From contig NZ_JWLL01000005.1 in the NCBI RefSeq assembly GCF_000814025.1, forward strand, positions 558,001 through 622,000: a DNA stretch of 64,000 nt. Direction: 5' to 3'. The number at the start of each line of letters is the position of its first letter. Position 1 is the stretch's first letter. Of the stretch, positions 1 through 64,000 are shown piece after piece. Below the pieces are notes generated by a model. It saw only the letters and a program-made list of their open reading frames with translations. It did not search any database and was not told the DNA's origin. Source of the DNA: Tateyamaria sp. ANG-S1 (GTDB lineage: Bacteria; Pseudomonadota; Alphaproteobacteria; Rhodobacterales; Rhodobacteraceae). A program made the translations under genes and the position numbers.

Positions 1-469
1 CGAAACCGACGCGTGCACCGGCGATGGGGCCCATGAACGGCGCGCCCGAGATTGTCAGGGCAGCGGAGGCCGCGATCATCGCGACGATGTCGGGGTCATT
101 GACCAGATCGTGGCTGAGCACGGTGCACATCACCAGCACTTCGTTCTTGAAGCCGGGGACGAACAGGGGCCGGATCGGACGGTCGATCAGGCGGGCGGTC
201 AGGGTCTCTTTCTCGGTGGGCCGGGCCTCACGCTTGAAGAAGCCGCCGGGGATCTTGCCCGCGGCGTAGTATTTTTCCTGGTAGTGGACGGTCAGGGGGA
301 AGAAGTCCTGACCCGGTTTGGGGGCTTTGGCGAAGGTCACGTTCGCCATGACGCTGGTTTCGCCCAGCGTGGCAATGACGGACCCGTCCGCTTGACGGGC
401 GACCTTGCCGGTTTCCAGTGTGAGCGTTTCCTCGCCCCACTGCATGGATTTTTTCGTCTCGTTGAACAT
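1..469 (-). CDS. pnp: Polynucleotide phosphorylase, N-terminal 156 residues (runs off the window)
   Basis: This is the 5' part of the 3'-5' exoribonuclease PNPase, a trimeric phosphorolytic enzyme of mRNA decay. The protein starts [16 protein letters not shown] and carries the first RNase PH-like domain. The conserved segment [16 protein letters not shown] at residues 71-86 and the [11 protein letters not shown] segment at about 93-103 are typical of PNPase. The gene is incomplete only because the window ends. It lies downstream of rpsO in the same direction, the common bacterial order, but two small genes sit in between here. Confidence 0.95.
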
Positions 470-639
470 CAAGTGTTTCCTAAGTTGGCCGGATGGCCAT
501 TTGCGTAGGGGGCGTATTCTCCCTGACCCCTGTATCTTTTTTTGCGGGCGCTGGGGTCCGGGCGCCGTGCTTTCAGATTGTGCGCGCATACAGCACTTTG
601 GTCGCAAATGAAAGCGCTGCGGCTGCGGCGCATCCGCGC

Positions 640-1161
640 TCAGGACCAGGGGCGCTTGGGTGGTTTGGCGAAGGCGATGGGCGCGTCTGGGAAGAGGTCG
701 CCGGTTTGCGCATCGGGCGCGGCGGTGCCCCATTTCTGCATCCAGCGTGTGGGTGGGGCGAGGGTGCCGCCGGGGGACCATTCGAAGTATCCGAGCGCGC
801 CGGGGGCCGGGATCGGGTCGCAGGGTTCGGGGTCGGCGAGCGTCAGTCCGGCTTTGCCGCCGAACCATTCGCTGTCGCTTTCCGTGATGATCCCCGTCAC
901 CTCGACCGAGCCGATGATGGCGCCGCGTGGCAGGTCAACCGGGTGCGGGCATTGCACGCCGTGTTTTTCGAGCCGCCAGTAGAGGTAGCGGAATTCGTCC
1001 TCTTTCAGCCCGGCGGCAGCGTGGAGGGCGATGCGGCCTGGTCCCATGCGCCCTGCCCGGATGGACCCTATGGTGCGGTTTTCGATGGGTTTGTGGCCCG
1101 CGATGATCGCCCATGCCGACGGTTGGCGGACGGAGAGGGCGATGCGGGGCAGGTCATGCAT
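640..1161 (-). CDS. ASCH/PUA-like domain protein
   Basis: A 173-residue protein starting [19 protein letters not shown]. The N-terminal pattern [18 protein letters not shown] (residues 13-30) resembles the ASCH motif (QPW-x-LI-x-G-x-K-x-x-E-x-R), a PUA-related fold thought to bind RNA or nucleotides. An upstream in-frame start at 1254 exists, but family resemblance begins only at this methionine. It sits between rpsO and pnp, so a link to RNA metabolism is plausible; this rests on position only. The substrate is unknown. Confidence 0.75.
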
Positions 1162-1332
1162 GTTTCGATGGTAGGCCGCGTGAGGTGCGGGTCCAACCGT
1201 CACCGGGTGGCTCTGTTTGCGCTGGTGCGCAAAGGCGCCCACCCGCCGACCCAAGGGCGTGAAGGGCAGCCAACCGCTTTTTCAGAGAGGGGAAGCTGTT
1301 GGCCGCCGTGTCGCAGCGTTGCCGCTGGGCCC

Positions 1333-1497
1333 TTAGTCCAGGGCGATGCCGAACAGCACCAGCGCGGCGAGACCGGCGGCAAGGAAAGCCCATGTCGGCG
1401 CGGCAATGGTCAGCGGCTTTTTGAGCCAGGCCGAGACGTCTTGTTGGTTGGTGTCTGCCCGTACTTCAGCAGTCGGGGACTTGGGTTCTTCAGTCAT
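1333..1497 (-). CDS. Small single-pass membrane protein
   Basis: A 54-residue protein with a polar N-terminus (MTEEPKSPTAEV) and one C-terminal hydrophobic helix (about residues 33-53, PTWAFLAAGLAALVLFGIAL). I chose this ATG over the one at 1557 because a good ribosome binding site (AAAGGGAA) lies about 7 nt upstream. It lies on the same strand between rpsO and the ASCH-like gene. I do not recognise a named family. It could be a short tail-anchored protein of unknown role. Confidence 0.6.
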   Translation of the reverse strand: MTEEPKSPTAEVRADTNQQDVSAWLKKPLTIAAPTWAFLAAGLAALVLFGIALD

Positions 1498-1695
1498 CGC
1501 AAATTCCCTTTCTTGACAGGTTTTTGGTCCAAGCAGACAGGGATGTGCCTGCCCCATCGAGATGGCGGTTCCAGGGGGCCGTTCAAGAGATTGGGGCGCT
1601 TAGGGCGTGGTCAGGCGGGTTTTCGCCATGCGGGCCAAGGGACGCAGTTTGGTCAGTTTTGCGTTCTGGTGGGCTGCCGAAGGCGCAAAAGCAGA

Positions 1696-1723
1696 AAGGC
1701 CGCGCTTGGAGTGGCGCGGCCTT
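1696..1723 (-). terminator. Stem-loop downstream of rpsO
   Basis: A perfect 10-bp stem (AAGGCCGCGC / GCGCGGCCTT) with an 8-nt loop lies 26 nt after the rpsO stop. On the minus strand it is followed by TCTGCTTTTG, a weak T-rich tract. It probably terminates, attenuates or stabilises the 3' end of the rpsO message, which would partly uncouple rpsO from pnp. Confidence 0.6.
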
Positions 1724-1749
1724 GAAAACTGTTTGGTCTGAGGGCCGTC

Positions 1750-2019
1750 TTAGCGGCGCAGGCCCAGGCGTTTGATGAGGTCGGTGTACCGCGCCTCGTC
1801 CTTGCCCTTGAGGTAGTCGAGCAGCTTGCGGCGCTGGGCAACCATTTTCAGCAGGCCGCGGCGGCCGTGGTTGTCTTTCTTGTGCGTCTTGAAGTGCTCG
1901 GTCAGGGTGGCGATGCGCGAGGACAGGATGGCGACCTGGACTTCGGGCGAACCGGTGTCGCCGTCCTTGGTGCCGTATTCTTTCATCACGCGGGCTTTGT
2001 CTTCTGCAGTGATCGACAT
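1750..2019 (-). CDS. rpsO: 30S ribosomal protein S15
   Basis: An 89-residue protein, the standard length for S15, which binds the central domain of 16S rRNA. It contains the family segments [17 protein letters not shown] (about residues 21-37) and the basic [25 protein letters not shown] block (about 46-70). The start is preceded by AAAAGGAGAC. In relatives truB is directly upstream; here about 2.5 kb of accessory genes lies between them. Confidence 0.97.
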
Positions 2020-2169
2020 CGGTGTCTCCTTTTCAGGTTAGAGTGGGACGCCGCCGGCCGGGATGTCGTCCAGCACGGGGCCATGGTGCCCGGCCAGAGA
2101 CCGGGGATGCGCGCGTATAGGAGAGATTCGGGGACTTGGCAACGGGGTGCTTATCGCGTTCTGCCTGGA

Positions 2170-3165
2170 TCAGACCGGTGCCATGCCCGTGCTTTGCGCA
2201 AGGCTGAGCGGCATGACGGCGATGTTGTCCATGTCGATCTGCGCCCCATTTGCGACATTTGCCACGGCAACACCGTTCATCATGACGCGCATGGTGTCCG
2301 GGTTGTCGGGATCGACTTCCAGCGAGACTTCCGGTTCTTCCTCGGCGTCGTCGTAGACCAGCAGGATGTTGTCGTCCTGCGCGTCGAAATCCATGATCGT
2401 CGCTGCCGGACCGCCGTCGATCCAGCTGCCCGCGACGATTGTGTCCTGGCCTTCGCCTGCGGTGACGACATCCTGTTGGCCAGCGATGATGATGTCATCA
2501 CCGCCGCCGCCGTTCAGGAAATCCTTGCCGTCCGTATCGTCCGCCGCTTCGGTGTTCGGATCATCCTCGACCCCGTTCAGGACATCATTGCCCCAGCCGC
2601 CAAAGAGCGTGTCCTGTCCTTTGCCGCCTGTGAGCGTGTCGTCGTCGAGGCCGCCGTGCAGCGCGTCATTGCCTGCCCCACCGGCGAGGCTGTCGTTGCC
2701 CATGCCGCCGTGCATCTGGTCATTGCCGTCACCGCCGTCGAGGCTGTCCGCGTCGTTGTGGCCAAACATCTCGTCATTGCCGGTGCCGCCGCGGATGACG
2801 TCGTCGCCGCTTTCACCCTCCAGCGTGTCGTCGCCTTCTTCGCCGTTGATCGTGTCATCACCCTCTTCGCCGTGCAGCGTATCGCTGCCATCCGAGCCGA
2901 TCAGGTTGTCGTCCTCCTCCGTTCCGAGGAGGAGTGTGTCTTCGGCAGGGGGGGATGCGTTGTCAGTTTCGGAGGCGCTGAGGGGAGGCGGGGCCGTGTT
3001 TTGTGTTACGGCATCGTTGTTTTCCTGGGTTACGTCGTCTTTGGCGGCGGTTTCGCCGCCGTCGTCCTGGTCATCTGTTGTGCCGGTCATATCCATGACA
3101 CCGACGGCGCCCACCGCCACTATTCCCATCAAACCGGCAAGCCACAACATGACACATGTCCACAC
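2170..3165 (-). CDS. Acidic RTX (hemolysin-type calcium-binding) repeat protein with N-terminal membrane segment
   Basis: A 331-residue protein. Residues 6-24 (LWLAGLMGIVAVGAVGVM) form a hydrophobic signal or anchor. An acidic, low-complexity linker follows. About a dozen RTX nonapeptides of the GGxGNDxLxG type run from roughly residue 80 to 225 (for example GGTGNDEMFG and GGMGNDSLAG). These normally bind Ca2+ in a parallel beta-roll. The C-terminal part is a beta-rich acidic domain without catalytic motifs that I recognise. Most RTX proteins are secreted by type I systems using a C-terminal signal; the N-terminal hydrophobic segment suggests membrane tethering instead. The start at 3165 or the ATG at 3150 are both possible. 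Confidence 0.8.
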   Translation of the reverse strand: MWTCVMLWLAGLMGIVAVGAVGVMDMTGTTDDQDDGGETAAKDDVTQENNDAVTQNTAPPPLSASETDNASPPAEDTLLLGTEEDDNLIGSDGSDTLHGEEGDDTINGEEGDDTLEGESGDDVIRGGTGNDEMFGHNDADSLDGGDGNDQMHGGMGNDSLAGGAGNDALHGGLDDDTLTGGKGQDTLFGGWGNDVLNGVEDDPNTEAADDTDGKDFLNGGGGDDIIIAGQQDVVTAGEGQDTIVAGSWIDGGPAATIMDFDAQDDNILLVYDDAEEEPEVSLEVDPDNPDTMRVMMNGVAVANVANGAQIDMDNIAVMPLSLAQSTGMAPV

Positions 3166-3237
3166 AACAGGGCGGAATTACCCGTAGGACAGATACCGCA
3201 GACAGACCTTTGAAACAAAGGTATTTGAGCAAACTGG

Positions 3238-3768
3238 TTAACAGTTTGTGTCGGTCGGGGACTGGACCCAGGGCTCTGGCTGCTGCGTGTAGGGCAGGTA
3301 GAGCGGGTGTTTGGGATGCCCGGCCTTGGACAGTCCGAGGTGGAACAGGGGGCGCTGGGTGTCATGCAGAAGGGTGGCTACGGCCGTCCCTCTGTCCATA
3401 TGTTCGCCGTGGGTGCCCCACGCTGCGATCACGTCATGTGCCCAGGTGGCGCGCTCGGTTATGGCGGTGTCGTTGTCGGGGCCGATCGGGTCCGCCGCGG
3501 CCCGCATCGCGCGGGGGTCCGTGTCGCGCCAGGCGAAGATGTTGGTGACCGCAAAGCTGCCGTAGCCCAGTGTCCGCGCGCGTCGTTCGCAGCGTTCCAC
3601 TGTCGGGTCGTTTTGCACTTCGGTTGCGGTGGAGGGGTTGAGCATGACGAAATTGACCCGCCGTCCGCTGTCGTCCCAGATGCGTGTGAGGCTGTAGCGA
3701 TATCGTTCGCAGTCGGAGTAGATGGCGGTCGAGGGCGCGTCGCCCTTGGTGTGGGTCCGAGTGATCAT
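3238..3768 (-). CDS. DUF1643 family protein
   Basis: A 176-residue protein of the DUF1643 family, recognised from the core VNFVMLNPSTATEVQNDPTV (about residues 38-57), the ERCERRARTLGYG segment and the FAVTNIFAWRDTDP segment. No biochemical function is established for this family. It is cytosolic, with no signal or membrane segment. It is one of the accessory genes lying between truB and rpsO. Confidence 0.8.
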   Translation of the reverse strand: MITRTHTKGDAPSTAIYSDCERYRYSLTRIWDDSGRRVNFVMLNPSTATEVQNDPTVERCERRARTLGYGSFAVTNIFAWRDTDPRAMRAAADPIGPDNDTAITERATWAHDVIAAWGTHGEHMDRGTAVATLLHDTQRPLFHLGLSKAGHPKHPLYLPYTQQPEPWVQSPTDTNC

Positions 3769-3822
3769 GGGGCGGTTCTGCCAGCCGCAGACCGCCCCAT
3801 CAATCGGTTTATATGATCCGCG

Positions 3823-4326
3823 TTATTCGGCGGGCACGGCGAAGGGCGTGCGGCGGATGTTCAGGACGGCGCCCTTGGCTTCCATGATACCGGCGGCGAC
3901 GAGGGCGTATACGATATGCCCCCAGAGCGCGACCCAGGTGATGCCGGTGAAGCCGAGGAACGGTTTGTTGCCGGTGACAAGGTGCGCCATGACGTAGAGG
4001 GCGAAGACCCAGAGCGCGATGCCGTAGGCGATGGCGGTCAGCGACCAGTGCAGGTTCGGCAGCACGGCGCGCTGGATCGGGCGGGCGATGGCGAAGTAGC
4101 CAAAGGCATAGAAGACAAGGCCCGTCAGCGCGTGCAGCAGGTAGGCGGCACCGGAGGGGTTGGCGCCGAAGATCGCCTTGATCGAGGCACCGGCGAGGCC
4201 GACGGGGGCGAGCTTGGCGTAGCCGAAGAGCGGGCTGAGCGCCTGGCCGAAGACGTCGAATGCGATTGTTGCGAAAGCGCCGGCGGTCAGGACGGTTGCG
4301 GCGGTGCGCAGGGTTGTGGTGGTCAT
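3823..4326 (-). CDS. Four-helix integral membrane protein, unknown function
   Basis: A 167-residue protein starting MTTTTLRTAATVLTAG, with about four hydrophobic helices (near residues 8-32, 60-82, 92-120 and 128-155). The start has a strong ribosome binding site (AAAGGGAGAG, about 6 nt upstream), so the longer in-frame version from 4410 is unlikely. The sequence suggests a small membrane protein with short loops. I do not recognise a family with known function. Confidence 0.7.
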   Translation of the reverse strand: MTTTTLRTAATVLTAGAFATIAFDVFGQALSPLFGYAKLAPVGLAGASIKAIFGANPSGAAYLLHALTGLVFYAFGYFAIARPIQRAVLPNLHWSLTAIAYGIALWVFALYVMAHLVTGNKPFLGFTGITWVALWGHIVYALVAAGIMEAKGAVLNIRRTPFAVPAE

Positions 4327-4501
4327 GTCATCTCTCCCTTTCGAGGACGGTTTGGAGCGTGTGATGGGATAGATATGGACCGAATGGTTCCTTTTGAGAA
4401 GATGCCTCACGGAACGCTTATTGGAACCGCTGGATTTGTAACAATCCGCGGCATTTAAGGTATGGGATTCCGGTAGATGTCAGGCGCTTTGCGCCCGTTT
4501 G

Positions 4502-5407
4502 TTACAGGTTGAAGACCCGCGCGGGGTGCAATTCGCCCGCCTTGTAGCGGCCCACAGCGACCGGCACGCCGTCAAGTGAGGCCCAGCATTCCGTGCCGTA
4601 GTCGACATCTGCCGCCATCACCATGCCGGGATTGCCGTTGCGCAGCCGTGCCGCGCCCTCGGGCGTGGCGCGCAGTTCGGGCAGGTCGGCAAGGCCGTCT
4701 GCCGTGGGGCGCAGGTGTTCGTCCAATGCGGGGGTGTGCGCCATCTCTTCGATCTGGTCGAAGGTCAGGCCGTCTTCGGCATCAAAAGGTCCGGACCAGA
4801 TGCGGCGCAACTCGCGCACGTGGCCATGGCAGCCCAGTGCTTCGCCCAAGTCCCGCGCAATGGAGCGGACGTAGCCGCCCTTGCCGCAGACCATTTCCAA
4901 CTCCACGTGATCGGGGTCGGGGCGGTCTGTCAGCACCAATTCGTCGACCCAGAGGGGGCGGGCGGCAATCTCTACATCCTCGCCATCGCGGGCGAGTTTG
5001 TAGGCGCGCTGGCCGTCGATCTTGACGGCCGAGAATTTGGGCGGGACTTGCATGATGTCGCCGATGAAGTGGCTGAGCGCGGCTTTGATCTGTGCGTCGG
5101 ATGGCCGAGTGTCGGATGTGGCGATCACTTCGCCTTCGGCGTCGTCGGTGTTGGTCGCCTGCCCCAGACGGACGGTGAAGCGGTAGGCTTTGAGGGCGTC
5201 GGTGATGTAGGGGACGGTCTTGGTCGCTTCTCCCAGCGCCACGGCCAGAACGCCTGTGGCTTCGGGGTCCAGCGTGCCTGCGTGGCCTGCCTTCTTGGCC
5301 TGCAGCGCCCAGCGCACCTTGTTCACGACGGCGGTCGAGGTCAGGCCCGCGGGCTTGTCCACCACCAACCACCCGGAAATGTCGCGCCCCTTGCGTGAAC
5401 GGCCCAT
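4502..5407 (-). CDS. truB: tRNA pseudouridine(55) synthase
   Basis: A 301-residue TruB, which makes pseudouridine 55 in the T-loop of tRNAs. The N-terminal motif [20 protein letters not shown] and the catalytic block [16 protein letters not shown] (the Asp in GTLDP is the nucleophile) are present. The [20 protein letters not shown] segment also fits TruB. I chose the ATG at 5407 because GGGGCGAGGG lies just upstream. The gene belongs to the minus-strand rbfA-truB-rpsO-pnp group. Confidence 0.96.
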
Positions 5408-5662
5408 GATGCCCTCGCCCCTGTGAATGAGGGCTGCCGCGTATCGCAGGGGTGTGGCGCTTGTCAATTGGGGGGCTGAGGGCAGCGGTCCGTGATTAAC
5501 GTCTAGGACTGCATCCGCCAGATCTGGACGTCGTCCCGATCGTCTGGTGCCGCTGTCGCAAGGCTGTTGTATTCAGTGATCTGAGGCTGGAAGCGCTTTT
5601 GTGTTTTCGCTAGCCTACGTCAAGCCAACGACAGGCATGGACCCGAAACAGAAGGGCCTGGA

Positions 5663-6451
5663 ATGACCAAGATCATCTGGATGTCCGACCCCCATTTCCA
5701 GACCAAGGGAACAATCGCTGGGCTGGACCCGCGTGCGCGTTTGGCTGCTGCCATCGAGCACGCCAATGCGCATCACTCCGATGCGGACTTTGTCATACTG
5801 TCAGGAGATTTGGTCGGGGATGACATCGAGGGCGATTATACTGCGCTTGCAGAGTATCTTGGCCGGTCGGAGTTGCCCATACATCCGATGATGGGAAACA
5901 ACGATAACAGGGATGGGTTTCGGCTGCGCCTCGCGTTGCCCGCGGACACAATGCCAGGCTTTATCCAATTCGCACGTCATACCGCTGACGGCATAGTGGT
6001 GTGTCTGGACACCCACAAGGTTGGCTCACATGCTGGGCAATTCTGCGATGCGCGGCGCGATTGGCTGGATGAGCTACTTCGCACGTACAGCGGTAAGGAC
6101 GCATATATTTTCATGCACCATCCTGCGTTCGCGCTTGGTCTGCCGAAGCAGGATGAAATCATGCTGGAGGAAGGCGACGCTTTCCTGAATCTCATTTGTG
6201 GTCACCCAAACGTCAAACACTTGTTCATGGGTCATGTTCACAGACCGACCTGCGGGACGATGCGTGGCATTCCATTTGCGACATTGGGTGCGCTGTCGTT
6301 TCAAGCGCCAGCGCCGCGCCCGTCCTGGGATTGGGACAGCTTCAAGCCTGCCCGGGAGGCGCCGCAATACGGGGTGCTTGAGATATCTAACGGCAATGCA
6401 ACGCTTCAATACACTCAGTTTTGCGACTTTGCTTTTGGTATGGACGGTTAG
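5663..6451 (+). CDS. Calcineurin-like phosphodiesterase (CpdA/Icc-type) with GNND in place of GNHD
   Basis: A 262-residue metallophosphoesterase resembling class III cyclic-nucleotide phosphodiesterases. The metal motifs are D9-x-H11, GD49, N79, H152 in MHHP, and H191-x-H193 in GHVH. In family members the GNH(D/E) motif has a catalytic histidine after the metal-binding Asn; here it reads G78-N79-N80-D81, so that histidine is replaced by Asn. The gene is on the plus strand inside a region where neighbours run on the minus strand. A ribosome binding site (AGAAGGGCC) precedes the ATG. The substrate is unknown; cAMP is only one candidate. Confidence 0.82.
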   Translation: MTKIIWMSDPHFQTKGTIAGLDPRARLAAAIEHANAHHSDADFVILSGDLVGDDIEGDYTALAEYLGRSELPIHPMMGNNDNRDGFRLRLALPADTMPGFIQFARHTADGIVVCLDTHKVGSHAGQFCDARRDWLDELLRTYSGKDAYIFMHHPAFALGLPKQDEIMLEEGDAFLNLICGHPNVKHLFMGHVHRPTCGTMRGIPFATLGALSFQAPAPRPSWDWDSFKPAREAPQYGVLEISNGNATLQYTQFCDFAFGMDG

Positions 6452-6562
6452 GTGGTGTCGGCAGACCCTGCTGCAGTCCTGACAAATGGTCATTTCTGTC
6501 CCGCAAGCGTCAAACAACGATCGTAGATCGGCTTAGGCCATGGGCTGGCGTGGGGTCTGTGC

Positions 6563-7300
6563 CTATTGCTCTTTCGGTGTTGCAACGCCGATTATTGGTC
6601 CCAAGGCGAAGCCGAAGTCGTCCCGGTTCACGTCGGGGGCATAGAGGCGCGAGATGTTGCCGTCGAAGAACAGGGCGTTGGGCATGTTCAGCGCGTCGCG
6701 GAAGAGCGAGCCGAATTCGTGGAAGGTGACGGCGTTGTTGGAGATGGCGAAGATCGCCTTGGTTCCGTCGGCGGAGGTGCCGACGCCGTTGCGGATGTAG
6801 CGGGAGGTGCTGTCGGGCAGGAACCGGGGATGCAGTGCGCCGTCGATCACCAGCATCGGGCCGGATTGGGTGGCGAAGGTGCAGTTGGGTGCGCGGTCCA
6901 CGAAGTCGAGCGTTTCGAACACGTCGGCGCGGCCCGGGCGCAGGCAGAGGATGCCGTTGGGCAACAGCCCGAAGTTGCCGGGGCCGGGGTTTGAGATCAC
7001 GCGCATGATCTCTTCCCCGTTTTCGACGTAGTGGCCGACGGGTGCGCGGTCTTCGTGGTACATGCCCGCGTTCATGGCGAAGGCGAGGCTCTTACCCTCG
7101 GTCGCAAGTGCGGCGTCCACCGCGCTGAATTGTCCGTAAGGCGCGCCGCCCGTGTCGTTCAGAAAGAGCCGAAGTTCTTCTGTCGCCGGATCAACGGTAC
7201 AGATCGTATAGCGGTTGTCTTCGTAGCGGATGTTTTCGCAGGTCACGGCCCAGGCGGGCAGCGTCCACATCAGCAAGAAGAGCGCTGCGGCTCGGATCAT
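6563..7300 (-). CDS. Secreted phosphodiester glycosidase-like (DUF2233/NAGPA) protein
   Basis: A 245-residue protein with a clear signal peptide (residues 1-18, ending PAWA). The body contains the family segments [39 protein letters not shown] and [12 protein letters not shown], characteristic of the DUF2233/NAGPA fold, whose characterised members cleave phosphodiester-linked sugars. It probably acts in the periplasm; the substrate is unknown. Its start overlaps the end of rbfA by 4 nt, so it is translationally coupled to rbfA. Confidence 0.82.
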
Positions 7301-7692
7301 TCCTGGATATCCCGCCGCACGGCGTCCTGGTTCAGCATGCGCCGTGTGTCGTCCATCCGGTCGAATGTCTCGTCCAGTTGGAAGCGCAGGTCGGGGGCGA
7401 ATTTGAGGGTCAGTTTCTTCGACACCGCGCGCCGCAGCTCGCCCTTGTTGCGGGCCAGCAGCTTGAGCACGTCCTCTTGTCCCTGACCGCCGAGGGGCAG
7501 GACATAGGCGGTGGCGACCTTGAGGTCGGGTGATGTCCGCACCTCGCCCACCGTGATCGACATGCGGTTGAGGTCGGGGTCATGCACGTCGCCGCGCGCC
7601 AGCACCTCGGAGAGCGTGCGGCGGATCAACTCGCCCACGCGAAGCTGTCGCTGCGAGGGGCCGGGGCCGTCGTGAAACTTGTTCTTTGCCAT
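7297..7692 (-). CDS. rbfA: Ribosome-binding factor A
   Basis: A 131-residue RbfA, a KH-fold protein that helps mature the 30S subunit and is important in the cold. Diagnostic segments are [19 protein letters not shown] (about 18-36), a mid-domain beta strand [18 protein letters not shown], and [19 protein letters not shown] (about 94-112). The reading frame overlaps the DUF2233 gene by 4 nt and diverges from dapB, leaving an 87-bp shared upstream region. Confidence 0.95.
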
Positions 7693-7779
7693 AGGGTCGG
7701 TCTACGCCCTCCACTGCCCTTTGCCAAGCGGCGCGCGGCAGGCTAGGGAGGCGGGAAGTCGCCAAAAGGGGTGAGGGAC

Positions 7780-8595
7780 ATGTCTGAATTGCCGGGGATC
7801 GTGATTGCAGGGGCGTCTGGCCGGATGGGCCAGATGCTGATCAGGTCGGTGCTGGAGAGTGACAAGATGCGGCTGGTCGGCGCGCTGGAGCGTGAAGGCC
7901 ACGACTGGATCGGTCGCGACGTGGGCGAGGCCATGGGTGGCGTTGCGCTGGGCGTGTCTGTTTATGACGACCCGCTGGAGCCGATGGCGCAGGCGCTGGC
8001 GGTGATCGATTTTACCGCGCCTGAGGCGACGATTGCGCTGTCTGGTATCGCGGCACAGGCGCGGGCTGCGCATATCATTGGCACGACCGGTATGAGCGAC
8101 GAGCAGATTGCGCGGCTTGAGCCTGCATCGCGGCATTGCCCTATCGTGCGGGCGGGAAACATGAGCCTTGGCGTCAACCTGTTAACCCAATTGGTGAAGC
8201 AGGTGTCAGCGGCGCTGGATGAGGATTTCGACATCGAAGTCGTCGAGGCCCATCACCATCACAAGGTCGATGCGCCCTCGGGCACTGCTTTGATGCTGGG
8301 TGAGGCCGCGGCGGAGGGTCGTGGTGTCGATCTGGCCAAGGTGCGTGACGCGGCGCGGGATGGGATCACGGGCGCGCGCAATCGTGGCGACATCGGCTTT
8401 TCCGTCATTCGCGGGGGCGACATCGTGGGCGAGCATGAGGTGATCTTTGCGGGGGCGGGCGAACGGATCACGCTCAAGCATATGGCGACGGACAGGGCGC
8501 TGTTTGCCAAGGGGGCGCTGAAGGCCGCGCTTTGGGCGCAGGACAAGGCGCCGGGTCAGTACGATATGCTCGATGTTCTGGGGTTGGGCGGATAA
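7780..8595 (+). CDS. dapB: 4-hydroxy-tetrahydrodipicolinate reductase
   Basis: A 271-residue DapB, the NAD(P)H-dependent reductase of the diaminopimelate/lysine pathway. The nucleotide-binding loop GASGRMGQM is at residues 11-19, GTTGM at 101-105, and the catalytic His-rich segment [15 protein letters not shown] at about 157-170. I chose the ATG at 7780, preceded by GGGGTGAGGG; a GTG three codons upstream is the alternative. Confidence 0.95.
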
Positions 8596-8693
8596 ACGCC
8601 ACTTTGTTTACCTAAACACCGGTTCGAGTGAACCAAACGCCGCCGTCCTTCGTAATGTTGGTATTCTTGCCGCTGCGTGAGGGGTTTGCTGCT

Positions 8694-9047
8694 ATGCGTA
8701 TGATGATGTTTGCCGCCGCTGCGGCTTTGTCTGCTGGACCGGCTTTGGCCGAACTGGTCAAGGTCGATGATCAGAGCCGATTTGTGCAGTTGGTCAATGG
8801 CAAGACACTGACGCGCCCCTTTGTGCGCTTGAACGTGACGCCTGATGGCAAGATCGCCGGACGCGGTGCCCGGTGGGATGTCGAGGGCACGTGGTCCTGG
8901 CAGAACGGCTATTTCTGCCGTGATCTGTTCTGGGGCGGCGATCCGCTGGGCTACAACTGTCAGGAAGTTGAAGCGACGGGCGACGGTCGGATCAAGTTCA
9001 CGTCTGATCGGGGTGCCGGTGACAGTGCGATGTTCCGGCTGCGCTAG
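8694..9047 (+). CDS. Small secreted protein, unknown function
   Basis: A 117-residue protein with a signal peptide (MRMMMFAAAAALSAGPALA, residues 1-19). The mature part has three cysteine/aromatic-rich segments (GTWSWQNGYFCRDLFWGG, GYNCQEVEA) that resemble small periplasmic proteins common in Rhodobacterales. The ATG at 8694 follows GTGAGGGG. The function is unknown. The two cysteines could form a disulfide in the periplasm. Confidence 0.7.
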   Translation: MRMMMFAAAAALSAGPALAELVKVDDQSRFVQLVNGKTLTRPFVRLNVTPDGKIAGRGARWDVEGTWSWQNGYFCRDLFWGGDPLGYNCQEVEATGDGRIKFTSDRGAGDSAMFRLR

Positions 9048-9050
9048 GCG

Positions 9051-9242
9051 CTAGAAGTCGACCGCGATCCCTTTTTTCTCCCAATCGCCGAAGCGCACGG
9101 GTTCAGGTCCGTCGCGGCCCCCCAGTTCTGTCGGCAGCTCCAGGGCCTTGGCCGCCTTGCGCCGTTCCTCGGCCTCGGCCAGTGCGCGCTGGGCGGCGGG
9201 GGGCAGGTCCTTGGGCTGTTCGGGCTGCTGATCGTCGGACAT
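9051..9242 (-). CDS. DUF1674 / SDHAF4-like succinate dehydrogenase assembly factor
   Basis: A 63-residue protein with the C-terminal signature GGRDGPEPVRFGDWEKKGIAVDF (residues 41-63). This matches the conserved tail of SDHAF4/DUF1674 proteins, which in eukaryotes protect flavinylated SdhA before it joins complex II. The N-terminal half is Ala/Glu-rich and probably helical. The same role in this bacterium is inferred from the family. It is convergent with the small secreted-protein gene, whose stop lies 3 nt away. Confidence 0.85.
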   Translation of the reverse strand: MSDDQQPEQPKDLPPAAQRALAEAEERRKAAKALELPTELGGRDGPEPVRFGDWEKKGIAVDF

Positions 9243-9328
9243 CGTGGGTTCCTCTTGGCGATGTCCCTTGATATACGCGCGGCCTTGGCCCCGGCAAGCG
9301 GGTGCGACAGGAACGACCGGGACGAGAC

Positions 9329-10600
9329 ATGAGCGATACGGGACTGCCCGCGCGGCGCAGCGCGATCTACCTGCTGGATCAGATCATTGGCGAGGGCAAG
9401 TTGCTCCCTGAGTTGATCGGTGCGGGGGCGCTGGACCGGTTGGAGCCTGCGGATCGCGCCCGTGCACAAAGGCTGGCGACCGAGACTTTGCGCGGGATGG
9501 AGCGGGCCGACCGTATTTTGCAGAAGCATTTGCAGAAGTACCCGCCGCTGACTGTGCGCAATGCGTTGCGTGTCGGTACGGTGGAGCTGTGTGCTGGGGA
9601 AGCGGCGCATGGGGTCGTGAATTCGATGGTGAACATCGTGTCGCGGCACAAGCGCTACGGGCATTTGAAGGGCCTGACCAATGCCGTGTTGCGCAAGGTG
9701 GCGGACAAAGGGCCGGAGCAGTGGCCCGCTTTGCGAACGCCGCGGTTGCCCAAGTGGCTGCGCGGGCCTTTGGTGGATGCCTGGGGCGGTGAGGCTGTGC
9801 TGGCGATGGAGGCCGCGCAGTTTGCAGGCGCACCGCTGGATTTGAGTTGTAAGTCGAGTGCGGAAGATGTGGCTGCGGCCACCGGGGGTGAGGTTTTGCC
9901 AACTGGGTCCGTGCGTTTGGCCGATGCCGGGCAAGTGTCGGCATTGCCGGGCTACACCGCCGGTGACTGGTGGGTTCAGGATGCCGCAGCCGCGATGCCA
10001 GCGCGCGTGTTGGATGCGCAACCTGGTGAGGCGGTGCTGGACCTGTGCGCTGCCCCCGGTGGCAAGACGCTGCAATTGGCGGCGACCGGGGCGGATGTGA
10101 CTGCCGTTGATGTTTCCGAAGGGCGGATGGAGCGGGTGAAGCAGAACCTGATCCGCACCAAGTTGGAGGCCACGACGCTGGTGTCGGACGCCTTTGAGGT
10201 CACTGGGCAATATGATGCGATCCTGCTAGATGCGCCCTGTTCCGCGACGGGGACGATCCGGCGGCACCCGGATCTGCCCTTTGCCAAGGATGGGTCGGAA
10301 TTTGGTGGTCTGATCGAGTTGCAGGCCCGGATGATTGATCACGCCGTGACGCTGTTGAAACCGGGCGGGCGGATGGTGTTTTGCACCTGTTCGCTGTTGC
10401 CGGATGAGGGTGAGGTGCAGGCCGAAGAGGCGCTTGAGCGGCACACGTTGCTCACCGTGGATCGTGCGGCGCTCGACCGGCCCGGCATTGATCCTGCCTG
10501 GATCACCGAAGAGGGCGGGTTGCGCCTGCGGCCCGATCATTGGGCGGACAAGGGTGGCATGGACGGCTTCTATGTCATTTGCCTGCGCAAGCCGGGCTGA
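9329..10600 (+). CDS. RsmB/NOP-family rRNA (cytosine-C5) methyltransferase
   Basis: A 423-residue protein. The N-terminal NusB-like RNA-binding region (about 1-140) is followed by a SAM-dependent methyltransferase domain with DLCAAPGGKTLQLA near residue 237. Two catalytic cysteines of m5C methyltransferases are visible: PC in DAPCSATGTIRRHPD (near 302) and TC in VFCTCSLLPDEGE (near 352). This architecture matches RsmB, which methylates C967 of 16S rRNA. The ATG at 9329 is preferred to the GTG at 9302 because GGGACGAG precedes it. Confidence 0.9.
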   Translation: MSDTGLPARRSAIYLLDQIIGEGKLLPELIGAGALDRLEPADRARAQRLATETLRGMERADRILQKHLQKYPPLTVRNALRVGTVELCAGEAAHGVVNSMVNIVSRHKRYGHLKGLTNAVLRKVADKGPEQWPALRTPRLPKWLRGPLVDAWGGEAVLAMEAAQFAGAPLDLSCKSSAEDVAAATGGEVLPTGSVRLADAGQVSALPGYTAGDWWVQDAAAAMPARVLDAQPGEAVLDLCAAPGGKTLQLAATGADVTAVDVSEGRMERVKQNLIRTKLEATTLVSDAFEVTGQYDAILLDAPCSATGTIRRHPDLPFAKDGSEFGGLIELQARMIDHAVTLLKPGGRMVFCTCSLLPDEGEVQAEEALERHTLLTVDRAALDRPGIDPAWITEEGGLRLRPDHWADKGGMDGFYVICLRKPG

Positions 10601-10616
10601 CATCGCGTGACTCGCA

Positions 10617-10642
10617 GCGCAGCACCCGCTAGAGTGCTGCGC
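10617..10642 (+). other. Strong stem-loop between the methyltransferase and heparinase-like genes
   Basis: A perfect 9-bp stem GCGCAGCAC/GTGCTGCGC with an 8-nt loop, 17 nt after the methyltransferase stop. No T-tract follows, so it is not a canonical terminator. It could be an mRNA 3'-end stabiliser or a Rho-associated end. Confidence 0.5.
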
Positions 10643-10673
10643 AAAACGCCGTAGACGCGTCGAGGCAGAGAGC

Positions 10674-12419
10674 ATGTCCACCCTGAGCGGTTTGACCGCA
10701 CGAAAAGCACGGTTCCTGAACCGTTGGCACGCGCATCGCGCGACACAGGCCAAGGCTGTGACGGCCTTTGTGTCCTCACCCGAGCCCCGAACGATTGGCA
10801 GCTTTGCAAAGGGGCGGCAGTTGGTGGCGGGGAACTACCTGTTTGCGGGTGCGCTGATAGAGGCGAAGGGGACGCCTGTTTGGCAGGTGAGCGCTCCGGA
10901 TCGGGCGTATCTGAACGAAATCCATGGCTTTGCCTGGCTGGATGATCTGGCCGCCGTTGGCGATCCGTCGACCCGCGCGCTGGCGCAGGAGTGGTTGTGG
11001 GCGTGGATTGCGCGGTATGGTCGTGGCGGTGGTCCGGGTTGGACACCCGACCTGACCGGTCGGCGGCTGATCCGGTGGATCAACCACGCGATTTTCTTGT
11101 TGCGCGGGCAGGAGGCGCCTGTATCGGATGCGTTTTATCGCAGTTTGGCGCAGCAAACGCGGTTTTTGTCGAAGCGCTGGCATGCGGCGGCGCCCGGTCT
11201 GCCCCGGTTCGAGGCGTTGACCGGTCTGATTTATGCAGGGGCGTCGTTGGAGGGGATGGAGGAGCTGGCCCCACCTGCCGTCGCGGCGTTGGCCAAAGAA
11301 TGCGAGGATCAGATTGACCAGCAGGGCGGGTTGCCGACGCGCAATCCCGAAGAATTGCTGGATGTGTTTACCCTTTTGACTTGGGCGGCGGCGGCGCTGG
11401 AAGAGGCGGAGAAGCCTGTGCCCGAGGCGCATACGGCTGCCATTGAACGCATCGCACCGACATTGCGCACTTTACGTCATTCTGATGGGGGTCTTGCGCG
11501 CTTTCATGGCGGAGGGCGTGGGCAGGAAGGGTGGCTGGATCATGCGCTTGCCGCGTGTGAGGTGAAGACGCGCCAGCCGGATGGTCTTTCGATGGGCTAT
11601 GCGCGTCTGAGTTCCGGGCGGACGAGCGTGATCATTGATGCCTCGACCCCGCCGAAGCCGGAGGCGGGGTACAACGCTCATGCCTCGACCCTTGCCTTCG
11701 AGGTGACTTCGGGCCGCCGTCCGCTGATCGTGAACTGCGGTTCGGGTGCGAGTTTCGGCGCGGATTGGCGCCGGGCGGGCCGCGCTACTCCGTCGCATTC
11801 GGCGCTGACGGTCGATGGCTATTCCAGCGCGCGACTGGGCGATGCGGACCGCGCCACGGCGCGCGAAACGCTGATCGATGCGCCGACCCATGTGCCGATC
11901 GAGATTAATCATGCCTCCGACGGGTTGCGCTTTCAGGGCGGGCACAACGGTTATGTCCGGACCCATGGGCTGACCCACGCGCGGCAGTTGGAACTGACTT
12001 TTGACGGCCGTGGTATGGCTGGTGAGGATATGTTGCTGGCCCTCGAAGACGCCGAAAAACGATTGTTTGACAAGGTGATGGACGCCAAGAAACTGGCCGG
12101 TATCCCCTTTGACATCCGCTTTCACCTGCACCCGGAGGTGAATGCCGAACTGGACATGGGCGGCTCTGCCGTGTCGATGGCGCTCAAGAGCGGGGAGCTT
12201 TGGGTGTTTCGCCATGACGGGACGCAAAACCTGTCGCTGGAGCCGAGTGTCTACCTTGAGACCGGGCGGCTGAAGCCGCGTGCCAGCCAGCAGATCGTGC
12301 TGTCGGGGCGGGCCATGACTTTCGCGACCTGCGTCCGCTGGTCCTTGTCCAAGGCGCAGGAAACTGCCATGGGCATCCGCGACCTCAATCGGGATGAGCC
12401 GGGCGAGGTCTATGACTGA
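10674..12419 (+). CDS. Heparinase II/III family protein
   Basis: A 581-residue protein. The N-terminal all-alpha region (about 50-330) resembles an (alpha/alpha) toroid; the C-terminal beta-sandwich contains segments typical of heparinase II/III-like lyases (SGRRPLIVNCGSGASFG, ATPSHSALTVDGYSSARLG, FHLHPEV). Members cleave uronic-acid-containing polysaccharides, but this Rhodobacterales version sits beside purH and has no carbohydrate genes around it, so its substrate is unknown. No obvious signal peptide is visible. Confidence 0.85.
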   Translation: MSTLSGLTARKARFLNRWHAHRATQAKAVTAFVSSPEPRTIGSFAKGRQLVAGNYLFAGALIEAKGTPVWQVSAPDRAYLNEIHGFAWLDDLAAVGDPSTRALAQEWLWAWIARYGRGGGPGWTPDLTGRRLIRWINHAIFLLRGQEAPVSDAFYRSLAQQTRFLSKRWHAAAPGLPRFEALTGLIYAGASLEGMEELAPPAVAALAKECEDQIDQQGGLPTRNPEELLDVFTLLTWAAAALEEAEKPVPEAHTAAIERIAPTLRTLRHSDGGLARFHGGGRGQEGWLDHALAACEVKTRQPDGLSMGYARLSSGRTSVIIDASTPPKPEAGYNAHASTLAFEVTSGRRPLIVNCGSGASFGADWRRAGRATPSHSALTVDGYSSARLGDADRATARETLIDAPTHVPIEINHASDGLRFQGGHNGYVRTHGLTHARQLELTFDGRGMAGEDMLLALEDAEKRLFDKVMDAKKLAGIPFDIRFHLHPEVNAELDMGGSAVSMALKSGELWVFRHDGTQNLSLEPSVYLETGRLKPRASQQIVLSGRAMTFATCVRWSLSKAQETAMGIRDLNRDEPGEVYD

Positions 12420-12434
12420 AGGATTGCTGCCCCT

Positions 12435-14018
12435 ATGACCGACCTCTACCCCGTCCGCCGCGCGCTGATTTCCGTTTCTGACAAGACCGGGCTGGTCGAG
12501 TTTGCGACCGCTTTGGCCGGGCACGGGGTTGAGTTGCTGAGCACGGGCGGCACGGCGCGGACGCTGCGTGAGGCGGGGCTGAGCGTGAAGGATGTGAGCG
12601 AGGTCACGGGCTTTCCCGAGATGATGGATGGCCGGGTCAAGACCTTGCACCCGGTTGTGCATGGCGGCCTGCTGGCGTTGCGTGACAATGACGATCACGT
12701 GGCGTCGATGGACGAGCATGGGATCGGTGCCATCGATCTGGTTGTCGTGAACCTGTACCCGTTCGAGGAAACGGTGGCCAAGGGCGCGGAATATGCCGAG
12801 GTGATCGAGAATATCGACATTGGTGGCCCGGCCATGATCCGGTCGGCGGCGAAGAACCATGGCTTTGTGAACATCGTTGTCGATGTCGAAGACTACGACG
12901 TGGTGTTGGCTGAGATGTCAGCCAATGACGGGAAGACCACCTATGCCCTGCGTCAGCGCTTGGCGCAGACGGCCTATGCCCGAACTGCAGCCTACGACAC
13001 CGCTGTCAGCACCTGGATGGCGGCCCAAGTTGAGAGCACGCCCCGCCGTCGGACCTTTGGCGGGCAGGTGGCGCAGACCTTGCGCTATGGCGAGAACCCG
13101 CATCAAGCTGCGGCGTTCTATACCGATGGCTCGGCCCGTCCGGGTGTCGCGACGGCGACCCAGCATCAGGGCAAGGAGCTGTCCTACAACAACATCAATG
13201 ACACGGATGCGGCGTTCGAGTTGGTGAGCGAGTTTGCGGGTCAGGGCCCGGCCTGTGCCATCATCAAGCACGCGAACCCCTGTGGTGTGGCGACGGGGGC
13301 GACATTGAAAGAGGCTTATACCCGTGCGTTTGATTGCGACCGGACGTCGGCCTTTGGCGGGATTATCGCGCTGAACCATGAACTGGACGAGGATACGGCG
13401 CGTGAGATCACCGGGATTTTCACCGAAGTGGTGATTGCGCCTGGTGCCAGCGACGGTGCTGTCCGTATTTTTAAAGAGAAGAAGAACCTGAGGCTGCTGA
13501 CAACGGATGGGTTGGCGGATGCGTCGGCTGCTGGGCTTGCGGTCAAGCAGGTGTCGGGCGGGTTTCTGGTGCAGGACAAGGATGTGGGCCGGATCACCCG
13601 CGAGGATTTGAAGGTCGTGACCAAGCGCCAGCCGTCCGAGCAGGAGATGAGCGATATGCTCTTTGCCTGGACGGTGGCCAAGCATGTGAAGTCGAACGCC
13701 ATCATCTACGTGAAGGATGGCGCGACCGTGGGTGTCGGTGCAGGTCAGATGAGCCGGTTGGACAGCTCTACCATCGCAGCTACCAAGGCGGGCCGGATGG
13801 CCGCCGATTTGGGGCTGTCCGAGACGACGGCCAAGGGGTCCGTTGTGGCATCGGATGCGTTTTTCCCCTTTGCCGACGGCCTGCTGGCGGCGGCCGAGGC
13901 CGGGGCGACGGCCGTTATCCAACCCGGCGGATCCATGCGTGATGATGAGGTGATTGCCGCCGCTGACGAGGCGGGGCTTGCCATGGTCTTTACGGGCATG
14001 CGGCATTTCCGGCATTAA
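12435..14018 (+). CDS. purH: Bifunctional AICAR transformylase / IMP cyclohydrolase
   Basis: A 527-residue PurH carrying out the last two steps of IMP synthesis. The N-terminal MGS-like IMP cyclohydrolase domain (about 1-195) has [15 protein letters not shown] and [16 protein letters not shown]. The C-terminal transformylase domain contains the catalytic KH motif in [11 protein letters not shown] (near residue 275). Length and both domains are normal. It starts 15 nt after the heparinase-like gene and ends 7 nt before lspA. Confidence 0.97.
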
Positions 14019-14025
14019 GCGCTGA

Positions 14026-14502
14026 ATGAAACTTCTCTGGATCTCCGCGGCTATCGCCTTTTTGCTCGACCAGGCGTTGAAATACTGGGTGATCCATGTG
14101 CTGGGCGTGTCGCAGTTCAATCCAATCGACGTGTTCCCACCGCTGCTGAATTTCCGCTATGGCGAGAACCGGGGCATCAACTTTGGTCTGTTCGGGGATG
14201 GCGTCAGCGTCTGGGCTTTGATTGCCGTTGCGCTGGTGATCTGTATCGGGGTGCTGTGGTGGGTTTGGAAGCATCCGCAGGGGCGGCTGGCCTATGCCAG
14301 TGCCGGTTTGTTGATCGGTGGGGCGCTGGCCAATGTGTTTGACCGGTTGATGTATGGCTTTGTCCTCGATTTCCTGAACATGTCATGCTGCGGGATCAAC
14401 AATCCGTTTGTTTTCAACGTGGCTGACATCTTTATCTTTGCGGGTGCCATCGGCCTTGTCTTCTTTGGGCAGGAAGGGACCGCGCAGAAAAAGGGCGCGT
14501 GA
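14026..14502 (+). CDS. lspA: Lipoprotein signal peptidase (signal peptidase II)
   Basis: A 158-residue inner-membrane aspartyl protease that removes signal peptides from prolipoproteins. Four hydrophobic helices are visible. Conserved segments are NFRYGENRGINFGLF (residues 42-56), NVFDRLMYGFVLDF (103-116, catalytic Asp probably D106) and FNVADIFIFAG (130-140, catalytic Asp probably D134). The gene is immediately followed by a lipoprotein gene, a probable substrate. Confidence 0.95.
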   Translation: MKLLWISAAIAFLLDQALKYWVIHVLGVSQFNPIDVFPPLLNFRYGENRGINFGLFGDGVSVWALIAVALVICIGVLWWVWKHPQGRLAYASAGLLIGGALANVFDRLMYGFVLDFLNMSCCGINNPFVFNVADIFIFAGAIGLVFFGQEGTAQKKGA

Positions 14503-14551
14503 CAACGGGGGCGAAGCTGCGATATTGCATGCGAGAAATGGGAGACTTCCG

Positions 14552-15073
14552 ATGCGGCTGATCGCATGTGCCATGATTGCTGTGACCTTTCTTGCCGCTT
14601 GCGAGAACCAGGGCCTGCGCCAGGTCACGTCGCGGGGCGACGGGCCGGACGAGTTTATCGTCGTGCCTGCAAAACCGCTTGAGCAGCCCGAGAGCTTTTC
14701 GGCCCTACCACAGCCCACGCCCGGCGGGTTCAACCGCACGGATCAGCGCCCACTGGAAGACAGCGTCGCCGCTTTGGGTGGTCAGCGGGGCTCTGCCAAC
14801 GCGCCCATTCCCGGAGGCGACGGTGCGCTGGTCAACCATGCCAGCCGGTTTGGGCGTGATGCCAATATTCGGGCGACCTTGGCCGCGGCGGATGCCGAAT
14901 TCCGTCGGCGCCAATCCCGCCTGACCCAGATCCGCATCGTGCGCGAGGACGTTTACAACCAGGCCTATCGCCGTCAGGCGCTCGACCCGGTTCAGACCGC
15001 GCGCCAGTTCCAGCGCGCCGGTGTGCCCACGCCGCTTGCGCCGCCAAGGAACGCGCGCCGCGGACGCCGCTAA
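14552..15073 (+). CDS. Lipoprotein, DUF3035-like
   Basis: A 173-residue protein with a lipoprotein signal peptide ending in the lipobox LAAC (Cys17). The mature part is rich in Pro, Arg and Gln. The segment TSRGDGPDEFIVVPAKPLEQP is typical of DUF3035 proteins of Alphaproteobacteria. The ATG at 14552 follows GGGAG. It probably resides in a cell-envelope membrane; the function is unknown. It follows lspA and precedes two M16 peptidases on the same strand. Confidence 0.8.
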   Translation: MRLIACAMIAVTFLAACENQGLRQVTSRGDGPDEFIVVPAKPLEQPESFSALPQPTPGGFNRTDQRPLEDSVAALGGQRGSANAPIPGGDGALVNHASRFGRDANIRATLAAADAEFRRRQSRLTQIRIVREDVYNQAYRRQALDPVQTARQFQRAGVPTPLAPPRNARRGRR

Positions 15074-15168
15074 GCGTCGCACCGCTCACAAAACTGCCAG
15101 TTGCGCTTGATCCGCTCTGCGGTGGCCGTATGTCTTGTGCAACGAAAATTGCGTGAGGTTGTTGTTTC

Positions 15169-16515
15169 ATGTCCAGATTGCGTGCCGCACTTGTCGGTCT
15201 TGTCCTGACGGTGTCCCCCTTGGCCGTGATGGCGGCGGAAGAGGCAGTGACCAGCTTTACGCTCGACAACGGGATGCAGGTCGTGGTGGTTGAAGATCAC
15301 CGCGCGCCGGTGCTGCAACACATGATCTGGTACAAGGCCGGGTCTGCTGATGAGCCTGCGGGCGCGTCCGGGGTCGCGCACTTTCTGGAACACCTGATGT
15401 TCAAGGCGACCGACACGATGGCGGAGGGGGAGTTTTCTTCCGTCGTTGCGGCCAATGGTGGGCGGGACAATGCCTTTACCAGCTATGACTACACCGCCTA
15501 TTTCCAGCGTGTAGCTGCCGATAGGCTTGAGTTGATGATGCGCATGGAAGCGGACCGGATGCGCAACATCAACTTCACGGACGAGAACGTGCGGACCGAG
15601 CGTGGCGTCATCCTGGAAGAGCGCAATCAGCGTACCGATAGCAACCCGCGTGCGCTGCTGTCCGAGCAGATGAACGCGGCGCAGTACCTGAACCATCGCT
15701 ACGGCATTCCGATCATCGGCTGGCGGCACGAGATGGAAGAGCTGAGCATGGAAGACCTGCGCGCCTACTACGACGCGCATTATCACCCAAACAACGCGAT
15801 CCTCGTGGTGTCGGGCGACGTGACACCGGAAGAGGTGCGCGCGTTGGCCGAGCAGTATTACGGTGTTATTCCGGCCAAGCCCGATCTGGCTGAACGGATC
15901 CGGGTCGAAGAGCCGCCGCAGAACGCGGAGCGCCGCCTTGTCTTTCGCGATGCGCGCGTGGCGCAGGAGTATGTAACCCGTTCTTACCTCGCGCCCGAGC
16001 GTGATCCGGGCGATCAGGAGATGGCAGCGGCCCTGACATTGTTGGCCGAGGTGTTGGGCGGTGGGCAGACCAGCTACATGACCGAAAAGCTGCAATTCGA
16101 GCAGCAGAAGGCCGTATTCTCGGGTGCGTTTTATCGCGGGACATCCTTGGATGACGCGACATTTGACGTGGTGATCGTGCCGGTGCCCGGTCTGAGCTTG
16201 CAGGAGGCCGAGGACGCAATGGACGCGACGCTGGCGCAGTTCCTGCAGGACGGTGTTGATTCTGAGCAGCTTGAGCGCATCAAGTATCAGCTTCGGGCCA
16301 GCCAGATCTATGAGCGAGACAATGTGGACGGGATTGCCCGCAGGTACGGCGCGGCCCTGTCGGTTGGGTTGACGGTTGAGGATGTACAGGCGTGGCCTGA
16401 CATCCTGCAGGCTGTGACCGAAGAAGACATTATGGAGGCGGCCCGCATGGTTTTGAACCGCAACGCATCCGTGACCGGCTGGCTGACCCGCCCGCTGACC
16501 GAGGAGGTGAACTGA
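15169..16515 (+). CDS. M16 family zinc metallopeptidase, catalytic subunit
   Basis: A 448-residue protein with a signal peptide (about 1-23) and the inverted zinc motif HxxEH in GVAHFLEHLMFK (H71, E74, H75); a downstream Glu in the family serves as third ligand. The protein is therefore the catalytic member of a periplasmic two-subunit M16 pair. It overlaps the second gene by one base (TGATG), which points to coupled translation and a heterodimer. Confidence 0.92.
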   Translation: MSRLRAALVGLVLTVSPLAVMAAEEAVTSFTLDNGMQVVVVEDHRAPVLQHMIWYKAGSADEPAGASGVAHFLEHLMFKATDTMAEGEFSSVVAANGGRDNAFTSYDYTAYFQRVAADRLELMMRMEADRMRNINFTDENVRTERGVILEERNQRTDSNPRALLSEQMNAAQYLNHRYGIPIIGWRHEMEELSMEDLRAYYDAHYHPNNAILVVSGDVTPEEVRALAEQYYGVIPAKPDLAERIRVEEPPQNAERRLVFRDARVAQEYVTRSYLAPERDPGDQEMAAALTLLAEVLGGGQTSYMTEKLQFEQQKAVFSGAFYRGTSLDDATFDVVIVPVPGLSLQEAEDAMDATLAQFLQDGVDSEQLERIKYQLRASQIYERDNVDGIARRYGAALSVGLTVEDVQAWPDILQAVTEEDIMEAARMVLNRNASVTGWLTRPLTEEVN

Positions 16516-17834
16516 TGATCCGCTTGTTTGCAGCCCTGACCATAGCTCTTTTCGTCAGTTTGCCCGCGCGCGCCGATGTTGAGATCACTGAAGTCACCAG
16601 CCCCGGTGGCATTACCGCTTGGCTGGTGCAGGAGCCATCCATCCCCTTCATGGCGCTGGAGTTGCGTTTCCGTGGCGGCGCGTCGCTGGATGCGCCGGGC
16701 AAGCGCGGTGCCACCAATCTGATGACCGGCTTGCTGGAGGAAGGGGCCGCCGATCTGGATGCCCGCGCCTTTGCCCGTGAGTTGGAGGCGCTGGCGGCGT
16801 CCTTTGATTACGACGTGGGTGACGATTCACTGGCCGTTTCGGCCCGTTTTTTGACGGAAAACCGCGATAAGGCCGTGGAGTTGCTGCGCACCTCGATCCT
16901 TGAGCCGACCTTTGAACAGGAGGCGCTGGACCGTGTGCGGGCGCAGGTTCTGACAGGTTTGCGGGCAGATAGCACCGACCCGGACGAGATTGCGCGCGCG
17001 GCCTTCGACAAGATGGCCTATGGTGATCATCCTTATGGCTCGAACTACCGCGGTACGATTGAGAGTGTGGAGGCGTTGACCCGCGAGGACATGCTGGATG
17101 CGCATGCAGCGGTGTTTGCCAAGGATCGGCTTTATGTCGGTGCGGTGGGTGACATCACGCCGGAGGAGCTGGGGCCATTGCTGGATGACCTGTTGGGTGC
17201 TCTGCCGGAAGAGGGCGCACCGCAGCCTGGTCCGGCGGAGATTCTGATCCAAGGCGGCACGACTGTCGTGCCCTTTGACACGCCGCAATCGGTTGCCATC
17301 TTCGGGCAGCCGGGGATTGATCAGGACCATCCTGATTTCTTTGCCGCGCGTGTGCTGAACCAGGTGCTTGGTGCGGGTGGGTTCGAGAGCCGTTTGATGA
17401 CTGAGGTGCGCCAAAGGCGTGGCCTGACTTACGGCGTCTACTCTTTCCTTGTGCCGCAGGATCATGCGGCGACCATTCAGGGGCAAGTGGCGTCGTCGAA
17501 CGAGACGGTTGCCGAGGCCGTGTCCGTGATCCGTGACGAATGGGCGCGTGCTGCGGCAGATGGTGTGACGGAAGAAGAGCTGGAGGCAGCCAAGCTGTAT
17601 GTCACCGGTGCTTATCCCTTGCGCTTTAACGGCAACGGGCCGATTGCGCGCATCATGGTTGGTATGCAGATGCTGGGCCTGCCCATCGACTACATTGCCA
17701 CCCGCAATGATAAGGTCGAGGCGGTGACGATGGAAGATGTGCAGCGAGTGGCTGCGGAGCTGCTGGACCCCGAGGGGCTGCATTTCGTTGTCGTGGGTCA
17801 GCCCGAGGGTTTGGAAAGCACCGTCGCCAATTGA
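16515..17834 (+). CDS. M16 family peptidase-like partner subunit lacking the zinc motif
   Basis: A 439-residue protein with a signal peptide (MIRLFAALTIALFVSLPARA). The position of HxxEH is occupied by GATNLMTGLLEEGAAD, so zinc ligands are missing. The RRGLTYGVYS segment (the R/Y pair used for substrate binding in M16 partner subunits) is present. It is therefore the non-catalytic half of the pair with the preceding gene, as in other bacterial M16 heterodimers. Confidence 0.9.
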   Translation: MIRLFAALTIALFVSLPARADVEITEVTSPGGITAWLVQEPSIPFMALELRFRGGASLDAPGKRGATNLMTGLLEEGAADLDARAFARELEALAASFDYDVGDDSLAVSARFLTENRDKAVELLRTSILEPTFEQEALDRVRAQVLTGLRADSTDPDEIARAAFDKMAYGDHPYGSNYRGTIESVEALTREDMLDAHAAVFAKDRLYVGAVGDITPEELGPLLDDLLGALPEEGAPQPGPAEILIQGGTTVVPFDTPQSVAIFGQPGIDQDHPDFFAARVLNQVLGAGGFESRLMTEVRQRRGLTYGVYSFLVPQDHAATIQGQVASSNETVAEAVSVIRDEWARAAADGVTEEELEAAKLYVTGAYPLRFNGNGPIARIMVGMQMLGLPIDYIATRNDKVEAVTMEDVQRVAAELLDPEGLHFVVVGQPEGLESTVAN

Positions 17835-17866
17835 GTGCTTGCGCACACGCGATCTATTTTTTCTGA

Positions 17867-17910
17867 CGAGGGGGCTGTCTGCCCCCTCGAGCTCCCCCGA
17901 GGATTTTTTT
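17867..17910 (+). terminator. Rho-independent terminator after the M16 pair
   Basis: A stem GAGGGGGC/GCCCCCTC (17868-17875 with 17881-17888) is followed by an overlapping alternative hairpin CCTCG/CGAGG (17885-17889 with 17898-17902) and then A plus seven T. The T-tract fits termination of the plus-strand M16 operon. The preceding TTTTTTCTGACG partly resembles the dispersed repeat seen at 32545, 48505 and 62254. Confidence 0.75.
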
Positions 17911-17937
17911 GAAACAGGGAAGAGGGACCCTGTGGCG

Positions 17938-20280
17938 TTATTCGCCGTAGGGGATCCAGATGGTTTTGACCTCTGTGGTGGCTTGCAGGAAGGCTTTGCC
18001 TTCGCCATCCGGTCCCATCCAGTCACGTGCCTTGCCGTGGTTGACCCAGGTGCGTTTGAGGTTGCCCGCGGCTTCGCGTTCTACGGTGGCTGACAGGTCG
18101 CTGCCGGAGAAGGACCAGATGGCGTCTACATTCAGGTGCTTGGCCATGTGTGAGGCGAGGTCTTTGTGATCGCCTGTCAGGATGTTGACCACGCCAGCGG
18201 GCACGTCGGAGGTTTCGAGCACCTGGTAGAAATCCGTGGCGGCGAGTGGGAAGGGCTGTGATGCGGCCAGCACCACGCGGTTGCCCATAGCGATGGCAGG
18301 TGCCATGAGTGAGACGAGGCCCAACAGCGGCGCCTCGTCCGGGCAGAGGCCCGCAATGATGCCCTTGGGTTCGTTCATGGCGAGTGCTACGCCGCGGATT
18401 GGGACGCCCTTGGCCGCGCCGTCAAACTTGTCGGCCCAAGCGGCATAGGTGAAGAGGCGTTGGATTGTGGCTTCGACTTCCTGTTGGCCGGAGCGCCCGC
18501 CCTGAAGCGTGTTCAGCCGGTTTGCGAATTCACCGGCGCGGGCAGCGAGGTTTTCGGCGATGTAGTAGAGGATTTGTGCGCGCAGGTGGCCGGTGGTTTT
18601 GGCCCAGCCTTTGGCCGCCGCTGCGGCTTCGACCGCGTTGCGGACGTCCTTGCGGTTGGCGAGGCTGGTTTGGCCCAGAAGCGCGCCATTCTTGCCGTAG
18701 ACGTTGCGGGAATAACCGCTGTCAGGGCGTGCTTGCTTGCCGCCGATGTAGAGTTTCGCCGTGCGGTCGAGCGGGTCTGTGGGGGTGTCTTCGCCTGTGA
18801 ACGCGCTGATAGGTTTCAGTGCTTTGGCCGCGCCCTTGGGCTTGGTGTAGGCGCGCAGCCCTTCCCAGCCCCCCTCGCGTCCGAAGCCGCTTTCGCGCAC
18901 GCCGCCAAATCCGGCGGCCGCGTCAAAGAGGTTGGTGGCATTCACCCAGACGACGCCTGCCGCTAGTTTGGGTGCCACGTCGAGCGCCAAGTTCACGTTT
19001 TCGGTCCAGAGCGTGGCTGCCAGCCCGTAGCGCGTGTTGTTGGCCAGTTCGACCGCTTCAGCCGGGGTGCGGAAGGTGGTGGAGACGAGGACGGGGCCGA
19101 AGATTTCCTCCTGCATCAGCGGGTCGGCGGTGTTCAGGCCGGTGATCAGGGTTGGGGGGTAGTAGCAGCCCTGGGCAGGCAGCGCGGTTTGGCTTTGGTA
19201 GGTGTCGCCTGCGGTGTTGTCGCTGACCATGCGGGTGATGGTGTCGAGTTGTACAGGGTCGACGACGGCGCCCACGTCGATGGATTTGTCCAGCGGGTCG
19301 CCGATGCGCAGCTTGTCCATGCGCGCGCGGAGTTTGGCATAGAAGGCGTCGGCTACGGGTTCATGCACCAGGAGGCGGGAGCCTGCGCAGCAGACCTGGC
19401 CCTGGTTGAACCAGATGGCATCCACCAGCCCCTCGACCGCGCTGTCGAGGTCGGCGTCGTCGAAGACGATGTAGGGGGATTTGCCACCGAGTTCGAGCGT
19501 CAGCGCCTTGCCTGTGCCAGCTGTGGCCTCGCGGATGCGGCGGCCCACAGTAGTGGAGCCGGTGAAGGCGATCTTGTCTACGTCGGCGTTCACGATCATT
19601 TCGCCCACGGCACCATCGCCGGTGACGATGTTCACCACGCCTTTGGGCACACCTGCCTGGCGGCAGATGTCTGCGAAGAGGAGGGCCGTCAGGGATGTGT
19701 ATTCTGCAGGCTTCAGCACCACGGTGTTTCCCATGGCGAGGGCGGGGGCGATCTTCCATGCGAGCATAAGTAGGGGGAAATTCCACGGGATGATCTGGCC
19801 GCAGACGCCAAGCGCCTCGCGGTCGGGCAGTTCGGCGTCCATGAGCTGGGCCATGCCTGCGTGATAGTAGAAGTGACGCTGGGCGAGGGGCACGTCGATG
19901 TCGCGGCTCTCGCGGATGGGTTTGCCGTTGTCGAGTGTTTCGAGCACGGCAAAGAGACGGCTGTGTTTTTGGAGCAGCCGGGCAATGGCGTAGAGGACGC
20001 GAGCGCGGGCATGGCCGCCGGATTTGGCCCATTTGGGCTGCGCTGCGCGGGCGGCTTTGACGGCTGCGTCGACATCGGCTTGGCTGGCTTGCGACATGTT
20101 AGCCAGCACTTCGCCGGTGGCAGGGTTCTTGCTCTCGAACTCCTTGGTGGGATCTGTGAACTGACCGTTGATGAAGTGGCCGAAGGCGGCGCCTTGGTCC
20201 ACGATCCAGGCCAGCGCGTCTCCGGCGGCTTCGGGGGCGGTGCCGTAGTCCATGGTTTCGAAGATTTCCTTGACGGTCAT
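17938..20280 (-). CDS. ALDH16-type double-domain aldehyde dehydrogenase
   Basis: A 780-residue protein with two ALDH modules. The first (about 1-490) has LELGGKSPYIV and the catalytic cysteine in NQGQVCCAGSR (near residue 297). The second (about 500-780) has a Rossmann-like half (EPKGIIAGLCPDEAPLLG, AMGNRVVLAASQPFPLAATDF) but no catalytic Cys/Glu motifs, so it is a pseudo-enzyme domain. This is the architecture of ALDH16, known from animals and some bacteria; a Loktanella enzyme of this class has been studied structurally (from memory). It follows deoC in the same direction, which suggests the DeoC product acetaldehyde as a substrate; that link is inferred. Confidence 0.9.
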   Translation of the reverse strand: MTVKEIFETMDYGTAPEAAGDALAWIVDQGAAFGHFINGQFTDPTKEFESKNPATGEVLANMSQASQADVDAAVKAARAAQPKWAKSGGHARARVLYAIARLLQKHSRLFAVLETLDNGKPIRESRDIDVPLAQRHFYYHAGMAQLMDAELPDREALGVCGQIIPWNFPLLMLAWKIAPALAMGNTVVLKPAEYTSLTALLFADICRQAGVPKGVVNIVTGDGAVGEMIVNADVDKIAFTGSTTVGRRIREATAGTGKALTLELGGKSPYIVFDDADLDSAVEGLVDAIWFNQGQVCCAGSRLLVHEPVADAFYAKLRARMDKLRIGDPLDKSIDVGAVVDPVQLDTITRMVSDNTAGDTYQSQTALPAQGCYYPPTLITGLNTADPLMQEEIFGPVLVSTTFRTPAEAVELANNTRYGLAATLWTENVNLALDVAPKLAAGVVWVNATNLFDAAAGFGGVRESGFGREGGWEGLRAYTKPKGAAKALKPISAFTGEDTPTDPLDRTAKLYIGGKQARPDSGYSRNVYGKNGALLGQTSLANRKDVRNAVEAAAAAKGWAKTTGHLRAQILYYIAENLAARAGEFANRLNTLQGGRSGQQEVEATIQRLFTYAAWADKFDGAAKGVPIRGVALAMNEPKGIIAGLCPDEAPLLGLVSLMAPAIAMGNRVVLAASQPFPLAATDFYQVLETSDVPAGVVNILTGDHKDLASHMAKHLNVDAIWSFSGSDLSATVEREAAGNLKRTWVNHGKARDWMGPDGEGKAFLQATTEVKTIWIPYGE

Positions 20281-20307
20281 GATGTCGTCCTTCGTGTCAT
20301 CCGGGTG

Positions 20308-20355
20308 CCGTTTTCTGGCGCAGAAAACGGTCCGGAATTTTTCTTAAAATTCCGG
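20308..20355 (-). other. Two consecutive perfect hairpins between deoC and the ALDH16 gene
   Basis: Hairpin 1 pairs CCGTTTTCTG (20308-20317) with CAGAAAACGG (20321-20330) around a 3-nt loop. Hairpin 2 pairs CCGGAATTTT (20332-20341) with AAAATTCCGG (20346-20355) around a 4-nt loop and abuts the deoC stop codon. Neither has a clean downstream T-run on the minus strand. They may stabilise the deoC message or tune read-through into ALDH16. Confidence 0.7.
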
Positions 20356-21354
20356 TCAGCCGATCGCGTGGCGGTACCCGGCGGAATAGGCGCCGGTCAG
20401 GTGGTGTTCCAATTGCCGCTCGATATCGCCGAGCAGGGACGAGGCACCGAAGCGGAACAGGTCCGGTTGCAACCAGCGGTCGCCAAGTTCTTCCTTGATC
20501 AGCGATAGGTAGACCAGCGCGTCCTTGGCTTTGGAAATCCCGCCTGCGGGTTTGTAACCGACGCGGTAGCCGGTGTGTTCGAAATAGTCCCGGATGGCGC
20601 GGATCATCACCAGCGTCACCGGCAGGGTCGCGTTTACGCTTTCCTTGCCGGTGGAGGTCTTGATGAAGTCGGCACCCGCCATCATGCAGACCAGCGAGGT
20701 GCGGGCGACGTTGCGCAGGCTGCCGAGCTCTCCGGTGGCGAGGATGGCTTTGACATGCGCCTCACCGCAAGCTTCGCGCATTTCCGCCATCTCATCGTAG
20801 AGCGCTTGCCAGTTGCCGCTCAGCACGTGGCGGCGAGAGATGACGATGTCGATTTCTTCGGCACCTGCCGCGACGCTTTCGCGGATTTCCTGGATGCGGA
20901 GGTGGAAGGGCGAGAGCCCGGCGGGAAAGCCGGTGGAGACAGCCGCCACGGGGATGCCGGTGCCCTTCAGTGCCGACACCGCCGCTGGGATCATCTCGTG
21001 ATAAACGCAGACAGCGCCCGTGGTCAGGTCGGGCATGCCGAGGGCATCCAGCATCTCGGCCCGGACCGGTTGGCGCGCCTTGGCGCAGAGCCGCTGGACC
21101 CGTCGTTCCGTGTCATCGCCCGACAGGGTCGTCAGATCGATGCAGCTGATCGCCTTCAAGAGCCACGCCGCCTGGTGGTCTTTCTTGATCGACCGACGGC
21201 CCGGCAGCGTCGCGCAGCGCCGTTCGATGGCTGACGTGTTGGCCTGTACCCGCGCGACCCAATCGAGATCGAGTTTGGTGCCCGGATTGCGCGGTTCGGT
21301 GACCTGCGGCAATTGCGCGTTTGTCGTTGTGGTGGCGGTGGTCGTGGTCTGCAT
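20356..21354 (-). CDS. deoC: Deoxyribose-phosphate aldolase
   Basis: A 332-residue class I aldolase cleaving 2-deoxyribose 5-phosphate to glyceraldehyde 3-phosphate and acetaldehyde. The Schiff-base lysine is in ADFIKTSTGKESVNATL; GVCVYHEM-like GAVCVYHEMIP and VGYKPAGGISKAKDAL are also present. It is longer than E. coli DeoC because of an N-terminal extension of about 80 residues that includes a Thr-rich start. The ATG at 21354 follows GAGGATC. It is co-directional with ALDH16, probably one transcript. Confidence 0.93.
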   Translation of the reverse strand: MQTTTTATTTTNAQLPQVTEPRNPGTKLDLDWVARVQANTSAIERRCATLPGRRSIKKDHQAAWLLKAISCIDLTTLSGDDTERRVQRLCAKARQPVRAEMLDALGMPDLTTGAVCVYHEMIPAAVSALKGTGIPVAAVSTGFPAGLSPFHLRIQEIRESVAAGAEEIDIVISRRHVLSGNWQALYDEMAEMREACGEAHVKAILATGELGSLRNVARTSLVCMMAGADFIKTSTGKESVNATLPVTLVMIRAIRDYFEHTGYRVGYKPAGGISKAKDALVYLSLIKEELGDRWLQPDLFRFGASSLLGDIERQLEHHLTGAYSAGYRHAIG

Positions 21355-21516
21355 GGTCGGGATCCTCGCGGACAGAGACAGGCCTACGAAGTGGCATGTG
21401 CCGCACCGTTTGGCAACCACATGCGCTCTGCACAATCCCTGCACAAACGCCGCCGAGGATGTGCACAGGCGGCTATCATACCGATCCCAAAGCAAAGCAG
21501 CGAAAGGGGCAGAGCG

Positions 21517-23010
21517 ATGCAGGCGAATGTGATACCGGGTGTGCCGGTCAGGATGCAGCAGGACGGGTGGTGGCTGGATGATCCCGTCGATCCCGTGCGC
21601 CGACGGCAGGCTGCGCGTAGGCGGGACGGTGGCAAGGCACTGCTGCTGGTGGCGCTGATTGCTCTGGGCGATGTGCTGGTTTGGGATACAGCACCGGGGA
21701 TCAACTTGGCGCTATTCGCAGGTGTTGTTCTGATGGTGGGGCTTGGCCTGGCTTGGCCACGTCTGTCCGTGCGGGCGCGCTTCGCGGTCGCAATGGGCGG
21801 CGTTCTGAGCCTGTTGCCGCTGGTCGAGTTGGTGCAGCCCTTGTCCGTGCTGATTGCACTGGTCGGGCTGTCACTTTGCATGGCGGCGGTTGCGGGTCTG
21901 TCGCGCGCGGATGTGCTGCGTGGTGCGGCGCGGCTTTGGTGGGTGGCGCCGGTGCAATCCGTGTCGGACGGTGCAGGGTGCGTCAGGAGTGTTGGTGAGC
22001 TGAGCCTTGCTCGGTCTGACATGCGCAACATCGCGCTGACTTGGGTGGTTCCGGTGGCTGCGAGCGCGTTGTTCGCCGTTCTCATTCTGGCGGCCAACCC
22101 GGTTCTGGATCGCTGGGTGGCCGATGTGCTTTCGCTGGATGTATCAGGCCCCGAATGGGGGCGTGTCTGGTTCTGGGGTGTTTTGTCTGCTGCGATCTGG
22201 CCCGCACTGGTGACTTACCGGATGCGGGAACGCCTGCGGGCACGTAAGCCGGTGCGGATGACTGTGCGTCGTCCGGGTCTTGTGAATGCGGGTTCTGTTG
22301 CGCGGTCGCTTGTGGCGTTCAACCTGCTGTTTGCCGTGCAAACCGGCATGGACGTGCTGTTTCTTTATGGCGACGCGACCCTGCCGGATGGGATCAGCCC
22401 GGCGACCTATGCGCATCGCGGCGCTTACCCCTTGCTTGCCACTGCCCTGCTGGCCGGGCTGTTTGCTGTCGTGGCGCAGCCGTTTCTGGCGGGCAAGCCC
22501 ATGTTGCGTGGACTGATGCTGTTGTGGCTGACACAGACCATGGCGCTGGTGGTGGCGTCGATGTGGCGGCTGGACTTGTATGTCGATGCCTTTGGCCTCA
22601 CGCGCCTGCGCATCGCGGCGCATATCTGGATGTGGCTGGTGGCGATTGGTCTGGGGCTGGTTGTTTGGCAGATCTGGAAAGACAAACCGGCAAGCTGGAT
22701 GATGCTGCGCAGTGGGGCGTTGGGGGCTGCTGTACTCTATGCCTGCGCGTTCTACAGTTTCGATGGCCGGGTTGCGGCGCACAATCTGTCTGTCGCGGAC
22801 GCGCCGGACCTAGCCCTGCTGTGCCGGTCGTCGGAGGATGTGATCCCCGCCATGGCTGCCACCTACGGCCCAAGTTGGCGGGCAGCCTGTGTTTCGTTCT
22901 ACGACATGCCGGAAGTGTTCGAGCCTGCGGACTGGCGCGAATGGGGCTTTCGCAACTGGCGCACGCGCAATAGCCTGCGCGCCATGACGACCGAGGCCGC
23001 CGTTCCATGA
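21517..23010 (+). CDS. DUF4173-type polytopic membrane protein
   Basis: A 497-residue protein with about ten hydrophobic helices and a soluble C-terminal tail (about 420-497). Segments such as LFAVQTGMDVLFLYGDATLPDGISPATYAHRGAYPLLATALL match the DUF4153/DUF4173 family, whose function is not known. The start at 21517 follows AAAGGGGC. Its stop overlaps the response-regulator start by 4 nt, so it is probably co-regulated with, or sensed by, the two-component pair. Confidence 0.82.
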   Translation: MQANVIPGVPVRMQQDGWWLDDPVDPVRRRQAARRRDGGKALLLVALIALGDVLVWDTAPGINLALFAGVVLMVGLGLAWPRLSVRARFAVAMGGVLSLLPLVELVQPLSVLIALVGLSLCMAAVAGLSRADVLRGAARLWWVAPVQSVSDGAGCVRSVGELSLARSDMRNIALTWVVPVAASALFAVLILAANPVLDRWVADVLSLDVSGPEWGRVWFWGVLSAAIWPALVTYRMRERLRARKPVRMTVRRPGLVNAGSVARSLVAFNLLFAVQTGMDVLFLYGDATLPDGISPATYAHRGAYPLLATALLAGLFAVVAQPFLAGKPMLRGLMLLWLTQTMALVVASMWRLDLYVDAFGLTRLRIAAHIWMWLVAIGLGLVVWQIWKDKPASWMMLRSGALGAAVLYACAFYSFDGRVAAHNLSVADAPDLALLCRSSEDVIPAMAATYGPSWRAACVSFYDMPEVFEPADWREWGFRNWRTRNSLRAMTTEAAVP

Positions 23011-23690
23011 CGCAAATGCACCTTCTGGTGATCGACGATGACCCGCACATCCGGTCGGTCCTGCGCGTCGCCCTGCAGCAGGCAGGCCATGCGGTGGACG
23101 AGGCTGGCGATGGGGCCGAGGGGCTGACCAAGGCGCGCACGGGGCGCTACGACCTGATCGTTCTGGACATTGGATTGCCCGAGATGGATGGCCTCGCACT
23201 GTGCCGTGCGCTCCGCCAGAGCGATGATACCCCGGTGTTGTTTCTGACCGCGCGTGAGGATGAGATTGATCGCGTTCTGGGGTTCGAGCTGGGTGGCGAC
23301 GACTATGTGACCAAACCCTTTTCCCCGCGCGAGTTGGTGGCGCGGATCGGTGCAATTCTGAAGCGCGCGCGCTCCGGATCAAAGCCTGATCTGGCGCGAG
23401 GTGTGCTGCGTCTCGACCCGTCTCGGCATCTGTGCGAGGTGGCGGGCAAGTCGCTGACCCTGACTGCGCGCGAGATGGAGATCTTGGCGCATCTGATGGC
23501 GCGGCCCAATCATGTCGCGGCGCGGCCTGCGTTGGTCGATGCTGTCTATGGCGGCGCTGTGGTCAGCGATCGGACGCTCGACAGTCATTTACGCAACCTG
23601 CGGGCCAAGCTGGCAGAGGCGGGTTGCGCTGACGCGATTGAAACGGTGCACGGCGTCGGCATTCGGATGGGTCCATGCGCGGGATCGTAA
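23007..23690 (+). CDS. OmpR/PhoB-type response regulator
   Basis: A 227-residue regulator. The receiver domain (1-120) has the acidic pocket DDD at 10-12, the phospho-acceptor Asp54 in LIVLDIGLPEMDG, and the conserved Lys in DYVTKPFSPREL. The C-terminal winged helix (about 130-225) contains LTLTAREMEILAHLMARPNHV and VVSDRTLDSHLRNLRAKL. It overlaps its sensor kinase by 16 nt and the upstream DUF4173 gene by 4 nt. The target genes are not evident. Confidence 0.93.
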   Translation: MTQMHLLVIDDDPHIRSVLRVALQQAGHAVDEAGDGAEGLTKARTGRYDLIVLDIGLPEMDGLALCRALRQSDDTPVLFLTAREDEIDRVLGFELGGDDYVTKPFSPRELVARIGAILKRARSGSKPDLARGVLRLDPSRHLCEVAGKSLTLTAREMEILAHLMARPNHVAARPALVDAVYGGAVVSDRTLDSHLRNLRAKLAEAGCADAIETVHGVGIRMGPCAGS

Positions 23691-24619
23691 GGAAGTGGCG
23701 CCCGCCCTTGGCCTTTGTCCTGGGCGGTACGCTTGTGGCTGTTCTGGCTATGCCACTGATTGGCATCGTGAACCTGCGCCTGTGGGGCAATGTGCTGGGC
23801 TGGGGCGAAGCGGCGGCGATTGTCGTTGGTATTGCCGTCGTGTCGACGGTTGTCCTGGCCTTTCTGTTGTGGCGGCTGGTGCTGCGCCCCGTCTGGATGC
23901 TGGACCGATATGCGCGCGCCGTCCGTTCCGGAACCCGCCCGGAGGCGCCCGTGCATTTCGGCACGCCCGAGTTCACGACACTTGCCACTAGCGTCATGGG
24001 GATGAGCGAGAGCCTGCAAAGTCGCGCGGATACCCTGCAAGCCTATGCCAACCATGTGACACACGAGCTGAAGTCGCCGCTGACTGCAATTCGAGGTGCG
24101 GCAGAGTTGCTGGAGGGCGGGGTTGCTCCTGCCGATGCAGGCGCGCTGAACACCACCATCAAAGAGGCATCTGCCCGGATGCAGACCCTGCTCGATGACC
24201 TGACACGGCACGCGCAGGCGGCGACGTCGTCCGGGCCGGGCGCGTCGCGCGTGTCGGATGTTGTGGAGGACCTGAAGGCCCCGCTGAACGTAACCGTTGT
24301 CACGGACGGAGTTGTGGGACTGAGTGCAGATGATTTACGCACCATACTCACTCAGCTTGCGGGCAATGCGCATGCTCATGGCGCGACAGAGATGACGCTT
24401 GCAGTCGTGCGCGACGCGCTTGAAATCGCGGATAACGGGCCCGGTGTCAGTGCGGGCAACCGTGACCGCATCTTTGACCCGTTTTTCACCACCCGCCGCG
24501 CACAAGGTGGGACCGGAATGGGGCTGAGTATCGTGCGCAGCCTGGTGCAGGCCCGCGGCGGGCGGATTGAGTTGCTTGAAGACGGTCTAGGTGCCCGGTT
24601 TTTGATCAGAATGGACTGA
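23675..24619 (+). CDS. Membrane sensor histidine kinase
   Basis: A 314-residue HisKA/HATPase_c kinase. Two membrane helices (about 11-32 and 46-70) enclose a very short periplasmic loop, so it lacks a dedicated sensor domain. A HAMP-like stretch follows (70-122). The phospho-acceptor is H130 in NHVTHELKSPLTAIRGAAELL. The ATP site has LAGNAHAHGATEM, DNGPGVSAGNRDRIFDPFFTTR and GGTGMGLSIV. It probably senses through the membrane, perhaps via the adjacent DUF4173 protein; that is an inference. Confidence 0.92.
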   Translation: MRGIVRKWRPPLAFVLGGTLVAVLAMPLIGIVNLRLWGNVLGWGEAAAIVVGIAVVSTVVLAFLLWRLVLRPVWMLDRYARAVRSGTRPEAPVHFGTPEFTTLATSVMGMSESLQSRADTLQAYANHVTHELKSPLTAIRGAAELLEGGVAPADAGALNTTIKEASARMQTLLDDLTRHAQAATSSGPGASRVSDVVEDLKAPLNVTVVTDGVVGLSADDLRTILTQLAGNAHAHGATEMTLAVVRDALEIADNGPGVSAGNRDRIFDPFFTTRRAQGGTGMGLSIVRSLVQARGGRIELLEDGLGARFLIRMD

Positions 24620-24646
24620 TCCATCCGCTGCGCGCGAAAATGTTAT

Positions 24647-24661
24647 TGCGAGTCACTCGCA
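24647..24661. promoter_or_regulatory. Perfect palindromic operator upstream of sitA
   Basis: TGCGAGT-C-ACTCGCA is a perfect 7-1-7 inverted repeat 40 bp before the sitA start. It resembles operators of metal regulators of the Fur superfamily (Fur/Mur) or MntR. Placed at or just upstream of a likely -35 element (TTGACT, 24667-24672), it should control sitABCD. Confidence 0.65.
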
Positions 24662-24675
24662 TTCCATTGACTTCT

Positions 24676-24690
24676 TGCGAATGGTTCTCA
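24676..24690. promoter_or_regulatory. Second, degenerate operator copy overlapping the sitA promoter
   Basis: TGCGAAT-G-GTTCTCA keeps the left arm type of the operator at 24647 and a partly matching right arm, 29 bp downstream (centre to centre). It lies between the likely -35 TTGACT (24667) and a -10-like CATATT (24689). A bound repressor here would block the polymerase. Confidence 0.5.
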
Positions 24691-24701
24691 TATTCAAACG
24701 C

Positions 24702-25676
24702 ATGACACAGATACCCGCATTCGCCCCGTCCCGTCGTGCAGTTCTTGCTGGTCTTGGCGCATTGGTCGCCGCACCGGCCTATGCCGCATCCTCACCCCTG
24801 AACATTGTTTCGACGACTGGCATGATTGCCGATCTGGTGCGGAACATTGGAGGCGATCAGGTGTCTGTCACCGGGCTGATGGGCGCGGGCGTGGACCCGC
24901 ATGCCTATCGCCAGACCCGTAGCGACATCGTTGCCATGACGCGCGCCGATGCCGTCATGTGGCATGGCTTGTACCTTGAGGCGCAGATGGAAGACTTCCT
25001 GCTCGACCTCGGGCAAACGAAACCCGTCCACGCCATCGCAGAGACCGTGAACCCCGACCTGCTGGTCGCGCACGAGGATTACGAGGGCCGCTTCGATCCC
25101 CATATCTGGATGGATCCCGAGCTGTGGGTGCAGTGCGTCCCCGCCGTGGTCGATGCGCTGGCAGAGCTGCGCCCCGAGGCGCGCGCGCAGTTCGAGGCGA
25201 ACGCCGCCGCGTTCAAGGAAGAGGCGCAGGCCCTGTCGGCATATTCGGCTGATCTGTTGACCAGTGTGCCGGCTGAGCGGCGCGTTCTGCTGACGGCGCA
25301 TGACGCCTTTGGGTACTTCGGCTCGGCCTACGGGTTTGAAGTGATGGGCATTCAGGGCATCTCGACTGAAAGTGAAGCGGGTTTGAACCGGATCAGCACG
25401 CTTGTCGATTTCCTGGTGGAGCGCCAATTGCCTGCCGTCTTTGTGGAAACCTCGGTGTCCGACCGCAACATTCGCGCGCTGGTCGAAGGGGCCGCGGCGC
25501 AGGGCCATGAGGTTCAGATCGGTGGGTCGCTCTTTAGCGACGCGATGGGGCCGGACGGTACATATGAAGGCACCTGGCTTGGGATGATTGACCACAATGT
25601 CACCACCATCGCCCGGGCGCTGGGTGTGGATGCGCCTGCTGGCGGGCGCCTTGGCAAGCTAAGGGCTGCTGCATGA
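24702..25676 (+). CDS. sitA: Metal ABC transporter, periplasmic substrate-binding protein (Mn/Fe type)
   Basis: A 324-residue cluster A-I (ZnuA/TroA/SitA) binding protein with a signal peptide containing SRRAVLAGLGALVAAPAYA. Metal ligands expected in the family are visible: His67 in GVDPHAY, His in FDPHIWMDP, a HDAFGYFG segment and Asp near GSLFSDAMG. There is no His-rich loop, which favours Mn/Fe over Zn. The ATG at 24702 is chosen because earlier in-frame starts lie inside the operator/promoter. No Shine-Dalgarno is visible, and the predicted transcription start is at or near the ATG, so a leaderless mRNA is possible. Confidence 0.87.
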   Translation: MTQIPAFAPSRRAVLAGLGALVAAPAYAASSPLNIVSTTGMIADLVRNIGGDQVSVTGLMGAGVDPHAYRQTRSDIVAMTRADAVMWHGLYLEAQMEDFLLDLGQTKPVHAIAETVNPDLLVAHEDYEGRFDPHIWMDPELWVQCVPAVVDALAELRPEARAQFEANAAAFKEEAQALSAYSADLLTSVPAERRVLLTAHDAFGYFGSAYGFEVMGIQGISTESEAGLNRISTLVDFLVERQLPAVFVETSVSDRNIRALVEGAAAQGHEVQIGGSLFSDAMGPDGTYEGTWLGMIDHNVTTIARALGVDAPAGGRLGKLRAAA

Positions 25677-26470
25677 ATCTGACCCTCGTCACCGACCATG
25701 ACACAGATCAGGCTGTGCGGGCTGCAAGCCCGCTGGCCGTGCGTGGGATGACTGTTTCCTATGGCCAGACGCCTGCGATTTTCTCGGTCGATATGACCCT
25801 GCGGACCGGTGCGATGACCGCGATTGTCGGTCCGAACGGGGCTGGCAAGTCGACGCTGCTCAAGGCGGCGCTTGGGGTGATCACGCCACTGGCGGGGTTG
25901 GTCACGGTCTTTGGCGGAGCGATGGCGGACATGCGCGACCGCATCGCCTATGTGCCGCAGCGGACCAGCGTGGACTGGGATTTCCCGGTGCGCGTCATCG
26001 ACGTTGTCATGATGGGGATGTACCGGCGGCTTGGTCTGCTGGGCCGCATACGTGGCCGCCACCGCGCCCTGGCCCGTGATTGCCTTGACCGGGTTGGCAT
26101 GACCCACTTTGCGCATCGCCAGATCGGGCAATTGTCCGGTGGCCAGCAGCAACGGGTGTTCCTGGCCCGCGCCCTTGCGCAGCAGGCCGATATCTACGTT
26201 CTGGACGAACCTTTTGCGGGCGTGGATGCGGCCACGGAAAAGGCGATTGTCGCGGTTCTTCAAGGGCTTCGCGATGCGGGCAAGACTGTTTTGGCAGTGC
26301 ATCACGACCTGGCCACGGTGCCGGATTATTTCGACGATGTGGTGCTGTTGAACACCCAAGTCGTTGCTGCCGGACCGGTCGCTGACACATTTACCGAAGA
26401 GAACCTGAACGCCGCCTATGGCGGTCGTCTGACCACAGCTCGGGCGGACCCGGAAAGCGTGGCGGGCTAA
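25673..26470 (+). CDS. sitB: Metal ABC transporter ATP-binding protein
   Basis: A 265-residue ATPase with Walker A GPNGAGKST (53-61), the signature LSGGQQQRVFLARAL, Walker B YVLDEPF and the H-switch in LAVHHD. It energises uptake with the two following permeases. The start overlaps the end of sitA by 4 nt. The segment VPQRTSVDWDFPV is typical of Mn/Zn/Fe ABC ATPases. Confidence 0.92.
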   Translation: MNLTLVTDHDTDQAVRAASPLAVRGMTVSYGQTPAIFSVDMTLRTGAMTAIVGPNGAGKSTLLKAALGVITPLAGLVTVFGGAMADMRDRIAYVPQRTSVDWDFPVRVIDVVMMGMYRRLGLLGRIRGRHRALARDCLDRVGMTHFAHRQIGQLSGGQQQRVFLARALAQQADIYVLDEPFAGVDAATEKAIVAVLQGLRDAGKTVLAVHHDLATVPDYFDDVVLLNTQVVAAGPVADTFTEENLNAAYGGRLTTARADPESVAG

Positions 26471-26473
26471 GCC

Positions 26474-27676
26474 ATGCTGGCCGATGCGCTGCTGTTGCAG
26501 CTTGGCTATAACGCGACGCTTGTGGCGATTGGGGCGGGGCTTTTGGGCGTCGCCTCTGGCGTTGCGGGCACCTTCCTGTTTTTGCGAAAGCGTGCGCTTG
26601 TCAGCGACGCGATTTCCCATGCCACTTTGCCCGGCGTTGGCCTTGCCTTTGTCGTGATGGTGGCGATGGGGGGCGAGGGGCGATCCCTCTTTGGTCTTCT
26701 TCTCGGAGCGGGCGTTTCGGCGGCCATTGGGCTCTTATGTGTGCATTGGCTGACCCGGCGGACGCGGCTGGGTGAAGATGCGGCTATTGGTGCTGTTTTA
26801 TCAGTGTTTTTCGGTTTTGGCGTGGTCATGCTGACCGTGATCCAGACCATGAATGCGGGCCGTCAGGCGGGGCTCGAAGGGTTCCTGCTTGGCTCGACTG
26901 CGGGCATGTTGCGCAGCGATGCGATCCTGCTGGCGGTGTCTGCGGCGGCGGTTCTGGCCCTGGTCCTGATCCTGCGCCGACCACTGGCGCTGGCCGCCTT
27001 TGATCCCGGCTATGCCGAGGCGACCGGGTGGTCGCTGCCCCGCATTGATCTGGCGATGATGGGGATCGTGCTGGTGGTCACGGTTGTGGGGCTGAAGGTG
27101 GTGGGGCTGATCCTGATTGTTGCCTTGCTGATCGTCCCTGCAGTGACGGCCCGGTTCTGGACGGAGCGGGCAGATCATGTGGTGATCATTGCGGGCGTTG
27201 TTGGGGGGCTGTCCGGCTATGTGGGCGCGGCGGTTTCTGCAACTGCGCCTGCGCTGCCGACAGGGCCGATTGTTGTACTTGTGGGCTTTGGCATCTTTCT
27301 GTTTTCTTTGCTGTTTTCGCCACGGCGTGGCGTGCTGGCATCTGTCCTGACCCACCTGCGCTACCAGCGCCGGGTGCATGTGCGACAAGGGCTGCTGGCG
27401 CTCGCGCAAGGGCAGCCGATTTACGAGGCGCTGACGCAGCGTTTGTTGACCCGTGCGGGGCTGATCTTGCCCGACGGTGTGCCCACGGCTGAGGGGCAGG
27501 CGGCGGCGTCAAAGGCGCTGCTTGACGAGACGCGGTGGGCGATTGTGCGGGGGGATCAGGCCTATGCCTTGGCGGCAACGCGGTATGACGGTTTGACGCC
27601 GATTGAGACAGTTTTGACGCCAGATCAACTGTTTGAAATTGATGCTAAAATCAGTGCGCCAGAGGTCGTTGCGTGA
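26474..27676 (+). CDS. sitC: Metal ABC transporter permease with cytoplasmic C-terminal extension
   Basis: A 400-residue permease. The N-terminal about 280 residues are an ABC-3 membrane domain with eight or so helices (FLRKRALVSDAISHATLPGVGLAF is typical). The last about 110 residues are soluble and helical (HLRYQRRVHVRQGLLALAQGQPIYEAL to the end), absent from the partner permease. Similar C-terminal extensions occur in some Mn/Fe SitC/MntC proteins and resemble a degenerate winged-helix. Its role is not established. Confidence 0.88.
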   Translation: MLADALLLQLGYNATLVAIGAGLLGVASGVAGTFLFLRKRALVSDAISHATLPGVGLAFVVMVAMGGEGRSLFGLLLGAGVSAAIGLLCVHWLTRRTRLGEDAAIGAVLSVFFGFGVVMLTVIQTMNAGRQAGLEGFLLGSTAGMLRSDAILLAVSAAAVLALVLILRRPLALAAFDPGYAEATGWSLPRIDLAMMGIVLVVTVVGLKVVGLILIVALLIVPAVTARFWTERADHVVIIAGVVGGLSGYVGAAVSATAPALPTGPIVVLVGFGIFLFSLLFSPRRGVLASVLTHLRYQRRVHVRQGLLALAQGQPIYEALTQRLLTRAGLILPDGVPTAEGQAAASKALLDETRWAIVRGDQAYALAATRYDGLTPIETVLTPDQLFEIDAKISAPEVVA

Positions 27677-28587
27677 TGGGGGCCGAGTTCGTTGCCCTGT
27701 CCCTGCCCCCGATGGTGATCGGGGTGTTGGTCGCCATTGCTTGCGCGCTGCCGGGGAATTTTTTGTTGCTGCGTCGGCAGGCGCTGATCGGGGATGCGAT
27801 CAGCCATGTGGTGTTGCCGGGGATCGTGGTAGCGTTCCTGCTGACGGGGCTTGTGGCGACTGGGCCTATGCTGCTGGGCGCTGCTGGTGCGGCGGTGATT
27901 GCGGTGGTTGCGATTGAGGCTGTGCGGCGGCTGGGGCGGATTGAATCTGGCGCTGCGATGGGGGTGATTTTCACGGCCATGTTTGCGGGTGGTGTGCTGC
28001 TGTTGGAGCAGTCGGATACGTCGAATGTGCACCTGGATGTGGAACATGCGCTCTATGGCAATCTTGAGAGTTTGATCTGGCTGGATGCGACGGGTTGGGC
28101 GTCTTTGCTGGATCCTGTGGCGCTGGCAGGACTGCCGGTCGAGCTGTCGCGGATGGTGCTGGCGCTGATCGTTATTGCCTTGTTTCTATGGCTCTTTTGG
28201 CGACCTTTGGCGCTGTCGACGTTTGATGAAGACTTTGCCCGTGGGCTGGGCATTCGCACCGGGCCGCTGGGGCTGGCGCTGGTGATCATGTCGGCGATTG
28301 CGGCTGTTGCGGCCTTTGACGCGGTGGGGTCGATCATCGTTATCGCGATGTTCATTTGTCCGCCTGCGGCGGCGCGGATGATGACGAACCGGCTTGGGCA
28401 TCAGGTGGCGTGGTCATGCCTGTTTGCGGCCTTGGCGGCGGTGCTGGGATATGTGCTGGCGGGGTACGGCCCGCTGTGGATCGGGGCCGGTGCGTCGGTC
28501 AGTGCGGCGGGGATGATTGCGACCGTATCAGGGATCATTCTGGGCGTTGCCGCGGTCGCGGGGCCCCACCGTACGCGCAACAGTTAA
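27673..28587 (+). CDS. sitD: Metal ABC transporter permease
   Basis: A 304-residue ABC-3 permease with eight to nine hydrophobic helices and the coupling segment LLRRQALIGDAISHVVLPGIV. It overlaps sitC by 4 nt and ends the four-gene operon. Two different permeases and one ATPase after the binding protein is the sit/yfe/tro arrangement for manganese or iron uptake. Confidence 0.9.
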   Translation: MMGAEFVALSLPPMVIGVLVAIACALPGNFLLLRRQALIGDAISHVVLPGIVVAFLLTGLVATGPMLLGAAGAAVIAVVAIEAVRRLGRIESGAAMGVIFTAMFAGGVLLLEQSDTSNVHLDVEHALYGNLESLIWLDATGWASLLDPVALAGLPVELSRMVLALIVIALFLWLFWRPLALSTFDEDFARGLGIRTGPLGLALVIMSAIAAVAAFDAVGSIIVIAMFICPPAAARMMTNRLGHQVAWSCLFAALAAVLGYVLAGYGPLWIGAGASVSAAGMIATVSGIILGVAAVAGPHRTRNS

Positions 28588-28655
28588 CGGCGCGATCTGC
28601 CGCAACGTCACACATTGCCGCGTTAACCCCTTATTTTGCTGGGAAATGGCGCTGT

Positions 28656-28692
28656 CACCCCCTGTGCACCGTCCGTACACCCCCTGTGCACC
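28656..28692. repeat. 15-bp direct repeat in the sitD to SAP-domain gap
   Basis: CACCCCCTGTGCACC occurs at 28656-28670 and 28678-28692, exactly 22 bp apart, about two helical turns. It lies between the convergent ends of sitD and the SAP-domain gene. No hairpin with T-tract is apparent. Confidence 0.6.
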
Positions 28693-28749
28693 CCTTCGGC
28701 ATCGTATGGGGGGATTTTGACGGGTTAACGGTGCGTGCGGTGGGAAAGG

Positions 28750-29400
28750 TCAGCGAGAAGTTAATGCGCGTGGGCGCTCATCCACCGGTCCGGTGTCTTC
28801 GCTGTTGAGGGCGGTCAGGTCGCCCGTTTCGAAGTGGACGTAACCGCCGGGGGCGGGTTGGATTTTCTTGGCGTCCCAGCAGGCCTTGGCCTGATCCAGT
28901 GTCAGGTCGGGATGCGTGTCGCGGGCGTCGCGCAGGTATTGCAGGTAGTTGTTGCAGGTCGCGATCTCACGCCGGAAGGTCGGGTCATCCTTGCGTGCCT
29001 CAAATGTGCGCCATGCCTGTTCTGCGTCTGCGAGCGTGGCCCCCGCATTGGCGCGCATCCAGTCCATGAAATCGCTGTGGCAGGAGAATTTCGGGCCGAT
29101 CACCGATTTGAAGTATCCCCGGACATTCGGGCCGAAAGAGACATTGTCTGTGATCACCGTGTCTGGCGTGAGCTTTGCCTTGGCCCAGTTGAAGCTGCTT
29201 GTTCCGCCGCGCCTTGGTGCCTTTGGCAAGGGTGCGCCGGACAGGGCGGCGGCAACGCGATCCCGAAGGATGGCCTTGGTCCCGGTGGCGGCGATCTCGA
29301 GCCCCGCGCAGAACTCCTTGAGCGCTTCGACCGGCCAGTACCAGCGGTCGAACTCGGTCGCGGTCATTGTGATGTCAACGGGTGGGCGCGTGTCTGTCAT
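28750..29400 (-). CDS. SAP-domain protein (DUF6434-like)
   Basis: A 216-residue protein. The N-terminal part (about 10-60, FDRWYWPVEALKEFCAGLEIAATGTKAILRDRVAAAL) looks like a SAP helix-extended-helix motif, usually DNA-binding. The following part (FNWAKAKLTPDTVITDNVSFGPNVRGYFKSVIG) resembles DUF6434 proteins. The function is not known. No clear ribosome binding site is visible at either of the two possible ATGs (29400, 29367). Confidence 0.72.
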   Translation of the reverse strand: MTDTRPPVDITMTATEFDRWYWPVEALKEFCAGLEIAATGTKAILRDRVAAALSGAPLPKAPRRGGTSSFNWAKAKLTPDTVITDNVSFGPNVRGYFKSVIGPKFSCHSDFMDWMRANAGATLADAEQAWRTFEARKDDPTFRREIATCNNYLQYLRDARDTHPDLTLDQAKACWDAKKIQPAPGGYVHFETGDLTALNSEDTGPVDERPRALTSR

Positions 29401-29430
29401 GCCCGGCAGGTATTGCACGCGCCCGCTTCG

Positions 29431-29790
29431 TCAACTGCCGCGATAGGTGGAATAGCCGTAGGGTGAGAGCAGAAGTGGTACGTGGTAGTGCGCCTCGGCG
29501 TCCGTGATCCCGAAGCGGATTGGCACCTGGTCGAGAAACTTGACCTCATCCGTCGATAGCCCGTGCCGGTCGAGATAATCGCCGCAGAAGAAGATCAGCT
29601 CGTATTGCCCTTGGTCCATCTTGCCTTGGGGCAGGATCGGGCTGTCGGTGCGGCCGTCGGCGTTGGTTTCGGCCTCGGCGATTTTCTTGTGGCTGTTGCC
29701 GCTCACCCGGTAGAGCGCAATTTTTATGCCAGCGGCAGGCACCCCGCGCGCGGTGTCGAGGACATGGGTGGTGAGGTATCCGGCTGCCAT
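29431..29790 (-). CDS. uraH: 5-hydroxyisourate hydrolase
   Basis: A 119-residue transthyretin-like enzyme hydrolysing 5-hydroxyisourate, the urate oxidase product, to OHCU. It has the N-terminal TTHVLDTARGVPAAG and the C-terminal YHVPLLLSPYGYSTYRGS tetrapeptide signature. The ATG at 29790 follows AAGGGGAT. It is divergent from puuE-uraD, with which it shares a 62-bp promoter region, and acts just before the UraD half of that fusion. Confidence 0.95.
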   Translation of the reverse strand: MAAGYLTTHVLDTARGVPAAGIKIALYRVSGNSHKKIAEAETNADGRTDSPILPQGKMDQGQYELIFFCGDYLDRHGLSTDEVKFLDQVPIRFGITDAEAHYHVPLLLSPYGYSTYRGS

Positions 29791-29852
29791 TGCATATCCC
29801 CTTGTTTGGTCGCAGATTGTCGGCATCTCACCTTGATTGTCTGGGGAAGTCC

Positions 29853-31274
29853 ATGGCCGAGTTGCCACCGCGGTATCCGCGCGATTTTCATGTCTACGGG
29901 GCCTGTCGGCCCGATGCGGCGTGGCCCGGTGGGGCGCGTATCGCCGTGTCCTTTGTCCTGAACTACGAGGAGGGAGGCGAAAACTGTCTGTTGCATGGCG
30001 ATGCGGCGTCGGAGGCGTTTTTGTCCGAGATTGTGGGTGCTGCGCCGTGGCCCGGGCAGCGGCATTGGAACATGGAAAGCATCTATGACTACGGTGCGCG
30101 GGCGGGGTTCTGGCGGTTGCATCGCCTGTTTACCGAGACGGCGGTGCCGGTGACGGTTTATGGCGTGGCAACGGCTTTGGCCCGCAGCCCTGCGCAGGTC
30201 GAGGCGATGCAGGACGCCGATTGGGAGATTGCGTCGCACGGGCTGAAATGGATCGACTACAAGGATCATTCGGTTGAGGATGAGGCGGCGGATATGGATG
30301 CGGCCATTGCCCTTCATACCGAGGTGACGGGGGAGCGTCCGCGCGGTTGGTATACGGGGCGCTGTTCGGTGAACACTGTGCGTCTGGCGTCTGAACGCGG
30401 CATGGATTGGATCAGCGACACCTATGATGATGATCTGCCCTATTGGGCGCGGATCGGGGACCGGGATCAGTTGATCTTGCCCTATACGCTGGACTGCAAC
30501 GACATGCGTTTTGCCACGCCGCAAGGGTTCAATTCGGGTGATCAGTTCTTTGCCTATCTGCGTGACACGTTCGATGCGCTTTATGCCGAGGGGGCCGCGG
30601 GGCGGCCCGCGATGATGTCGGTTGGTTTGCATTGCCGCTTGGTGGGTCGTCCGGGCCGTGTGCAGGCGCTGCGGCGGTTCATTGAGTATGTGCAGGGGCA
30701 TGAGGGCGTGTGGTGTGCGCGGCGGCAGGACATTGCGGCCCATTGGGTCAAGGCGCACCCGCCTCTGCCTGAGCGTGGGTGGATTCATATGGATCGCGCC
30801 GCGTTCGTTGAGCGGTTTGGCGGGGTGTTCGAGCATTCGCCGTGGATTGCTGACGGGGCCTATGCGCTTGAATTGGGTCCGGCCCATGACACAGCTCAGG
30901 GCCTTCACAGCGCGTTGTGCCGGGTGTTTCGCGCTGCGTCCGAGGGCCAGCGGTTGGATGTCTTGCGCGCCCACCCCGACTTGGCAGGCAAGCTGGCCGC
31001 GGCCAAGCGGTTGACGGCGGAGAGTACCGAAGAGCAGGCGAGTGCGGGTCTGGATACGCTAACGGATGAGGAGCGTGCGGCCTTTGAGCGGTTGAATGCG
31101 GAGTACACCGAGAAGCATGGGTTTCCGTTCATCATCGCGGTGAAGGATCACGACAAGGCGGGCATCCTGCGCGCTTTTGAGCGGCGGCTTGGCAATGAGA
31201 CGGATGTCGAGATGGCCGAGGCCTGTCGTCAGGTCGAACGTATCGCCCGGCTGCGGTTGGAGGCGATGGGATGA
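29853..31274 (+). CDS. puuE-uraD: Fused allantoinase PuuE / OHCU decarboxylase UraD
   Basis: A 473-residue bifunctional protein. Residues 1-305 are a polysaccharide-deacetylase-like, metal-independent allantoinase (YPRDFHVYGACRPDAAWPGGARIAVSF, HGLKWIDYK, WYTGRCSVNT). Residues about 310-473 are OHCU decarboxylase, with the catalytic His in RAHPDLAGKLA and the acidic/aromatic ESTEEQASAGLDTLT segment. The two halves carry out successive steps, OHCU to S-allantoin to allantoate. This fusion is known in proteobacteria. The ATG follows GGGGAAG. Confidence 0.93.
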   Translation: MAELPPRYPRDFHVYGACRPDAAWPGGARIAVSFVLNYEEGGENCLLHGDAASEAFLSEIVGAAPWPGQRHWNMESIYDYGARAGFWRLHRLFTETAVPVTVYGVATALARSPAQVEAMQDADWEIASHGLKWIDYKDHSVEDEAADMDAAIALHTEVTGERPRGWYTGRCSVNTVRLASERGMDWISDTYDDDLPYWARIGDRDQLILPYTLDCNDMRFATPQGFNSGDQFFAYLRDTFDALYAEGAAGRPAMMSVGLHCRLVGRPGRVQALRRFIEYVQGHEGVWCARRQDIAAHWVKAHPPLPERGWIHMDRAAFVERFGGVFEHSPWIADGAYALELGPAHDTAQGLHSALCRVFRAASEGQRLDVLRAHPDLAGKLAAAKRLTAESTEEQASAGLDTLTDEERAAFERLNAEYTEKHGFPFIIAVKDHDKAGILRAFERRLGNETDVEMAEACRQVERIARLRLEAMG

Positions 31275-32080
31275 ACTACGCCTTTCCCCCCGGCGGGTTG
31301 CCGAGCCAGAACGAGCATCCCGAAAGCACGGCGATCTTCACCGAAGCCTATGCCGTCATTCCGGCGTCGGTGCAGCGGGACATTGTGACCTCGTTCCTGC
31401 CCGGCTGGGACAGCACGCGGGTTTGGATTTTGGCGCGGCCCCTGAGCGGGTTTGCGGAGACCTTTGCCCAATATGCGATCGAGTTGAACCCCGAGGGGGG
31501 CAGCAATGACCCCGAGCCGGATATGGATGCGCAGGCGGTGCTGTTTGTAGCCCATGGTGAGGCGCATTTGACCTTGGGCGCAGACCTGCACGAGCTGCGG
31601 GCGGGCAGCTTTGCCTATATCCCGCCCGGTGCGCGGTGGACCTTGTGGAACCGGTCTGACGAGGTCTGCGGTGTGCATTGGGTGCGCAAGAAATACGTGC
31701 CTGGCGCGGGGCTGAGCCTGCCGGATGCGTTGGTGACGCACGAGCTGGACGTGCCCCCCGCGCCTATGCCGGATTGCGGGAACATGTGGGCCACGCAGCG
31801 TTTTTTGGACCCGCTAGATTTGCGCTATGACTGCCACGTGAACATCGTGAATTTCCAGCCCGGTGGCCGCATTCCCTTTGCCGAGACGCATGTGATGGAG
31901 CACGGGCTCTATGTGCTGGAGGGCACGGCGGAGTATCTGCTGAACAAGGATTGGGTGAGCGTGGGGCCGGGAGATTTCATGTGGCTGCGCGCGTTCTGTC
32001 CGCAGGCGTGTATTGCGACAGGAGACGGGCCGTTTCGGTATCTGCTCTATAAGGATGTGAACCGGCATGTCCCGCTATGA
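31271..32080 (+). CDS. allE: (S)-ureidoglycine aminohydrolase
   Basis: A 269-residue bicupin. The C-terminal cupin has the Mn ligands E205, H207, H211 and Q245 (in AETHVMEHG and CPQACIA) matching the known ureidoglycine aminohydrolase site. It releases ammonia from ureidoglycine to give ureidoglycolate, the substrate of the next gene. It overlaps puuE-uraD by 4 nt and allA by 14 nt. The allantoate amidohydrolase that should make ureidoglycine is not in this window. Confidence 0.93.
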   Translation: MNYAFPPGGLPSQNEHPESTAIFTEAYAVIPASVQRDIVTSFLPGWDSTRVWILARPLSGFAETFAQYAIELNPEGGSNDPEPDMDAQAVLFVAHGEAHLTLGADLHELRAGSFAYIPPGARWTLWNRSDEVCGVHWVRKKYVPGAGLSLPDALVTHELDVPPAPMPDCGNMWATQRFLDPLDLRYDCHVNIVNFQPGGRIPFAETHVMEHGLYVLEGTAEYLLNKDWVSVGPGDFMWLRAFCPQACIATGDGPFRYLLYKDVNRHVPL

Positions 32081-32558
32081 GATCACGGCGCAGCCCTTAA
32101 CGGTAGAGGCGTTTGCGCCTTTTGGGGATGTGCTGGATTGCGCGGGTGAGCCCGACAAGATCATCAATGCCGGACTGTGCGGGCGGTATCACGACCGGGC
32201 GCGGCTGGACTTTGGTGACGGTCGGGCGGGGGTCAGCCTGTTCAATGCTGAACCGCGCAGCTTGCCTTATACGCTTGATCTGCTGGAGCGGCATCCGGAG
32301 GGGTCGCAGTGCTTTGTGCCGATGTCGGAGCATCCGTTTCTGGTGATTGTCGCCCCGGATGAAGGTGGCAAACCGGGTGAACCGCTCGCGTTCCTGACGT
32401 CACCGGGTCAGGCTATCAATTTTCATCGCGGGACATGGCACGGGGTGCTGACGCCGTTGCATGCGCCGGGGCTTTTTGCGGTGATCGACCGGATCGGGGA
32501 CGGTGCGAACCTTGAGGAAGTGCACCTAGATCCGCCCTACACTGTTTCTTCTGACTGA
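32067..32558 (+). CDS. allA: Ureidoglycolate lyase
   Basis: A 163-residue enzyme splitting ureidoglycolate into glyoxylate and urea. Family segments are FAPFGDVLD, FVPMSEHPFLVIVAP, and NFHRGTWHGVLTPL near residue 115-128. The last four residues VSSD and the stop codon lie in a dispersed repeat (see the feature at 32545), so the natural C-terminus may have been replaced or trimmed. Confidence 0.94.
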   Translation: MSRYEITAQPLTVEAFAPFGDVLDCAGEPDKIINAGLCGRYHDRARLDFGDGRAGVSLFNAEPRSLPYTLDLLERHPEGSQCFVPMSEHPFLVIVAPDEGGKPGEPLAFLTSPGQAINFHRGTWHGVLTPLHAPGLFAVIDRIGDGANLEEVHLDPPYTVSSD

Positions 32559-32589
32559 AAATACGACGGGGTTTGGGGCAGAGCCCCAA
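32545..32589 (+). repeat. Dispersed 3'-end repeat A, copy 1 (stop codon of allA plus hairpin)
   Basis: The 20-mer TTTCTTCTGACTGAAAATAC (32545-32564) includes the allA stop TGA and is followed by GACGGGG and a hairpin TTGGGGC/GCCCCAA (32573-32579 with 32583-32589). The same 20-mer occurs on the minus strand at 62235-62254 and with one mismatch at 48505-48524. The function is probably an operon end, but there is no clear T-tract after the stem. Confidence 0.8.
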
Positions 32590-32621
32590 GCAAAAAATGT
32601 CGTCGCCAAGCGGCCTTTGGA

Positions 32622-33383
32622 TCACGTCGGGTTGCGTTCGGCCCAGCCGGCGAAGACTTTTTCCAACGCCACCACGACGTAGTAGAGGACGATGCCCATC
32701 AACGCCAAGGCGATCAGGACGGCGAACATCAGGGGGTAGTCCGCGCTGATCTTGCCGCTGTCGAAGAGATGCCCGAGGCCACGGCCGTGGGGTTCGACGA
32801 TCTCCATCAAGTTGGTGCCGATGAAGGCCAGTGTGACGGCGACTTTGAGGGCTCCGAAGAACTCGGGCAGGGTCTTGGGCAGGGCGATTTTCCAGAAGAT
32901 GGTGAACTTGGACGCGCCGAGGGAGGCGAGGATGTCGCGGTATTCGGGTTCAAGGGTCGAGAGGCCGATGGAGACGGAGACGGCGATGGGGAAGAAGCTG
33001 ATCAGGAACGCGATCAGGATCGTGTTCATGTCGTGTTGGCCCACGAACATGAGCGCGATGATGGGCACGACAGTGGCCTTGGGGATCGCGTTGAAGCCGA
33101 CGAGCAGGGGGTAGAGCGCGTCGCGCATGGTGCGCGACAGGCCCATGATCATGCCGAGGAAGACGCCGAAGACGACGGACAGGAGCAGGCCGACGACGGT
33201 GCGCCACAGCGTGTCCCAGCCGTATTCGAGGAAGAGGCCGCGGAACTTCCAGAAGGCGGGCCAGATGTCGGAGGGCGAGGCCATTTTGTAGTTGGGCCAG
33301 CCGTTGACCCAGACGAGCCATTCCCAGAAGAGGCCAAAGAGGATGAGGGCGGCGAGGGGGACGCCGATCTGGCGGAGGGTCAT
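32622..33383 (-). CDS. ABC transporter permease (nitrate/taurine/NMT1 type)
   Basis: A 253-residue inner-membrane permease with about six helices and the EAA-loop SLGASKFTIFWKIALPKTLPEFFGAL. It resembles the BPD_transp_1 permeases of SsuC/TauC/ThiX-type systems. It overlaps the ATPase gene by 4 nt. It is convergent with the allantoin genes (63 bp apart), so a nitrogen-source substrate is possible but unproven. Confidence 0.88.
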   Translation of the reverse strand: MTLRQIGVPLAALILFGLFWEWLVWVNGWPNYKMASPSDIWPAFWKFRGLFLEYGWDTLWRTVVGLLLSVVFGVFLGMIMGLSRTMRDALYPLLVGFNAIPKATVVPIIALMFVGQHDMNTILIAFLISFFPIAVSVSIGLSTLEPEYRDILASLGASKFTIFWKIALPKTLPEFFGALKVAVTLAFIGTNLMEIVEPHGRGLGHLFDSGKISADYPLMFAVLIALALMGIVLYYVVVALEKVFAGWAERNPT

Positions 33384-34162
33384 GCGGCCTCCCTCCCTTG
33401 GGCGATGCGGATCTGCTGGCGCAGGGTGTTGAGGGCGTCAGCGCTTTCGGGGGTGTAGAGCATTTCGATGTCGCGCTCGCCCGTCAGGTGGACGTCCATG
33501 ACGTATTGGGTTTTGGCCGGGCGACCCGACAGGACGATGACTTGGTCGGCGAGGAAGATCGACTCGCGCAGGTCGTGGGTGATGAGGACGCCGGTAAAGG
33601 GTTCCTCGGCCTTGACCTTGTGCATGGTCTGCCAGAGGTCTTCGCGGGTGAAGGCATCGAGCGCGCCGAAGGGTTCGTCGAGGATCAGCACTTCGGGCTT
33701 GTGCACGATGGCGCGGCAGAGGGAGGCGCGTTGGCGCATGCCGCCTGACAGCTCTGACGGGCGTTTGTCTTCGAAGCCTGCAAGGCCGACGAGGTTCAGG
33801 AGGTGGCGGGCGCGGTCGTCGCGCGCTTTGCGGCTCATCCCCGTGTCGACGATTTCGAGGGGGAGCATGACGTTTTGCAGGATGGTCCGCCATTCAAGCA
33901 GGACTGGGTTCTGGAAGGCCATGCCGACGGTGGATTTGGGGCCTTTGACCAGTTCGCCATGGAGCCAGACTTCGCCCGCGTCAGGCTTCATCAGGCCCGC
34001 GATGAGGCGAGTCAACGTGGACTTGCCGCAGCCCGAGGGGCCCACGACGGCGGCAAAACCGCCTTCCGGTACGCTGAGTTCTAGCCCGTCCAGCACGGGC
34101 AGCGGGCCTGAAGGGGTTTTGTAGGCGTGGCGCACGCCCTTGATGTCTATGAGATTGCTCAT
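33380..34162 (-). CDS. ABC transporter ATP-binding protein
   Basis: A 260-residue ATPase with Walker A GPSGCGKST, signature LSGGMRQRASLCRAI, Walker B VLILDEPFGALDAFTRE and switch His in VLITHD. It is in the SsuB/TauB/NMT1 class and coupled by overlap to the permease. The binding protein gene lies 55 bp upstream. Confidence 0.9.
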   Translation of the reverse strand: MSNLIDIKGVRHAYKTPSGPLPVLDGLELSVPEGGFAAVVGPSGCGKSTLTRLIAGLMKPDAGEVWLHGELVKGPKSTVGMAFQNPVLLEWRTILQNVMLPLEIVDTGMSRKARDDRARHLLNLVGLAGFEDKRPSELSGGMRQRASLCRAIVHKPEVLILDEPFGALDAFTREDLWQTMHKVKAEEPFTGVLITHDLRESIFLADQVIVLSGRPAKTQYVMDVHLTGERDIEMLYTPESADALNTLRQQIRIAQGREAA

Positions 34163-34217
34163 GGGCGTGCGCTTTTCTTGTCCTCAAGTAGCGAAGCGAT
34201 AGGACGTAAAAAACGTC

Positions 34218-35225
34218 TTACTGGAGTTTCCGCGCGTCTGCGGCGGGCAGGTATGCGTCGGTGAAGTAGAGGCTCGCGTCGGGTGTGTTCTGGAACTCGT
34301 AGGTTTCGGCCAGTTGCTCTAGCGCGGTTGCCATGCGGTCGGCATCAACCGCGCCCATGCCATTGGCTTGCACTGCGTCCGTCAGCACGTTGGCGTCGAT
34401 GGCCAGTTGTAGGCGGCGTTGTTCGAGGGCTGCGTCAGCCGCCGGGTTGCGCTCGATCAGGCTGGCGATAGCGGTCTCGGGGTCTGCGATGGCGTCTTTC
34501 CAGCCTGCGGCGACAGCGGTGAGGAAGCCGGTGACGATCTCGGGGTTGGCTTCGGCGAAGTCGGTGTTGGCGATGATCGCGTTGCCGTAAAGCTCCAGGC
34601 CGTAGTCAGCCATGAGGATGGTCGAGATGTCTTCCTCTGGCACGCCGAGGCGTACGAGGTTCAGGAAGGACGAGAAGCTGAAGCCAGTGACCGCGGCTAC
34701 GTTGCCTTCGGCCAGCATCGGTTCGCGTGTGGGGAAGCCCACGGGTTCCACCGTGATCTTGTCCATGTCGAGGCTGTTTGCCGTGGCGAAGGCCGGGAAT
34801 TGCGCCCATGCGCCGTCGGGGGGCGGGGCGCCCAGAACGCGGCCTTCGAGATCTTTGGGTTCGGACACGCCCAGCGATTTGCGGCCCACGACAGCGAAGG
34901 GCGGTTTGTCATAGACCATCATCACAGCCGTGACGGGCGCGCCGGGGTTCTGGTCGAGGAATTTCACGAGGCTGTTGATGTCGGCAAAGCCCATAGGGAA
35001 CGCGCCCGAGGCCACTTTTGGGATCGCGTCGAGCGAGCCCTGGCCTGCGGAGATTTCGACGCTCAGATCGGCGGCGCCAAAGTGGCCGTTGTCGATGGCG
35101 GTGAAATAGGGGGCGGAGGGCCCTTCGAACTTCCAGTCGAGGGCGAAGGGGACGTCTGTTTCGGCATAAGCGGCGGTGCCGAGCATGGCCGTGGCCGCAA
35201 AGGCGGCGAGGGTGCGTTTGAGCAT
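34218..35225 (-). CDS. NMT1/THI5-type ABC transporter substrate-binding protein
   Basis: A 335-residue periplasmic protein with a signal peptide (1-21, ending AYA). The mature sequence FALDWKFEGPSAPYFTAIDNGHF and VGRKSLGVSEPKDLEGRVLGAPPPDGAW fits the NMT1/THI5 fold used for pyrimidine precursors, sulfonates and similar small molecules. The ligand cannot be told from sequence. The gene is divergent from an aminotransferase that could process an amine substrate. Confidence 0.85.
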   Translation of the reverse strand: MLKRTLAAFAATAMLGTAAYAETDVPFALDWKFEGPSAPYFTAIDNGHFGAADLSVEISAGQGSLDAIPKVASGAFPMGFADINSLVKFLDQNPGAPVTAVMMVYDKPPFAVVGRKSLGVSEPKDLEGRVLGAPPPDGAWAQFPAFATANSLDMDKITVEPVGFPTREPMLAEGNVAAVTGFSFSSFLNLVRLGVPEEDISTILMADYGLELYGNAIIANTDFAEANPEIVTGFLTAVAAGWKDAIADPETAIASLIERNPAADAALEQRRLQLAIDANVLTDAVQANGMGAVDADRMATALEQLAETYEFQNTPDASLYFTDAYLPAADARKLQ

Positions 35226-35421
35226 AGGTCTCTCCCAGGTGGTGACTGCGCGACGTTAGGGGGTGGCGTTCCGGGACGGAACGGCTGCCCCCCTGCCGCG
35301 TCGTGTTCTTTGCGCCGGGACTGTGCGGTGTGCTGAAAAATTATGCAACGGATTTCAAATTGGATTGTGTGGGGCGGTGGTTCGTGGCCTTCTGGGCGCA
35401 CACCCAGAGGGAGGTTCGACG

Positions 35422-36771
35422 ATGAAAGACGACAATTTCCTGCGCGCCAACAATGCCCGGCATATGTGGCATCCGATGGGGCACCCGGGCGAAGCGATGG
35501 CCCATGCGCCGACGATCATCACGGGCGCCGATGGGTCGGTGATTGAGGATATTGACGGGCACAAGACGGTCGATGCCGTTGGGGGCCTGTGGTGTGTGAA
35601 CCTTGGGTACTCAAATAACGCCGTGAAGGATGCGATTGCGAAGCAGCTTTATGATCTGCCGTACTATTCCGCGTTCTTTGGCACGTCGAACCCGACGGCG
35701 ATTGAGGCGTCATATGCCGTGCGTGAGTTCTTTGCCGAGGATGGCATGGCACGGGTATTCTTTACGTCGGGCGGGTCGGATTCGGTTGAGACGTGTCTGC
35801 GGTTGGCGCGGCAGTATCACCGCATCAAGGGCGAGCCGGGGCGAACGAAGTTCCTGTCGTTGAAGAAGGGCTATCACGGGACGCATTTTGGCGGGGCGTC
35901 TGTGAACGGGAACAATCGGTTCCGGGTGGCTTATGAACCGCTGATGCCTGGGTGTTTTCACCTGCCGTCGCCGTACACCTACCGCAATCCGTTTCACGAG
36001 ACGGACCCGGCTAACCTGGCGCAGCATATTGCGGCGGCGATGGAGGATGAGATCCAGTTTCAGGGGCCGGGCAGCATTGCTGCCTTTATCATGGAGCCCA
36101 TTCAGGGCGCGGGCGGTGTCATTGTTCCGCACGAGACGTTCATGCCGCTGATGCGCGAGATTTGTGATCGGCACGGCATTCTGATGATCGCTGACGAGGT
36201 GATTACTGGCTTTGGCCGGACGGGCGACTGGTCCGGGTCGCGGCATTGGGGTGTGCAGCCGGATATGATGTCCTGCGCCAAGGGCATCACCTCGGGCTAT
36301 TTCCCGGTGGGGGCTGCGTTGATGAGTGACGCGGTGGCGGAGGTGTTTGAGAGCGCCGATGCTGATGGGGCGATTTTTCATGGCTACACCTATTCGGCGC
36401 ATCCTGTCGGGGCGGCGGCGGTGACGGCGTGTCTGGAGGAGACTTTGCGGCTGGATATCAAGGCCAACGCGGGGCCGCGGGGTGGGCAGCTTTACGAAGG
36501 ATGCGTGGCCTTGATGGAAAAGCACGACATCGTGGGCGATGTGCGCGGTGGGCATGGGTTGATGACGGGTGTGGAGCTGGTCAGTGATCGGGCGACCAAC
36601 GCACCGCTGGATGCCGACACGATGAAGCGCGTCCACAAAGCCACCTATGAAGCCGGGGCCATGGTGCGGGTCGGGGGAAACAACATCATGATGTCGCCGC
36701 CGCTGGTCGTGACGGAGGCCGAGATTGCCCAGGTCCTGAGCGCGCTTGATGCGGGGCTGTCGGCGGCTTGA
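35422..36771 (+). CDS. Class III PLP-dependent aminotransferase (omega-amino acid:pyruvate type)
   Basis: A 449-residue fold-type I aminotransferase. The PLP site includes FTSGGSDSVETCLRLARQ, the Asp in LMIADEVITGFGRTG, and the Schiff-base Lys in MMSCAKGITSGYFPVGA. It resembles enzymes using omega-amino acids or polyamines with pyruvate. The start at 35422 has AGAGGGAGG upstream. Context beside an NMT1-type transporter suggests the transported compound may be an amine or be converted to one; this is inference. Confidence 0.9.
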   Translation: MKDDNFLRANNARHMWHPMGHPGEAMAHAPTIITGADGSVIEDIDGHKTVDAVGGLWCVNLGYSNNAVKDAIAKQLYDLPYYSAFFGTSNPTAIEASYAVREFFAEDGMARVFFTSGGSDSVETCLRLARQYHRIKGEPGRTKFLSLKKGYHGTHFGGASVNGNNRFRVAYEPLMPGCFHLPSPYTYRNPFHETDPANLAQHIAAAMEDEIQFQGPGSIAAFIMEPIQGAGGVIVPHETFMPLMREICDRHGILMIADEVITGFGRTGDWSGSRHWGVQPDMMSCAKGITSGYFPVGAALMSDAVAEVFESADADGAIFHGYTYSAHPVGAAAVTACLEETLRLDIKANAGPRGGQLYEGCVALMEKHDIVGDVRGGHGLMTGVELVSDRATNAPLDADTMKRVHKATYEAGAMVRVGGNNIMMSPPLVVTEAEIAQVLSALDAGLSAA

Positions 36772-36775
36772 TGGA

Positions 36776-37141
36776 TCAGCCGGTCGAGAGCAGACGTGAC
36801 GCGGTCGCTTCGTTCACGGCCAAAAGGGTGTCGTAGAGGATCGCGAGCCGCAGGAGTGACTTTACATCGACGTCGTGCGGCAAGGCCGACAGCGGGTCGA
36901 TGAAGAAGATCAGGGCGTCGAGTTTGCCTTCGGCAATCATTGCGCCGATCTGGGCATCGCCGCCATGGGGGCCGCTTTTCAGCCTCTGAACGTGCAGCCT
37001 GGTTTCATCGTTGATGCGCCCGCCTGTCGTGCCCGTCGCGTAGAGGGTGCTTTGGGCAAGCGTCCCTTCGTGCGCTTTGACCCAGGAGATCATCTGATCC
37101 TTCTTTTGATCATGCGCCACCAGCGCAATTGACTTGATCAT
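36776..37141 (-). CDS. mgsA: Methylglyoxal synthase
   Basis: A 121-residue MgsA, which converts DHAP to methylglyoxal and phosphate. It is shorter than the E. coli protein (152 residues) but contains the core: [12 protein letters not shown] (6-17), TGTTGGRI (37-44), [12 protein letters not shown] with catalytic Asp62, and [19 protein letters not shown] with His89. It lies directly downstream of the gntR/tct genes on the same strand. The OtnC enzyme encoded nearby releases DHAP, its substrate, so it may act as an overflow valve for this pathway. Confidence 0.92.
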
Positions 37142-37160
37142 ATGTGATCCCTTTCAGGCG

Positions 37161-38075
37161 CTATTCATCCCGTTTGCCTGCATCCGCGGCCCAGGTCCAT
37201 GTTAATGGCGACTTGCGTTTCAATGCGCCGCTGAGATGCTTGCGCATCTTGTGCGAGGCATCGAGGTTGTCACCCGCTTCGAGCATGTCGAGGATTTCCA
37301 GATGTTCGGTACATTGTTCGACGAGCCGCTCGTGATTCACTTCGGCGCGGTACTCCATCAGCCGTCGCATCCGGTTGACTCGCTGAAGCGCCATGAAGAA
37401 GAACAGGTTGCCTGATAGCTTGATCAGTTCCTCGTGGAAGGTTGAGCCATTTGCGAGGAGCGACTCCGCCGGAACCGAACTGAAGTCCATGTCCAGCATG
37501 CTTTCCTGAATGCGTCGCTGTTCGGACAGGATGGTGCGATCCAGTTCAAAGGATGGCTCAAGCATGGCGGCGGGCTCAATCGCCATTCTGAACCGGTAGA
37601 TTTCGTCAAAGGCCTCGGGCGTGTTGGCGACCGGAAGGAACCGCCATCCGTATCCCTCCTTGCGCTCGATCCAGCCTTCGCGCGCGGCGCGCACAAGGAC
37701 TTCGTTCATGCGCGCCTTGGTCCAGCCGTAGCGTTGGCGCAGGAAGTGTTCCGTGACCTCTTCGGGCAGACGATTGACCAGCCAGTCTTCGGCCAGCCTG
37801 TGATATTCGTCATCCTCGGAATTGGTTGGCGCGTCGAGCGCTTCGGTCATTGCGTCGGCATCCGGCTCGGCCACGAAGAACCCGCGATTTTCCTGCCGGA
37901 TCAGGAAGCCGCCGCTTTCAAGCAGGTTCATGGCTTCGCGCACGGGGGTGCGGGATACGCCATAGCGATCCGCAAGCTGCTGCGCGCCCAGATGCTGTCC
38001 GGCAGAGATGCCGCCGGACGCTATGTCCTGAAGCAGACGTTTCGAAATCCGTTGTGCAAGATCGCTTGTGCGCAT
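37161..38075 (-). CDS. GntR/FadR-type transcriptional regulator with two winged helices
   Basis: A 304-residue regulator. Residues 6-70 form the usual GntR winged helix (LGAQQLADRYGVSRTPVREAMNLLESGGFL). Residues about 105-147 (EVTEHFLRQRYGWTKARMNEVLVRAAREGWIERKEGYGWRF) look like a second winged helix. Residues 155-290 form an FCD-type ligand domain (EIYRFRMAIEPAAML, FHEELIKLSGN, HLEILDMLEAGD). It lies downstream of tctCBA on the same strand and probably controls the tct genes and the divergent operon. The start is the ATG at 38075, after GAGGAAAGG; a TTG at 38129 is in frame. Confidence 0.88.
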   Translation of the reverse strand: MRTSDLAQRISKRLLQDIASGGISAGQHLGAQQLADRYGVSRTPVREAMNLLESGGFLIRQENRGFFVAEPDADAMTEALDAPTNSEDDEYHRLAEDWLVNRLPEEVTEHFLRQRYGWTKARMNEVLVRAAREGWIERKEGYGWRFLPVANTPEAFDEIYRFRMAIEPAAMLEPSFELDRTILSEQRRIQESMLDMDFSSVPAESLLANGSTFHEELIKLSGNLFFFMALQRVNRMRRLMEYRAEVNHERLVEQCTEHLEILDMLEAGDNLDASHKMRKHLSGALKRKSPLTWTWAADAGKRDE

Positions 38076-38200
38076 GGCTGGGCTGGCCCTTTCCTCAACA
38101 TGCGGGACGTGGACGACCCGTTTCGCCAAGATTGCACGGGGAATGCAAAATGGTAAGGATATTCGCGCATTTTGATACCATCAGGTGCAATCAGCCGGCC

Positions 38201-39730
38201 TCAGCCTTGCATGGCGCTTTGACGCTTCCGGCTTCTGTTGATCAGGTTGAGGGCAATCGGCACTAGGATGACTGCCACCAGAATGATCGACAGAACAAGT
38301 GATACGGGGCGTTCCCAGAAGAGGCTCATGGTACCCTGCGAAATGATGTAGGTTTGCAGGAAGGTTTCTTCTGCCATCGACCCGAGCACCAGTGCCAGTA
38401 CGGTGGCCGCGGGCGAGTAGCCGTATTTCTTCATGGCAAAGCCGATCAGTCCGCTGCCAACAAGGATCCAGGTTTCCACAATGCTTGCGTTGATGGCAAA
38501 GGCCCCGATCACGCAGAGCAGAACGATCACCGGGACGACATTAACGTAGGGAATGTCGAGGAATTTTACGAAGAGCGGGATGGCGAAGATGCTCATCGCG
38601 ATCAGGATCATGTTGCCAAGATACATGCTGGCAATGAGGCCCCAGACGAATTCGGGGTCGTTGACGATCAACAGCGGGCCGGGTTGCAGGCCCCACATCA
38701 GGAAGGCGCCGAGCAGCACGGCCGTCGCGCCTGAACCGGGGATGCCAAGTGACAAAAGTGGCACCATTGCCCCGGCAGAGGCCGCGTTATTGGCGGCTTC
38801 CGGGGCGACCAGCCCGCGCATTTCGCCCTTGCCAAACTTTTCAGGGTCTTTGGCCACCTTCTTTTCCACCGAATAGCCGATGATCGACCCGAGCGTGGCG
38901 CCCGAGCCGGGCAGGACCCCGGCGATGAAGCCGATCACGGAGCCGCGCCAGAAGGTCCAGCGGGATTCGTGGTAGTCCGTTTTCGAGGGCCAGAACTCCT
39001 TGTCCCGGAAGCTTACCCGCAAACGCTTGGCCGGCTCACGGTGCTGCCCGTTGAAGATGCAGTGCAGGAGTTCGCCGATGCCGAACAGGCCAATGGCCAC
39101 AGCCACGAAATAGACCCCGCCGATCAGTTCGGGCGAGCCGAAGGTGTAGCGTTGCTGACCGCTCATCACGTCGACGCCGACGGTTCCGATGGCAAAGCCG
39201 ATCAGGGCCGAGATGAACCCCTTGAACTTGTTGTCGCCCATCATCGTGGTCAGCATCAGCAGGCCGACGGCGATGATCAGGAAGTATTCGGACGGGCCGA
39301 AGGAGGCGGCGAAGTTGGCCAGTGACGGGGCGAGGGCGGTGATGAGGATCACGCCGACCGTTCCGCCGAAGAAGGAGGCGATTGCCTGCATGACCAGCGC
39401 CGGGCCTGCGCGCCCCTTTTGCGCCAGTGGGTAGCCGTCGATGGTTGACGCCACGGTTGCCGATTCACCCGGCGTGTTGATCAGGATCGACGTGATCGTG
39501 CCGCCATACATCGACCCGTAGTAGATGCCCGCCAGCATGATGATCGCGATGGTCGGGGTCAGGCCAAAGGTCATGGGGATCAGCACGGCGATCCCGGCGG
39601 CGGGGCCGAAGCCCGGGAAGAGCCCGACGATCATGCCCAGAAAGGCACCAATCACCAGAAACAGGAACCCTTCGGGCGATCCGGCCACGCTAAGGCCAAG
39701 CGAGAGGTTGGAGACGATTTCAGCGAACAT
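38201..39730 (-). CDS. tctA: Tripartite tricarboxylate transporter, large permease TctA
   Basis: A 509-residue membrane protein with about twelve helices, and the TctA motifs GLFPGFGPAAGIAVLIPMTFG, GTITSILINTPGESATVASTIDGYPLAQKGRAGPALVM and GVLPGSGATLGSIIGY. It transports a di/tricarboxylate-like compound by cation symport together with TctB and TctC. It is 33 bp after tctB. Confidence 0.95.
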   Translation of the reverse strand: MFAEIVSNLSLGLSVAGSPEGFLFLVIGAFLGMIVGLFPGFGPAAGIAVLIPMTFGLTPTIAIIMLAGIYYGSMYGGTITSILINTPGESATVASTIDGYPLAQKGRAGPALVMQAIASFFGGTVGVILITALAPSLANFAASFGPSEYFLIIAVGLLMLTTMMGDNKFKGFISALIGFAIGTVGVDVMSGQQRYTFGSPELIGGVYFVAVAIGLFGIGELLHCIFNGQHREPAKRLRVSFRDKEFWPSKTDYHESRWTFWRGSVIGFIAGVLPGSGATLGSIIGYSVEKKVAKDPEKFGKGEMRGLVAPEAANNAASAGAMVPLLSLGIPGSGATAVLLGAFLMWGLQPGPLLIVNDPEFVWGLIASMYLGNMILIAMSIFAIPLFVKFLDIPYVNVVPVIVLLCVIGAFAINASIVETWILVGSGLIGFAMKKYGYSPAATVLALVLGSMAEETFLQTYIISQGTMSLFWERPVSLVLSIILVAVILVPIALNLINRSRKRQSAMQG

Positions 39731-39763
39731 GGGGAGGAGCCTTTCGAGCGATCAGGCGTCGTA

Positions 39764-40291
39764 TCAGAAACCAAAAGGGGATGTGGGGAGCGAGGCGTTC
39801 AGCAGGATCTTGAACAGGCCGTAGAGAAAACCCGGCAAGGCAAGACTGTAGATCACGTTGCTGACGGGATGCGCGCGATTGAAGGTGAAGAGGAAGGCGA
39901 GCATGAACATCACCATGGCGATGAGCGCGCCGACGATCTTCATGATGGCGACGAAGGCGCAGATGTAGGCGAAGACGATAAAGACGTCGCGCCCGAATTC
40001 GGGACCGCCGTCGATGGCATGCGCATCAACACCAAATGTATCGGCCTTGGCCTCTGCTTCGGGGTCGGCCAGATGGCGTGGCGCTACACCGTTTTGTCGC
40101 GCTGCCCGCCATTCCCGCACATCGCCCCACAGATTGACCGCGGTCGACAGGATCAGCAGCACACCGATCACCAGCGGAAAGAACCCCGCAGCCGGTCGAC
40201 CCGAAGACGTCACAAGCGTCAGCGTGGTGAGGCCGTAGATTGTATATCCAATCGCAAGCACCAGAAGTGCTGCGGCAAACCATTTTTTCAT
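39764..40291 (-). CDS. tctB: Tripartite tricarboxylate transporter, small permease TctB
   Basis: A 175-residue protein with four hydrophobic helices and the RPAAGFFPLVIGVLLIL segment typical of TctB. The start at 40291 has a strong Shine-Dalgarno (GGAGGGGGAGG). It forms the membrane part with TctA. A cytoplasmic loop (about 60-100) is charged and variable. Confidence 0.9.
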   Translation of the reverse strand: MKKWFAAALLVLAIGYTIYGLTTLTLVTSSGRPAAGFFPLVIGVLLILSTAVNLWGDVREWRAARQNGVAPRHLADPEAEAKADTFGVDAHAIDGGPEFGRDVFIVFAYICAFVAIMKIVGALIAMVMFMLAFLFTFNRAHPVSNVIYSLALPGFLYGLFKILLNASLPTSPFGF

Positions 40292-40359
40292 CGGACCTCC
40301 CCCTCCGATCTGCCAGACAGCCATGGGCGCAGAGCACGCCCATGGCAGCTTTGGTTTCA

Positions 40360-41328
40360 CTATTCCTGGATTGCGCCGATCTCGACGAGTGTTGCGCGGT
40401 ACTGTGCGCTTGTCTCTTCAAGGTAGGCTGCGAATTCGTCACCCCAGATCGGGTTGCCCGACATGCCGTTGGTTGACAGGTATTCCTGCCATTCGGGCGT
40501 TTCGATCACTTTCTGGAGTGTCGCAACCCACCAGTCCTGGACCTCTGCATCCACACCGCCGGGCATGACGACACCGCGGGGCAGCGAAAAGCTGAAGTCA
40601 TAGCCGAGTTCCATGAAGGTCGGCACATCGGGGTTGTTTGTGCTGCGTTCCGTGTCGGAGAAGGCAAGCGCCGTCAGGGTGCCCGCCTCAAGCTGGCCAG
40701 AGACTTCGGATGGGTTCGCCACGACAGCATCGACGCTGCCGGAGGTCAGAGCCGTGACGAGTTCACCGCCCGAGCCAATGGGCACGTATTCGAATTCGAT
40801 CTCTGCGGATTGGGCAAAGAGTTCAGCCGTGACCCGCTCTGGCCCGGCAGAGCCGCTGCCTGCGATGGTCACGCGACCAGCATTTGCCGCTGCGACAAAG
40901 GCATCCACGCTGTCAAAGTCGGAATCGCTGCGCACGACCAGAAGCATCGCGTCACTGGCCAGTAGGCCCACAGGCGTGAAATCCGCATAGGTCCAGTCGG
41001 TGTCTGCCACCAGCGGTGTGCCGATGAAATTGCCGCTGGTCGAGGTCAGGCGCTGACCGTCTCCGGCTTGCCGCGCCACATAGCTGAAGCCGACGGCACC
41101 GCTGCCGCCTTCGCGGTTTTCGACCACGATGTCACCTTCATAGAGGTCATAGGACCGCAGAATATCGACGACTGTGCGCGACATCCGGTCATTTCCGCCG
41201 CCGGGGCCGAAGGCAATCGTATAGGTCAGCCGATCCGACCCATAGCTTCCAGCCATCGCCGGAAGCGATAGGGCGGCGGCCGTCAGGCTGACCGCTGCTC
41301 CTGCAACAAGGGTGCGCCGTTTGATCAT
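40360..41328 (-). CDS. tctC: Tripartite tricarboxylate transporter, periplasmic binding protein TctC
   Basis: A 322-residue Bug-family receptor with a signal peptide (MIKRRTLVAGAAVSLTAAAL, cleaved near AMA). Segments YTIAFGPGGGNDRMSRTVVD and VVENREGGSGAVGFSYVAR match the carboxylate-binding fold of TctC/Bug proteins. It is first in the minus-strand tctCBA operon; the start follows AAAGGGAGG. The ligand is unknown; context suggests a four-carbon hydroxy acid or dicarboxylate. Confidence 0.92.
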   Translation of the reverse strand: MIKRRTLVAGAAVSLTAAALSLPAMAGSYGSDRLTYTIAFGPGGGNDRMSRTVVDILRSYDLYEGDIVVENREGGSGAVGFSYVARQAGDGQRLTSTSGNFIGTPLVADTDWTYADFTPVGLLASDAMLLVVRSDSDFDSVDAFVAAANAGRVTIAGSGSAGPERVTAELFAQSAEIEFEYVPIGSGGELVTALTSGSVDAVVANPSEVSGQLEAGTLTALAFSDTERSTNNPDVPTFMELGYDFSFSLPRGVVMPGGVDAEVQDWWVATLQKVIETPEWQEYLSTNGMSGNPIWGDEFAAYLEETSAQYRATLVEIGAIQE

Positions 41329-41603
41329 GGTTTCCTCCCTTTGATCATTTTGCATTTTTAAACGCCTTTGTGCAGTAGGCGGATGAATTGCATCATGTCA
41401 AGTTAAAAAGCAAAGTATTGTTCTGCGTATTATTGCGCATCAGTGCTCGTATTGCCCCGCGTATACGCAGTCTTGCTTAGATTCCATTCAATGAATGGTG
41501 TCTGGCTTCGTCGCGCTGCATTTGATTGCGGGTTGCATTTTGCTTTTTATAATTTTAAAGAGCAAAAATACACACAAGACGAACCGATGGGAGGAAGTGT
41601 TCA
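41329..41603. promoter_or_regulatory. AT-rich divergent control region between tctC and the acid-sugar operon
   Basis: This 275-bp gap is more AT-rich than its neighbours and should hold promoters for both operons. It contains a GCGTATACGC palindrome (41459-41468), an inverted repeat CTGCGTAT/ATACGCAG (41423-41430 and 41463-41470), and TTTTGCT/AGCAAAA arms 16 nt apart (41538-41544 and 41561-41567) just before the plus-strand gene. CATTTTGCA at 41346-41354 is the reverse complement of TGCAAAATG at 38144-38152 upstream of gntR, a candidate GntR recognition element. Confidence 0.6.
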
Positions 41604-42689
41604 ATGAAGCTGATGGTGCTGCCCTGTGATGGCATCGGGCCGGAAATCATGTCCGCAACGCTGGATGTGGTGGCTGCGGCCAGTGCGCGTTTCGATCTTG
41701 GTCTTACCTTCCATGAAGAGGTTTCAGGCTTCGACAGTCTGAAGTCCCATGGAATCACCTTGCGGGAAGAGGTGCTCGACCGGGCGCGGACGGAATTTGA
41801 CGGTGTCATTCTCGGCACGCAGTCGCATATGGACTATCCCCCGGTGGCCGAAGGCGGGCGCAATGTGTCAGCGGGCTTTCGCATTGGTCTTGACCTCTAT
41901 GCCAATGTCCGCCCGGCGCGCAGCCGCGACTTTCTGATCAACAAGGCGCCGGGCATGGATCTTGTGATCATGCGTGAGGCGACCGAAGGCTTTTATCCCG
42001 ACCGCAACATGTTCAAGGGCGTGGGTGAGATGATGCCTGACCCGGACATGGCACTGTCTGTCCGCAAGATCACGCGCCACGGGTCCATGCGGATATGCCG
42101 CGAGGCCTTCAAGCTTGCCATGCAGCGGGACAAGAAGGTCGCGGCGATCCACAAGGCCAACTCTTTCCTGATGACCGACGGTTTGTTTCTTGAATGCTTC
42201 CGCACGGTCGCCAAGGACTTTCCCGAGGTTGAGACCGAAGAGTTGATTGTTGACGCCTTTGCCGCGCTGCTCGTCCGGCAGCCCGAAAAATACGATGTGG
42301 TGGTTGCGACGAACTTCTACGGCGACATCCTGTCTGATCTGGCGTCGGAGTTGTCCGGATCGCTTGGTCTGGCGGGGTCCATCAATGCGAATGCGGAAAC
42401 GGGTCTGTGCTGTGCGCAGGCGCAACACGGGTCGGCCCCCGACATCGCTGGCCAGAATGTGGCCAATCCGACATCGCTGATCCTGTCGGCAGCCATGATG
42501 CTGACTTGGTTGGGGGAACAGCGCGGTGTTGCGCCGTTGATGGATGCCGGTGCAGCGATTACGGATGCCGTTGACGCGGTTATTGACGATCCGGCCAAGC
42601 GCACCCGTGACCTTGGTGGATCAGTGAACACAGACACTTTCGGTCGTTTTGTGGCAGATGCGGTGGCGGCACAGGCTGTCGCTGCCTGA
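41604..42689 (+). CDS. Isocitrate/isopropylmalate dehydrogenase family oxidoreductase
   Basis: A 361-residue beta-decarboxylating dehydrogenase. It has the N-terminal PCDGIGPEI, the substrate-binding block YANVRPARS, REATEGFYPDRN, the Lys/Tyr region AAIHKANSFLMTDGLF, the metal-binding TNFYGDILSDLASEL and the NAD-binding AQAQHGSAPDIAGQNVANPTSLILSAAMML. Relatives include IPMDH, homoisocitrate and tartrate/malate dehydrogenases. Beside OtnK/OtnC it most likely oxidises a hydroxy acid to a 3-oxo acid. It is first in the operon, with GGGAGG upstream. Confidence 0.88.
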   Translation: MKLMVLPCDGIGPEIMSATLDVVAAASARFDLGLTFHEEVSGFDSLKSHGITLREEVLDRARTEFDGVILGTQSHMDYPPVAEGGRNVSAGFRIGLDLYANVRPARSRDFLINKAPGMDLVIMREATEGFYPDRNMFKGVGEMMPDPDMALSVRKITRHGSMRICREAFKLAMQRDKKVAAIHKANSFLMTDGLFLECFRTVAKDFPEVETEELIVDAFAALLVRQPEKYDVVVATNFYGDILSDLASELSGSLGLAGSINANAETGLCCAQAQHGSAPDIAGQNVANPTSLILSAAMMLTWLGEQRGVAPLMDAGAAITDAVDAVIDDPAKRTRDLGGSVNTDTFGRFVADAVAAQAVAA

Positions 42690-42778
42690 TCTCCCAATCG
42701 CGAGCGTTCGGTTCGCGACAACGGTGGCGCTGCCCCCTCCCTCGCAGCGCCACCATCCCTCCTTCAAAGGATACGGTG

Positions 42779-43453
42779 ATGCCAAGGATTGCCCTTGTCC
42801 ACGCAACCAGACTTGCAATCTACCCGATAGAGAAGGCTGCACGCCGCCATTGGCCCGAGGCCGAGATGATCTCGATCCTTGATGAAGCGTTGTCGATCGA
42901 TCGGCGGGCGTCGCATGACATGCCGGAGAGCCTGCGCGCGCGCATTGTTGCTTTGGCGACATATGCGGAAACCACCGGGGCTGAGGGCGTGCTTTTCACA
43001 TGTTCGGCCTTTGGCGGTGCGATTGAGGAGGCGGATCGCCAAAGTGTTCTGCCGATCATGAAACCGAATGAGGCGATGTTCGACGCCGCTTTGGCCTGTG
43101 GTGATAGGGTTGCAATGATCTACACCTTTCCTCCGGCCGCCGGGGGTATGGAAGAAGAGTTCCGACAGGCTGCGTTGGCTGGCGGGCACAACGCTCGGCT
43201 GTCCTCTTACTTTTGCGAGGATGCGCTGGAGGCGAAACAGGCGGGCCATCATGCTGAGCATGATCGTCTGATCGCGCGGACCGCGCAGCAGATCGAGGAT
43301 GCGGATGTGATCATGCTGGCGCAGTTTTCCATGGCGGATGCCGCAGAGGAGGTGCGCAAGCACTGCGCGGTCCCTGTGCTTTCAAGTCCGGACGCAGCCG
43401 TGACCGAGATGCGCCGCCGGGTCGAGGCGCAGGCGAGGGTGGTCGCATGTTGA
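42779..43453 (+). CDS. Asp/Glu/hydantoin racemase superfamily protein with one catalytic cysteine
   Basis: A 224-residue protein of the Asp/Glu racemase fold. The first catalytic cysteine is in GVLFTCSAFGGAI. The second position, usually GCT in the C-terminal half, reads VIMLAQFSMADAA with no cysteine. It is therefore unlikely to be a two-base racemase and may be an isomerase or decarboxylase. The ATG at 42779 follows AAAGGAT. It overlaps otnK by 7 nt. Confidence 0.82.
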   Translation: MPRIALVHATRLAIYPIEKAARRHWPEAEMISILDEALSIDRRASHDMPESLRARIVALATYAETTGAEGVLFTCSAFGGAIEEADRQSVLPIMKPNEAMFDAALACGDRVAMIYTFPPAAGGMEEEFRQAALAGGHNARLSSYFCEDALEAKQAGHHAEHDRLIARTAQQIEDADVIMLAQFSMADAAEEVRKHCAVPVLSSPDAAVTEMRRRVEAQARVVAC

Positions 43454-44727
43454 TCGGTGTCATCGCGGACGACTTCACCGGCGCAAGCGATATTGCCAAC
43501 ACGCTGGCCAAGGGGGTTGCCCCCGAGGGTGGTTTGCGCACCGCGCAGTTTGCGGGCGTTCCCGCCGGACCTGCGCCTGACGACATTGACGCGGGCGTTG
43601 TATCCCTGAAAAGCCGCACCGCCCCAGTGGCAGATGCCGTGCGTGACAGCCTGGAGGCGCTCGCGTGGCTTTGTGCGCAGGGGTGCCAGCAGATTGTTTT
43701 CAAGTATTGCTCGACCTTCGATTCCACGAAGGAGGGCAATATCGGTCCGGTCGCGGCAGCGCTTGCCGATGCGCTGGGTGCGGATAAGGTTGTGTTCTGC
43801 CCGGCCTTTCCCACGACTGGGCGCACGGTCTACCAGGGGCACCTGTTTGTTGCAGACACGCTGTTGAGTGCGTCCGGGATGGAGAACCATCCGCTCACCC
43901 CAATGTCCGATCCGGACATCCGGCGCTGGTTGTCTCATCAGACGACAGAAGCTGTCGGTCACCTGCCTTACACAGATGTCGTGCGTGGGTGCGGGGCGAT
44001 TGAGCAATCCTTGCGATCAGCCAAGGATCGCTTTGTCGTGGCTGATGCTGTGACGGATGCCGACCTGCTTGAACTTGGTCAGGCGCTGGCTGATGCTGTC
44101 CTGATCACGGGTGGTTCTGGCATTGCGCTTGGCCTGCCGGGGAACCTGATCCGTGCGGGTGCTGCGGCCGGTCGTTCCCCTCTTGCGATGGAGCTGGCGG
44201 GGGCCGAGGCAATCATGGCCGGGTCGTGTTCCGGCGCGACGCTGGGCCAGATCGACGTGCACGCAGCGAACCACCCAACTCTGCCTATTGATGTGCCCGG
44301 TGTCATGCAGGGCCATGTCACGCTCGATCATCTTCTTGAATTCTATGCAGCCAATGTTGGTTATGCCCCGCTGGCCTACTCCTCTGGCACACCGGAAGAG
44401 GTGAAGGATGTGCAACGCCGCTTTGGAAAGGATGCGGTTGCCGAAAAGCTCGATGCGCTTTTTGCAGACACAGCGGTGGCGCTGGTTGAGCGCGGCTGGC
44501 GACGGATCGTCGTGGCGGGCGGTGAAACCTCGGGCGCAGTGGCGCAGGCGGTTTCGAATGCGTTTGCCGCACCCGCGATGGCAATCGGTCCAGAGATTGA
44601 TCCGGGCGTCCCTGTCCTGACCCTGACGGGGCAAGAGACAGTCGCGCTTGCCCTCAAGTCGGGCAATTTCGGTGCCCCCGACTTCTTTACCAAGGCGTTG
44701 CAGGTGATGGCGGAGGGACGCGCGTGA
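43447..44727 (+). CDS. otnK: 3-oxo-tetronate 4-kinase (DUF1537/OtnK family)
   Basis: A 426-residue kinase of the four-carbon acid sugar family. The N-terminal DDFTGASDIANTLAKG (9-24) and the C-terminal nucleotide domain (VAGGETSGAVAQAV, PVLTLTGQETVALALKSGNFG) are characteristic. The family phosphorylates 3-oxo-tetronates (or threonate/erythronate-type acids) at C4 with ATP. Immediate linkage to OtnC, by a 4-nt overlap, supports 3-oxo-tetronate as substrate. Confidence 0.92.
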   Translation: MLIGVIADDFTGASDIANTLAKGVAPEGGLRTAQFAGVPAGPAPDDIDAGVVSLKSRTAPVADAVRDSLEALAWLCAQGCQQIVFKYCSTFDSTKEGNIGPVAAALADALGADKVVFCPAFPTTGRTVYQGHLFVADTLLSASGMENHPLTPMSDPDIRRWLSHQTTEAVGHLPYTDVVRGCGAIEQSLRSAKDRFVVADAVTDADLLELGQALADAVLITGGSGIALGLPGNLIRAGAAAGRSPLAMELAGAEAIMAGSCSGATLGQIDVHAANHPTLPIDVPGVMQGHVTLDHLLEFYAANVGYAPLAYSSGTPEEVKDVQRRFGKDAVAEKLDALFADTAVALVERGWRRIVVAGGETSGAVAQAVSNAFAAPAMAIGPEIDPGVPVLTLTGQETVALALKSGNFGAPDFFTKALQVMAEGRA

Positions 44728-45365
44728 GTTCGGAAGAAGGCGATCTGCGGAAGCAGATGGCAAAGCTGTGCCGTTCACTTTTTGAGCGCGGTTTTTCTGT
44801 TGGTACCGCGGGCAATGTGTCGGCACGGCTGTCTGACGGCATTCTGATGACGCCCACCAACGCCACCCTGGGTGACATCGACCCAGACCGGATTGCCAAG
44901 ATCACGCTGGATGGCCGCCACATCGCCGGGGACAATCCCACGAAAGAGGTCTTTCTGCATCAGGCGTTCTACGAAACGCGCCTGGATGCCGGTGCCGTAG
45001 TTCATCTGCATTCCACATGGGCCACGGCCTTGTCCTGTCTGAAGGATATCAACCCCCTGGACTGCGTGCCGCCCCTGACGCCTTATGTGGTGATGCGTGT
45101 CGGGCCGGTGGGCCTTGTTCCTTATGTCAAACCGGGCGACCCTCGGGCCGGAGATCTTATCCGGGCGTTGGAGGGCCGGTATGCCGCCGTTTTGCTGGCC
45201 AATCATGGGCCGGTTGTGTCTGGCAAGACCTTGTTCTCTGCTGTTTGCGCGGCGGAAGAGCTGGAAGAAACGGCAAAGCTGCTTGTCGCGCTGCACGCCT
45301 TGCCAACCCGCTATTTGACGGCGGCGCAGGTGGATGAGTTGAACACCACATTCGGAAGGATTTGA
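44724..45365 (+). CDS. otnC: 3-oxo-tetronate 4-phosphate decarboxylase (class II aldolase fold)
   Basis: A 213-residue class II aldolase/adducin-type enzyme. Its metal site is expected from the HLHSTWATALS histidines and the NHGPVVSG histidine; the N-terminal GTAGNVSARL loop is also conserved. It decarboxylates 3-oxo-tetronate 4-phosphate to DHAP. It starts with GTG overlapping otnK by 4 nt (GTGA). Confidence 0.9.
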   Translation: MSSEEGDLRKQMAKLCRSLFERGFSVGTAGNVSARLSDGILMTPTNATLGDIDPDRIAKITLDGRHIAGDNPTKEVFLHQAFYETRLDAGAVVHLHSTWATALSCLKDINPLDCVPPLTPYVVMRVGPVGLVPYVKPGDPRAGDLIRALEGRYAAVLLANHGPVVSGKTLFSAVCAAEELEETAKLLVALHALPTRYLTAAQVDELNTTFGRI

Positions 45366-45368
45366 GAC

Positions 45369-45842
45369 ATGAAGACCGCCGACCTGATAGACGCGCACGC
45401 CGACAAACTGCGGCTTCTCCACCTGCCGTTTCGAGCCTTCGGGCAGAAGGCGCATTTCGCGGGGCAGGCTCAAACCGTTAAGTGTTTTGAGGACAACACG
45501 CTGATCCGTGCGCAACTTGAGCAGCCCGGTGACGGGCGTGTTCTGGTTGTCGATGCGGCGGGTTCGACGCGGGTTGCGGTGATGGGGGACATCTTGGCTG
45601 ACCTCGCCATCGTGAACAACTGGGCAGGTGTTGTTCTTGCCGGTGCGATCCGTGACAGCGTCGAAATCAACCGGATGGGCACGCTTGTGCTGGCCTTGGG
45701 CACGTCGCCCGTCAAAAGCGCAAAGGACGGGTTGGGCAAGGTGGGCGGGACGATCACCATGGGCGGCGCGGCAGTTGCGCCCGGCGATTGGATATACGCC
45801 GATGCCGATGGGGTGCTGGTCAGCGACCGCAAGCTGGTCTGA
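45369..45842 (+). CDS. RraA-like protein (HMG aldolase/regulator fold)
   Basis: A 157-residue protein of the RraA fold (GSTRVAVMGDILADLAIVNNWAGVVLAGAIRDSVEI). Family members are either inhibitors of RNase E or metal-dependent aldolases/oxaloacetate decarboxylases acting on oxo acids. Here it is the last gene of a catabolic operon, so an enzyme role on a pathway intermediate is more likely than RNase regulation. It starts 3 nt after otnC. Confidence 0.85.
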   Translation: MKTADLIDAHADKLRLLHLPFRAFGQKAHFAGQAQTVKCFEDNTLIRAQLEQPGDGRVLVVDAAGSTRVAVMGDILADLAIVNNWAGVVLAGAIRDSVEINRMGTLVLALGTSPVKSAKDGLGKVGGTITMGGAAVAPGDWIYADADGVLVSDRKLV

Positions 45843-46097
45843 ACCCGAAGTCGACGCCTGACATGCTAGAAGTACCGGGCGCGATGTGACTGCAAGACAT
45901 CCATGCGGAGCGGTTGCGCGCGCGTTTTCGGCGAAAACGTCGCTGCATATTACCGGCGCACTGGCCCTCTGACCGGGGGCAAGACTGTGTGACAAAACGC
46001 GCATGTGCACCCTGTCGCACCCCCGCTGATCTGCCAGGACCGCCGTCTATATCAGGCTCAAGACGATAGGAGTAACCGTTCCGAGCGGAGGTCTTTT

Positions 46098-47486
46098 ATG
46101 GACACCCTGATGCTGTCCCGTATTCAATTTGGGGCAAATATCTCGTTTCACATCCTGTTCCCAACGATCACCATCGCGTTGGGCTGGGTCCTTTTGTTTT
46201 TCAAGCTGCGCTACAACGCCACCGGTAATGTCCGCTGGATGGAGGCCTATCGCTTCTGGGTGAAGGTGTTTGCGCTGTCCTTTGCCATGGGCGTCGTGTC
46301 GGGAATCACCATGTCGTTCCAGTTCGGAACCAACTGGCCCGGTTTCATGGAAACGGTCGGCAACATCGCCGGGCCACTCTTGGCCTATGAGGTGATGACC
46401 GCCTTTTTCCTCGAAGCGGTGTTCCTTGGCATCATGCTGTTCGGCTTCTCGCGTGTGCCGGGATGGTTGCACACCTTGGCCACGTTCCTCGTGGCCTTTG
46501 GTACGACCATGTCGGCCTTCTGGATCCTCGTGCTGAACAGCTGGATGCACACGCCCCAGGGCTTCGAGATGCGCGATGGCGTGGCCTATGCCACCAACTG
46601 GTTCGAGATCATCTTTAACCCCTCGATGCCCTATCGCCTGATCCACATGCTGCTGGCCTCTGGCCTGACTGTGGCGTTCCTGATTGCCGGTCTCAGCGCG
46701 TTCCGCTGGTTGCTGGGTGATCGCAGCAACAGCGTGCGGGTGACACTGAAAACCGGTGTCTTCATGGGCGCTCTGCTGATCCCTATGCAAATCTTTATGG
46801 GCGACATGCACGGCCTGAACACGCTGGAGTATCAGCCGCAGAAGGTGGCGGCGATGGAGGGCAATTGGGAAACCCAGTCGAATGTGCCGCTCCTTCTATT
46901 TGCAATCCCCGATGAAGAGGCGCGCGAGAACCGGATGGAGGTTGGTATTCCCAACATGGCCTCCATCATCCTCAAGCACAAAGCGGATGGCGTGGTGCCC
47001 GGTCTGAATGACTTTGTGGCCGAAGACGGCACCGTGATGCACCCGCCGGTCGCACCTGTGTTCTGGTCGTTCCGGATTATGGTGGGCACGGGCTTTGCCA
47101 TGTTGCTGCTGAGCTGGGCGGCGTCCTATCTGATGCTGCGTAGGAAGCGCGGGCCCGAGGGCGTGCCGAAGATGATGATGTTTGCGATGGTGCCCATGGC
47201 GTTCTCTGGCTGGGTGGCCACGCTGGCCGGTTGGTACACGACCGAGATCGGGCGTCAGCCATGGTTGGTGCAGGGTGTGTTGACCACTGAAACGGCCGTG
47301 GCGGATGTGCCTGCGCCGTTCGTCGGCACCACGCTGGCTGCCTATCTGGCGATCTACGCGCTGTTGCTTGCGGCTTACATCGGCGTGTTGTTTTTCCTTG
47401 CCCGCAAGGCCGTGGATGGTGATCTGCCACGTCCGCGCACGCCCCTGTCGGGGCAAGCCATTGCCCGTGAAATACCTGCGGAGTGA
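46098..47486 (+). CDS. cydA: Cytochrome bd-type quinol oxidase subunit I
   Basis: A 462-residue membrane subunit with nine or so helices. The Q-loop has the quinol-binding KVAAMEGNWET, and the conserved GRQPW motif is in GWYTTEIGRQPWLVQGVL. The Q-loop lacks the long insert of E. coli CydA, as in the cyanide-insensitive (CIO) subclass. The start at 46098 follows CGGAGG. It oxidises quinol and reduces O2 with high affinity. Confidence 0.94.
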   Translation: MDTLMLSRIQFGANISFHILFPTITIALGWVLLFFKLRYNATGNVRWMEAYRFWVKVFALSFAMGVVSGITMSFQFGTNWPGFMETVGNIAGPLLAYEVMTAFFLEAVFLGIMLFGFSRVPGWLHTLATFLVAFGTTMSAFWILVLNSWMHTPQGFEMRDGVAYATNWFEIIFNPSMPYRLIHMLLASGLTVAFLIAGLSAFRWLLGDRSNSVRVTLKTGVFMGALLIPMQIFMGDMHGLNTLEYQPQKVAAMEGNWETQSNVPLLLFAIPDEEARENRMEVGIPNMASIILKHKADGVVPGLNDFVAEDGTVMHPPVAPVFWSFRIMVGTGFAMLLLSWAASYLMLRRKRGPEGVPKMMMFAMVPMAFSGWVATLAGWYTTEIGRQPWLVQGVLTTETAVADVPAPFVGTTLAAYLAIYALLLAAYIGVLFFLARKAVDGDLPRPRTPLSGQAIAREIPAE

Positions 47487-47491
47487 CGTGA

Positions 47492-48502
47492 ATGAACCTG
47501 TTTGGCGATCCAACCGTTTGGCTGCCCTTCACCTTCGCCGCCCTGATGGGTGTGTCCATCCTTGTTTACGTCGTCCTTGACGGGTTCGATCTGGGCGTCG
47601 GGGTCTTGTTCCCCTTCGCCACGGACGCGGAAAAGGATATCATGGTGGCGTCCATCGGCCCCTTCTGGGACGCGAATGAAACGTGGTTGGTGCTGGCCAT
47701 CGGCCTTCTGCTGGTGGCCTTTCCGACAGCACACGGGACCATCCTGACGGCGCTTTACCTGCCGGTGGCGATCATGTTGATTGGGCTGATCTTGCGCGGC
47801 GTCGCCTTTGAGTTCCGGGTCAAGGCGCCCACGCCGCACAAAGCCACGTGGAACTGGCTGTTCTTTGCAGGCTCGTTGATGACGTCGTTGGCCCAGGGTT
47901 TTATGCTGGGCAAATACGTCATGGGACTGGAAGGCACCTTGGGCACCTGGGCCTTTGCCGCGATCACGGCCGTGTTCCTGACGGTCGCCTATTCCATGAT
48001 CGGCGCGTGCTGGTTGATCCTGAAGACGGAAACGGAGCTTCAGGCCAAGGCCGTCACCTGGGCGAAGGGCGGCATCTGGGGTCTGATCCTTGGTCTGGGT
48101 GCGGTGTCGCTCGCCACGCCGCTTGTCAGCCCGCGCATTTTCGACAAGTGGTTTTCGGCGCCCGAGATATTCCTGCTGGCCCCGCTTCCCATCCTGTCGG
48201 CTGTGATGGTCCTGCTGTTGTGGCGGTCGCTGCAACGCCTGCCCAACGTAACGGACAAGGGGTCACGCGCGCCGTTCACCTATGCTATCTTGCTCTACAT
48301 CCTGGCCTTCTGCGGGTTGGCGTATTCTTTCTATCCCTATGTCGTTCCAGAGCAGCTGACGATCTACGAAGCGGCAAGTGCGCCCGAAAGCCTGATGATC
48401 ATTCTGGTCGGAGCCATTTTCGTTATTCCGATGATCGGGGGTTATACGGCTCTCGCCTATTGGGTTTTCAAGGGTAAGGCGGCAGAGCTGCGCTACGACT
48501 AG
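47492..48502 (+). CDS. cydB: Cytochrome bd-type quinol oxidase subunit II
   Basis: A 336-residue membrane subunit with about eight helices, containing LDGFDLGVGVLFPF and the WDANETWLVLAIGLLLVAFPTAHGTIL block typical of CydB. It follows cydA by 5 nt. The stop TAG is immediately before the dispersed repeat at 48505. Confidence 0.94.
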   Translation: MNLFGDPTVWLPFTFAALMGVSILVYVVLDGFDLGVGVLFPFATDAEKDIMVASIGPFWDANETWLVLAIGLLLVAFPTAHGTILTALYLPVAIMLIGLILRGVAFEFRVKAPTPHKATWNWLFFAGSLMTSLAQGFMLGKYVMGLEGTLGTWAFAAITAVFLTVAYSMIGACWLILKTETELQAKAVTWAKGGIWGLILGLGAVSLATPLVSPRIFDKWFSAPEIFLLAPLPILSAVMVLLLWRSLQRLPNVTDKGSRAPFTYAILLYILAFCGLAYSFYPYVVPEQLTIYEAASAPESLMIILVGAIFVIPMIGGYTALAYWVFKGKAAELRYD

Positions 48503-48504
48503 TC

Positions 48505-48564
48505 TTTCTTCTGGCTGAAAATACTTCGGGGGTGAGCGCGTAAGCGCGAGGGGGCTGGCCCCCT
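48505..48564 (+). repeat. Dispersed 3'-end repeat A, copy 2, with terminator hairpin
   Basis: TTTCTTCTGGCTGAAAATAC (48505-48524; one base different from the other copies) starts 3 nt after the cydB stop. It is followed by TTCGGGGGTGAGCGCG and a stem AGGGGGC/GCCCCCT (48549-48555 with 48558-48564) and TTTATCC. The arrangement fits an operon-end terminator. Confidence 0.8.
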
Positions 48565-48631
48565 TTATCCCCGCTTTCCCTTGGCGCGCAGGCTGTTATT
48601 CTGCGCTGCGGAATGCAAGGGAACCGACAAC

Positions 48632-49840
48632 ATGTATGATTTCGCCGCCATGGGCGCGTGGCTGGAATTCGCGGTGCGCTGGCTGCATGTGATCACGGCC
48701 ATCGCCTGGATCGGCTCGTCGTTCTACTTCATCGCGCTTGATTTGGGCCTGCACCGCGACCGCAACCTGAAGAGCGGCGCGGATGGTGAGGAGTGGCAGG
48801 TGCATGGCGGCGGCTTTTACCATATACAGAAGTATCTCGTGGCACCTGCGGGCATGCCGGATGGGCTGATCTGGCACAAATGGCAGAGCTATTGGACGTG
48901 GATCAGTGGGTTCATCCTGTTGGTGCTGGTCTATTATCTGGGGGCGGAGTTTTACCTGATTGATCCCAATGTGATGGACCTTGCCACCTGGCAGGCCGTG
49001 GGGATCTCGCTGGCCTCGCTGGCGCTGGGCTGGGTCATCTACAACACGCTGTGCAAGCTGTTTGTGAACGCGGACCAGACGGTGTTGATGGTGGCGCTCT
49101 TCGCGGTGCTCATCGCGATGTCATGGTTCTACGCGCAGGTGTTCACGGGTCGTGCGGCACTGCTGCACTTGGGTGCGTTTACCGCCACCATCATGTCGGG
49201 CAACGTCTTCTTCATCATCATCCCGAACCAGAAGATTGTGGTCGCCGACCTGATGGCCGGCCGCACGCCCGATGCGATCTACGGCAAGATCGCCAAGCAG
49301 CGGTCGACGCACAATAACTACCTGACCTTGCCCGTCATCTTCCTGATGCTCAGCAACCACTACCCGCTGGCCTTTGCCAGCGAATGGAACTGGGTGATCG
49401 CCAGCCTTGTCTTCCTGATGGGCGTCACAATCCGGCACTGGTTCAACACGCATCACGCGCGCAAAGGCAACCCGCACTGGACATGGGGTGTGACGGTGAT
49501 CCTGTTCATTCTGATTGCCTGGCTGTCCGTCGCCCCATCCGACCAGCGTGAAGCTGCGGTCGTCACGCGCTTTGCGGAGGCCGAAGGGTTCACCCACGTC
49601 CACGACATCGTTCTGGGCCGTTGTTCCATGTGCCATGCGGCCGAACCTGTCTGGCCCGGCCTGCACTGGGCACCCAAAGGGGTTGCACTGGAAACGGAGG
49701 CAGATCTCACCCGGCATGCCCGTGCTGTCTATCTGCAATCCGGCGTGTCTCATGCCATGCCACCGGCCAACCTCAGCTACATGGAAGAGGATGAGCGCGC
49801 GGCCATTGTCGCCTGGTACAAGGCGGCGACGAACCGGTAA
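48632..49840 (+). CDS. puuD: Membrane urate hydroxylase (oxidase) PuuD with cytochrome c domain
   Basis: A 402-residue protein with eight or so hydrophobic helices (for example WLEFAVRWLHVITAIAWIGSSFYFIALDLGL, the family-specific start) and a C-terminal c-type cytochrome with the heme motif CSMCH in LGRCSMCHAAEP (near 331-335). PuuD oxidises urate to 5-hydroxyisourate in the inner membrane, passing electrons to the respiratory chain. It should feed uraH and puuE-uraD, which lie 17 kb upstream. It lies next to cydAB. The start follows AAGGGA. Confidence 0.93.
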   Translation: MYDFAAMGAWLEFAVRWLHVITAIAWIGSSFYFIALDLGLHRDRNLKSGADGEEWQVHGGGFYHIQKYLVAPAGMPDGLIWHKWQSYWTWISGFILLVLVYYLGAEFYLIDPNVMDLATWQAVGISLASLALGWVIYNTLCKLFVNADQTVLMVALFAVLIAMSWFYAQVFTGRAALLHLGAFTATIMSGNVFFIIIPNQKIVVADLMAGRTPDAIYGKIAKQRSTHNNYLTLPVIFLMLSNHYPLAFASEWNWVIASLVFLMGVTIRHWFNTHHARKGNPHWTWGVTVILFILIAWLSVAPSDQREAAVVTRFAEAEGFTHVHDIVLGRCSMCHAAEPVWPGLHWAPKGVALETEADLTRHARAVYLQSGVSHAMPPANLSYMEEDERAAIVAWYKAATNR

Positions 49841-49859
49841 GGCGGAGCTGTCCTCCGCC
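49838..49859 (+). repeat. Hairpin repeat B, copy 1 (includes the puuD stop codon)
   Basis: TAAGGCGGAG-CTGTC-CTCCGCC starts with the puuD stop TAA and folds as a 7-bp stem. A near-identical copy lies at 54241. Related hairpins with a leading GTAAG occur on the minus strand at 60999-61052. Confidence 0.7.
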
Positions 49860-49906
49860 AAAACCGGCATGGTCGAATCGCAGGTCTTCATGCTAAGTCT
49901 TGTGGC

Positions 49907-51724
49907 ATGAACTCCCACGCCCCCAATATACGTCCTGTTATCCGACAGTTGGACGACGCTGCGATCAATCGCATCGCGGCGGGCGAGGTGGTGGAACGCC
50001 CGGCCTCTGCGGTCAAGGAGCTGGTCGAGAACGCGATTGACGCCGGGGCCAAGCGTATCGCCATTGATGTTGCGGACGGCGGCAAGACTTTGATCCGGGT
50101 CACGGATGACGGCTGTGGCATCGCGGCAGATGATCTTCCGCTCGCCCTGTCGCGCCATGCGACATCCAAGATCGACGGTAGCGATCTGCTCAACATCCAC
50201 ACGTTCGGTTTCCGGGGCGAGGCGCTGCCGAGCCTTGGTGCCGTGGGACGGCTGACCATTACCAGCCGTGTGCCTGGAGAGGCCGCTGCCGAAGTCAGCG
50301 TGACGGGAGGTGACATCGGTGCAGTCAAGCCTGCCGCGTTGAACAGCGGCACCGTTATCACTCTGCGCGATCTGTTCTATGCCACGCCTGCGCGCCTGAA
50401 ATTCCTGCGCACCGACCGGGCCGAGGCGCAGGCGATCACGGATGTGGTCAAGCGCCTTGCCATGGCCGAGCCCTTCATCCGGTTCGAGCTGCGCGATGTG
50501 TCAAACGACCCACGCACAGTGTTCAAGGCCGAGGCGCAAAGTGGCGACGTGGTGGCCGCCCTCAAAGGGCGTTTGCGTGATGTGCTGGGCGCAGATTTCA
50601 CCGATAATGCGATTGCCATTGATGCCGAACGCGATGGTTTGCACCTGACCGGTTTTGCAGCTCTGCCAACATATTCGCGGGGCTCGGCGGTGGCGCAGTT
50701 TCTCTATGTCAACGGTCGCCCGGTGAAAGACAAGTTGCTGACCGGTGCGCTGCGCGCCGCTTACTTCGATTTCCTCAGCCGCGACCGCCACCCTGCCGCG
50801 GCGCTGTTCGTGGACTGTGATCCGCAGCTTGTGGATGTGAACGTGCACCCGGCCAAGTCCGAGGTGCGGTTCCGTGATCCCGGCGTGGCCCGCGGGCTGA
50901 TCGTATCGGGCCTGCGCCATGCTTTGGCCGAAGCCGGACATCGCGCGTCTACGACCGTCGCGGGGGCCACGCTGGGTGCGATGCGACCCGAACCAACTGA
51001 ACCGCGCGTCTACCAGATGGACCGGCCAAGCCTCGGCCCGCGTACGCCGATTGAGACCGGCTTTGCCGAGATGGCACAGGACTTCAGCGCGCAGGTGGTC
51101 GAGCCCCCCCAGCCGATGAGCGACAGCGAAGAGGCCCCCGTTGACCTTCCGTTGGGTGTCGCGCGCGGGCAGGTGCACGAGAACTACATCGTGGCTCAGA
51201 CTGCCACCGGTATGGTGATCGTAGATCAGCACGCGGCCCACGAGCGGTTGGTCTATGAAAAACTGAAGCGCCAGATGGCAGAAAATGGCGTAGCGGCTCA
51301 AGCGTTGCTAATCCCGGAAATCGTCGGCTTGTCATCGGGTGACTGTGCCCGGCTGCTGGAGATTGCCGACGACCTCGCACGCTTTGGTCTGGGCATTGAA
51401 GCCTTTGGTGGGGACGCCATCGCAGTCCGTGAAACGCCTGCGATCCTTGGCGAAGTCGATGCCAAAGCCATGATCCACGACATTCTCGACGAACTGGCTG
51501 ATCTTGGCGCGTCCCAGTCCGTGCAGGCGAAGGTCGAGGCAATCCTGTCCCGTGTCGCGTGCCACGGCTCCATCCGCTCGGGCCGCCGTATGCGCGCCGA
51601 AGAGATGAACGCTCTGTTGCGCGAGATGGAAGCAACACCGCATTCCGGCCAATGCAACCACGGGCGGCCCACCTATGTGGAACTGAAACTGGCCGATATT
51701 GAACGGCTGTTCGGGCGCACATGA
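49907..51724 (+). CDS. mutL: DNA mismatch repair protein MutL (endonuclease type)
   Basis: A 605-residue MutL. The N-terminal GHKL ATPase has [21 protein letters not shown] and [11 protein letters not shown]. The C-terminal domain contains [12 protein letters not shown] (near residue 440), matching DQHA-x2-E-x4-E, the nicking-endonuclease motif of MutL proteins from organisms without MutH. The C-terminal [12 protein letters not shown] and [11 protein letters not shown] motifs are also present, the latter with Asn where many have Pro. It overlaps rmuC by 4 nt. Confidence 0.96.
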
Positions 51725-52959
51725 TCCAGATTGGAGATACGACATTCGACACCAGCGACCCGCTGGTGATGGCCGCCCTGACCGGGGCTGCGATCCTTGG
51801 TTTGATCCTTGTCTTGCTGATCCTCGCCTTGCGTGCCGCGGGTCGATCGGCACGTGCGGCCGAGCCGCTGGCGAAGCAATTGGGCTATCTCGGCCAACAT
51901 GTGCAGGGTCTGGCGCAAGGGCAGGAGGGGCTGCGCGCCTCGATCCAAACCGTGTCGGATACGGCGACGAATGGGCAGGCGCAATTGGCGCAGACGGTTG
52001 AGATGCGGCTGTCGGCAGTCCAGCAGCAAATGCAGGACCGACTGGCAGACAACGCGATGCGCCAGAATCGCGCGCTGACCGAGATGCAGGAGCGGATGAA
52101 AGAGACGCTGCACGGCTCCTCCAAGCAGACGACCACCAGCCTGACGCAATTGCAGGAACGGCTGGCCGCCATCGACAAGGCACAGGACAACATCACCAAC
52201 CTGTCGGGTGATGTGCTGAAGCTGCAGGACATCCTATCGAACAAGCAAACCCGCGGCGCCTTTGGCGAGATCCAGCTGCGCGACATTGTCAGCAAGGCGC
52301 TGCCCAGCGACAGCTATGCGTGGCAGCCGACCCTGTCGAACGGCAAGCGCGCCGATTGTATGGTGCATCTGCCGAATCCGCCGGGCCCGATTGTCATCGA
52401 CTCCAAGTTTCCGCTGGAAGCCTACGAAGCCCTGCGGCGGGCCGAGACAGACCATGAGTTGAAGCAGGCCGTCGCCATGATGAAGACGGCGGTGAAAAAG
52501 CACATCGCCGATATTTCTGACAAGTATATCATCGAGGGTGAGACGGCCGACGGTGCCTTGATGTTCCTGCCGTCCGAGGCGGTCTATGCCGAGCTGCACG
52601 CCAACTTTCCTGATCTTGTACGCGAGGGGTTCGATAAGCGAGTGTGGATCGTGTCGCCCACCACCTGCATGGCCACGCTGAACACGATGCGCGCGATCCT
52701 CAAGGATGCGCGGATGCGCGAACAAGCGGGTGAGATTCGCAAGATGCTACGGAACCTGCACCGCGACGTGGAACTGGTCGTCGAGCGTGCGGGCAAGCTG
52801 GAAACCCATTTCGACCAGGCCCGCCGCGATGTCGAAGGGATCACCACCGCCGCCGAACGGGCTGGCAAGCGGGCGGGCAAGCTCGATAATTTCGACTTCG
52901 AAGAATTGCAGGATCAGGGTACGCTGGCGCTGGATAATCGACCACCGGCAGCGGAATGA
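51721..52959 (+). CDS. rmuC: DNA recombination protein RmuC
   Basis: A 412-residue protein with an N-terminal membrane helix (about 17-40), a coiled-coil region (about 45-150) and the RmuC nuclease-like core ([61 protein letters not shown]). RmuC affects inversion and repair of repeated DNA in E. coli. It is coupled to mutL and to the cyclase gene by 4-nt overlaps. Confidence 0.93.
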
Positions 52960-54218
52960 ACCCGCAAGCACAACGCATTTTCTTCGAGGCCGAAGCGCAG
53001 GCTGAATGGTTCATCGCCATCCTGCGCCTGATTATCTCGTCGACTCTCGCCGTCGTTCTGTTCACAACCGTATGGTTCACCGGCCTGCCGGATTCAGAGG
53101 TTCTGGAGGCGCAGCTTATCTACGCGGCCATGACGATGGTCAGTTACTTCCTGCTAGGCATCACAATCCTGCTGGTCCTGCGTGCCGGACGGTTTCGGGC
53201 CTGGATGGCGTGGCCGTCGGCCTTGATTGACTGCGTGTTTGTCTTGCTGGGCTCTTGGCTGAGCCTGTCGAATATGGGGCTGTCCGGCGAGTTCATCGCC
53301 GCCTTTCCCACGATCTGGCTGATCCCCGTTATCCTGGCCTGCGGCGCGTTGCGGTTTAACCCTGCGCTTCTGGCGTCGATGGCGGTTGTGCTGATTGCAG
53401 GTTTTGCGGCGATCCTGACCATCCCATTCCTCGCAACAGAGGCTGAGGCGCGGGCCGGGCTGATCTTTCTATTCGGGATGCCGCCCAACATTGTGCGGTT
53501 GGTGATGATCGCGCTGGCATCCATCGTACTGGTCGCCGCCTCCATGCGCATCCGTGCGCTCTTGCGCCGGTCCATTGACGAGGCGCAGGCGCGCGGGCAA
53601 TTGACCCGCTTCCTGCCCGCTCAGTTGGACGGGCAGTTAGCTGCACGGGGGCTGGAGGCGATGCGTGAAGGCCAACAACAGCGCATGGCGGTTGTGTTCA
53701 TCGATATCCGTGGCTTCACAGCGCGGGCCGAGACGCTGCTGCCGTCCGAATTGTCAGATTTTCTGGCGCACTACCGGTCGAGCATTTCCAAGGCGGCCGA
53801 GGACACCGGGGGGATCGTCGACAAGTTCGTGGGCGATGGCGCGATGGTTGTGTTCGATGACCGGCACCGCGATGCCGCGACCTGTGCCGTCGCCTTTGGG
53901 CGCGCAGTGTTGGATGGCGCGGATGATGTGCGACTGGGGATCGGCATTCATATCGGAGAGGTGTTTGCCGGGGTCGTTGGAGGGGAAGGGCGCCTCGAAT
54001 ACACAGTGCTTGGCGACACGGTGAATGTTGCCGCGCGGCTAGAAACGGCGACCAAGGCCGAGGCTGTGTCCATGCTGGTGTCGGAAGACATTATGCAGGA
54101 ACTTGATGTCCGACAGTCAGACTGGCGGCACTTTCCGTCCCTCGTCTTGCCTGGTCGTCAGCAGCCAATCTCGGCGTGGGGGCTGATCAACGGTCGTCAG
54201 GGCAAATCAAGTGCTTAA
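52956..54218 (+). CDS. Membrane-anchored class III adenylate/guanylate cyclase
   Basis: A 420-residue protein. Residues about 20-205 form six hydrophobic helices. Residues about 235-395 are a class III cyclase catalytic domain with the metal Asp in VVFIDIRGFTARAE, KFVGDGAMVVFDD, and the transition-state region LEYTVLGDTVNVAARLE. No soluble sensory domain is seen, so the membrane part may sense. The product (cAMP or cGMP) is not resolved by sequence. It is last in the mutL-rmuC transcript. Confidence 0.9.
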   Translation: MNPQAQRIFFEAEAQAEWFIAILRLIISSTLAVVLFTTVWFTGLPDSEVLEAQLIYAAMTMVSYFLLGITILLVLRAGRFRAWMAWPSALIDCVFVLLGSWLSLSNMGLSGEFIAAFPTIWLIPVILACGALRFNPALLASMAVVLIAGFAAILTIPFLATEAEARAGLIFLFGMPPNIVRLVMIALASIVLVAASMRIRALLRRSIDEAQARGQLTRFLPAQLDGQLAARGLEAMREGQQQRMAVVFIDIRGFTARAETLLPSELSDFLAHYRSSISKAAEDTGGIVDKFVGDGAMVVFDDRHRDAATCAVAFGRAVLDGADDVRLGIGIHIGEVFAGVVGGEGRLEYTVLGDTVNVAARLETATKAEAVSMLVSEDIMQELDVRQSDWRHFPSLVLPGRQQPISAWGLINGRQGKSSA

Positions 54219-54240
54219 GGGTGCTGAAAGGTCAGAGGTG

Positions 54241-54262
54241 TAAGGCGGAGGTGTCCTCCGCC
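54241..54262 (+). repeat. Hairpin repeat B, copy 2
   Basis: TAAGGCGGAGGTGTCCTCCGCC folds as an 8-bp stem GGCGGAGG/CCTCCGCC with a 3-nt loop, 22 nt after the cyclase stop. It differs from the copy at 49838 by one base. Confidence 0.7.
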
Positions 54263-54270
54263 AAGTAACC

Positions 54271-54927
54271 TTAGATGCGTGCAAACCGCTGAGCAATTTT
54301 CGGCAATAGGCCCTCGAACCGCAGGGGTGCGTCGGTCACCGCCAAGCAGATGCAATCCTCGTGAATGTCGGCCACAGGCGTGTGGTGCATGTCACTGTCG
54401 GCAACCTCGACATCGCCGCGGGCGAAATAGTCATCTTCGTCCTGGAACGCGCCTTGCAGCACCATCGTCATCTCGGTCCCATGGTGGCCGTGATCGGGCA
54501 TCGCTGTTCCGGCGGGGATGTAAAGAAGCCGGGCGGATGCGTCCTTGGACGTTGGCAGGATTGCCTGCTTCACGCCCATGCCGACGGGCCGCCATTTCAC
54601 GCACTCCAACCCGCCGCCGATGTAGTCGAGCAAAGGTTGGGGCAGCACTGCATCCCGGGGCTGCGGTTTGCGAATTTCGTCGGGTGCGCCTCCGGCAATC
54701 AGAGCCATGGTCGCCGCGAAACTGCCGGGCGTGAGAGCAATGTCATTGCCCAGTGTCTGGTCCAGTACCTCGCCACCCAACGCATCATAGCTTTCGACCA
54801 CCGCGCGACATTCGTCGCACAGTGATACATGCGTGGCGACCATCAGGTTGAAGGCCTCTGGCAGCGTCCCGGCTGCGTAAGCCATCAGGACGTCGTCCGG
54901 CAGGTGATGTGTGATCTTCTGTTTCAT
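54271..54927 (-). CDS. chrR: Anti-sigma factor ChrR
   Basis: A 218-residue zinc anti-sigma factor. Zn ligands of the anti-sigma domain are probably H8, H33, C37 and C40 (HVSLCDEC = H-x3-C-x2-C). The C-terminal cupin contains PDHGHHGTEMTMVLQG and DSDMHHTPVA. ChrR holds RpoE inactive until singlet oxygen releases it in Rhodobacter sphaeroides. A GTG at 54936, overlapping the rpoE stop by 4 nt (GTGA), is an alternative start. Confidence 0.94.
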   Translation of the reverse strand: MKQKITHHLPDDVLMAYAAGTLPEAFNLMVATHVSLCDECRAVVESYDALGGEVLDQTLGNDIALTPGSFAATMALIAGGAPDEIRKPQPRDAVLPQPLLDYIGGGLECVKWRPVGMGVKQAILPTSKDASARLLYIPAGTAMPDHGHHGTEMTMVLQGAFQDEDDYFARGDVEVADSDMHHTPVADIHEDCICLAVTDAPLRFEGLLPKIAQRFARI

Positions 54928-54932
54928 ATCCG

Positions 54933-55481
54933 TCACTTCATCGTGTGGCGCAATCGCTCCAGCGCCAACCTAATTCTTGATTTGATCGTGCCCAGGGGCA
55001 GACCGGTTTGATCGGCGATTTCGCTGTGGGACAGGTCCCCGAAATACGCCTTCTGTATCAGTTCCCGCTGGGCTGGGGGCAATTCGGCAATGGCCCGGCC
55101 CAGCTGTTCGCTTTCCTGCTGCAAGGCCATCACGTCGGCCTGATCAGGTTCTTCTTCGGGGCCCCAACCCAGATCTTCGGGCTCGGGGCGGCGCTGCTTG
55201 CGCAGCACGTCAATTTTCCTGTTCCGCGCGATGGTGAAGATCCAGGTCGCCACCGAGGCCCGCGCGGGGTCAAACATGTGCGCTTTGTGCCAGCAGGTCG
55301 CCATGACCTCTTGCGCGCATTCTTCTGCCAGCGACGCATCCGCGCCTGACTTCATCAAGAACCCTTTGACCCGTGGGGCAAAGTGGTCGAACAGCGCGGC
55401 GAACGCCGCCTGGTCCTGATCGTCGCGGATCCGGATCATGTGGTCGACCCACTGCATCCGTTTCCCGTCACTGTCTTGCAT
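54933..55481 (-). CDS. rpoE: ECF sigma factor RpoE (singlet oxygen response)
   Basis: A 182-residue sigma factor. Region 2 spans about 25-95 (FAPRVKGFLMKSGADASLAEECAQEVMATCW, ARASVATWIFTIARNRKIDVLRK) and region 4 about 125-178 (LPPAQRELIQKAYFGDLSHSEIADQTGLPLGTIKSRIRLALERLR). The ATG at 55481 is chosen because the product then aligns with the start of R. sphaeroides RpoE and AGGA precedes it. Longer in-frame starts at 55565 or 55625 would put the start at or upstream of the predicted transcription start. Confidence 0.93.
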   Translation of the reverse strand: MQDSDGKRMQWVDHMIRIRDDQDQAAFAALFDHFAPRVKGFLMKSGADASLAEECAQEVMATCWHKAHMFDPARASVATWIFTIARNRKIDVLRKQRRPEPEDLGWGPEEEPDQADVMALQQESEQLGRAIAELPPAQRELIQKAYFGDLSHSEIADQTGLPLGTIKSRIRLALERLRHTMK

Positions 55482-55570
55482 GAGTGCCGGTCCTGTTGCC
55501 GCCCCCGGAAGTGCCCCGACGGCTGGCTGCGCATCTGTTTCAGACGTGTCTAAACCCGCAAACATATTCC

Positions 55571-55599
55571 GTCTACGCGACACAAAGCCTTTTGGATCA
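55571..55599 (-). promoter_or_regulatory. rpoE: RpoE-type promoter upstream of rpoE-chrR
   Basis: On the minus strand TGATCC (55599-55594) is followed by 18 nt and TAGAC (55575-55571). This matches the R. sphaeroides RpoE consensus TGATCC-N18-TAAGA in the -35 element and spacing, giving autoregulation of rpoE-chrR. Confidence 0.7.
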
Positions 55600-55621
55600 A
55601 AAATAAAACTCTGGTTTTTGT

Positions 55622-55650
55622 GCATCCGGTTGCGTCATGCCTGCGTAAAT
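55622..55650 (+). promoter_or_regulatory. RpoE-type promoter for the divergent FAD/DUF1365 operon
   Basis: On the plus strand GCATCC (55622-55627) is followed by exactly 18 nt and TAAAT (55646-55650). The match to TGATCC-N18-TAAGA is weaker than on the other strand but in the correct place. It makes the earlier GTG at 55655 an unlikely start for the downstream gene. Confidence 0.55.
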
Positions 55651-55687
55651 ACTGGTGAAACAGAAAGACGACAGGGCCCCGCACATC

Positions 55688-56989
55688 ATGCCATTTGAGA
55701 CCGCACCAACCGCACCGAAACGCATCGCCGTCATCGGGGGCGGGATTTCAGGGATGGGCGCGGCCCATGCGCTGGCGTCCGACCACCGCGTTACGCTGTT
55801 CGAAGCCGAGCCGCGGCTGGGCGGCCACGCGCGTACAATCACGGCGGGCAAGCGCGGCGATCAGCCCGTCGACACCGGGTTTCTGGTCTTTAACTACGCG
55901 AACTACCCCAACATGGCAGAGCTGTTTGCCGAGTTGGATGTGCCTGTGGTGAAGTCGAATATGAGCTTTGGTGCGTCCATTGATGGCGGACGGCTTGAGT
56001 ATGGGTTGGCCAGTCTCGATGCGCTTTTTGCCCAACGCCGCAATGCGCTGAACCCAAAGTTCCTGGGTATGGTGCGCGACATCCTTCGCTTCAACAAACA
56101 TGCGCTCCGCGTCGCCAACGAAGATCGCACCCGAACCATTGCACAATTCCTGGATGTGATGGGCACAGGTGACTGGTTCCGGGATTACTATCTACTGCCG
56201 CTCAGTGGTGCGATCTGGTCAACGCCGATCGAAAAGATCATGGATTTCCCGGCCCACGCCATGATCCAGTTCTTTGAAAATCACGCGCTGCTGAACCATA
56301 CGGGCCAGCATCAGTGGTATACGGTGAATGGCGGGTCCGTCGAATATGTACGCCGGATTGAAGCCGCCATGCTGGGCAATGGCGTGGACATCCGCCTTGG
56401 CGCACCCGTGCAATCCGTGCGTCGCACCGCAGGCGGCGCCCAAATCAAAGCTTGGGGTGGTGAGTGGGAGATGTTCGACGAGGTCGTCTTTGCCACCCAC
56501 TCTGATGACAGCCTAAAGCTGCTGGCCGATCCGACCGAGATGGAGCAGGCGTCACTTGGCGCCGTGAAGTACCAGCCCAACGACGTCGTCTTGCACCGCG
56601 ATGCTGCCATCATGCCCGAGCATCGGCAGGTCTGGTCCAGCTGGGTTTATACCGAGGACAAGGATGCGCAATCCGACCGCATTGATCTGACCTATTGGAT
56701 CAATTCGCTGCAGCCCATCCCGATGGACGACATGCACTTTGTGACGCTCAATACCAAGCGCACGATCCGCGAAGAGATGATCTATGACCAGACCGTGCTG
56801 CGCCATCCGGTCTATGATTTGGCGGCACTTGCTGCGCAGGAGCAGGTGCGCGCGATGAACGGGTCGGACAACACGTGGTATTGCGGGGCCTGGATGCGTC
56901 ACGGGTTCCATGAGGATGGGTTGTCCTCCGGCCTTGATGTCGCCCGCGCCCTGCTGCGCGCGCCGCAGATGCAGGTTGCGGCGGAATGA
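55688..56989 (+). CDS. NAD/FAD-binding oxidoreductase of the RpoE regulon
   Basis: A 433-residue flavoprotein of the amine-oxidase/desaturase-like class. The dinucleotide loop RIAVIGGGISGMGAAHAL is at 12-29, followed by the second-strand ExxxxxGGHART motif. The C-terminal WYCGAWMRHGFHEDGLSSGLDVARALL closes the FAD site. By order and context it corresponds to the FAD protein opposite rpoE in R. sphaeroides, where an RpoE-regulated homologue has been linked, from memory, to furan fatty acid formation. The ATG at 55688 is preferred. Confidence 0.88.
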   Translation: MPFETAPTAPKRIAVIGGGISGMGAAHALASDHRVTLFEAEPRLGGHARTITAGKRGDQPVDTGFLVFNYANYPNMAELFAELDVPVVKSNMSFGASIDGGRLEYGLASLDALFAQRRNALNPKFLGMVRDILRFNKHALRVANEDRTRTIAQFLDVMGTGDWFRDYYLLPLSGAIWSTPIEKIMDFPAHAMIQFFENHALLNHTGQHQWYTVNGGSVEYVRRIEAAMLGNGVDIRLGAPVQSVRRTAGGAQIKAWGGEWEMFDEVVFATHSDDSLKLLADPTEMEQASLGAVKYQPNDVVLHRDAAIMPEHRQVWSSWVYTEDKDAQSDRIDLTYWINSLQPIPMDDMHFVTLNTKRTIREEMIYDQTVLRHPVYDLAALAAQEQVRAMNGSDNTWYCGAWMRHGFHEDGLSSGLDVARALLRAPQMQVAAE

Positions 56990-57747
56990 CAGCGACCGTT
57001 GATCATATCGCGGGCGTGACCTTTCATGGGCGAAAAGGGGCCATCGACAACGCATTTCGCTACACCGTGGATTACATGCTGCTGGATGCAGAGGCGGAGC
57101 TGCGTCTGCCGCGCCTCTTTGGCCGCAACAAGCGCGGATTGATGGCGCTGGACGATGCTGACCACGGCGGTGCGCCCAAGGCCGGGCGTGGTGCTGCATG
57201 GGTGCGCGAAGTGCTGCAGGCGCATCAGATTACAGGCGTCGCGCGGATTGAGTTGCTTGCGCAACCAAAGGTGCTGGGCCATGTCTTCAACCCTGTCAGC
57301 TTCTGGCTGTGCCGTCGCGCGGATGAGGAAATGATCGCGGTAATCGCCGAGGTCACAAACACCTTCGGCGACCGCCACAGCTATCTTGTGAACCACCCGG
57401 ACCTGCGGCCCATAGCTGCCGAAGACCGACTGCGCGCGACCAAGATATTCCACGTCTCCCCCTTCCAACCCATTGAAGGCGGGTATGAATTTCGGTTCGA
57501 CATCCGCGATGACCGGATTGGTGTCTGGATCGACTATTCCCGAGACGGTGAGGGCGGGTTGATTGCCACGCTCACGGGACGTCGCTGCGCCCTTACCAAC
57601 CGCGCCATCCTGCGCGCGGCCCTGCGCCGTCCGCTTGGCTCGCGCCGGGTGCTGGCGCTGATCCATTGGCAGGCGCTCAAGCTGTGGTGGAAGCGCGCGA
57701 CCTACCGTGCCCGGCCCATCCCTCCGTCGGAGGAGGTGTCGCGGTGA
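56986..57747 (+). CDS. DUF1365 protein
   Basis: A 253-residue protein of family DUF1365 (TFHGRKGAIDNAFRYTVDYMLLD, PKVLGHVFNPVSFWLCRRADEEMIAVIAEVTNTFGDRHSYLV). This family regularly lies next to FAD oxidoreductases and cyclopropane-fatty-acid synthase-like genes, which supports a lipid-modification role, so far not biochemically defined. It overlaps the previous gene by 4 nt (ATGA). Confidence 0.88.
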   Translation: MTATVDHIAGVTFHGRKGAIDNAFRYTVDYMLLDAEAELRLPRLFGRNKRGLMALDDADHGGAPKAGRGAAWVREVLQAHQITGVARIELLAQPKVLGHVFNPVSFWLCRRADEEMIAVIAEVTNTFGDRHSYLVNHPDLRPIAAEDRLRATKIFHVSPFQPIEGGYEFRFDIRDDRIGVWIDYSRDGEGGLIATLTGRRCALTNRAILRAALRRPLGSRRVLALIHWQALKLWWKRATYRARPIPPSEEVSR

Positions 57748-58979
57748 GCAATGCGCAGCCCACACGTTTGCCAGCCTACGCGGTCTTTGCCGCGTTGCTG
57801 AGCGCGGCTGGGCTGCCGATCTACATCCATGCGCCCAAGTTTTACGTGGATGAGTATGGTGTGTCACTAGCCGCTTTGGGGGCTGTTTTGTTTGGTCTGC
57901 GGCTCTTGGACGTGGTGCAGGATCCGCTGTTTGGAAGGCTGTCAGAGGCGCTGCGGTCGCGCCGCGGTTTGGCGGTGTGGATCGGGTCCGCTGTGATGGC
58001 GCTGTCGATGCTGGGCCTCTTTGCGGTGCCCCCGCTTTTGCCCCCGCTGATCTGGTTTGCGCTGATGCTGACGGGGGTCTTTTCAGCCTTCAGTTTCCTG
58101 ACCATCAACTTCTACGCCCAAGGGGTGGTCAAGGCGGATCGGCTGCCGGGGCAAGGGCATCTGATGCTTGCGCGCTGGCGGGAAACCGGGGCGCTTTTGG
58201 GCGTGTGTGTCGCCGCGATTGCGCCGGTCATGCTGGGCGGGTTCATGGGCGCGCCCTTTGCCGGGTTTGCGGTTGGATTTGCTGTTCTGGCGCTCGCCGC
58301 CATTGTGATGATGCGGGGCGAGTGGGTGAGCGAAGGCCTGCCGCCGTCGGTGGGGTTCAAAGCGGTGCTGGGAGATGCGCTGGCGCGCAAGCTATTGCTG
58401 ATCGCGTTGGTCAATGCGGCCCCTGTTGCTGTCAGCTCAACCCTGTTTTTGTTCTTTGTGGAGAGCAGGTTAGAAGCGCCAGGCTTCGAGGGACCGCTGC
58501 TGCTTCTGTTCTTCCTATGCGCTGCCTTGGCCGCCCCGATCTGGGGGCGCTTGGCAGAGCGCTACGGCCCAAAACCCGTGCTGCTGAGCGCCATGGTTCT
58601 GGCCATTTGCGCCTTTGGCTGGGCCGTCACGCTAGGGCCGGGCGACTGGGTTGCGTTTGCCATCATTTGCGCCCTGTCGGGGGCAACTTTGGGCGCGGAC
58701 CTGACCGTACTGCCCGCCGTGTTTGCCACCCGCATGGCACGTATCAGCCCCTCGGCCGCCGAAGGGTTTGGCTTGTGGGCCTTTGTTTCGAAATTCACCC
58801 TGGCTTTTGCTGCCGTCACCCTGCTGCCCGCGTTGGAGCGGGCCGGGTTTGACAGCACTGCAGCCACCCATCCGCCCGAAGCGCTGACGCTTCTCACGCT
58901 GCTTTATGCAGCCGTGCCTTGTGGCCTCAAGGTCGTGGCCATCGCGCTGCTTGCCACGACAGATTTGAAGGAGACGTGA
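57744..58979 (+). CDS. MFS transporter of the RpoE regulon operon
   Basis: A 411-residue protein with about 12 hydrophobic helices of the glycoside-pentoside-hexuronide:cation symporter-like MFS group (LGAVLFGLRLLDVVQDPLFGRLSEALRSRRG). It starts with GTG overlapping the DUF1365 stop by 4 nt (GTGA). In an oxidative-stress operon concerned with lipids, it may move a lipid-related compound; the cargo is unknown. Confidence 0.87.
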   Translation: MSNAQPTRLPAYAVFAALLSAAGLPIYIHAPKFYVDEYGVSLAALGAVLFGLRLLDVVQDPLFGRLSEALRSRRGLAVWIGSAVMALSMLGLFAVPPLLPPLIWFALMLTGVFSAFSFLTINFYAQGVVKADRLPGQGHLMLARWRETGALLGVCVAAIAPVMLGGFMGAPFAGFAVGFAVLALAAIVMMRGEWVSEGLPPSVGFKAVLGDALARKLLLIALVNAAPVAVSSTLFLFFVESRLEAPGFEGPLLLLFFLCAALAAPIWGRLAERYGPKPVLLSAMVLAICAFGWAVTLGPGDWVAFAIICALSGATLGADLTVLPAVFATRMARISPSAAEGFGLWAFVSKFTLAFAAVTLLPALERAGFDSTAATHPPEALTLLTLLYAAVPCGLKVVAIALLATTDLKET

Positions 58980-58980
58980 C

Positions 58981-59562
58981 ATGGACGGTTTGATTTTCAC
59001 CCTGTTGGGGATTGCCTTGGTTTTGTTTGTGGGTTGGAGCAAGTCGCGCTATGCCGATTTTCTGGCCCAAAGCCCCGAAGACTACGCACTGAGCAATGGA
59101 CCGCAATTCGATGTCCGTACGCATCTGAATGGTCCGATCATTTGCGAGGGCGTGATTTTTGGTCCGACGGGGCGCGTGTCGTCGCGGTTTGTCGGTGAGT
59201 TTGACTGCAAGTGGGAAGGTAATACCGGCGTTATGGACGAGGTGTTTACCTACGATGACGGGTCCAAGCAGACGCGGGCATGGCGTCTAACCATCGGAAA
59301 CGATGGGAAGATTTTGGCACGCGCGGATGATGTTGTGGGCGACGGGTCGGGGCAACAGTCCGGGAATTCGGTGCAGTTGAAGTACAAGTTTCGCCTGCCG
59401 GAAGCGTCGGGTGGGCATGTGCTGGATACGGTGGACTGGATGTATCTGGCGCCAAACGGAACCATCGTGAACCGGTCGCAGTTTCGGAAGTTCGGGATCA
59501 AGGTGGCTGAACTGGTCGCCACCATGCGGCCCGCAAATGAAGAGTTGAAAGAAGTGGCATGA
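58981..59562 (+). CDS. DUF3833 family protein
   Basis: A 193-residue protein with an N-terminal hydrophobic helix (4-20) and a lipocalin-like beta-rich body (GPIICEGVIFGPTGRVSSRFVGEF, DEVFTYDDGSKQTRAWRLTI). DUF3833 proteins are common in this five-gene operon. It is probably membrane-anchored at the periplasmic face. It follows the MFS gene by 1 nt and overlaps the SDR gene by 4 nt. Confidence 0.85.
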   Translation: MDGLIFTLLGIALVLFVGWSKSRYADFLAQSPEDYALSNGPQFDVRTHLNGPIICEGVIFGPTGRVSSRFVGEFDCKWEGNTGVMDEVFTYDDGSKQTRAWRLTIGNDGKILARADDVVGDGSGQQSGNSVQLKYKFRLPEASGGHVLDTVDWMYLAPNGTIVNRSQFRKFGIKVAELVATMRPANEELKEVA

Positions 59563-60296
59563 CTGAGAATACCCTGGGGGGCAAACGATACTGGCTGGTG
59601 GGCGCGGGCGACGGTTTGGGCCGTGCGCTGGCCCACTGCATGAGCCGCGCAGGGGTCGAAGTGATCGTGTCGTCGCGGGGCGAGGACAAGCTGAAAGAAC
59701 TGGTCGAGGAGCTGCCGGGAAAGGCATCGTATCAGACCATCGACATTGCGGATGATGACAGCGTGAAAGCTGCTGCCGAGGCCGTGGGCGAGATCGATGG
59801 GATTGTGCTACTGGCCGGAATCTATTGGCCTTTTTCGGCCAAGGAGTGGAATGCCGAGCAGGCCACGGCCATGGCGGATGTGAACTTTACCGGCTTTATG
59901 CGGGTGCTCGGGCAGGTGGTTCCCGGCTTTGTTGAAAAGGACGCGGGGCACATTGTGATCACCTCGTCCTTGACGGGTTTTCGGGGGCTGCCGGGGTCGA
60001 TTGGGTATACTGCGTCGAAGGCCGCGACGATGTCTCTGGCGGAGTGCATGTATGCTGATCTGCGAGACACGGGCGTGCGGGTGCAGGTGGCCAATCCGGG
60101 CTTTATCAAGACGCAGCTGACGGACAAGAATGACTTCAAGATGCCGTTCATCATGGAGCCGGAACAGGCGGCGCGTGAGATGTTCGAGCACATGCTGACG
60201 GATGGGTTCAAGAAGAGTTTTCCGACCTTCTTTTCGCTGCTGTTTCGCGGGTCCCAGTTTCTGCCGGATTGGTTGTATTACCGGATTTTTGCCTGA
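59559..60296 (+). CDS. Short-chain dehydrogenase/reductase
   Basis: A 245-residue SDR. The cofactor loop is GAGDGLG (16-22), NAG-like segment VNFTGF, Ser in TSSLTG and the catalytic Tyr/Lys in IGYTASKAATMSLAE. The C-terminal segment YRIFA ends the protein. It is the last gene of the RpoE-linked operon. The substrate is not known; a role in lipid oxidation products is plausible. Confidence 0.88.
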   Translation: MTENTLGGKRYWLVGAGDGLGRALAHCMSRAGVEVIVSSRGEDKLKELVEELPGKASYQTIDIADDDSVKAAAEAVGEIDGIVLLAGIYWPFSAKEWNAEQATAMADVNFTGFMRVLGQVVPGFVEKDAGHIVITSSLTGFRGLPGSIGYTASKAATMSLAECMYADLRDTGVRVQVANPGFIKTQLTDKNDFKMPFIMEPEQAAREMFEHMLTDGFKKSFPTFFSLLFRGSQFLPDWLYYRIFA

Positions 60297-60668
60297 GCAC
60301 CGTGCGCCGGGGTTAATGGGGCGTTCGGTGGTTAAGATCGGGTAAATTGCACATTTTGCCTTTGAAACTGCGTGTTTTTGGCGGGTGGATTCACGGCCTT
60401 TTCTGGCTGGCTTTGTGAAACCGCACATTTTGGTTTGAAAACTGCGCGTTTTGGCTGGCCCGCGGGGGTTAACGCCTTGTTCAGAAAGGCCGGTCGTTAA
60501 GGTTTAACTAGGCCGCTTTACTCTTTGTTTACATCCATGCGCTGCGGGCGAAACGGCCCGCCGGAGGAATTTTTCTGGCAAGATGAAGAGGGCGTGTGGC
60601 GCCTCCATTTGATCCGGATCAAGGCTTGGGGGCCTGCTGTGCGCAAAGGTCGTGTCAGGAGGTGAGCC
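60297..60668. repeat. Non-coding gap with imperfect tandem repeat (74-bp period)
   Basis: No gene is seen in this 372-bp stretch. A 36-nt unit beginning GCACATTTTG occurs at 60349-60384 and again at 60423-60458, with shared core TTTGAAA(A)CTGCGYGTTTT. GTTAA motifs recur across the region (60312, 60331, 60469, 60496, 60503). It could be a regulatory or boundary element between the RpoE operon and the next gene. Confidence 0.55.
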
Positions 60669-60992
60669 ATGGAGCTTGAGATTGAGCGCGCCGTTGTGGC
60701 GCAGGTGGTGCTGATGGGTCGCGAGTTGGAGCGGGCCGAGGCGGAGTTGCGTGGGCTGATCGACCGGCTGGATACGGACGAACAGGCCGAACTGATCGCC
60801 ATCATGTGGGTTGGGCGCGGTGCGTTCGAGCCCGATGATTGGAACGAGGCGCTGCATACCGCCGAGTCTGAAGCGACCACGCCCTGTGCCGACTACCTGC
60901 TCGGGACGCCGCATTTCACTGATCATCTTGAGGCGGGGATGGAGGCGTTGGGCCTGCCGCTTGGGGATGATGAGGATGCGCTTTTGCGGTGA
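60669..60992 (+). CDS. DUF3775 family protein
   Basis: A 107-residue acidic protein resembling DUF3775 (DEQAELIAIMWVGRGAFEPDDWNEALHTAE, ADYLLGTPHFTDHLEAGMEALG). The family is common in Alphaproteobacteria and has no known function. The ATG follows AGGAGGTGAGCC, a strong ribosome binding site. It is isolated, convergent with the saccharopine gene. Confidence 0.82.
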   Translation: MELEIERAVVAQVVLMGRELERAEAELRGLIDRLDTDEQAELIAIMWVGRGAFEPDDWNEALHTAESEATTPCADYLLGTPHFTDHLEAGMEALGLPLGDDEDALLR

Positions 60993-60998
60993 GGGTGT

Positions 60999-61052
60999 GG
61001 TGGGTTGAAAACCCACCTTACCGTTCACGCAGCGGGGTGAACCCCGCCTTAC
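60999..61052 (-). repeat. Two repeat-B hairpins (one holding the stop codon of the saccharopine reductase gene)
   Basis: Plus-strand stems GGTGGGTT/AACCCACC (60999-61006 with 61010-61017) and GCGGGGT/ACCCCGC (61032-61038 with 61041-61047) are each preceded on the minus strand by GTAAG. In the second, TAA is the stop codon of the gene ending at 61049. They are related to the TAAGG hairpins at 49838 and 54241. Confidence 0.7.
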
Positions 61053-62182
61053 GCCGTGTGGTCGACGATGGCGAGGTGCTGGGCGAGGCGGCTGATTTCG
61101 TCCATCCAGTTGGCGACGAGGTGCCCGTCGGAGGGCGCTGCGTGGACGCCGGGTTTTATTGCTCCTCCCTGGGCTGCCTGCACGGCCAATGACACCGGGA
61201 TCGACACGAGCCGCGCCATGGCGGTGCCGCGTGCGTCGCCCCAGGCATCCATCACATAGGTCTGGTGCCATGCGGTGCCTGTCGCGTTTTCCGCCTTGAG
61301 ATCGACGCAGAGGATCACGCGGTCAGGCTCACTCTCTGCATAGCTGTTCTCGGCCAGCATCGCGTCGGACATTTCCGCCAACCGCGCGTCGCTTGGGTTG
61401 GTTTCAATCTCGGCAAAGACGTCTTTCCATGCGTCCGCCCAGCCGTTCAGTCGCAGGGTGCCGCGGACGAACTCGTGTACTTCCCATTTCGGGTCGAAGC
61501 CGTATTCGGCCATGAAGGGGAGGCTGTCGCGGTTTGGGTAGACCTCGAACGTCTCTGGCTGCGGCAGGGGGGCGGAGTAGCTGGTGATCGCGTCCCAGGG
61601 TTTGGAGACGGTGAGTTCTTCGCCGGCGCGGATGGATTTGGACGGGGATTTGAGGGCTTTGAGCACGCCGACCGGGGCCCAGCTGAATTTGTAGCGGAAG
61701 GCGTTGGCGTGTTTGGGGACACCGCCGCAATAGGATTTGAAGCTGATCCGGTTGGTGTCGTCATAGGCCCCCGAGTTGCGGTAGGCCGCGACGAGGTGGT
61801 GCGCCATCAGGTGGTCGATGCCGGGGTCGAGGCCGACCTCGTTGACCAGTGCGACGCCTGCTTCCTCGGCCTTTTGATCCAGTGCGCGCATTTCGGGGGC
61901 GATGTAGCTGGAGGAGACGAAGTGCGCGTGCGCGTCGATAGCGGCTTGCGCGAACGGTACGTGCCAGTCGCCGGGCAGCATGGAGACGACGGTGTCGCCC
62001 GGTTGCAGGGCGGCCTTGAGTGCCGCGAGGTCGAAGGCGCGGATGTCTTGCGTATAGCTGCCGATGGCGTCTTGCGCCTTGCTCACAGTGCGGTTCCAGA
62101 CTGTGACCGGGTAGCCCAGTTCGATCAATCGTTTGAGCCCGGGGATGGCGGAGAGGCCGGTGCCGCACCAGTGGATTGTCAT
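61049..62182 (-). CDS. Saccharopine dehydrogenase family protein (glutamate-forming type)
   Basis: A 377-residue protein with an N-terminal Rossmann fold (TIHWCGTGLSAIPGLKRLIELGYPVTVWNRT) and saccharopine reductase features (SSSYIAPEMRALDQKAEEAGVALVNEVGLDPGIDHLMAH). With the next upstream gene it forms the lysine-degrading saccharopine pathway, this member probably releasing glutamate and 2-aminoadipate semialdehyde. Such lkr-sdh pairs are known in roseobacters. Start 62182 after AAAGGACTC. Confidence 0.87.
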   Translation of the reverse strand: MTIHWCGTGLSAIPGLKRLIELGYPVTVWNRTVSKAQDAIGSYTQDIRAFDLAALKAALQPGDTVVSMLPGDWHVPFAQAAIDAHAHFVSSSYIAPEMRALDQKAEEAGVALVNEVGLDPGIDHLMAHHLVAAYRNSGAYDDTNRISFKSYCGGVPKHANAFRYKFSWAPVGVLKALKSPSKSIRAGEELTVSKPWDAITSYSAPLPQPETFEVYPNRDSLPFMAEYGFDPKWEVHEFVRGTLRLNGWADAWKDVFAEIETNPSDARLAEMSDAMLAENSYAESEPDRVILCVDLKAENATGTAWHQTYVMDAWGDARGTAMARLVSIPVSLAVQAAQGGAIKPGVHAAPSDGHLVANWMDEISRLAQHLAIVDHTA

Positions 62183-62209
62183 GGGGTGAGTCCTTTGTTG
62201 GGGGTTGGA

Positions 62210-62254
62210 CTGGGGTTCCACCCCAGACCCCGTGGTATTTTCAGTCAGAAGAAA
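62210..62254 (-). repeat. Dispersed 3'-end repeat A, copy 3 (stop codon of the saccharopine dehydrogenase gene plus hairpin)
   Basis: The reverse complement of TTTCTTCTGACTGAAAATAC lies at 62235-62254, identical to the allA copy over at least 20 nt, and contains the stop of the gene ending at 62241. A stem CTGGGGT/ACCCCAG (62210-62216 with 62220-62226) follows on the minus strand. Confidence 0.8.
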
Positions 62255-63305
62255 CGGATTGTGTGGCTTGATCGAAGGTTGCCTTGGCCCGGCCCCAGAC
62301 GTCTGTGGTGAGGTCGGTGAGGGTCAGGAGGCTGGGCAGGAGTTGATCGGCGTAGTCTTCGCTCGACTCCACCGGGAGCATGGAGGGGAGGTTGTCGATG
62401 GCGGTGACGTCAAGCGGTGGGCTGTCGTGCACCCGGAGGGCTGGGGCGTCCCATGTCGTGGTGCGGTCGTAGACTTTGATCGGGGAGAAGTCGCTGTCGG
62501 GGTCGCAGGCGATGTCGCCGATGACGGTCAGTTTGCGTGGCTTGTGGGGCGCGTCGGCAGGCACGAAGACCGGTGTGCCGGGGCGCGCCAGGATGCAGTT
62601 GAAAAAGAGGTCGTGCTGCGCGATTTCGGGGAAGGGGCCGCCGTGTTTGGTTTCTGCCATGTCCCATTTGGTCGTTGGGACGCCCATGACGGTGCAGAGG
62701 TCGGCCGCCCCCGTGCCGACGCGGCCCAATGCGCCGATGATGAGGGCCGTCGGGCGCTGGGTGCCTGTGGCGACGAGGTCGGATTGGAGTTCGGCCAGCA
62801 GGTGGTTGGAGCTGGGGTAGGCCTGGACCGGGCCTGCGATCTGGCCGCGTTGCTGGGCGATCCAGCATTTTAGGGCGACTGCCGCGCCTGCGTAGCCTGC
62901 CCAATAGCCGAAGGCTGCGACCCGTTTGCCCTGTTCGTCCACGAGGTATTCGAGGTCGTAGAGGGTGCCGCCACCTGCCTTGAACCGTTGCAGGAGGATT
63001 TGGCCCGCGGGCTGGCCCTTGTAGGCGTGGCCGAACATGATGTGTTTGTGGGGCAGCGGCGTGCCGTCTTCGGGCAGTTCCTTGAGGCCGAAGATGATGG
63101 CGTCATCTGGCGCGCTGGGCCATGTGTTTTCGGGGGCGATTGTGGCCCCTGCCTGCGCGTAGCGGTCGGTGGGGATGCAGCGGGTTTGGCTGTCTTCGAC
63201 CGTGACCTTGATCCCGGCGGCGATGAGTTTGGCGGTGCCTTCGGGGGTGAGGCCGACGCGGTCTTCGTTGGTGCGTTGTTCGGCGCGGACCCAGAGATGT
63301 GTCAT
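62241..63305 (-). CDS. Saccharopine dehydrogenase (lysine-forming / lysine-ketoglutarate reductase type)
   Basis: A 354-residue enzyme of the alanine dehydrogenase/PNT-like saccharopine dehydrogenase class (MTHLWVRAEQRTNEDRVGLTPEG, HKHIMFGHAYKGQPAG, ALIIGALGRVGTGAADL). It links lysine and 2-oxoglutarate to saccharopine in catabolic direction (inferred from the partner gene). Its last four residues, VSSD, and stop codon lie in repeat A. It overlaps the glutathione transferase gene by 4 nt. Confidence 0.88.
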   Translation of the reverse strand: MTHLWVRAEQRTNEDRVGLTPEGTAKLIAAGIKVTVEDSQTRCIPTDRYAQAGATIAPENTWPSAPDDAIIFGLKELPEDGTPLPHKHIMFGHAYKGQPAGQILLQRFKAGGGTLYDLEYLVDEQGKRVAAFGYWAGYAGAAVALKCWIAQQRGQIAGPVQAYPSSNHLLAELQSDLVATGTQRPTALIIGALGRVGTGAADLCTVMGVPTTKWDMAETKHGGPFPEIAQHDLFFNCILARPGTPVFVPADAPHKPRKLTVIGDIACDPDSDFSPIKVYDRTTTWDAPALRVHDSPPLDVTAIDNLPSMLPVESSEDYADQLLPSLLTLTDLTTDVWGRAKATFDQATQSVSSD

Positions 63306-63913
63306 CCGAGCATTCCTTTGGCGCGGATGGTTTTGACGCTTGGTCTCGCTTCCATCGCGTCCATGAAGGTGCGGAGTTTGGGGAAGGGGGCGAGGTCGAC
63401 ACCGTCGCCCGGCAGCCATGTGCAGACCATGAAGAGGTAGGCGTCGGCCAGCGTGAACGTGTCACCGAGGATGTAGGGGCCGGTGAGGCAGTCTGCTTCG
63501 ACGAATTGGGCCGAGGCGGTCATGGTTTCGGGGACCTTGGCTGTCATGTCCTGCCAGCTTGCTTCGTTGTCCGCCCAGCGGTGGCCGCGCATTTTGTGGG
63601 CGTGGTTCACGTGCATGGTGGAGGCGAGGTAGTACATGACGCTGCGCGCCTTGGCTGCTTCGATCGGGTCGGTGGGCATGAGGTTGGGGGCCAGCGACGA
63701 GATATAGTCGAGCAGCGCGCCGGTTTCGGTGAGGATCGTGCCGTTCACGTCGAGGGCGGGGACGCGGCCCTTGGGGTTTACCTTGGCGTAGTCGGGGGAC
63801 TGCTGGTCGCCCGCGGCGAAGTGGAGTTGGTGGGTGTCGTAGTCCAGCCCTGCCTCTTCCAGTGCGATGGCGACGGCGATCGAGATGGTGCCGGTGGCGT
63901 AGTAGAGTTTCAT
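63302..63913 (-). CDS. Glutathione S-transferase
   Basis: A 203-residue GST with an N-terminal thioredoxin-like domain (MKLYYATGTISIAVAIALEEAGLDYD; VNPKGRVPALDVNGTILTETGALLDYI) and an all-alpha C-terminal domain with the TLADAYLFM motif. The catalytic residue is not clear; beta-class enzymes use Cys, and here Ser/Thr occurs at that position (GTIS). The ATG follows TAAAGGG. It is the first gene of a three-gene minus-strand operon with the saccharopine genes. Confidence 0.9.
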   Translation of the reverse strand: MKLYYATGTISIAVAIALEEAGLDYDTHQLHFAAGDQQSPDYAKVNPKGRVPALDVNGTILTETGALLDYISSLAPNLMPTDPIEAAKARSVMYYLASTMHVNHAHKMRGHRWADNEASWQDMTAKVPETMTASAQFVEADCLTGPYILGDTFTLADAYLFMVCTWLPGDGVDLAPFPKLRTFMDAMEARPSVKTIRAKGMLG

Positions 63914-64000
63914 CTTGGCCCTTTAGACATGGGTTTGCGCGTTCGACCTTATACATGCGTCTGCGCATGATGGCGGTCGGGGTGTTCGAGGTGGGGGACC

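Follow-up and report, generated by a model that had tools for sequence, protein, structure and literature searches.

OtnK phosphorylates 3-oxo-tetronate to its 4-phosphate and OtnC decarboxylates the latter to dihydroxyacetone phosphate (DHAP), the compound on which methylglyoxal synthase acts. In the D-threonate pathway, the DUF1537 kinase DtnK is accompanied by PdxA2, a dehydrogenase of the isocitrate/isopropylmalate dehydrogenase (IPMDH) fold. The L-threonate route comprises four steps, LtnD–OtnI–OtnK–OtnC (Zhang et al., 2016, as outlined in passages of PMC12540250), and an OtnI-free pathway of three steps, formed by LtnD, a 2-oxo-specific OtnK and an OtnC of the F_bP_aldolase type, is described for Arthrobacter (Guo et al., 2024, in the same passages). 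The breakdown of tetronates by OtnK and OtnC is thus known; what looks new here is a variant operon with an IPMDH-like dehydrogenase and a racemase-fold protein at the place of the textbook enzymes. No paper among the matches listed in open-access PMC full text names this gene set.

Organization of the locus

The window, that is, the whole stretch of 64,000 nucleotides of Tateyamaria sp. ANG-S1 DNA under analysis, carries five open reading frames on the plus strand at 41604–45842, with the content and order given in an earlier note. The opposite-strand tripartite tricarboxylate transporter (TTT) that the note had also described is confirmed by Pfam. The features are:

36776–37141, minus strand: methylglyoxal synthase (PRK05234, 177.1 against 84; TIGR00160, 155.1 against 146.9)
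37161–38129, minus strand: GntR/FCD-type regulator (PF00392 in two stretches, PF07729)
38201–39730, minus strand: TctA (PF01970)
39764–40360, minus strand: TctB (PF07331)
40360–41355, minus strand: TctC, solute-binding protein of the TTT (PF03401)
41389–41412, no strand assigned: conserved element TGCA-N3-TGTCAA-N4-AAA-N-GCA in the divergent intergenic region
41604–42689, plus strand: IPMDH-like (isocitrate/isopropylmalate family) dehydrogenase, 361 aa (PF00180, 258.9 bits)
42776–43453, plus strand: RACE, Asp/Glu racemase-fold protein with C76 at the catalytic position and Gln183 as partner (PF01177, 55.7 bits)
43447–44727, plus strand: OtnK, 3-oxo-tetronate kinase (NF043035, 501.1 against a cut-off of 350; PF07005 and PF17042)
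44724–45365, plus strand: OtnC (NF043034, 295.5 against a cut-off of 250; PF00596)
45369–45842, plus strand: RraA-like protein of the short RraA/HMG-aldolase family (TIGR01935, 179.5 against a cut-off of 123.8; PF03737)

OtnK and OtnC both exceed their curated cut-offs. The only Pfam match of OtnC is Aldolase_II (PF00596), not the F_bP_aldolase type of the three-step pathway, and the reading of the kinase as DtnK, in a D-threonate kinase/PdxA2 system, was rejected at a score of 107.4 against a cut-off of 450. Family profiles found neither LtnD nor OtnI among the proteins scanned at the window locus. The absence of both enzymes claimed by the note holds at this locus but not genome-wide, since on contig C32 of this genome lie LtnD (415.2 against a cut-off of 350), another OtnK (572.7 bits), OtnC and, at 232.7 bits and so short of the cut-off of 325, an OtnI-type protein, together with a LacI-type regulator, ABC-transporter and SMP-30-type genes (names read from sequence). 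This is a canonical LtnD–OtnK–OtnC–OtnI-type operon, separate from the window operon. A lactonase-type gene was not observed next to the latter, and tRNA and Rfam scans of the whole window gave no match.

The GntR/FCD-type regulator probably controls both divergent units. The intergenic element is a likely promoter/operator: it is present in 13 of the 20 loci with the window's divergent transporter type, in one copy per locus, in none of the 33 that carry the other TTT type, and four times in 2,530,593 bases of other loci, counts that are descriptive because the pattern was derived from the very loci counted. A simple palindrome as common operator was discarded, as it is present in just 2 of 54 upstream regions.

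Conservation and association with OtnK

The same gene set, which the note had suggested seeking elsewhere, recurs in tens of genomes, and its hosts include many ocean and plant-associated bacteria. Across the 80 dehydrogenase loci kept (53 at 80% identity or more and 27 at 60–80%), RACE is found in 72 and otnK lies beside the dehydrogenase in 63. In the 53 closer loci, the operon genes are observed in the order of frequency RACE (52), OtnK (45), OtnC (38) and RraA (30); a GntR regulator is present in 45 and an aconitase-like gene in 21, while LtnD is found in none and an OtnI-type/TIM protein in one or two. Seventeen loci lack a nearby otnK; a search of ten of their genomes gave a match to OtnK elsewhere in each, over the cut-off in nine. 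The background rate of OtnK is 45 of 367 genomes in the class sample and 81 of 398 in the phylum sample; in the latter, OtnK occurs in all 20 RACE-positive genomes versus 61 of the 378 others (Fisher, 1.9e-15), and by genus in 12/12 versus 43/201 (3.3e-8). The recurrence of the set and this co-occurrence led to the rejection of chance clustering and, with the 53-locus counts and the ten genomes with OtnK elsewhere, bear out the claim that the dehydrogenase and RACE belong with OtnK and OtnC.

Although OtnK is common, LtnD-type and OtnI-type proteins lie beside it in only 12 and 15, respectively, of 45 class-sample otnK loci (neighbourhoods of about 6 kb on either side, some contigs being short). 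The dehydrogenase/RACE variant is itself a minority among otnK loci, with RACE in one of the 45 and the window's dehydrogenase clade in none. A second, distant IPMDH clade lies beside otnK in four of them, adjacent and on the same strand in three, and supports in principle the pairing of such a dehydrogenase with OtnK. Its neighbours besides otnK are otnC in L137 and, in L155, a FucA-like aldolase and methylglyoxal synthase. Dehydrogenases of 47–59% identity show no tie, with OtnK in three of seven genomes. As for RACE, it is matched at 1e-10 in 12 of 292 genomes of the order sample, seven of which (own excluded) are at 55–64% identity; phylum-sample matches of about 40% identity, of which a single genus accounts for nine, lie for the most part in different gene contexts, with otnK 13–23 kb away or farther.

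The dehydrogenase, RACE and the candidate routes

The beta-decarboxylating superfamily (PF00180) has a set of three Arg, one Tyr, one Lys and three Asp residues, all of which the window enzyme possesses. The corresponding R93, R103, R124, Y131, K184, D217, D241 and D245, which we take to be the catalytic positions from family knowledge, are each unchanged in all 88 sequences of the clade. The enzyme does not reach the cut-off of any NCBIfam family that it matches. LeuB (3-isopropylmalate dehydrogenase), also in a degraded form, was rejected (TIGR00169, 208.9 against 353.2), its pocket (R86/S89/A90/S187) being not hydrophobic; R86/N87/S89/A90 replace the side-chain loop of the genome's own probable LeuB (C28:14794; PF00180, 442.3 bits). 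Tartrate dehydrogenase, whose substrate is a C4 hydroxylated diacid, was likewise rejected, degraded form included (TIGR02089, 219 against 470.4).

The explanation favoured as a whole, albeit tentatively, is that the operon serves the breakdown of a hydroxy-acid taken up from outside. TctCBA would import the acid, and the IPMDH-like enzyme, assumed to use NAD+, would oxidise the hydroxyl beta to a carboxylate and release that carboxylate, converting HOOC-CHOH-CHOH-R into HOCH2-CO-R, the group that OtnK phosphorylates. Starting from a C5 diacid, for instance a pentarate (R = CHOH-COOH), this would give 3-oxo-tetronate in a single step; OtnK would then make 3-oxo-tetronate 4-phosphate, which OtnC would decarboxylate to DHAP, with methylglyoxal synthase as a possible overflow. 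Breakdown through this phosphate to DHAP is very probable, and DHAP as the end product, which the note had proposed, fits the neighbours: methylglyoxal synthase is present in 18 of the 53 loci, tpiA adjoins otnC in L026, and pyk and tpiA are found in L097 and L100. That the dehydrogenase supplies OtnK without OtnI is also fairly probable. Since the decarboxylating residues are fully kept, a C5 hydroxy-diacid undergoing oxidative decarboxylation is preferred here to a tetronate undergoing plain oxidation at C3, a choice that may be right but falls somewhat short of an even chance, and a pentarate in particular is doubtful. Against the scheme, the carbon that known members of the family oxidise usually carries a carboxylate directly, unlike that of a pentarate, and the aconitase-like gene has no step in it. 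Carriers named for di- or tricarboxylates (TTT, SLC13, DctA) occur at several loci, while the iron-type ABC (L024, L026, L030), MFS (L025, L028) and TRAP (L068) carriers of other loci say little about a diacid.

Direct C3 oxidation of a C4 tetronate to 3-oxo-tetronate, the route suggested in the note, in which the dehydrogenase alone would do the work of LtnD and OtnI before OtnK and OtnC, is the simplest fit to these two enzymes. PdxA2, a fold relative of IPMDH, oxidises C3 of a phosphorylated acid, and the second IPMDH clade, with Phe at the position of catalytic Tyr131 and adjacent to otnK/otnC in L137, suits this chemistry well. However, the window clade has lost neither Tyr nor Lys from the decarboxylating set, a beta-keto acid in such a site would tend to shed CO2, and the genome already owns a canonical tetronate operon on C32. 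This route is unlikely for the window enzyme; since Tyr131 is kept throughout its clade and the second has Phe, a C5 diacid that loses CO2 on oxidation is no less likely a substrate.

The aconitase-like gene differs from the genome's own housekeeping aconitase by Q121>H, F123>T and G125>C, changes found in at least 95% of the 32 sequences from these neighbourhoods. It could belong to a citrate-type route, in which this hydro-lyase would isomerise a tricarboxylate to an isocitrate analogue, the IPMDH-like enzyme would decarboxylate it oxidatively, RraA would cleave the product and OtnK/OtnC would take one fragment. The best solved relative of the dehydrogenase by sequence is isocitrate dehydrogenase, a dehydrogenase–aconitase pair stands in L068 with neither RACE nor OtnK alongside, and the dehydrogenases of 47–59% identity, like that of L094 (68%), can adjoin tricarballylate (TcuA/TcuB) or PrpF-type genes, which hints at tricarboxylates. 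Nonetheless, when hydroxycitrate, itatartarate and other tricarboxylates were worked through on paper, none led to 3-oxo-tetronate. The only strong aconitase match of the window genome (45%) is taken as the housekeeping enzyme, one further match being weak (28%), and the aconitase-like gene is seen at no other locus of the 19 that share the window's transporter type, though L113 (TctA 75% identical) has it. Such a route is decidedly improbable.

Branched C5 diacids are the least likely substrates, with a very low probability: 2-carboxy-tetronate would give 3-oxo-tetronate, and 2-hydroxymethyl-tartrate would give 2-oxo-tetronate, which RACE would shift to the 3-oxo form. In the ascorbate pathway of C. 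necator, a PdxA-family enzyme decarboxylates 2-carboxy-L-lyxonate, and amidohydrolase-type (9/27) and beta-propeller lactonase-type (13/27) matches, as in that pathway, occur at the loci of 60–80% identity. Ascorbate yields 2-carboxy-pentonate and its lactones (PMC11066805), but these compounds are C6 and one carbon too long, and the window operon has no such lactonase-type neighbour.

RACE keeps Cys76, the N-terminal catalytic position, in all 95 aligned sequences (matches above 100 bits, the window's included), and its second catalytic position is Gln in 68 and His in 27. The description "single-Cys" in the note is thus correct in the catalytic sense, although the whole protein has five cysteines. 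A two-Cys Asp/Glu (amino-acid) racemase was discarded, the second position not being Cys, and the G74/C188 pattern of arylmalonate decarboxylase (AMDase) is not that of RACE; solved structures gave no match by sequence at 0.01. In the favoured scheme RACE would act on a keto-acid, as a one-Cys tautomerase/epimerase or a decarboxylase, but direct formation of 3-oxo-tetronate by the dehydrogenase leaves it no required step. The note's proposal that RACE replaces OtnI is weakened by an OtnI/Hyi-type protein also in L029 and L034; weaker OtnI-type matches are found in L081, L117 and L167.

Taken jointly, a new PF00180 clade would decarboxylate a pentarate-type acid to 3-oxo-tetronate, RACE would be a new keto-acid tautomerase/epimerase or decarboxylase, a re-specialised aconitase would widen the range in many hosts, and the second PF00180 clade would run a parallel reaction before OtnK, accompanied by either OtnC or a FucA-like aldolase. 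The general logic, that C5 sugar diacids are decarboxylated and the new CH2OH is then phosphorylated, is part of this joint reading, which as a set is rather unlikely.

Significance and comparison with known systems

Two enzyme families, those of the dehydrogenase and RACE, are linked to OtnK by this operon, and the reaction is directly testable. In marine Rhodobacteraceae and in Proteobacteria associated with plants, functions could then be assigned to proteins whose annotation goes no further than "isocitrate/isopropylmalate dehydrogenase family", "aspartate/glutamate racemase family" or "arylsulfatase". Given where these hosts live, the operon would also hint at a so far unrecognised acid from plants or algae that bacteria cycle as carbon.

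With the DtnK–PdxA2 pathway, the locus shares the pairing of an IPMDH-fold dehydrogenase with a DUF1537 kinase; its kinase, however, is of the OtnK type and its dehydrogenase belongs to PF00180, not to PdxA. Tartrate dehydrogenase, of the same superfamily, is a precedent for action on a diacid; the window enzyme scores far below its cut-off. RACE has the fold of the arylmalonate decarboxylase/Asp-Glu racemase superfamily and one catalytic Cys as in AMDase; by motif reading, this Cys lies at the position of AMDase Gly74, while that of the catalytic Cys188 is Gln/His (AMDase residues as given in part of PMC4996985). As far as the passages of PMC12540250 describe them, the Arthrobacter three-step pathway lacks OtnI, like the window locus, but keeps LtnD and has an OtnC of the F_bP_aldolase type instead of Aldolase_II. 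The LtnD–OtnI–OtnK–OtnC pathway, within the same passages, has OtnK and an Aldolase_II-type OtnC in common with the window locus, hence the steps from 3-oxo-tetronate 4-phosphate to DHAP, whereas the window locus has, without LtnD or OtnI, the IPMDH-like enzyme, RACE and a TTT transporter with GntR.

Composition and conservation of the operon

The operon (41604..45842, forward strand) comprises five genes, which an ORF check places where the earlier note had read them, all on one strand, with slight overlaps in the racemase-otnK and otnK-otnC pairs and a maximal gap of 86 bases. The gene content given there was right: the dehydrogenase family (PF00180, here IPMDH-like), the racemase fold (here RACE) and the RraA-family protein are backed by Pfam and NCBIfam, and OtnK (501.1 bits) and OtnC (295.5 bits) exceed their NCBIfam cut-offs of 350 and 250. 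In the profile search the IPMDH-like dehydrogenase fell below every NCBIfam cut-off, including those for LeuB (208.9, cut-off 353.2), tartrate dehydrogenase (219, cut-off 470.4) and isocitrate dehydrogenase PRK08997 (256.1, cut-off 510). The opposite strand encodes the divergent tripartite tricarboxylate transporter (TTT) noticed earlier (TctC, TctB and TctA by Pfam), a GntR/FCD regulator and, at 177.1 bits against a cut-off of 84, methylglyoxal synthase. Since this enzyme uses DHAP as its substrate, its position fits a route ending in DHAP. Just downstream of the operon (window 46005-49840) lie ORFs which, named from sequence reading, resemble subunits of a cytochrome bd-type oxidase and a urate-hydroxylase-like membrane protein that ends in a cytochrome c.

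A search for the gene set in other genomes had been proposed, and the set recurs. The genome-collection scan gave 336 dehydrogenase relatives, the best 80 of which were analysed. The 53 loci with at least 80% dehydrogenase identity carry RACE (52), TctA (51), TctC (50), OtnK (45), GntR (45), OtnC (38), RraA (30), an aconitase-like protein (21) and methylglyoxal synthase (18); LtnD is found in none of the 53 and an OtnI-type protein in one or two. RraA, at 30/53, is optional in the operon. Full flanks are available for 37 of these loci (OtnK 32, OtnC 27), and 27 loci at 60-80% identity contain RACE (20), OtnK (18) and OtnC (14). The association is also seen on annotated plasmids of Agrobacterium, Shinella, Rhizobium and Pantoea. 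In a Cupriavidus locus (L027) 15 kb separate the dehydrogenase gene from that of RACE, and the annotation shows no otnK for 18 kb around; a Paraburkholderia locus (L028) has an annotated otnK and no annotated otnC. Of 17 kept loci lacking an otnK match, ten were picked by eye and their genomes searched; all ten have an OtnK match elsewhere (nine over the cut-off, one partial at 337.6 bits). OtnK base rates, genome kinship ignored, are 45/367 genomes in the class sample and 81/398 in the phylum sample. The window-type variant is a minority among otnK loci: the 45 of the class sample include RACE once and the window dehydrogenase clade never. A second arrangement, in which the same dehydrogenase type accompanies amidohydrolase, cupin, ABM-domain and succinate-semialdehyde-dehydrogenase-type genes, is seen in L105, L114 and L118, the last having both arrangements with one dehydrogenase copy apiece.

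The region between the divergent units contains one feature recognised by pattern conservation:

41389-41412, conserved element, divergent intergenic region

Of the 20 loci with the window-type transporter, 13 contain it, in a single copy each. None of the 33 loci with the other TTT type does, and other loci totalling 2.53 Mb have four occurrences; as the pattern was derived from those very loci, the counts describe conservation and are no independent test. Among the seven element-free loci, a GntR gene lies between both units in L054, L066, L067, L079 and L083, and none does in L039 and L069.

The racemase-fold protein

RACE belongs to the OtnK pathway, since the two co-occur and RACE pairs with otnK or otnC even under other oxidising enzymes. 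RACE relatives (E 1e-30 or better) are found in 20 of 398 phylum-sample genomes, all 20 with OtnK, vs 61 of the 378 RACE-negative genomes (Fisher 1.9e-15; per genus 12/12 vs 43/201, 3.3e-8), the RACE and OtnK searches being taken as one draw of genomes because their size and handles agree. Setting aside the window genome, RACE and otnK adjoin each other in three genomes. A distance of 13-23 kb separates them in seven and megabases of a single contig in three, and the remaining six carry them on different contigs. In L034, L035 and the sample locus L168 the oxidising partner of the RACE-otnK/otnC module is an FMN alpha-hydroxy-acid oxidase, and in L036 it is a SAF/DRL-domain oxidoreductase (8556-9995), encoded between a TTT transporter and RACE-otnK-otnC. 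An SBP-type protein is also encoded near the module in L034 (SBP_bac_11), L035 and L168; otnK of L034 is annotated as a fragment. The proposal that RACE replaces OtnI is one reading among others, given that OtnI/hydroxypyruvate-isomerase-type proteins are encoded alongside RACE in L029 and L034 (weaker matches in L081, L117 and L167).

The single catalytic-position Cys reported for RACE was borne out: among 95 aligned sequences (window included, matches above 100 bits) Cys76 is present in all, Gln (68) or His (27) occupies the second catalytic position, and Phe184 and Ser185 are invariant. The arylmalonate decarboxylase (AMDase) motifs used for comparison are those given in PMC4996985. One catalytic Cys would be more in keeping with a one-base tautomerase/epimerase, or with a decarboxylase, than with a racemase that needs two bases. 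The AlphaFold model (pLDDT 95.9, pTM 0.91) matches glutamate, aspartate, hydantoin and allantoin racemases, arylmalonate decarboxylase and maleate isomerase, and, as Z is similar throughout (15.6-20.4 among the matches listed), the structure comparison favours none of them.

The dehydrogenase and the proposed route

Eight residues of the dehydrogenase (R93, R103, R124, Y131, K184, D217, D241 and D245), which we take from family knowledge and alignments to be the superfamily catalytic set, are invariant in 88/88 clade sequences. This count left out the plasmid relatives L031-L033 (50-58% identity), which also keep all eight, and the genome's own PF00180 paralogue. The substrate side-chain loop differs from the genome's own LeuB (R86 in 84/88, N87 in 88/88, S89 in 87/88, A90 in 83/88), S187, a Val in LeuB, is present in 79/88, and R134 and N135 are invariant (n=88). 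Judged from these residues, the pocket is probably polar and cationic, which would suit a substrate side chain bearing hydroxyl or carboxyl groups and differs from what an isopropyl group would call for.

The earlier note suggested that the dehydrogenase could oxidise C3 directly to a 3-oxo-tetronate. This is plausible, but not the sole reading; as the decarboxylating machinery is retained, a C5 diacid is tentatively preferred as substrate class, at slightly less than even odds. From residues, chemistry and context, the enzyme would oxidise the hydroxyl beta to a carboxylate, which would then be lost (HOOC-CHOH-CHOH-R -> HOCH2-CO-R), leaving the HOCH2-CO- end group that OtnK phosphorylates. 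With R = CHOH-COOH the acid would be a pentarate and the product 3-oxo-tetronate, which OtnK and an Aldolase_II-type OtnC would convert to DHAP; with a longer R, a FucA-type aldolase would likewise yield DHAP. Several loci carry TTT, SLC13 or DctA, transporter classes named for di/tricarboxylates, and others iron-type ABC, MFS or TRAP systems.

A second PF00180 clade, 31-35% identical, adjoins otnK in 4 of the 45 class-sample loci, and PF00180 enzymes have therefore joined OtnK at least twice:

L135 8893-10041, second-clade PF00180 gene next to otnK
L137 5093-6193, second-clade PF00180 gene next to otnK
L155 4897-5997, second-clade PF00180 gene next to otnK
L156 7165-8268, second-clade PF00180 gene next to otnK

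In L155 the second-clade gene is followed by genes for a FucA-like aldolase (PRK08087 212.3, short of the cut-off of 264; OtnC 72.7) and methylglyoxal synthase (175.7); its other neighbours encode OtnK (567.6) and an unnamed 96-aa protein. The longer-R variant would account for this locus if the second clade also decarboxylates, but Phe at the Tyr131 position, shared with the own paralogue on contig C27, speaks against it.

The aconitase-like gene does not fit the proposed route; besides the 21/53 loci, it is found in plasmid loci L024, L025 and L030. Compared with the single own housekeeping aconitase, 32 full-length sequences encoded near the dehydrogenase gene show the substitutions Q121>H, F123>T and G125>C in at least 95% of cases, so that the motif reads HDTTC vs QDFTG (L024 18345-21005, L068 11133-13778 and 30 others). 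The motif surrounds what we take, from pig aconitase, to be the substrate-contact Gln, and the change possibly reflects a new substrate specificity. Pseudomonas-type proteins share it, although they are 42-44% identical to that of L024 and no closer than the housekeeping enzyme (45%). L068 pairs dehydrogenase and aconitase-like gene with neither RACE nor otnK beside them. Among loci with the other TTT type, 20 have the gene, but it is seen in 0 of 19 other loci with the window type (TctA 83% or more; a few short-flanked), L113 (TctA 75%) being an exception that has it. Some hosts may therefore have a tricarboxylate entry point. Two rhizobial loci (L026 5072-5842 and L107) contain, close to the operon, a gene resembling that for trans-aconitate methyltransferase (tam), which fits an aconitate-like intermediate or by-product.

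Relation to known pathways

The absence of LtnD and OtnI holds at the window locus and not genome-wide, since a second of two OtnK copies lies on contig C32 in a canonical operon with LtnD (415.2, cut-off 350), OtnC and an OtnI-type protein (232.7, below the cut-off of 325), preceded by genes resembling those for a LacI regulator, an ABC transporter of the sugar type and an SMP-30-type protein. The window operon is therefore an additional route. A further OtnI/Hyi-type gene (256.2 bits) lies on C28. Four PF00180 proteins (E 1e-3 or better) are encoded in the genome, among them a likely LeuB on C28 and the C27 paralogue (near L011 6506-7762), beside which Gfo/Idh/MocA and TRAP-like genes and no otnK were seen.

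Ascorbate catabolism includes a PdxA-family decarboxylase. Branched diacids derived from ascorbate are described in PMC11066805. The open-access matches listed, to which the search was confined, include no description of the operon; a rhizobial selection study reports "four-carbon acid sugar kinase" variants, and the portion available does not name the window-type gene set (PMC12904279). According to PMC12540250, the four-step pathway consists of LtnD, OtnI, 3-OtnK and 3-OtnC, whereas a pathway described more recently has three steps, dispenses with OtnI and uses an F_bP_aldolase-type OtnC. The window operon is a real, conserved variant of these OtnK/OtnC acid-sugar pathways, with putative roles for the dehydrogenase and RACE.
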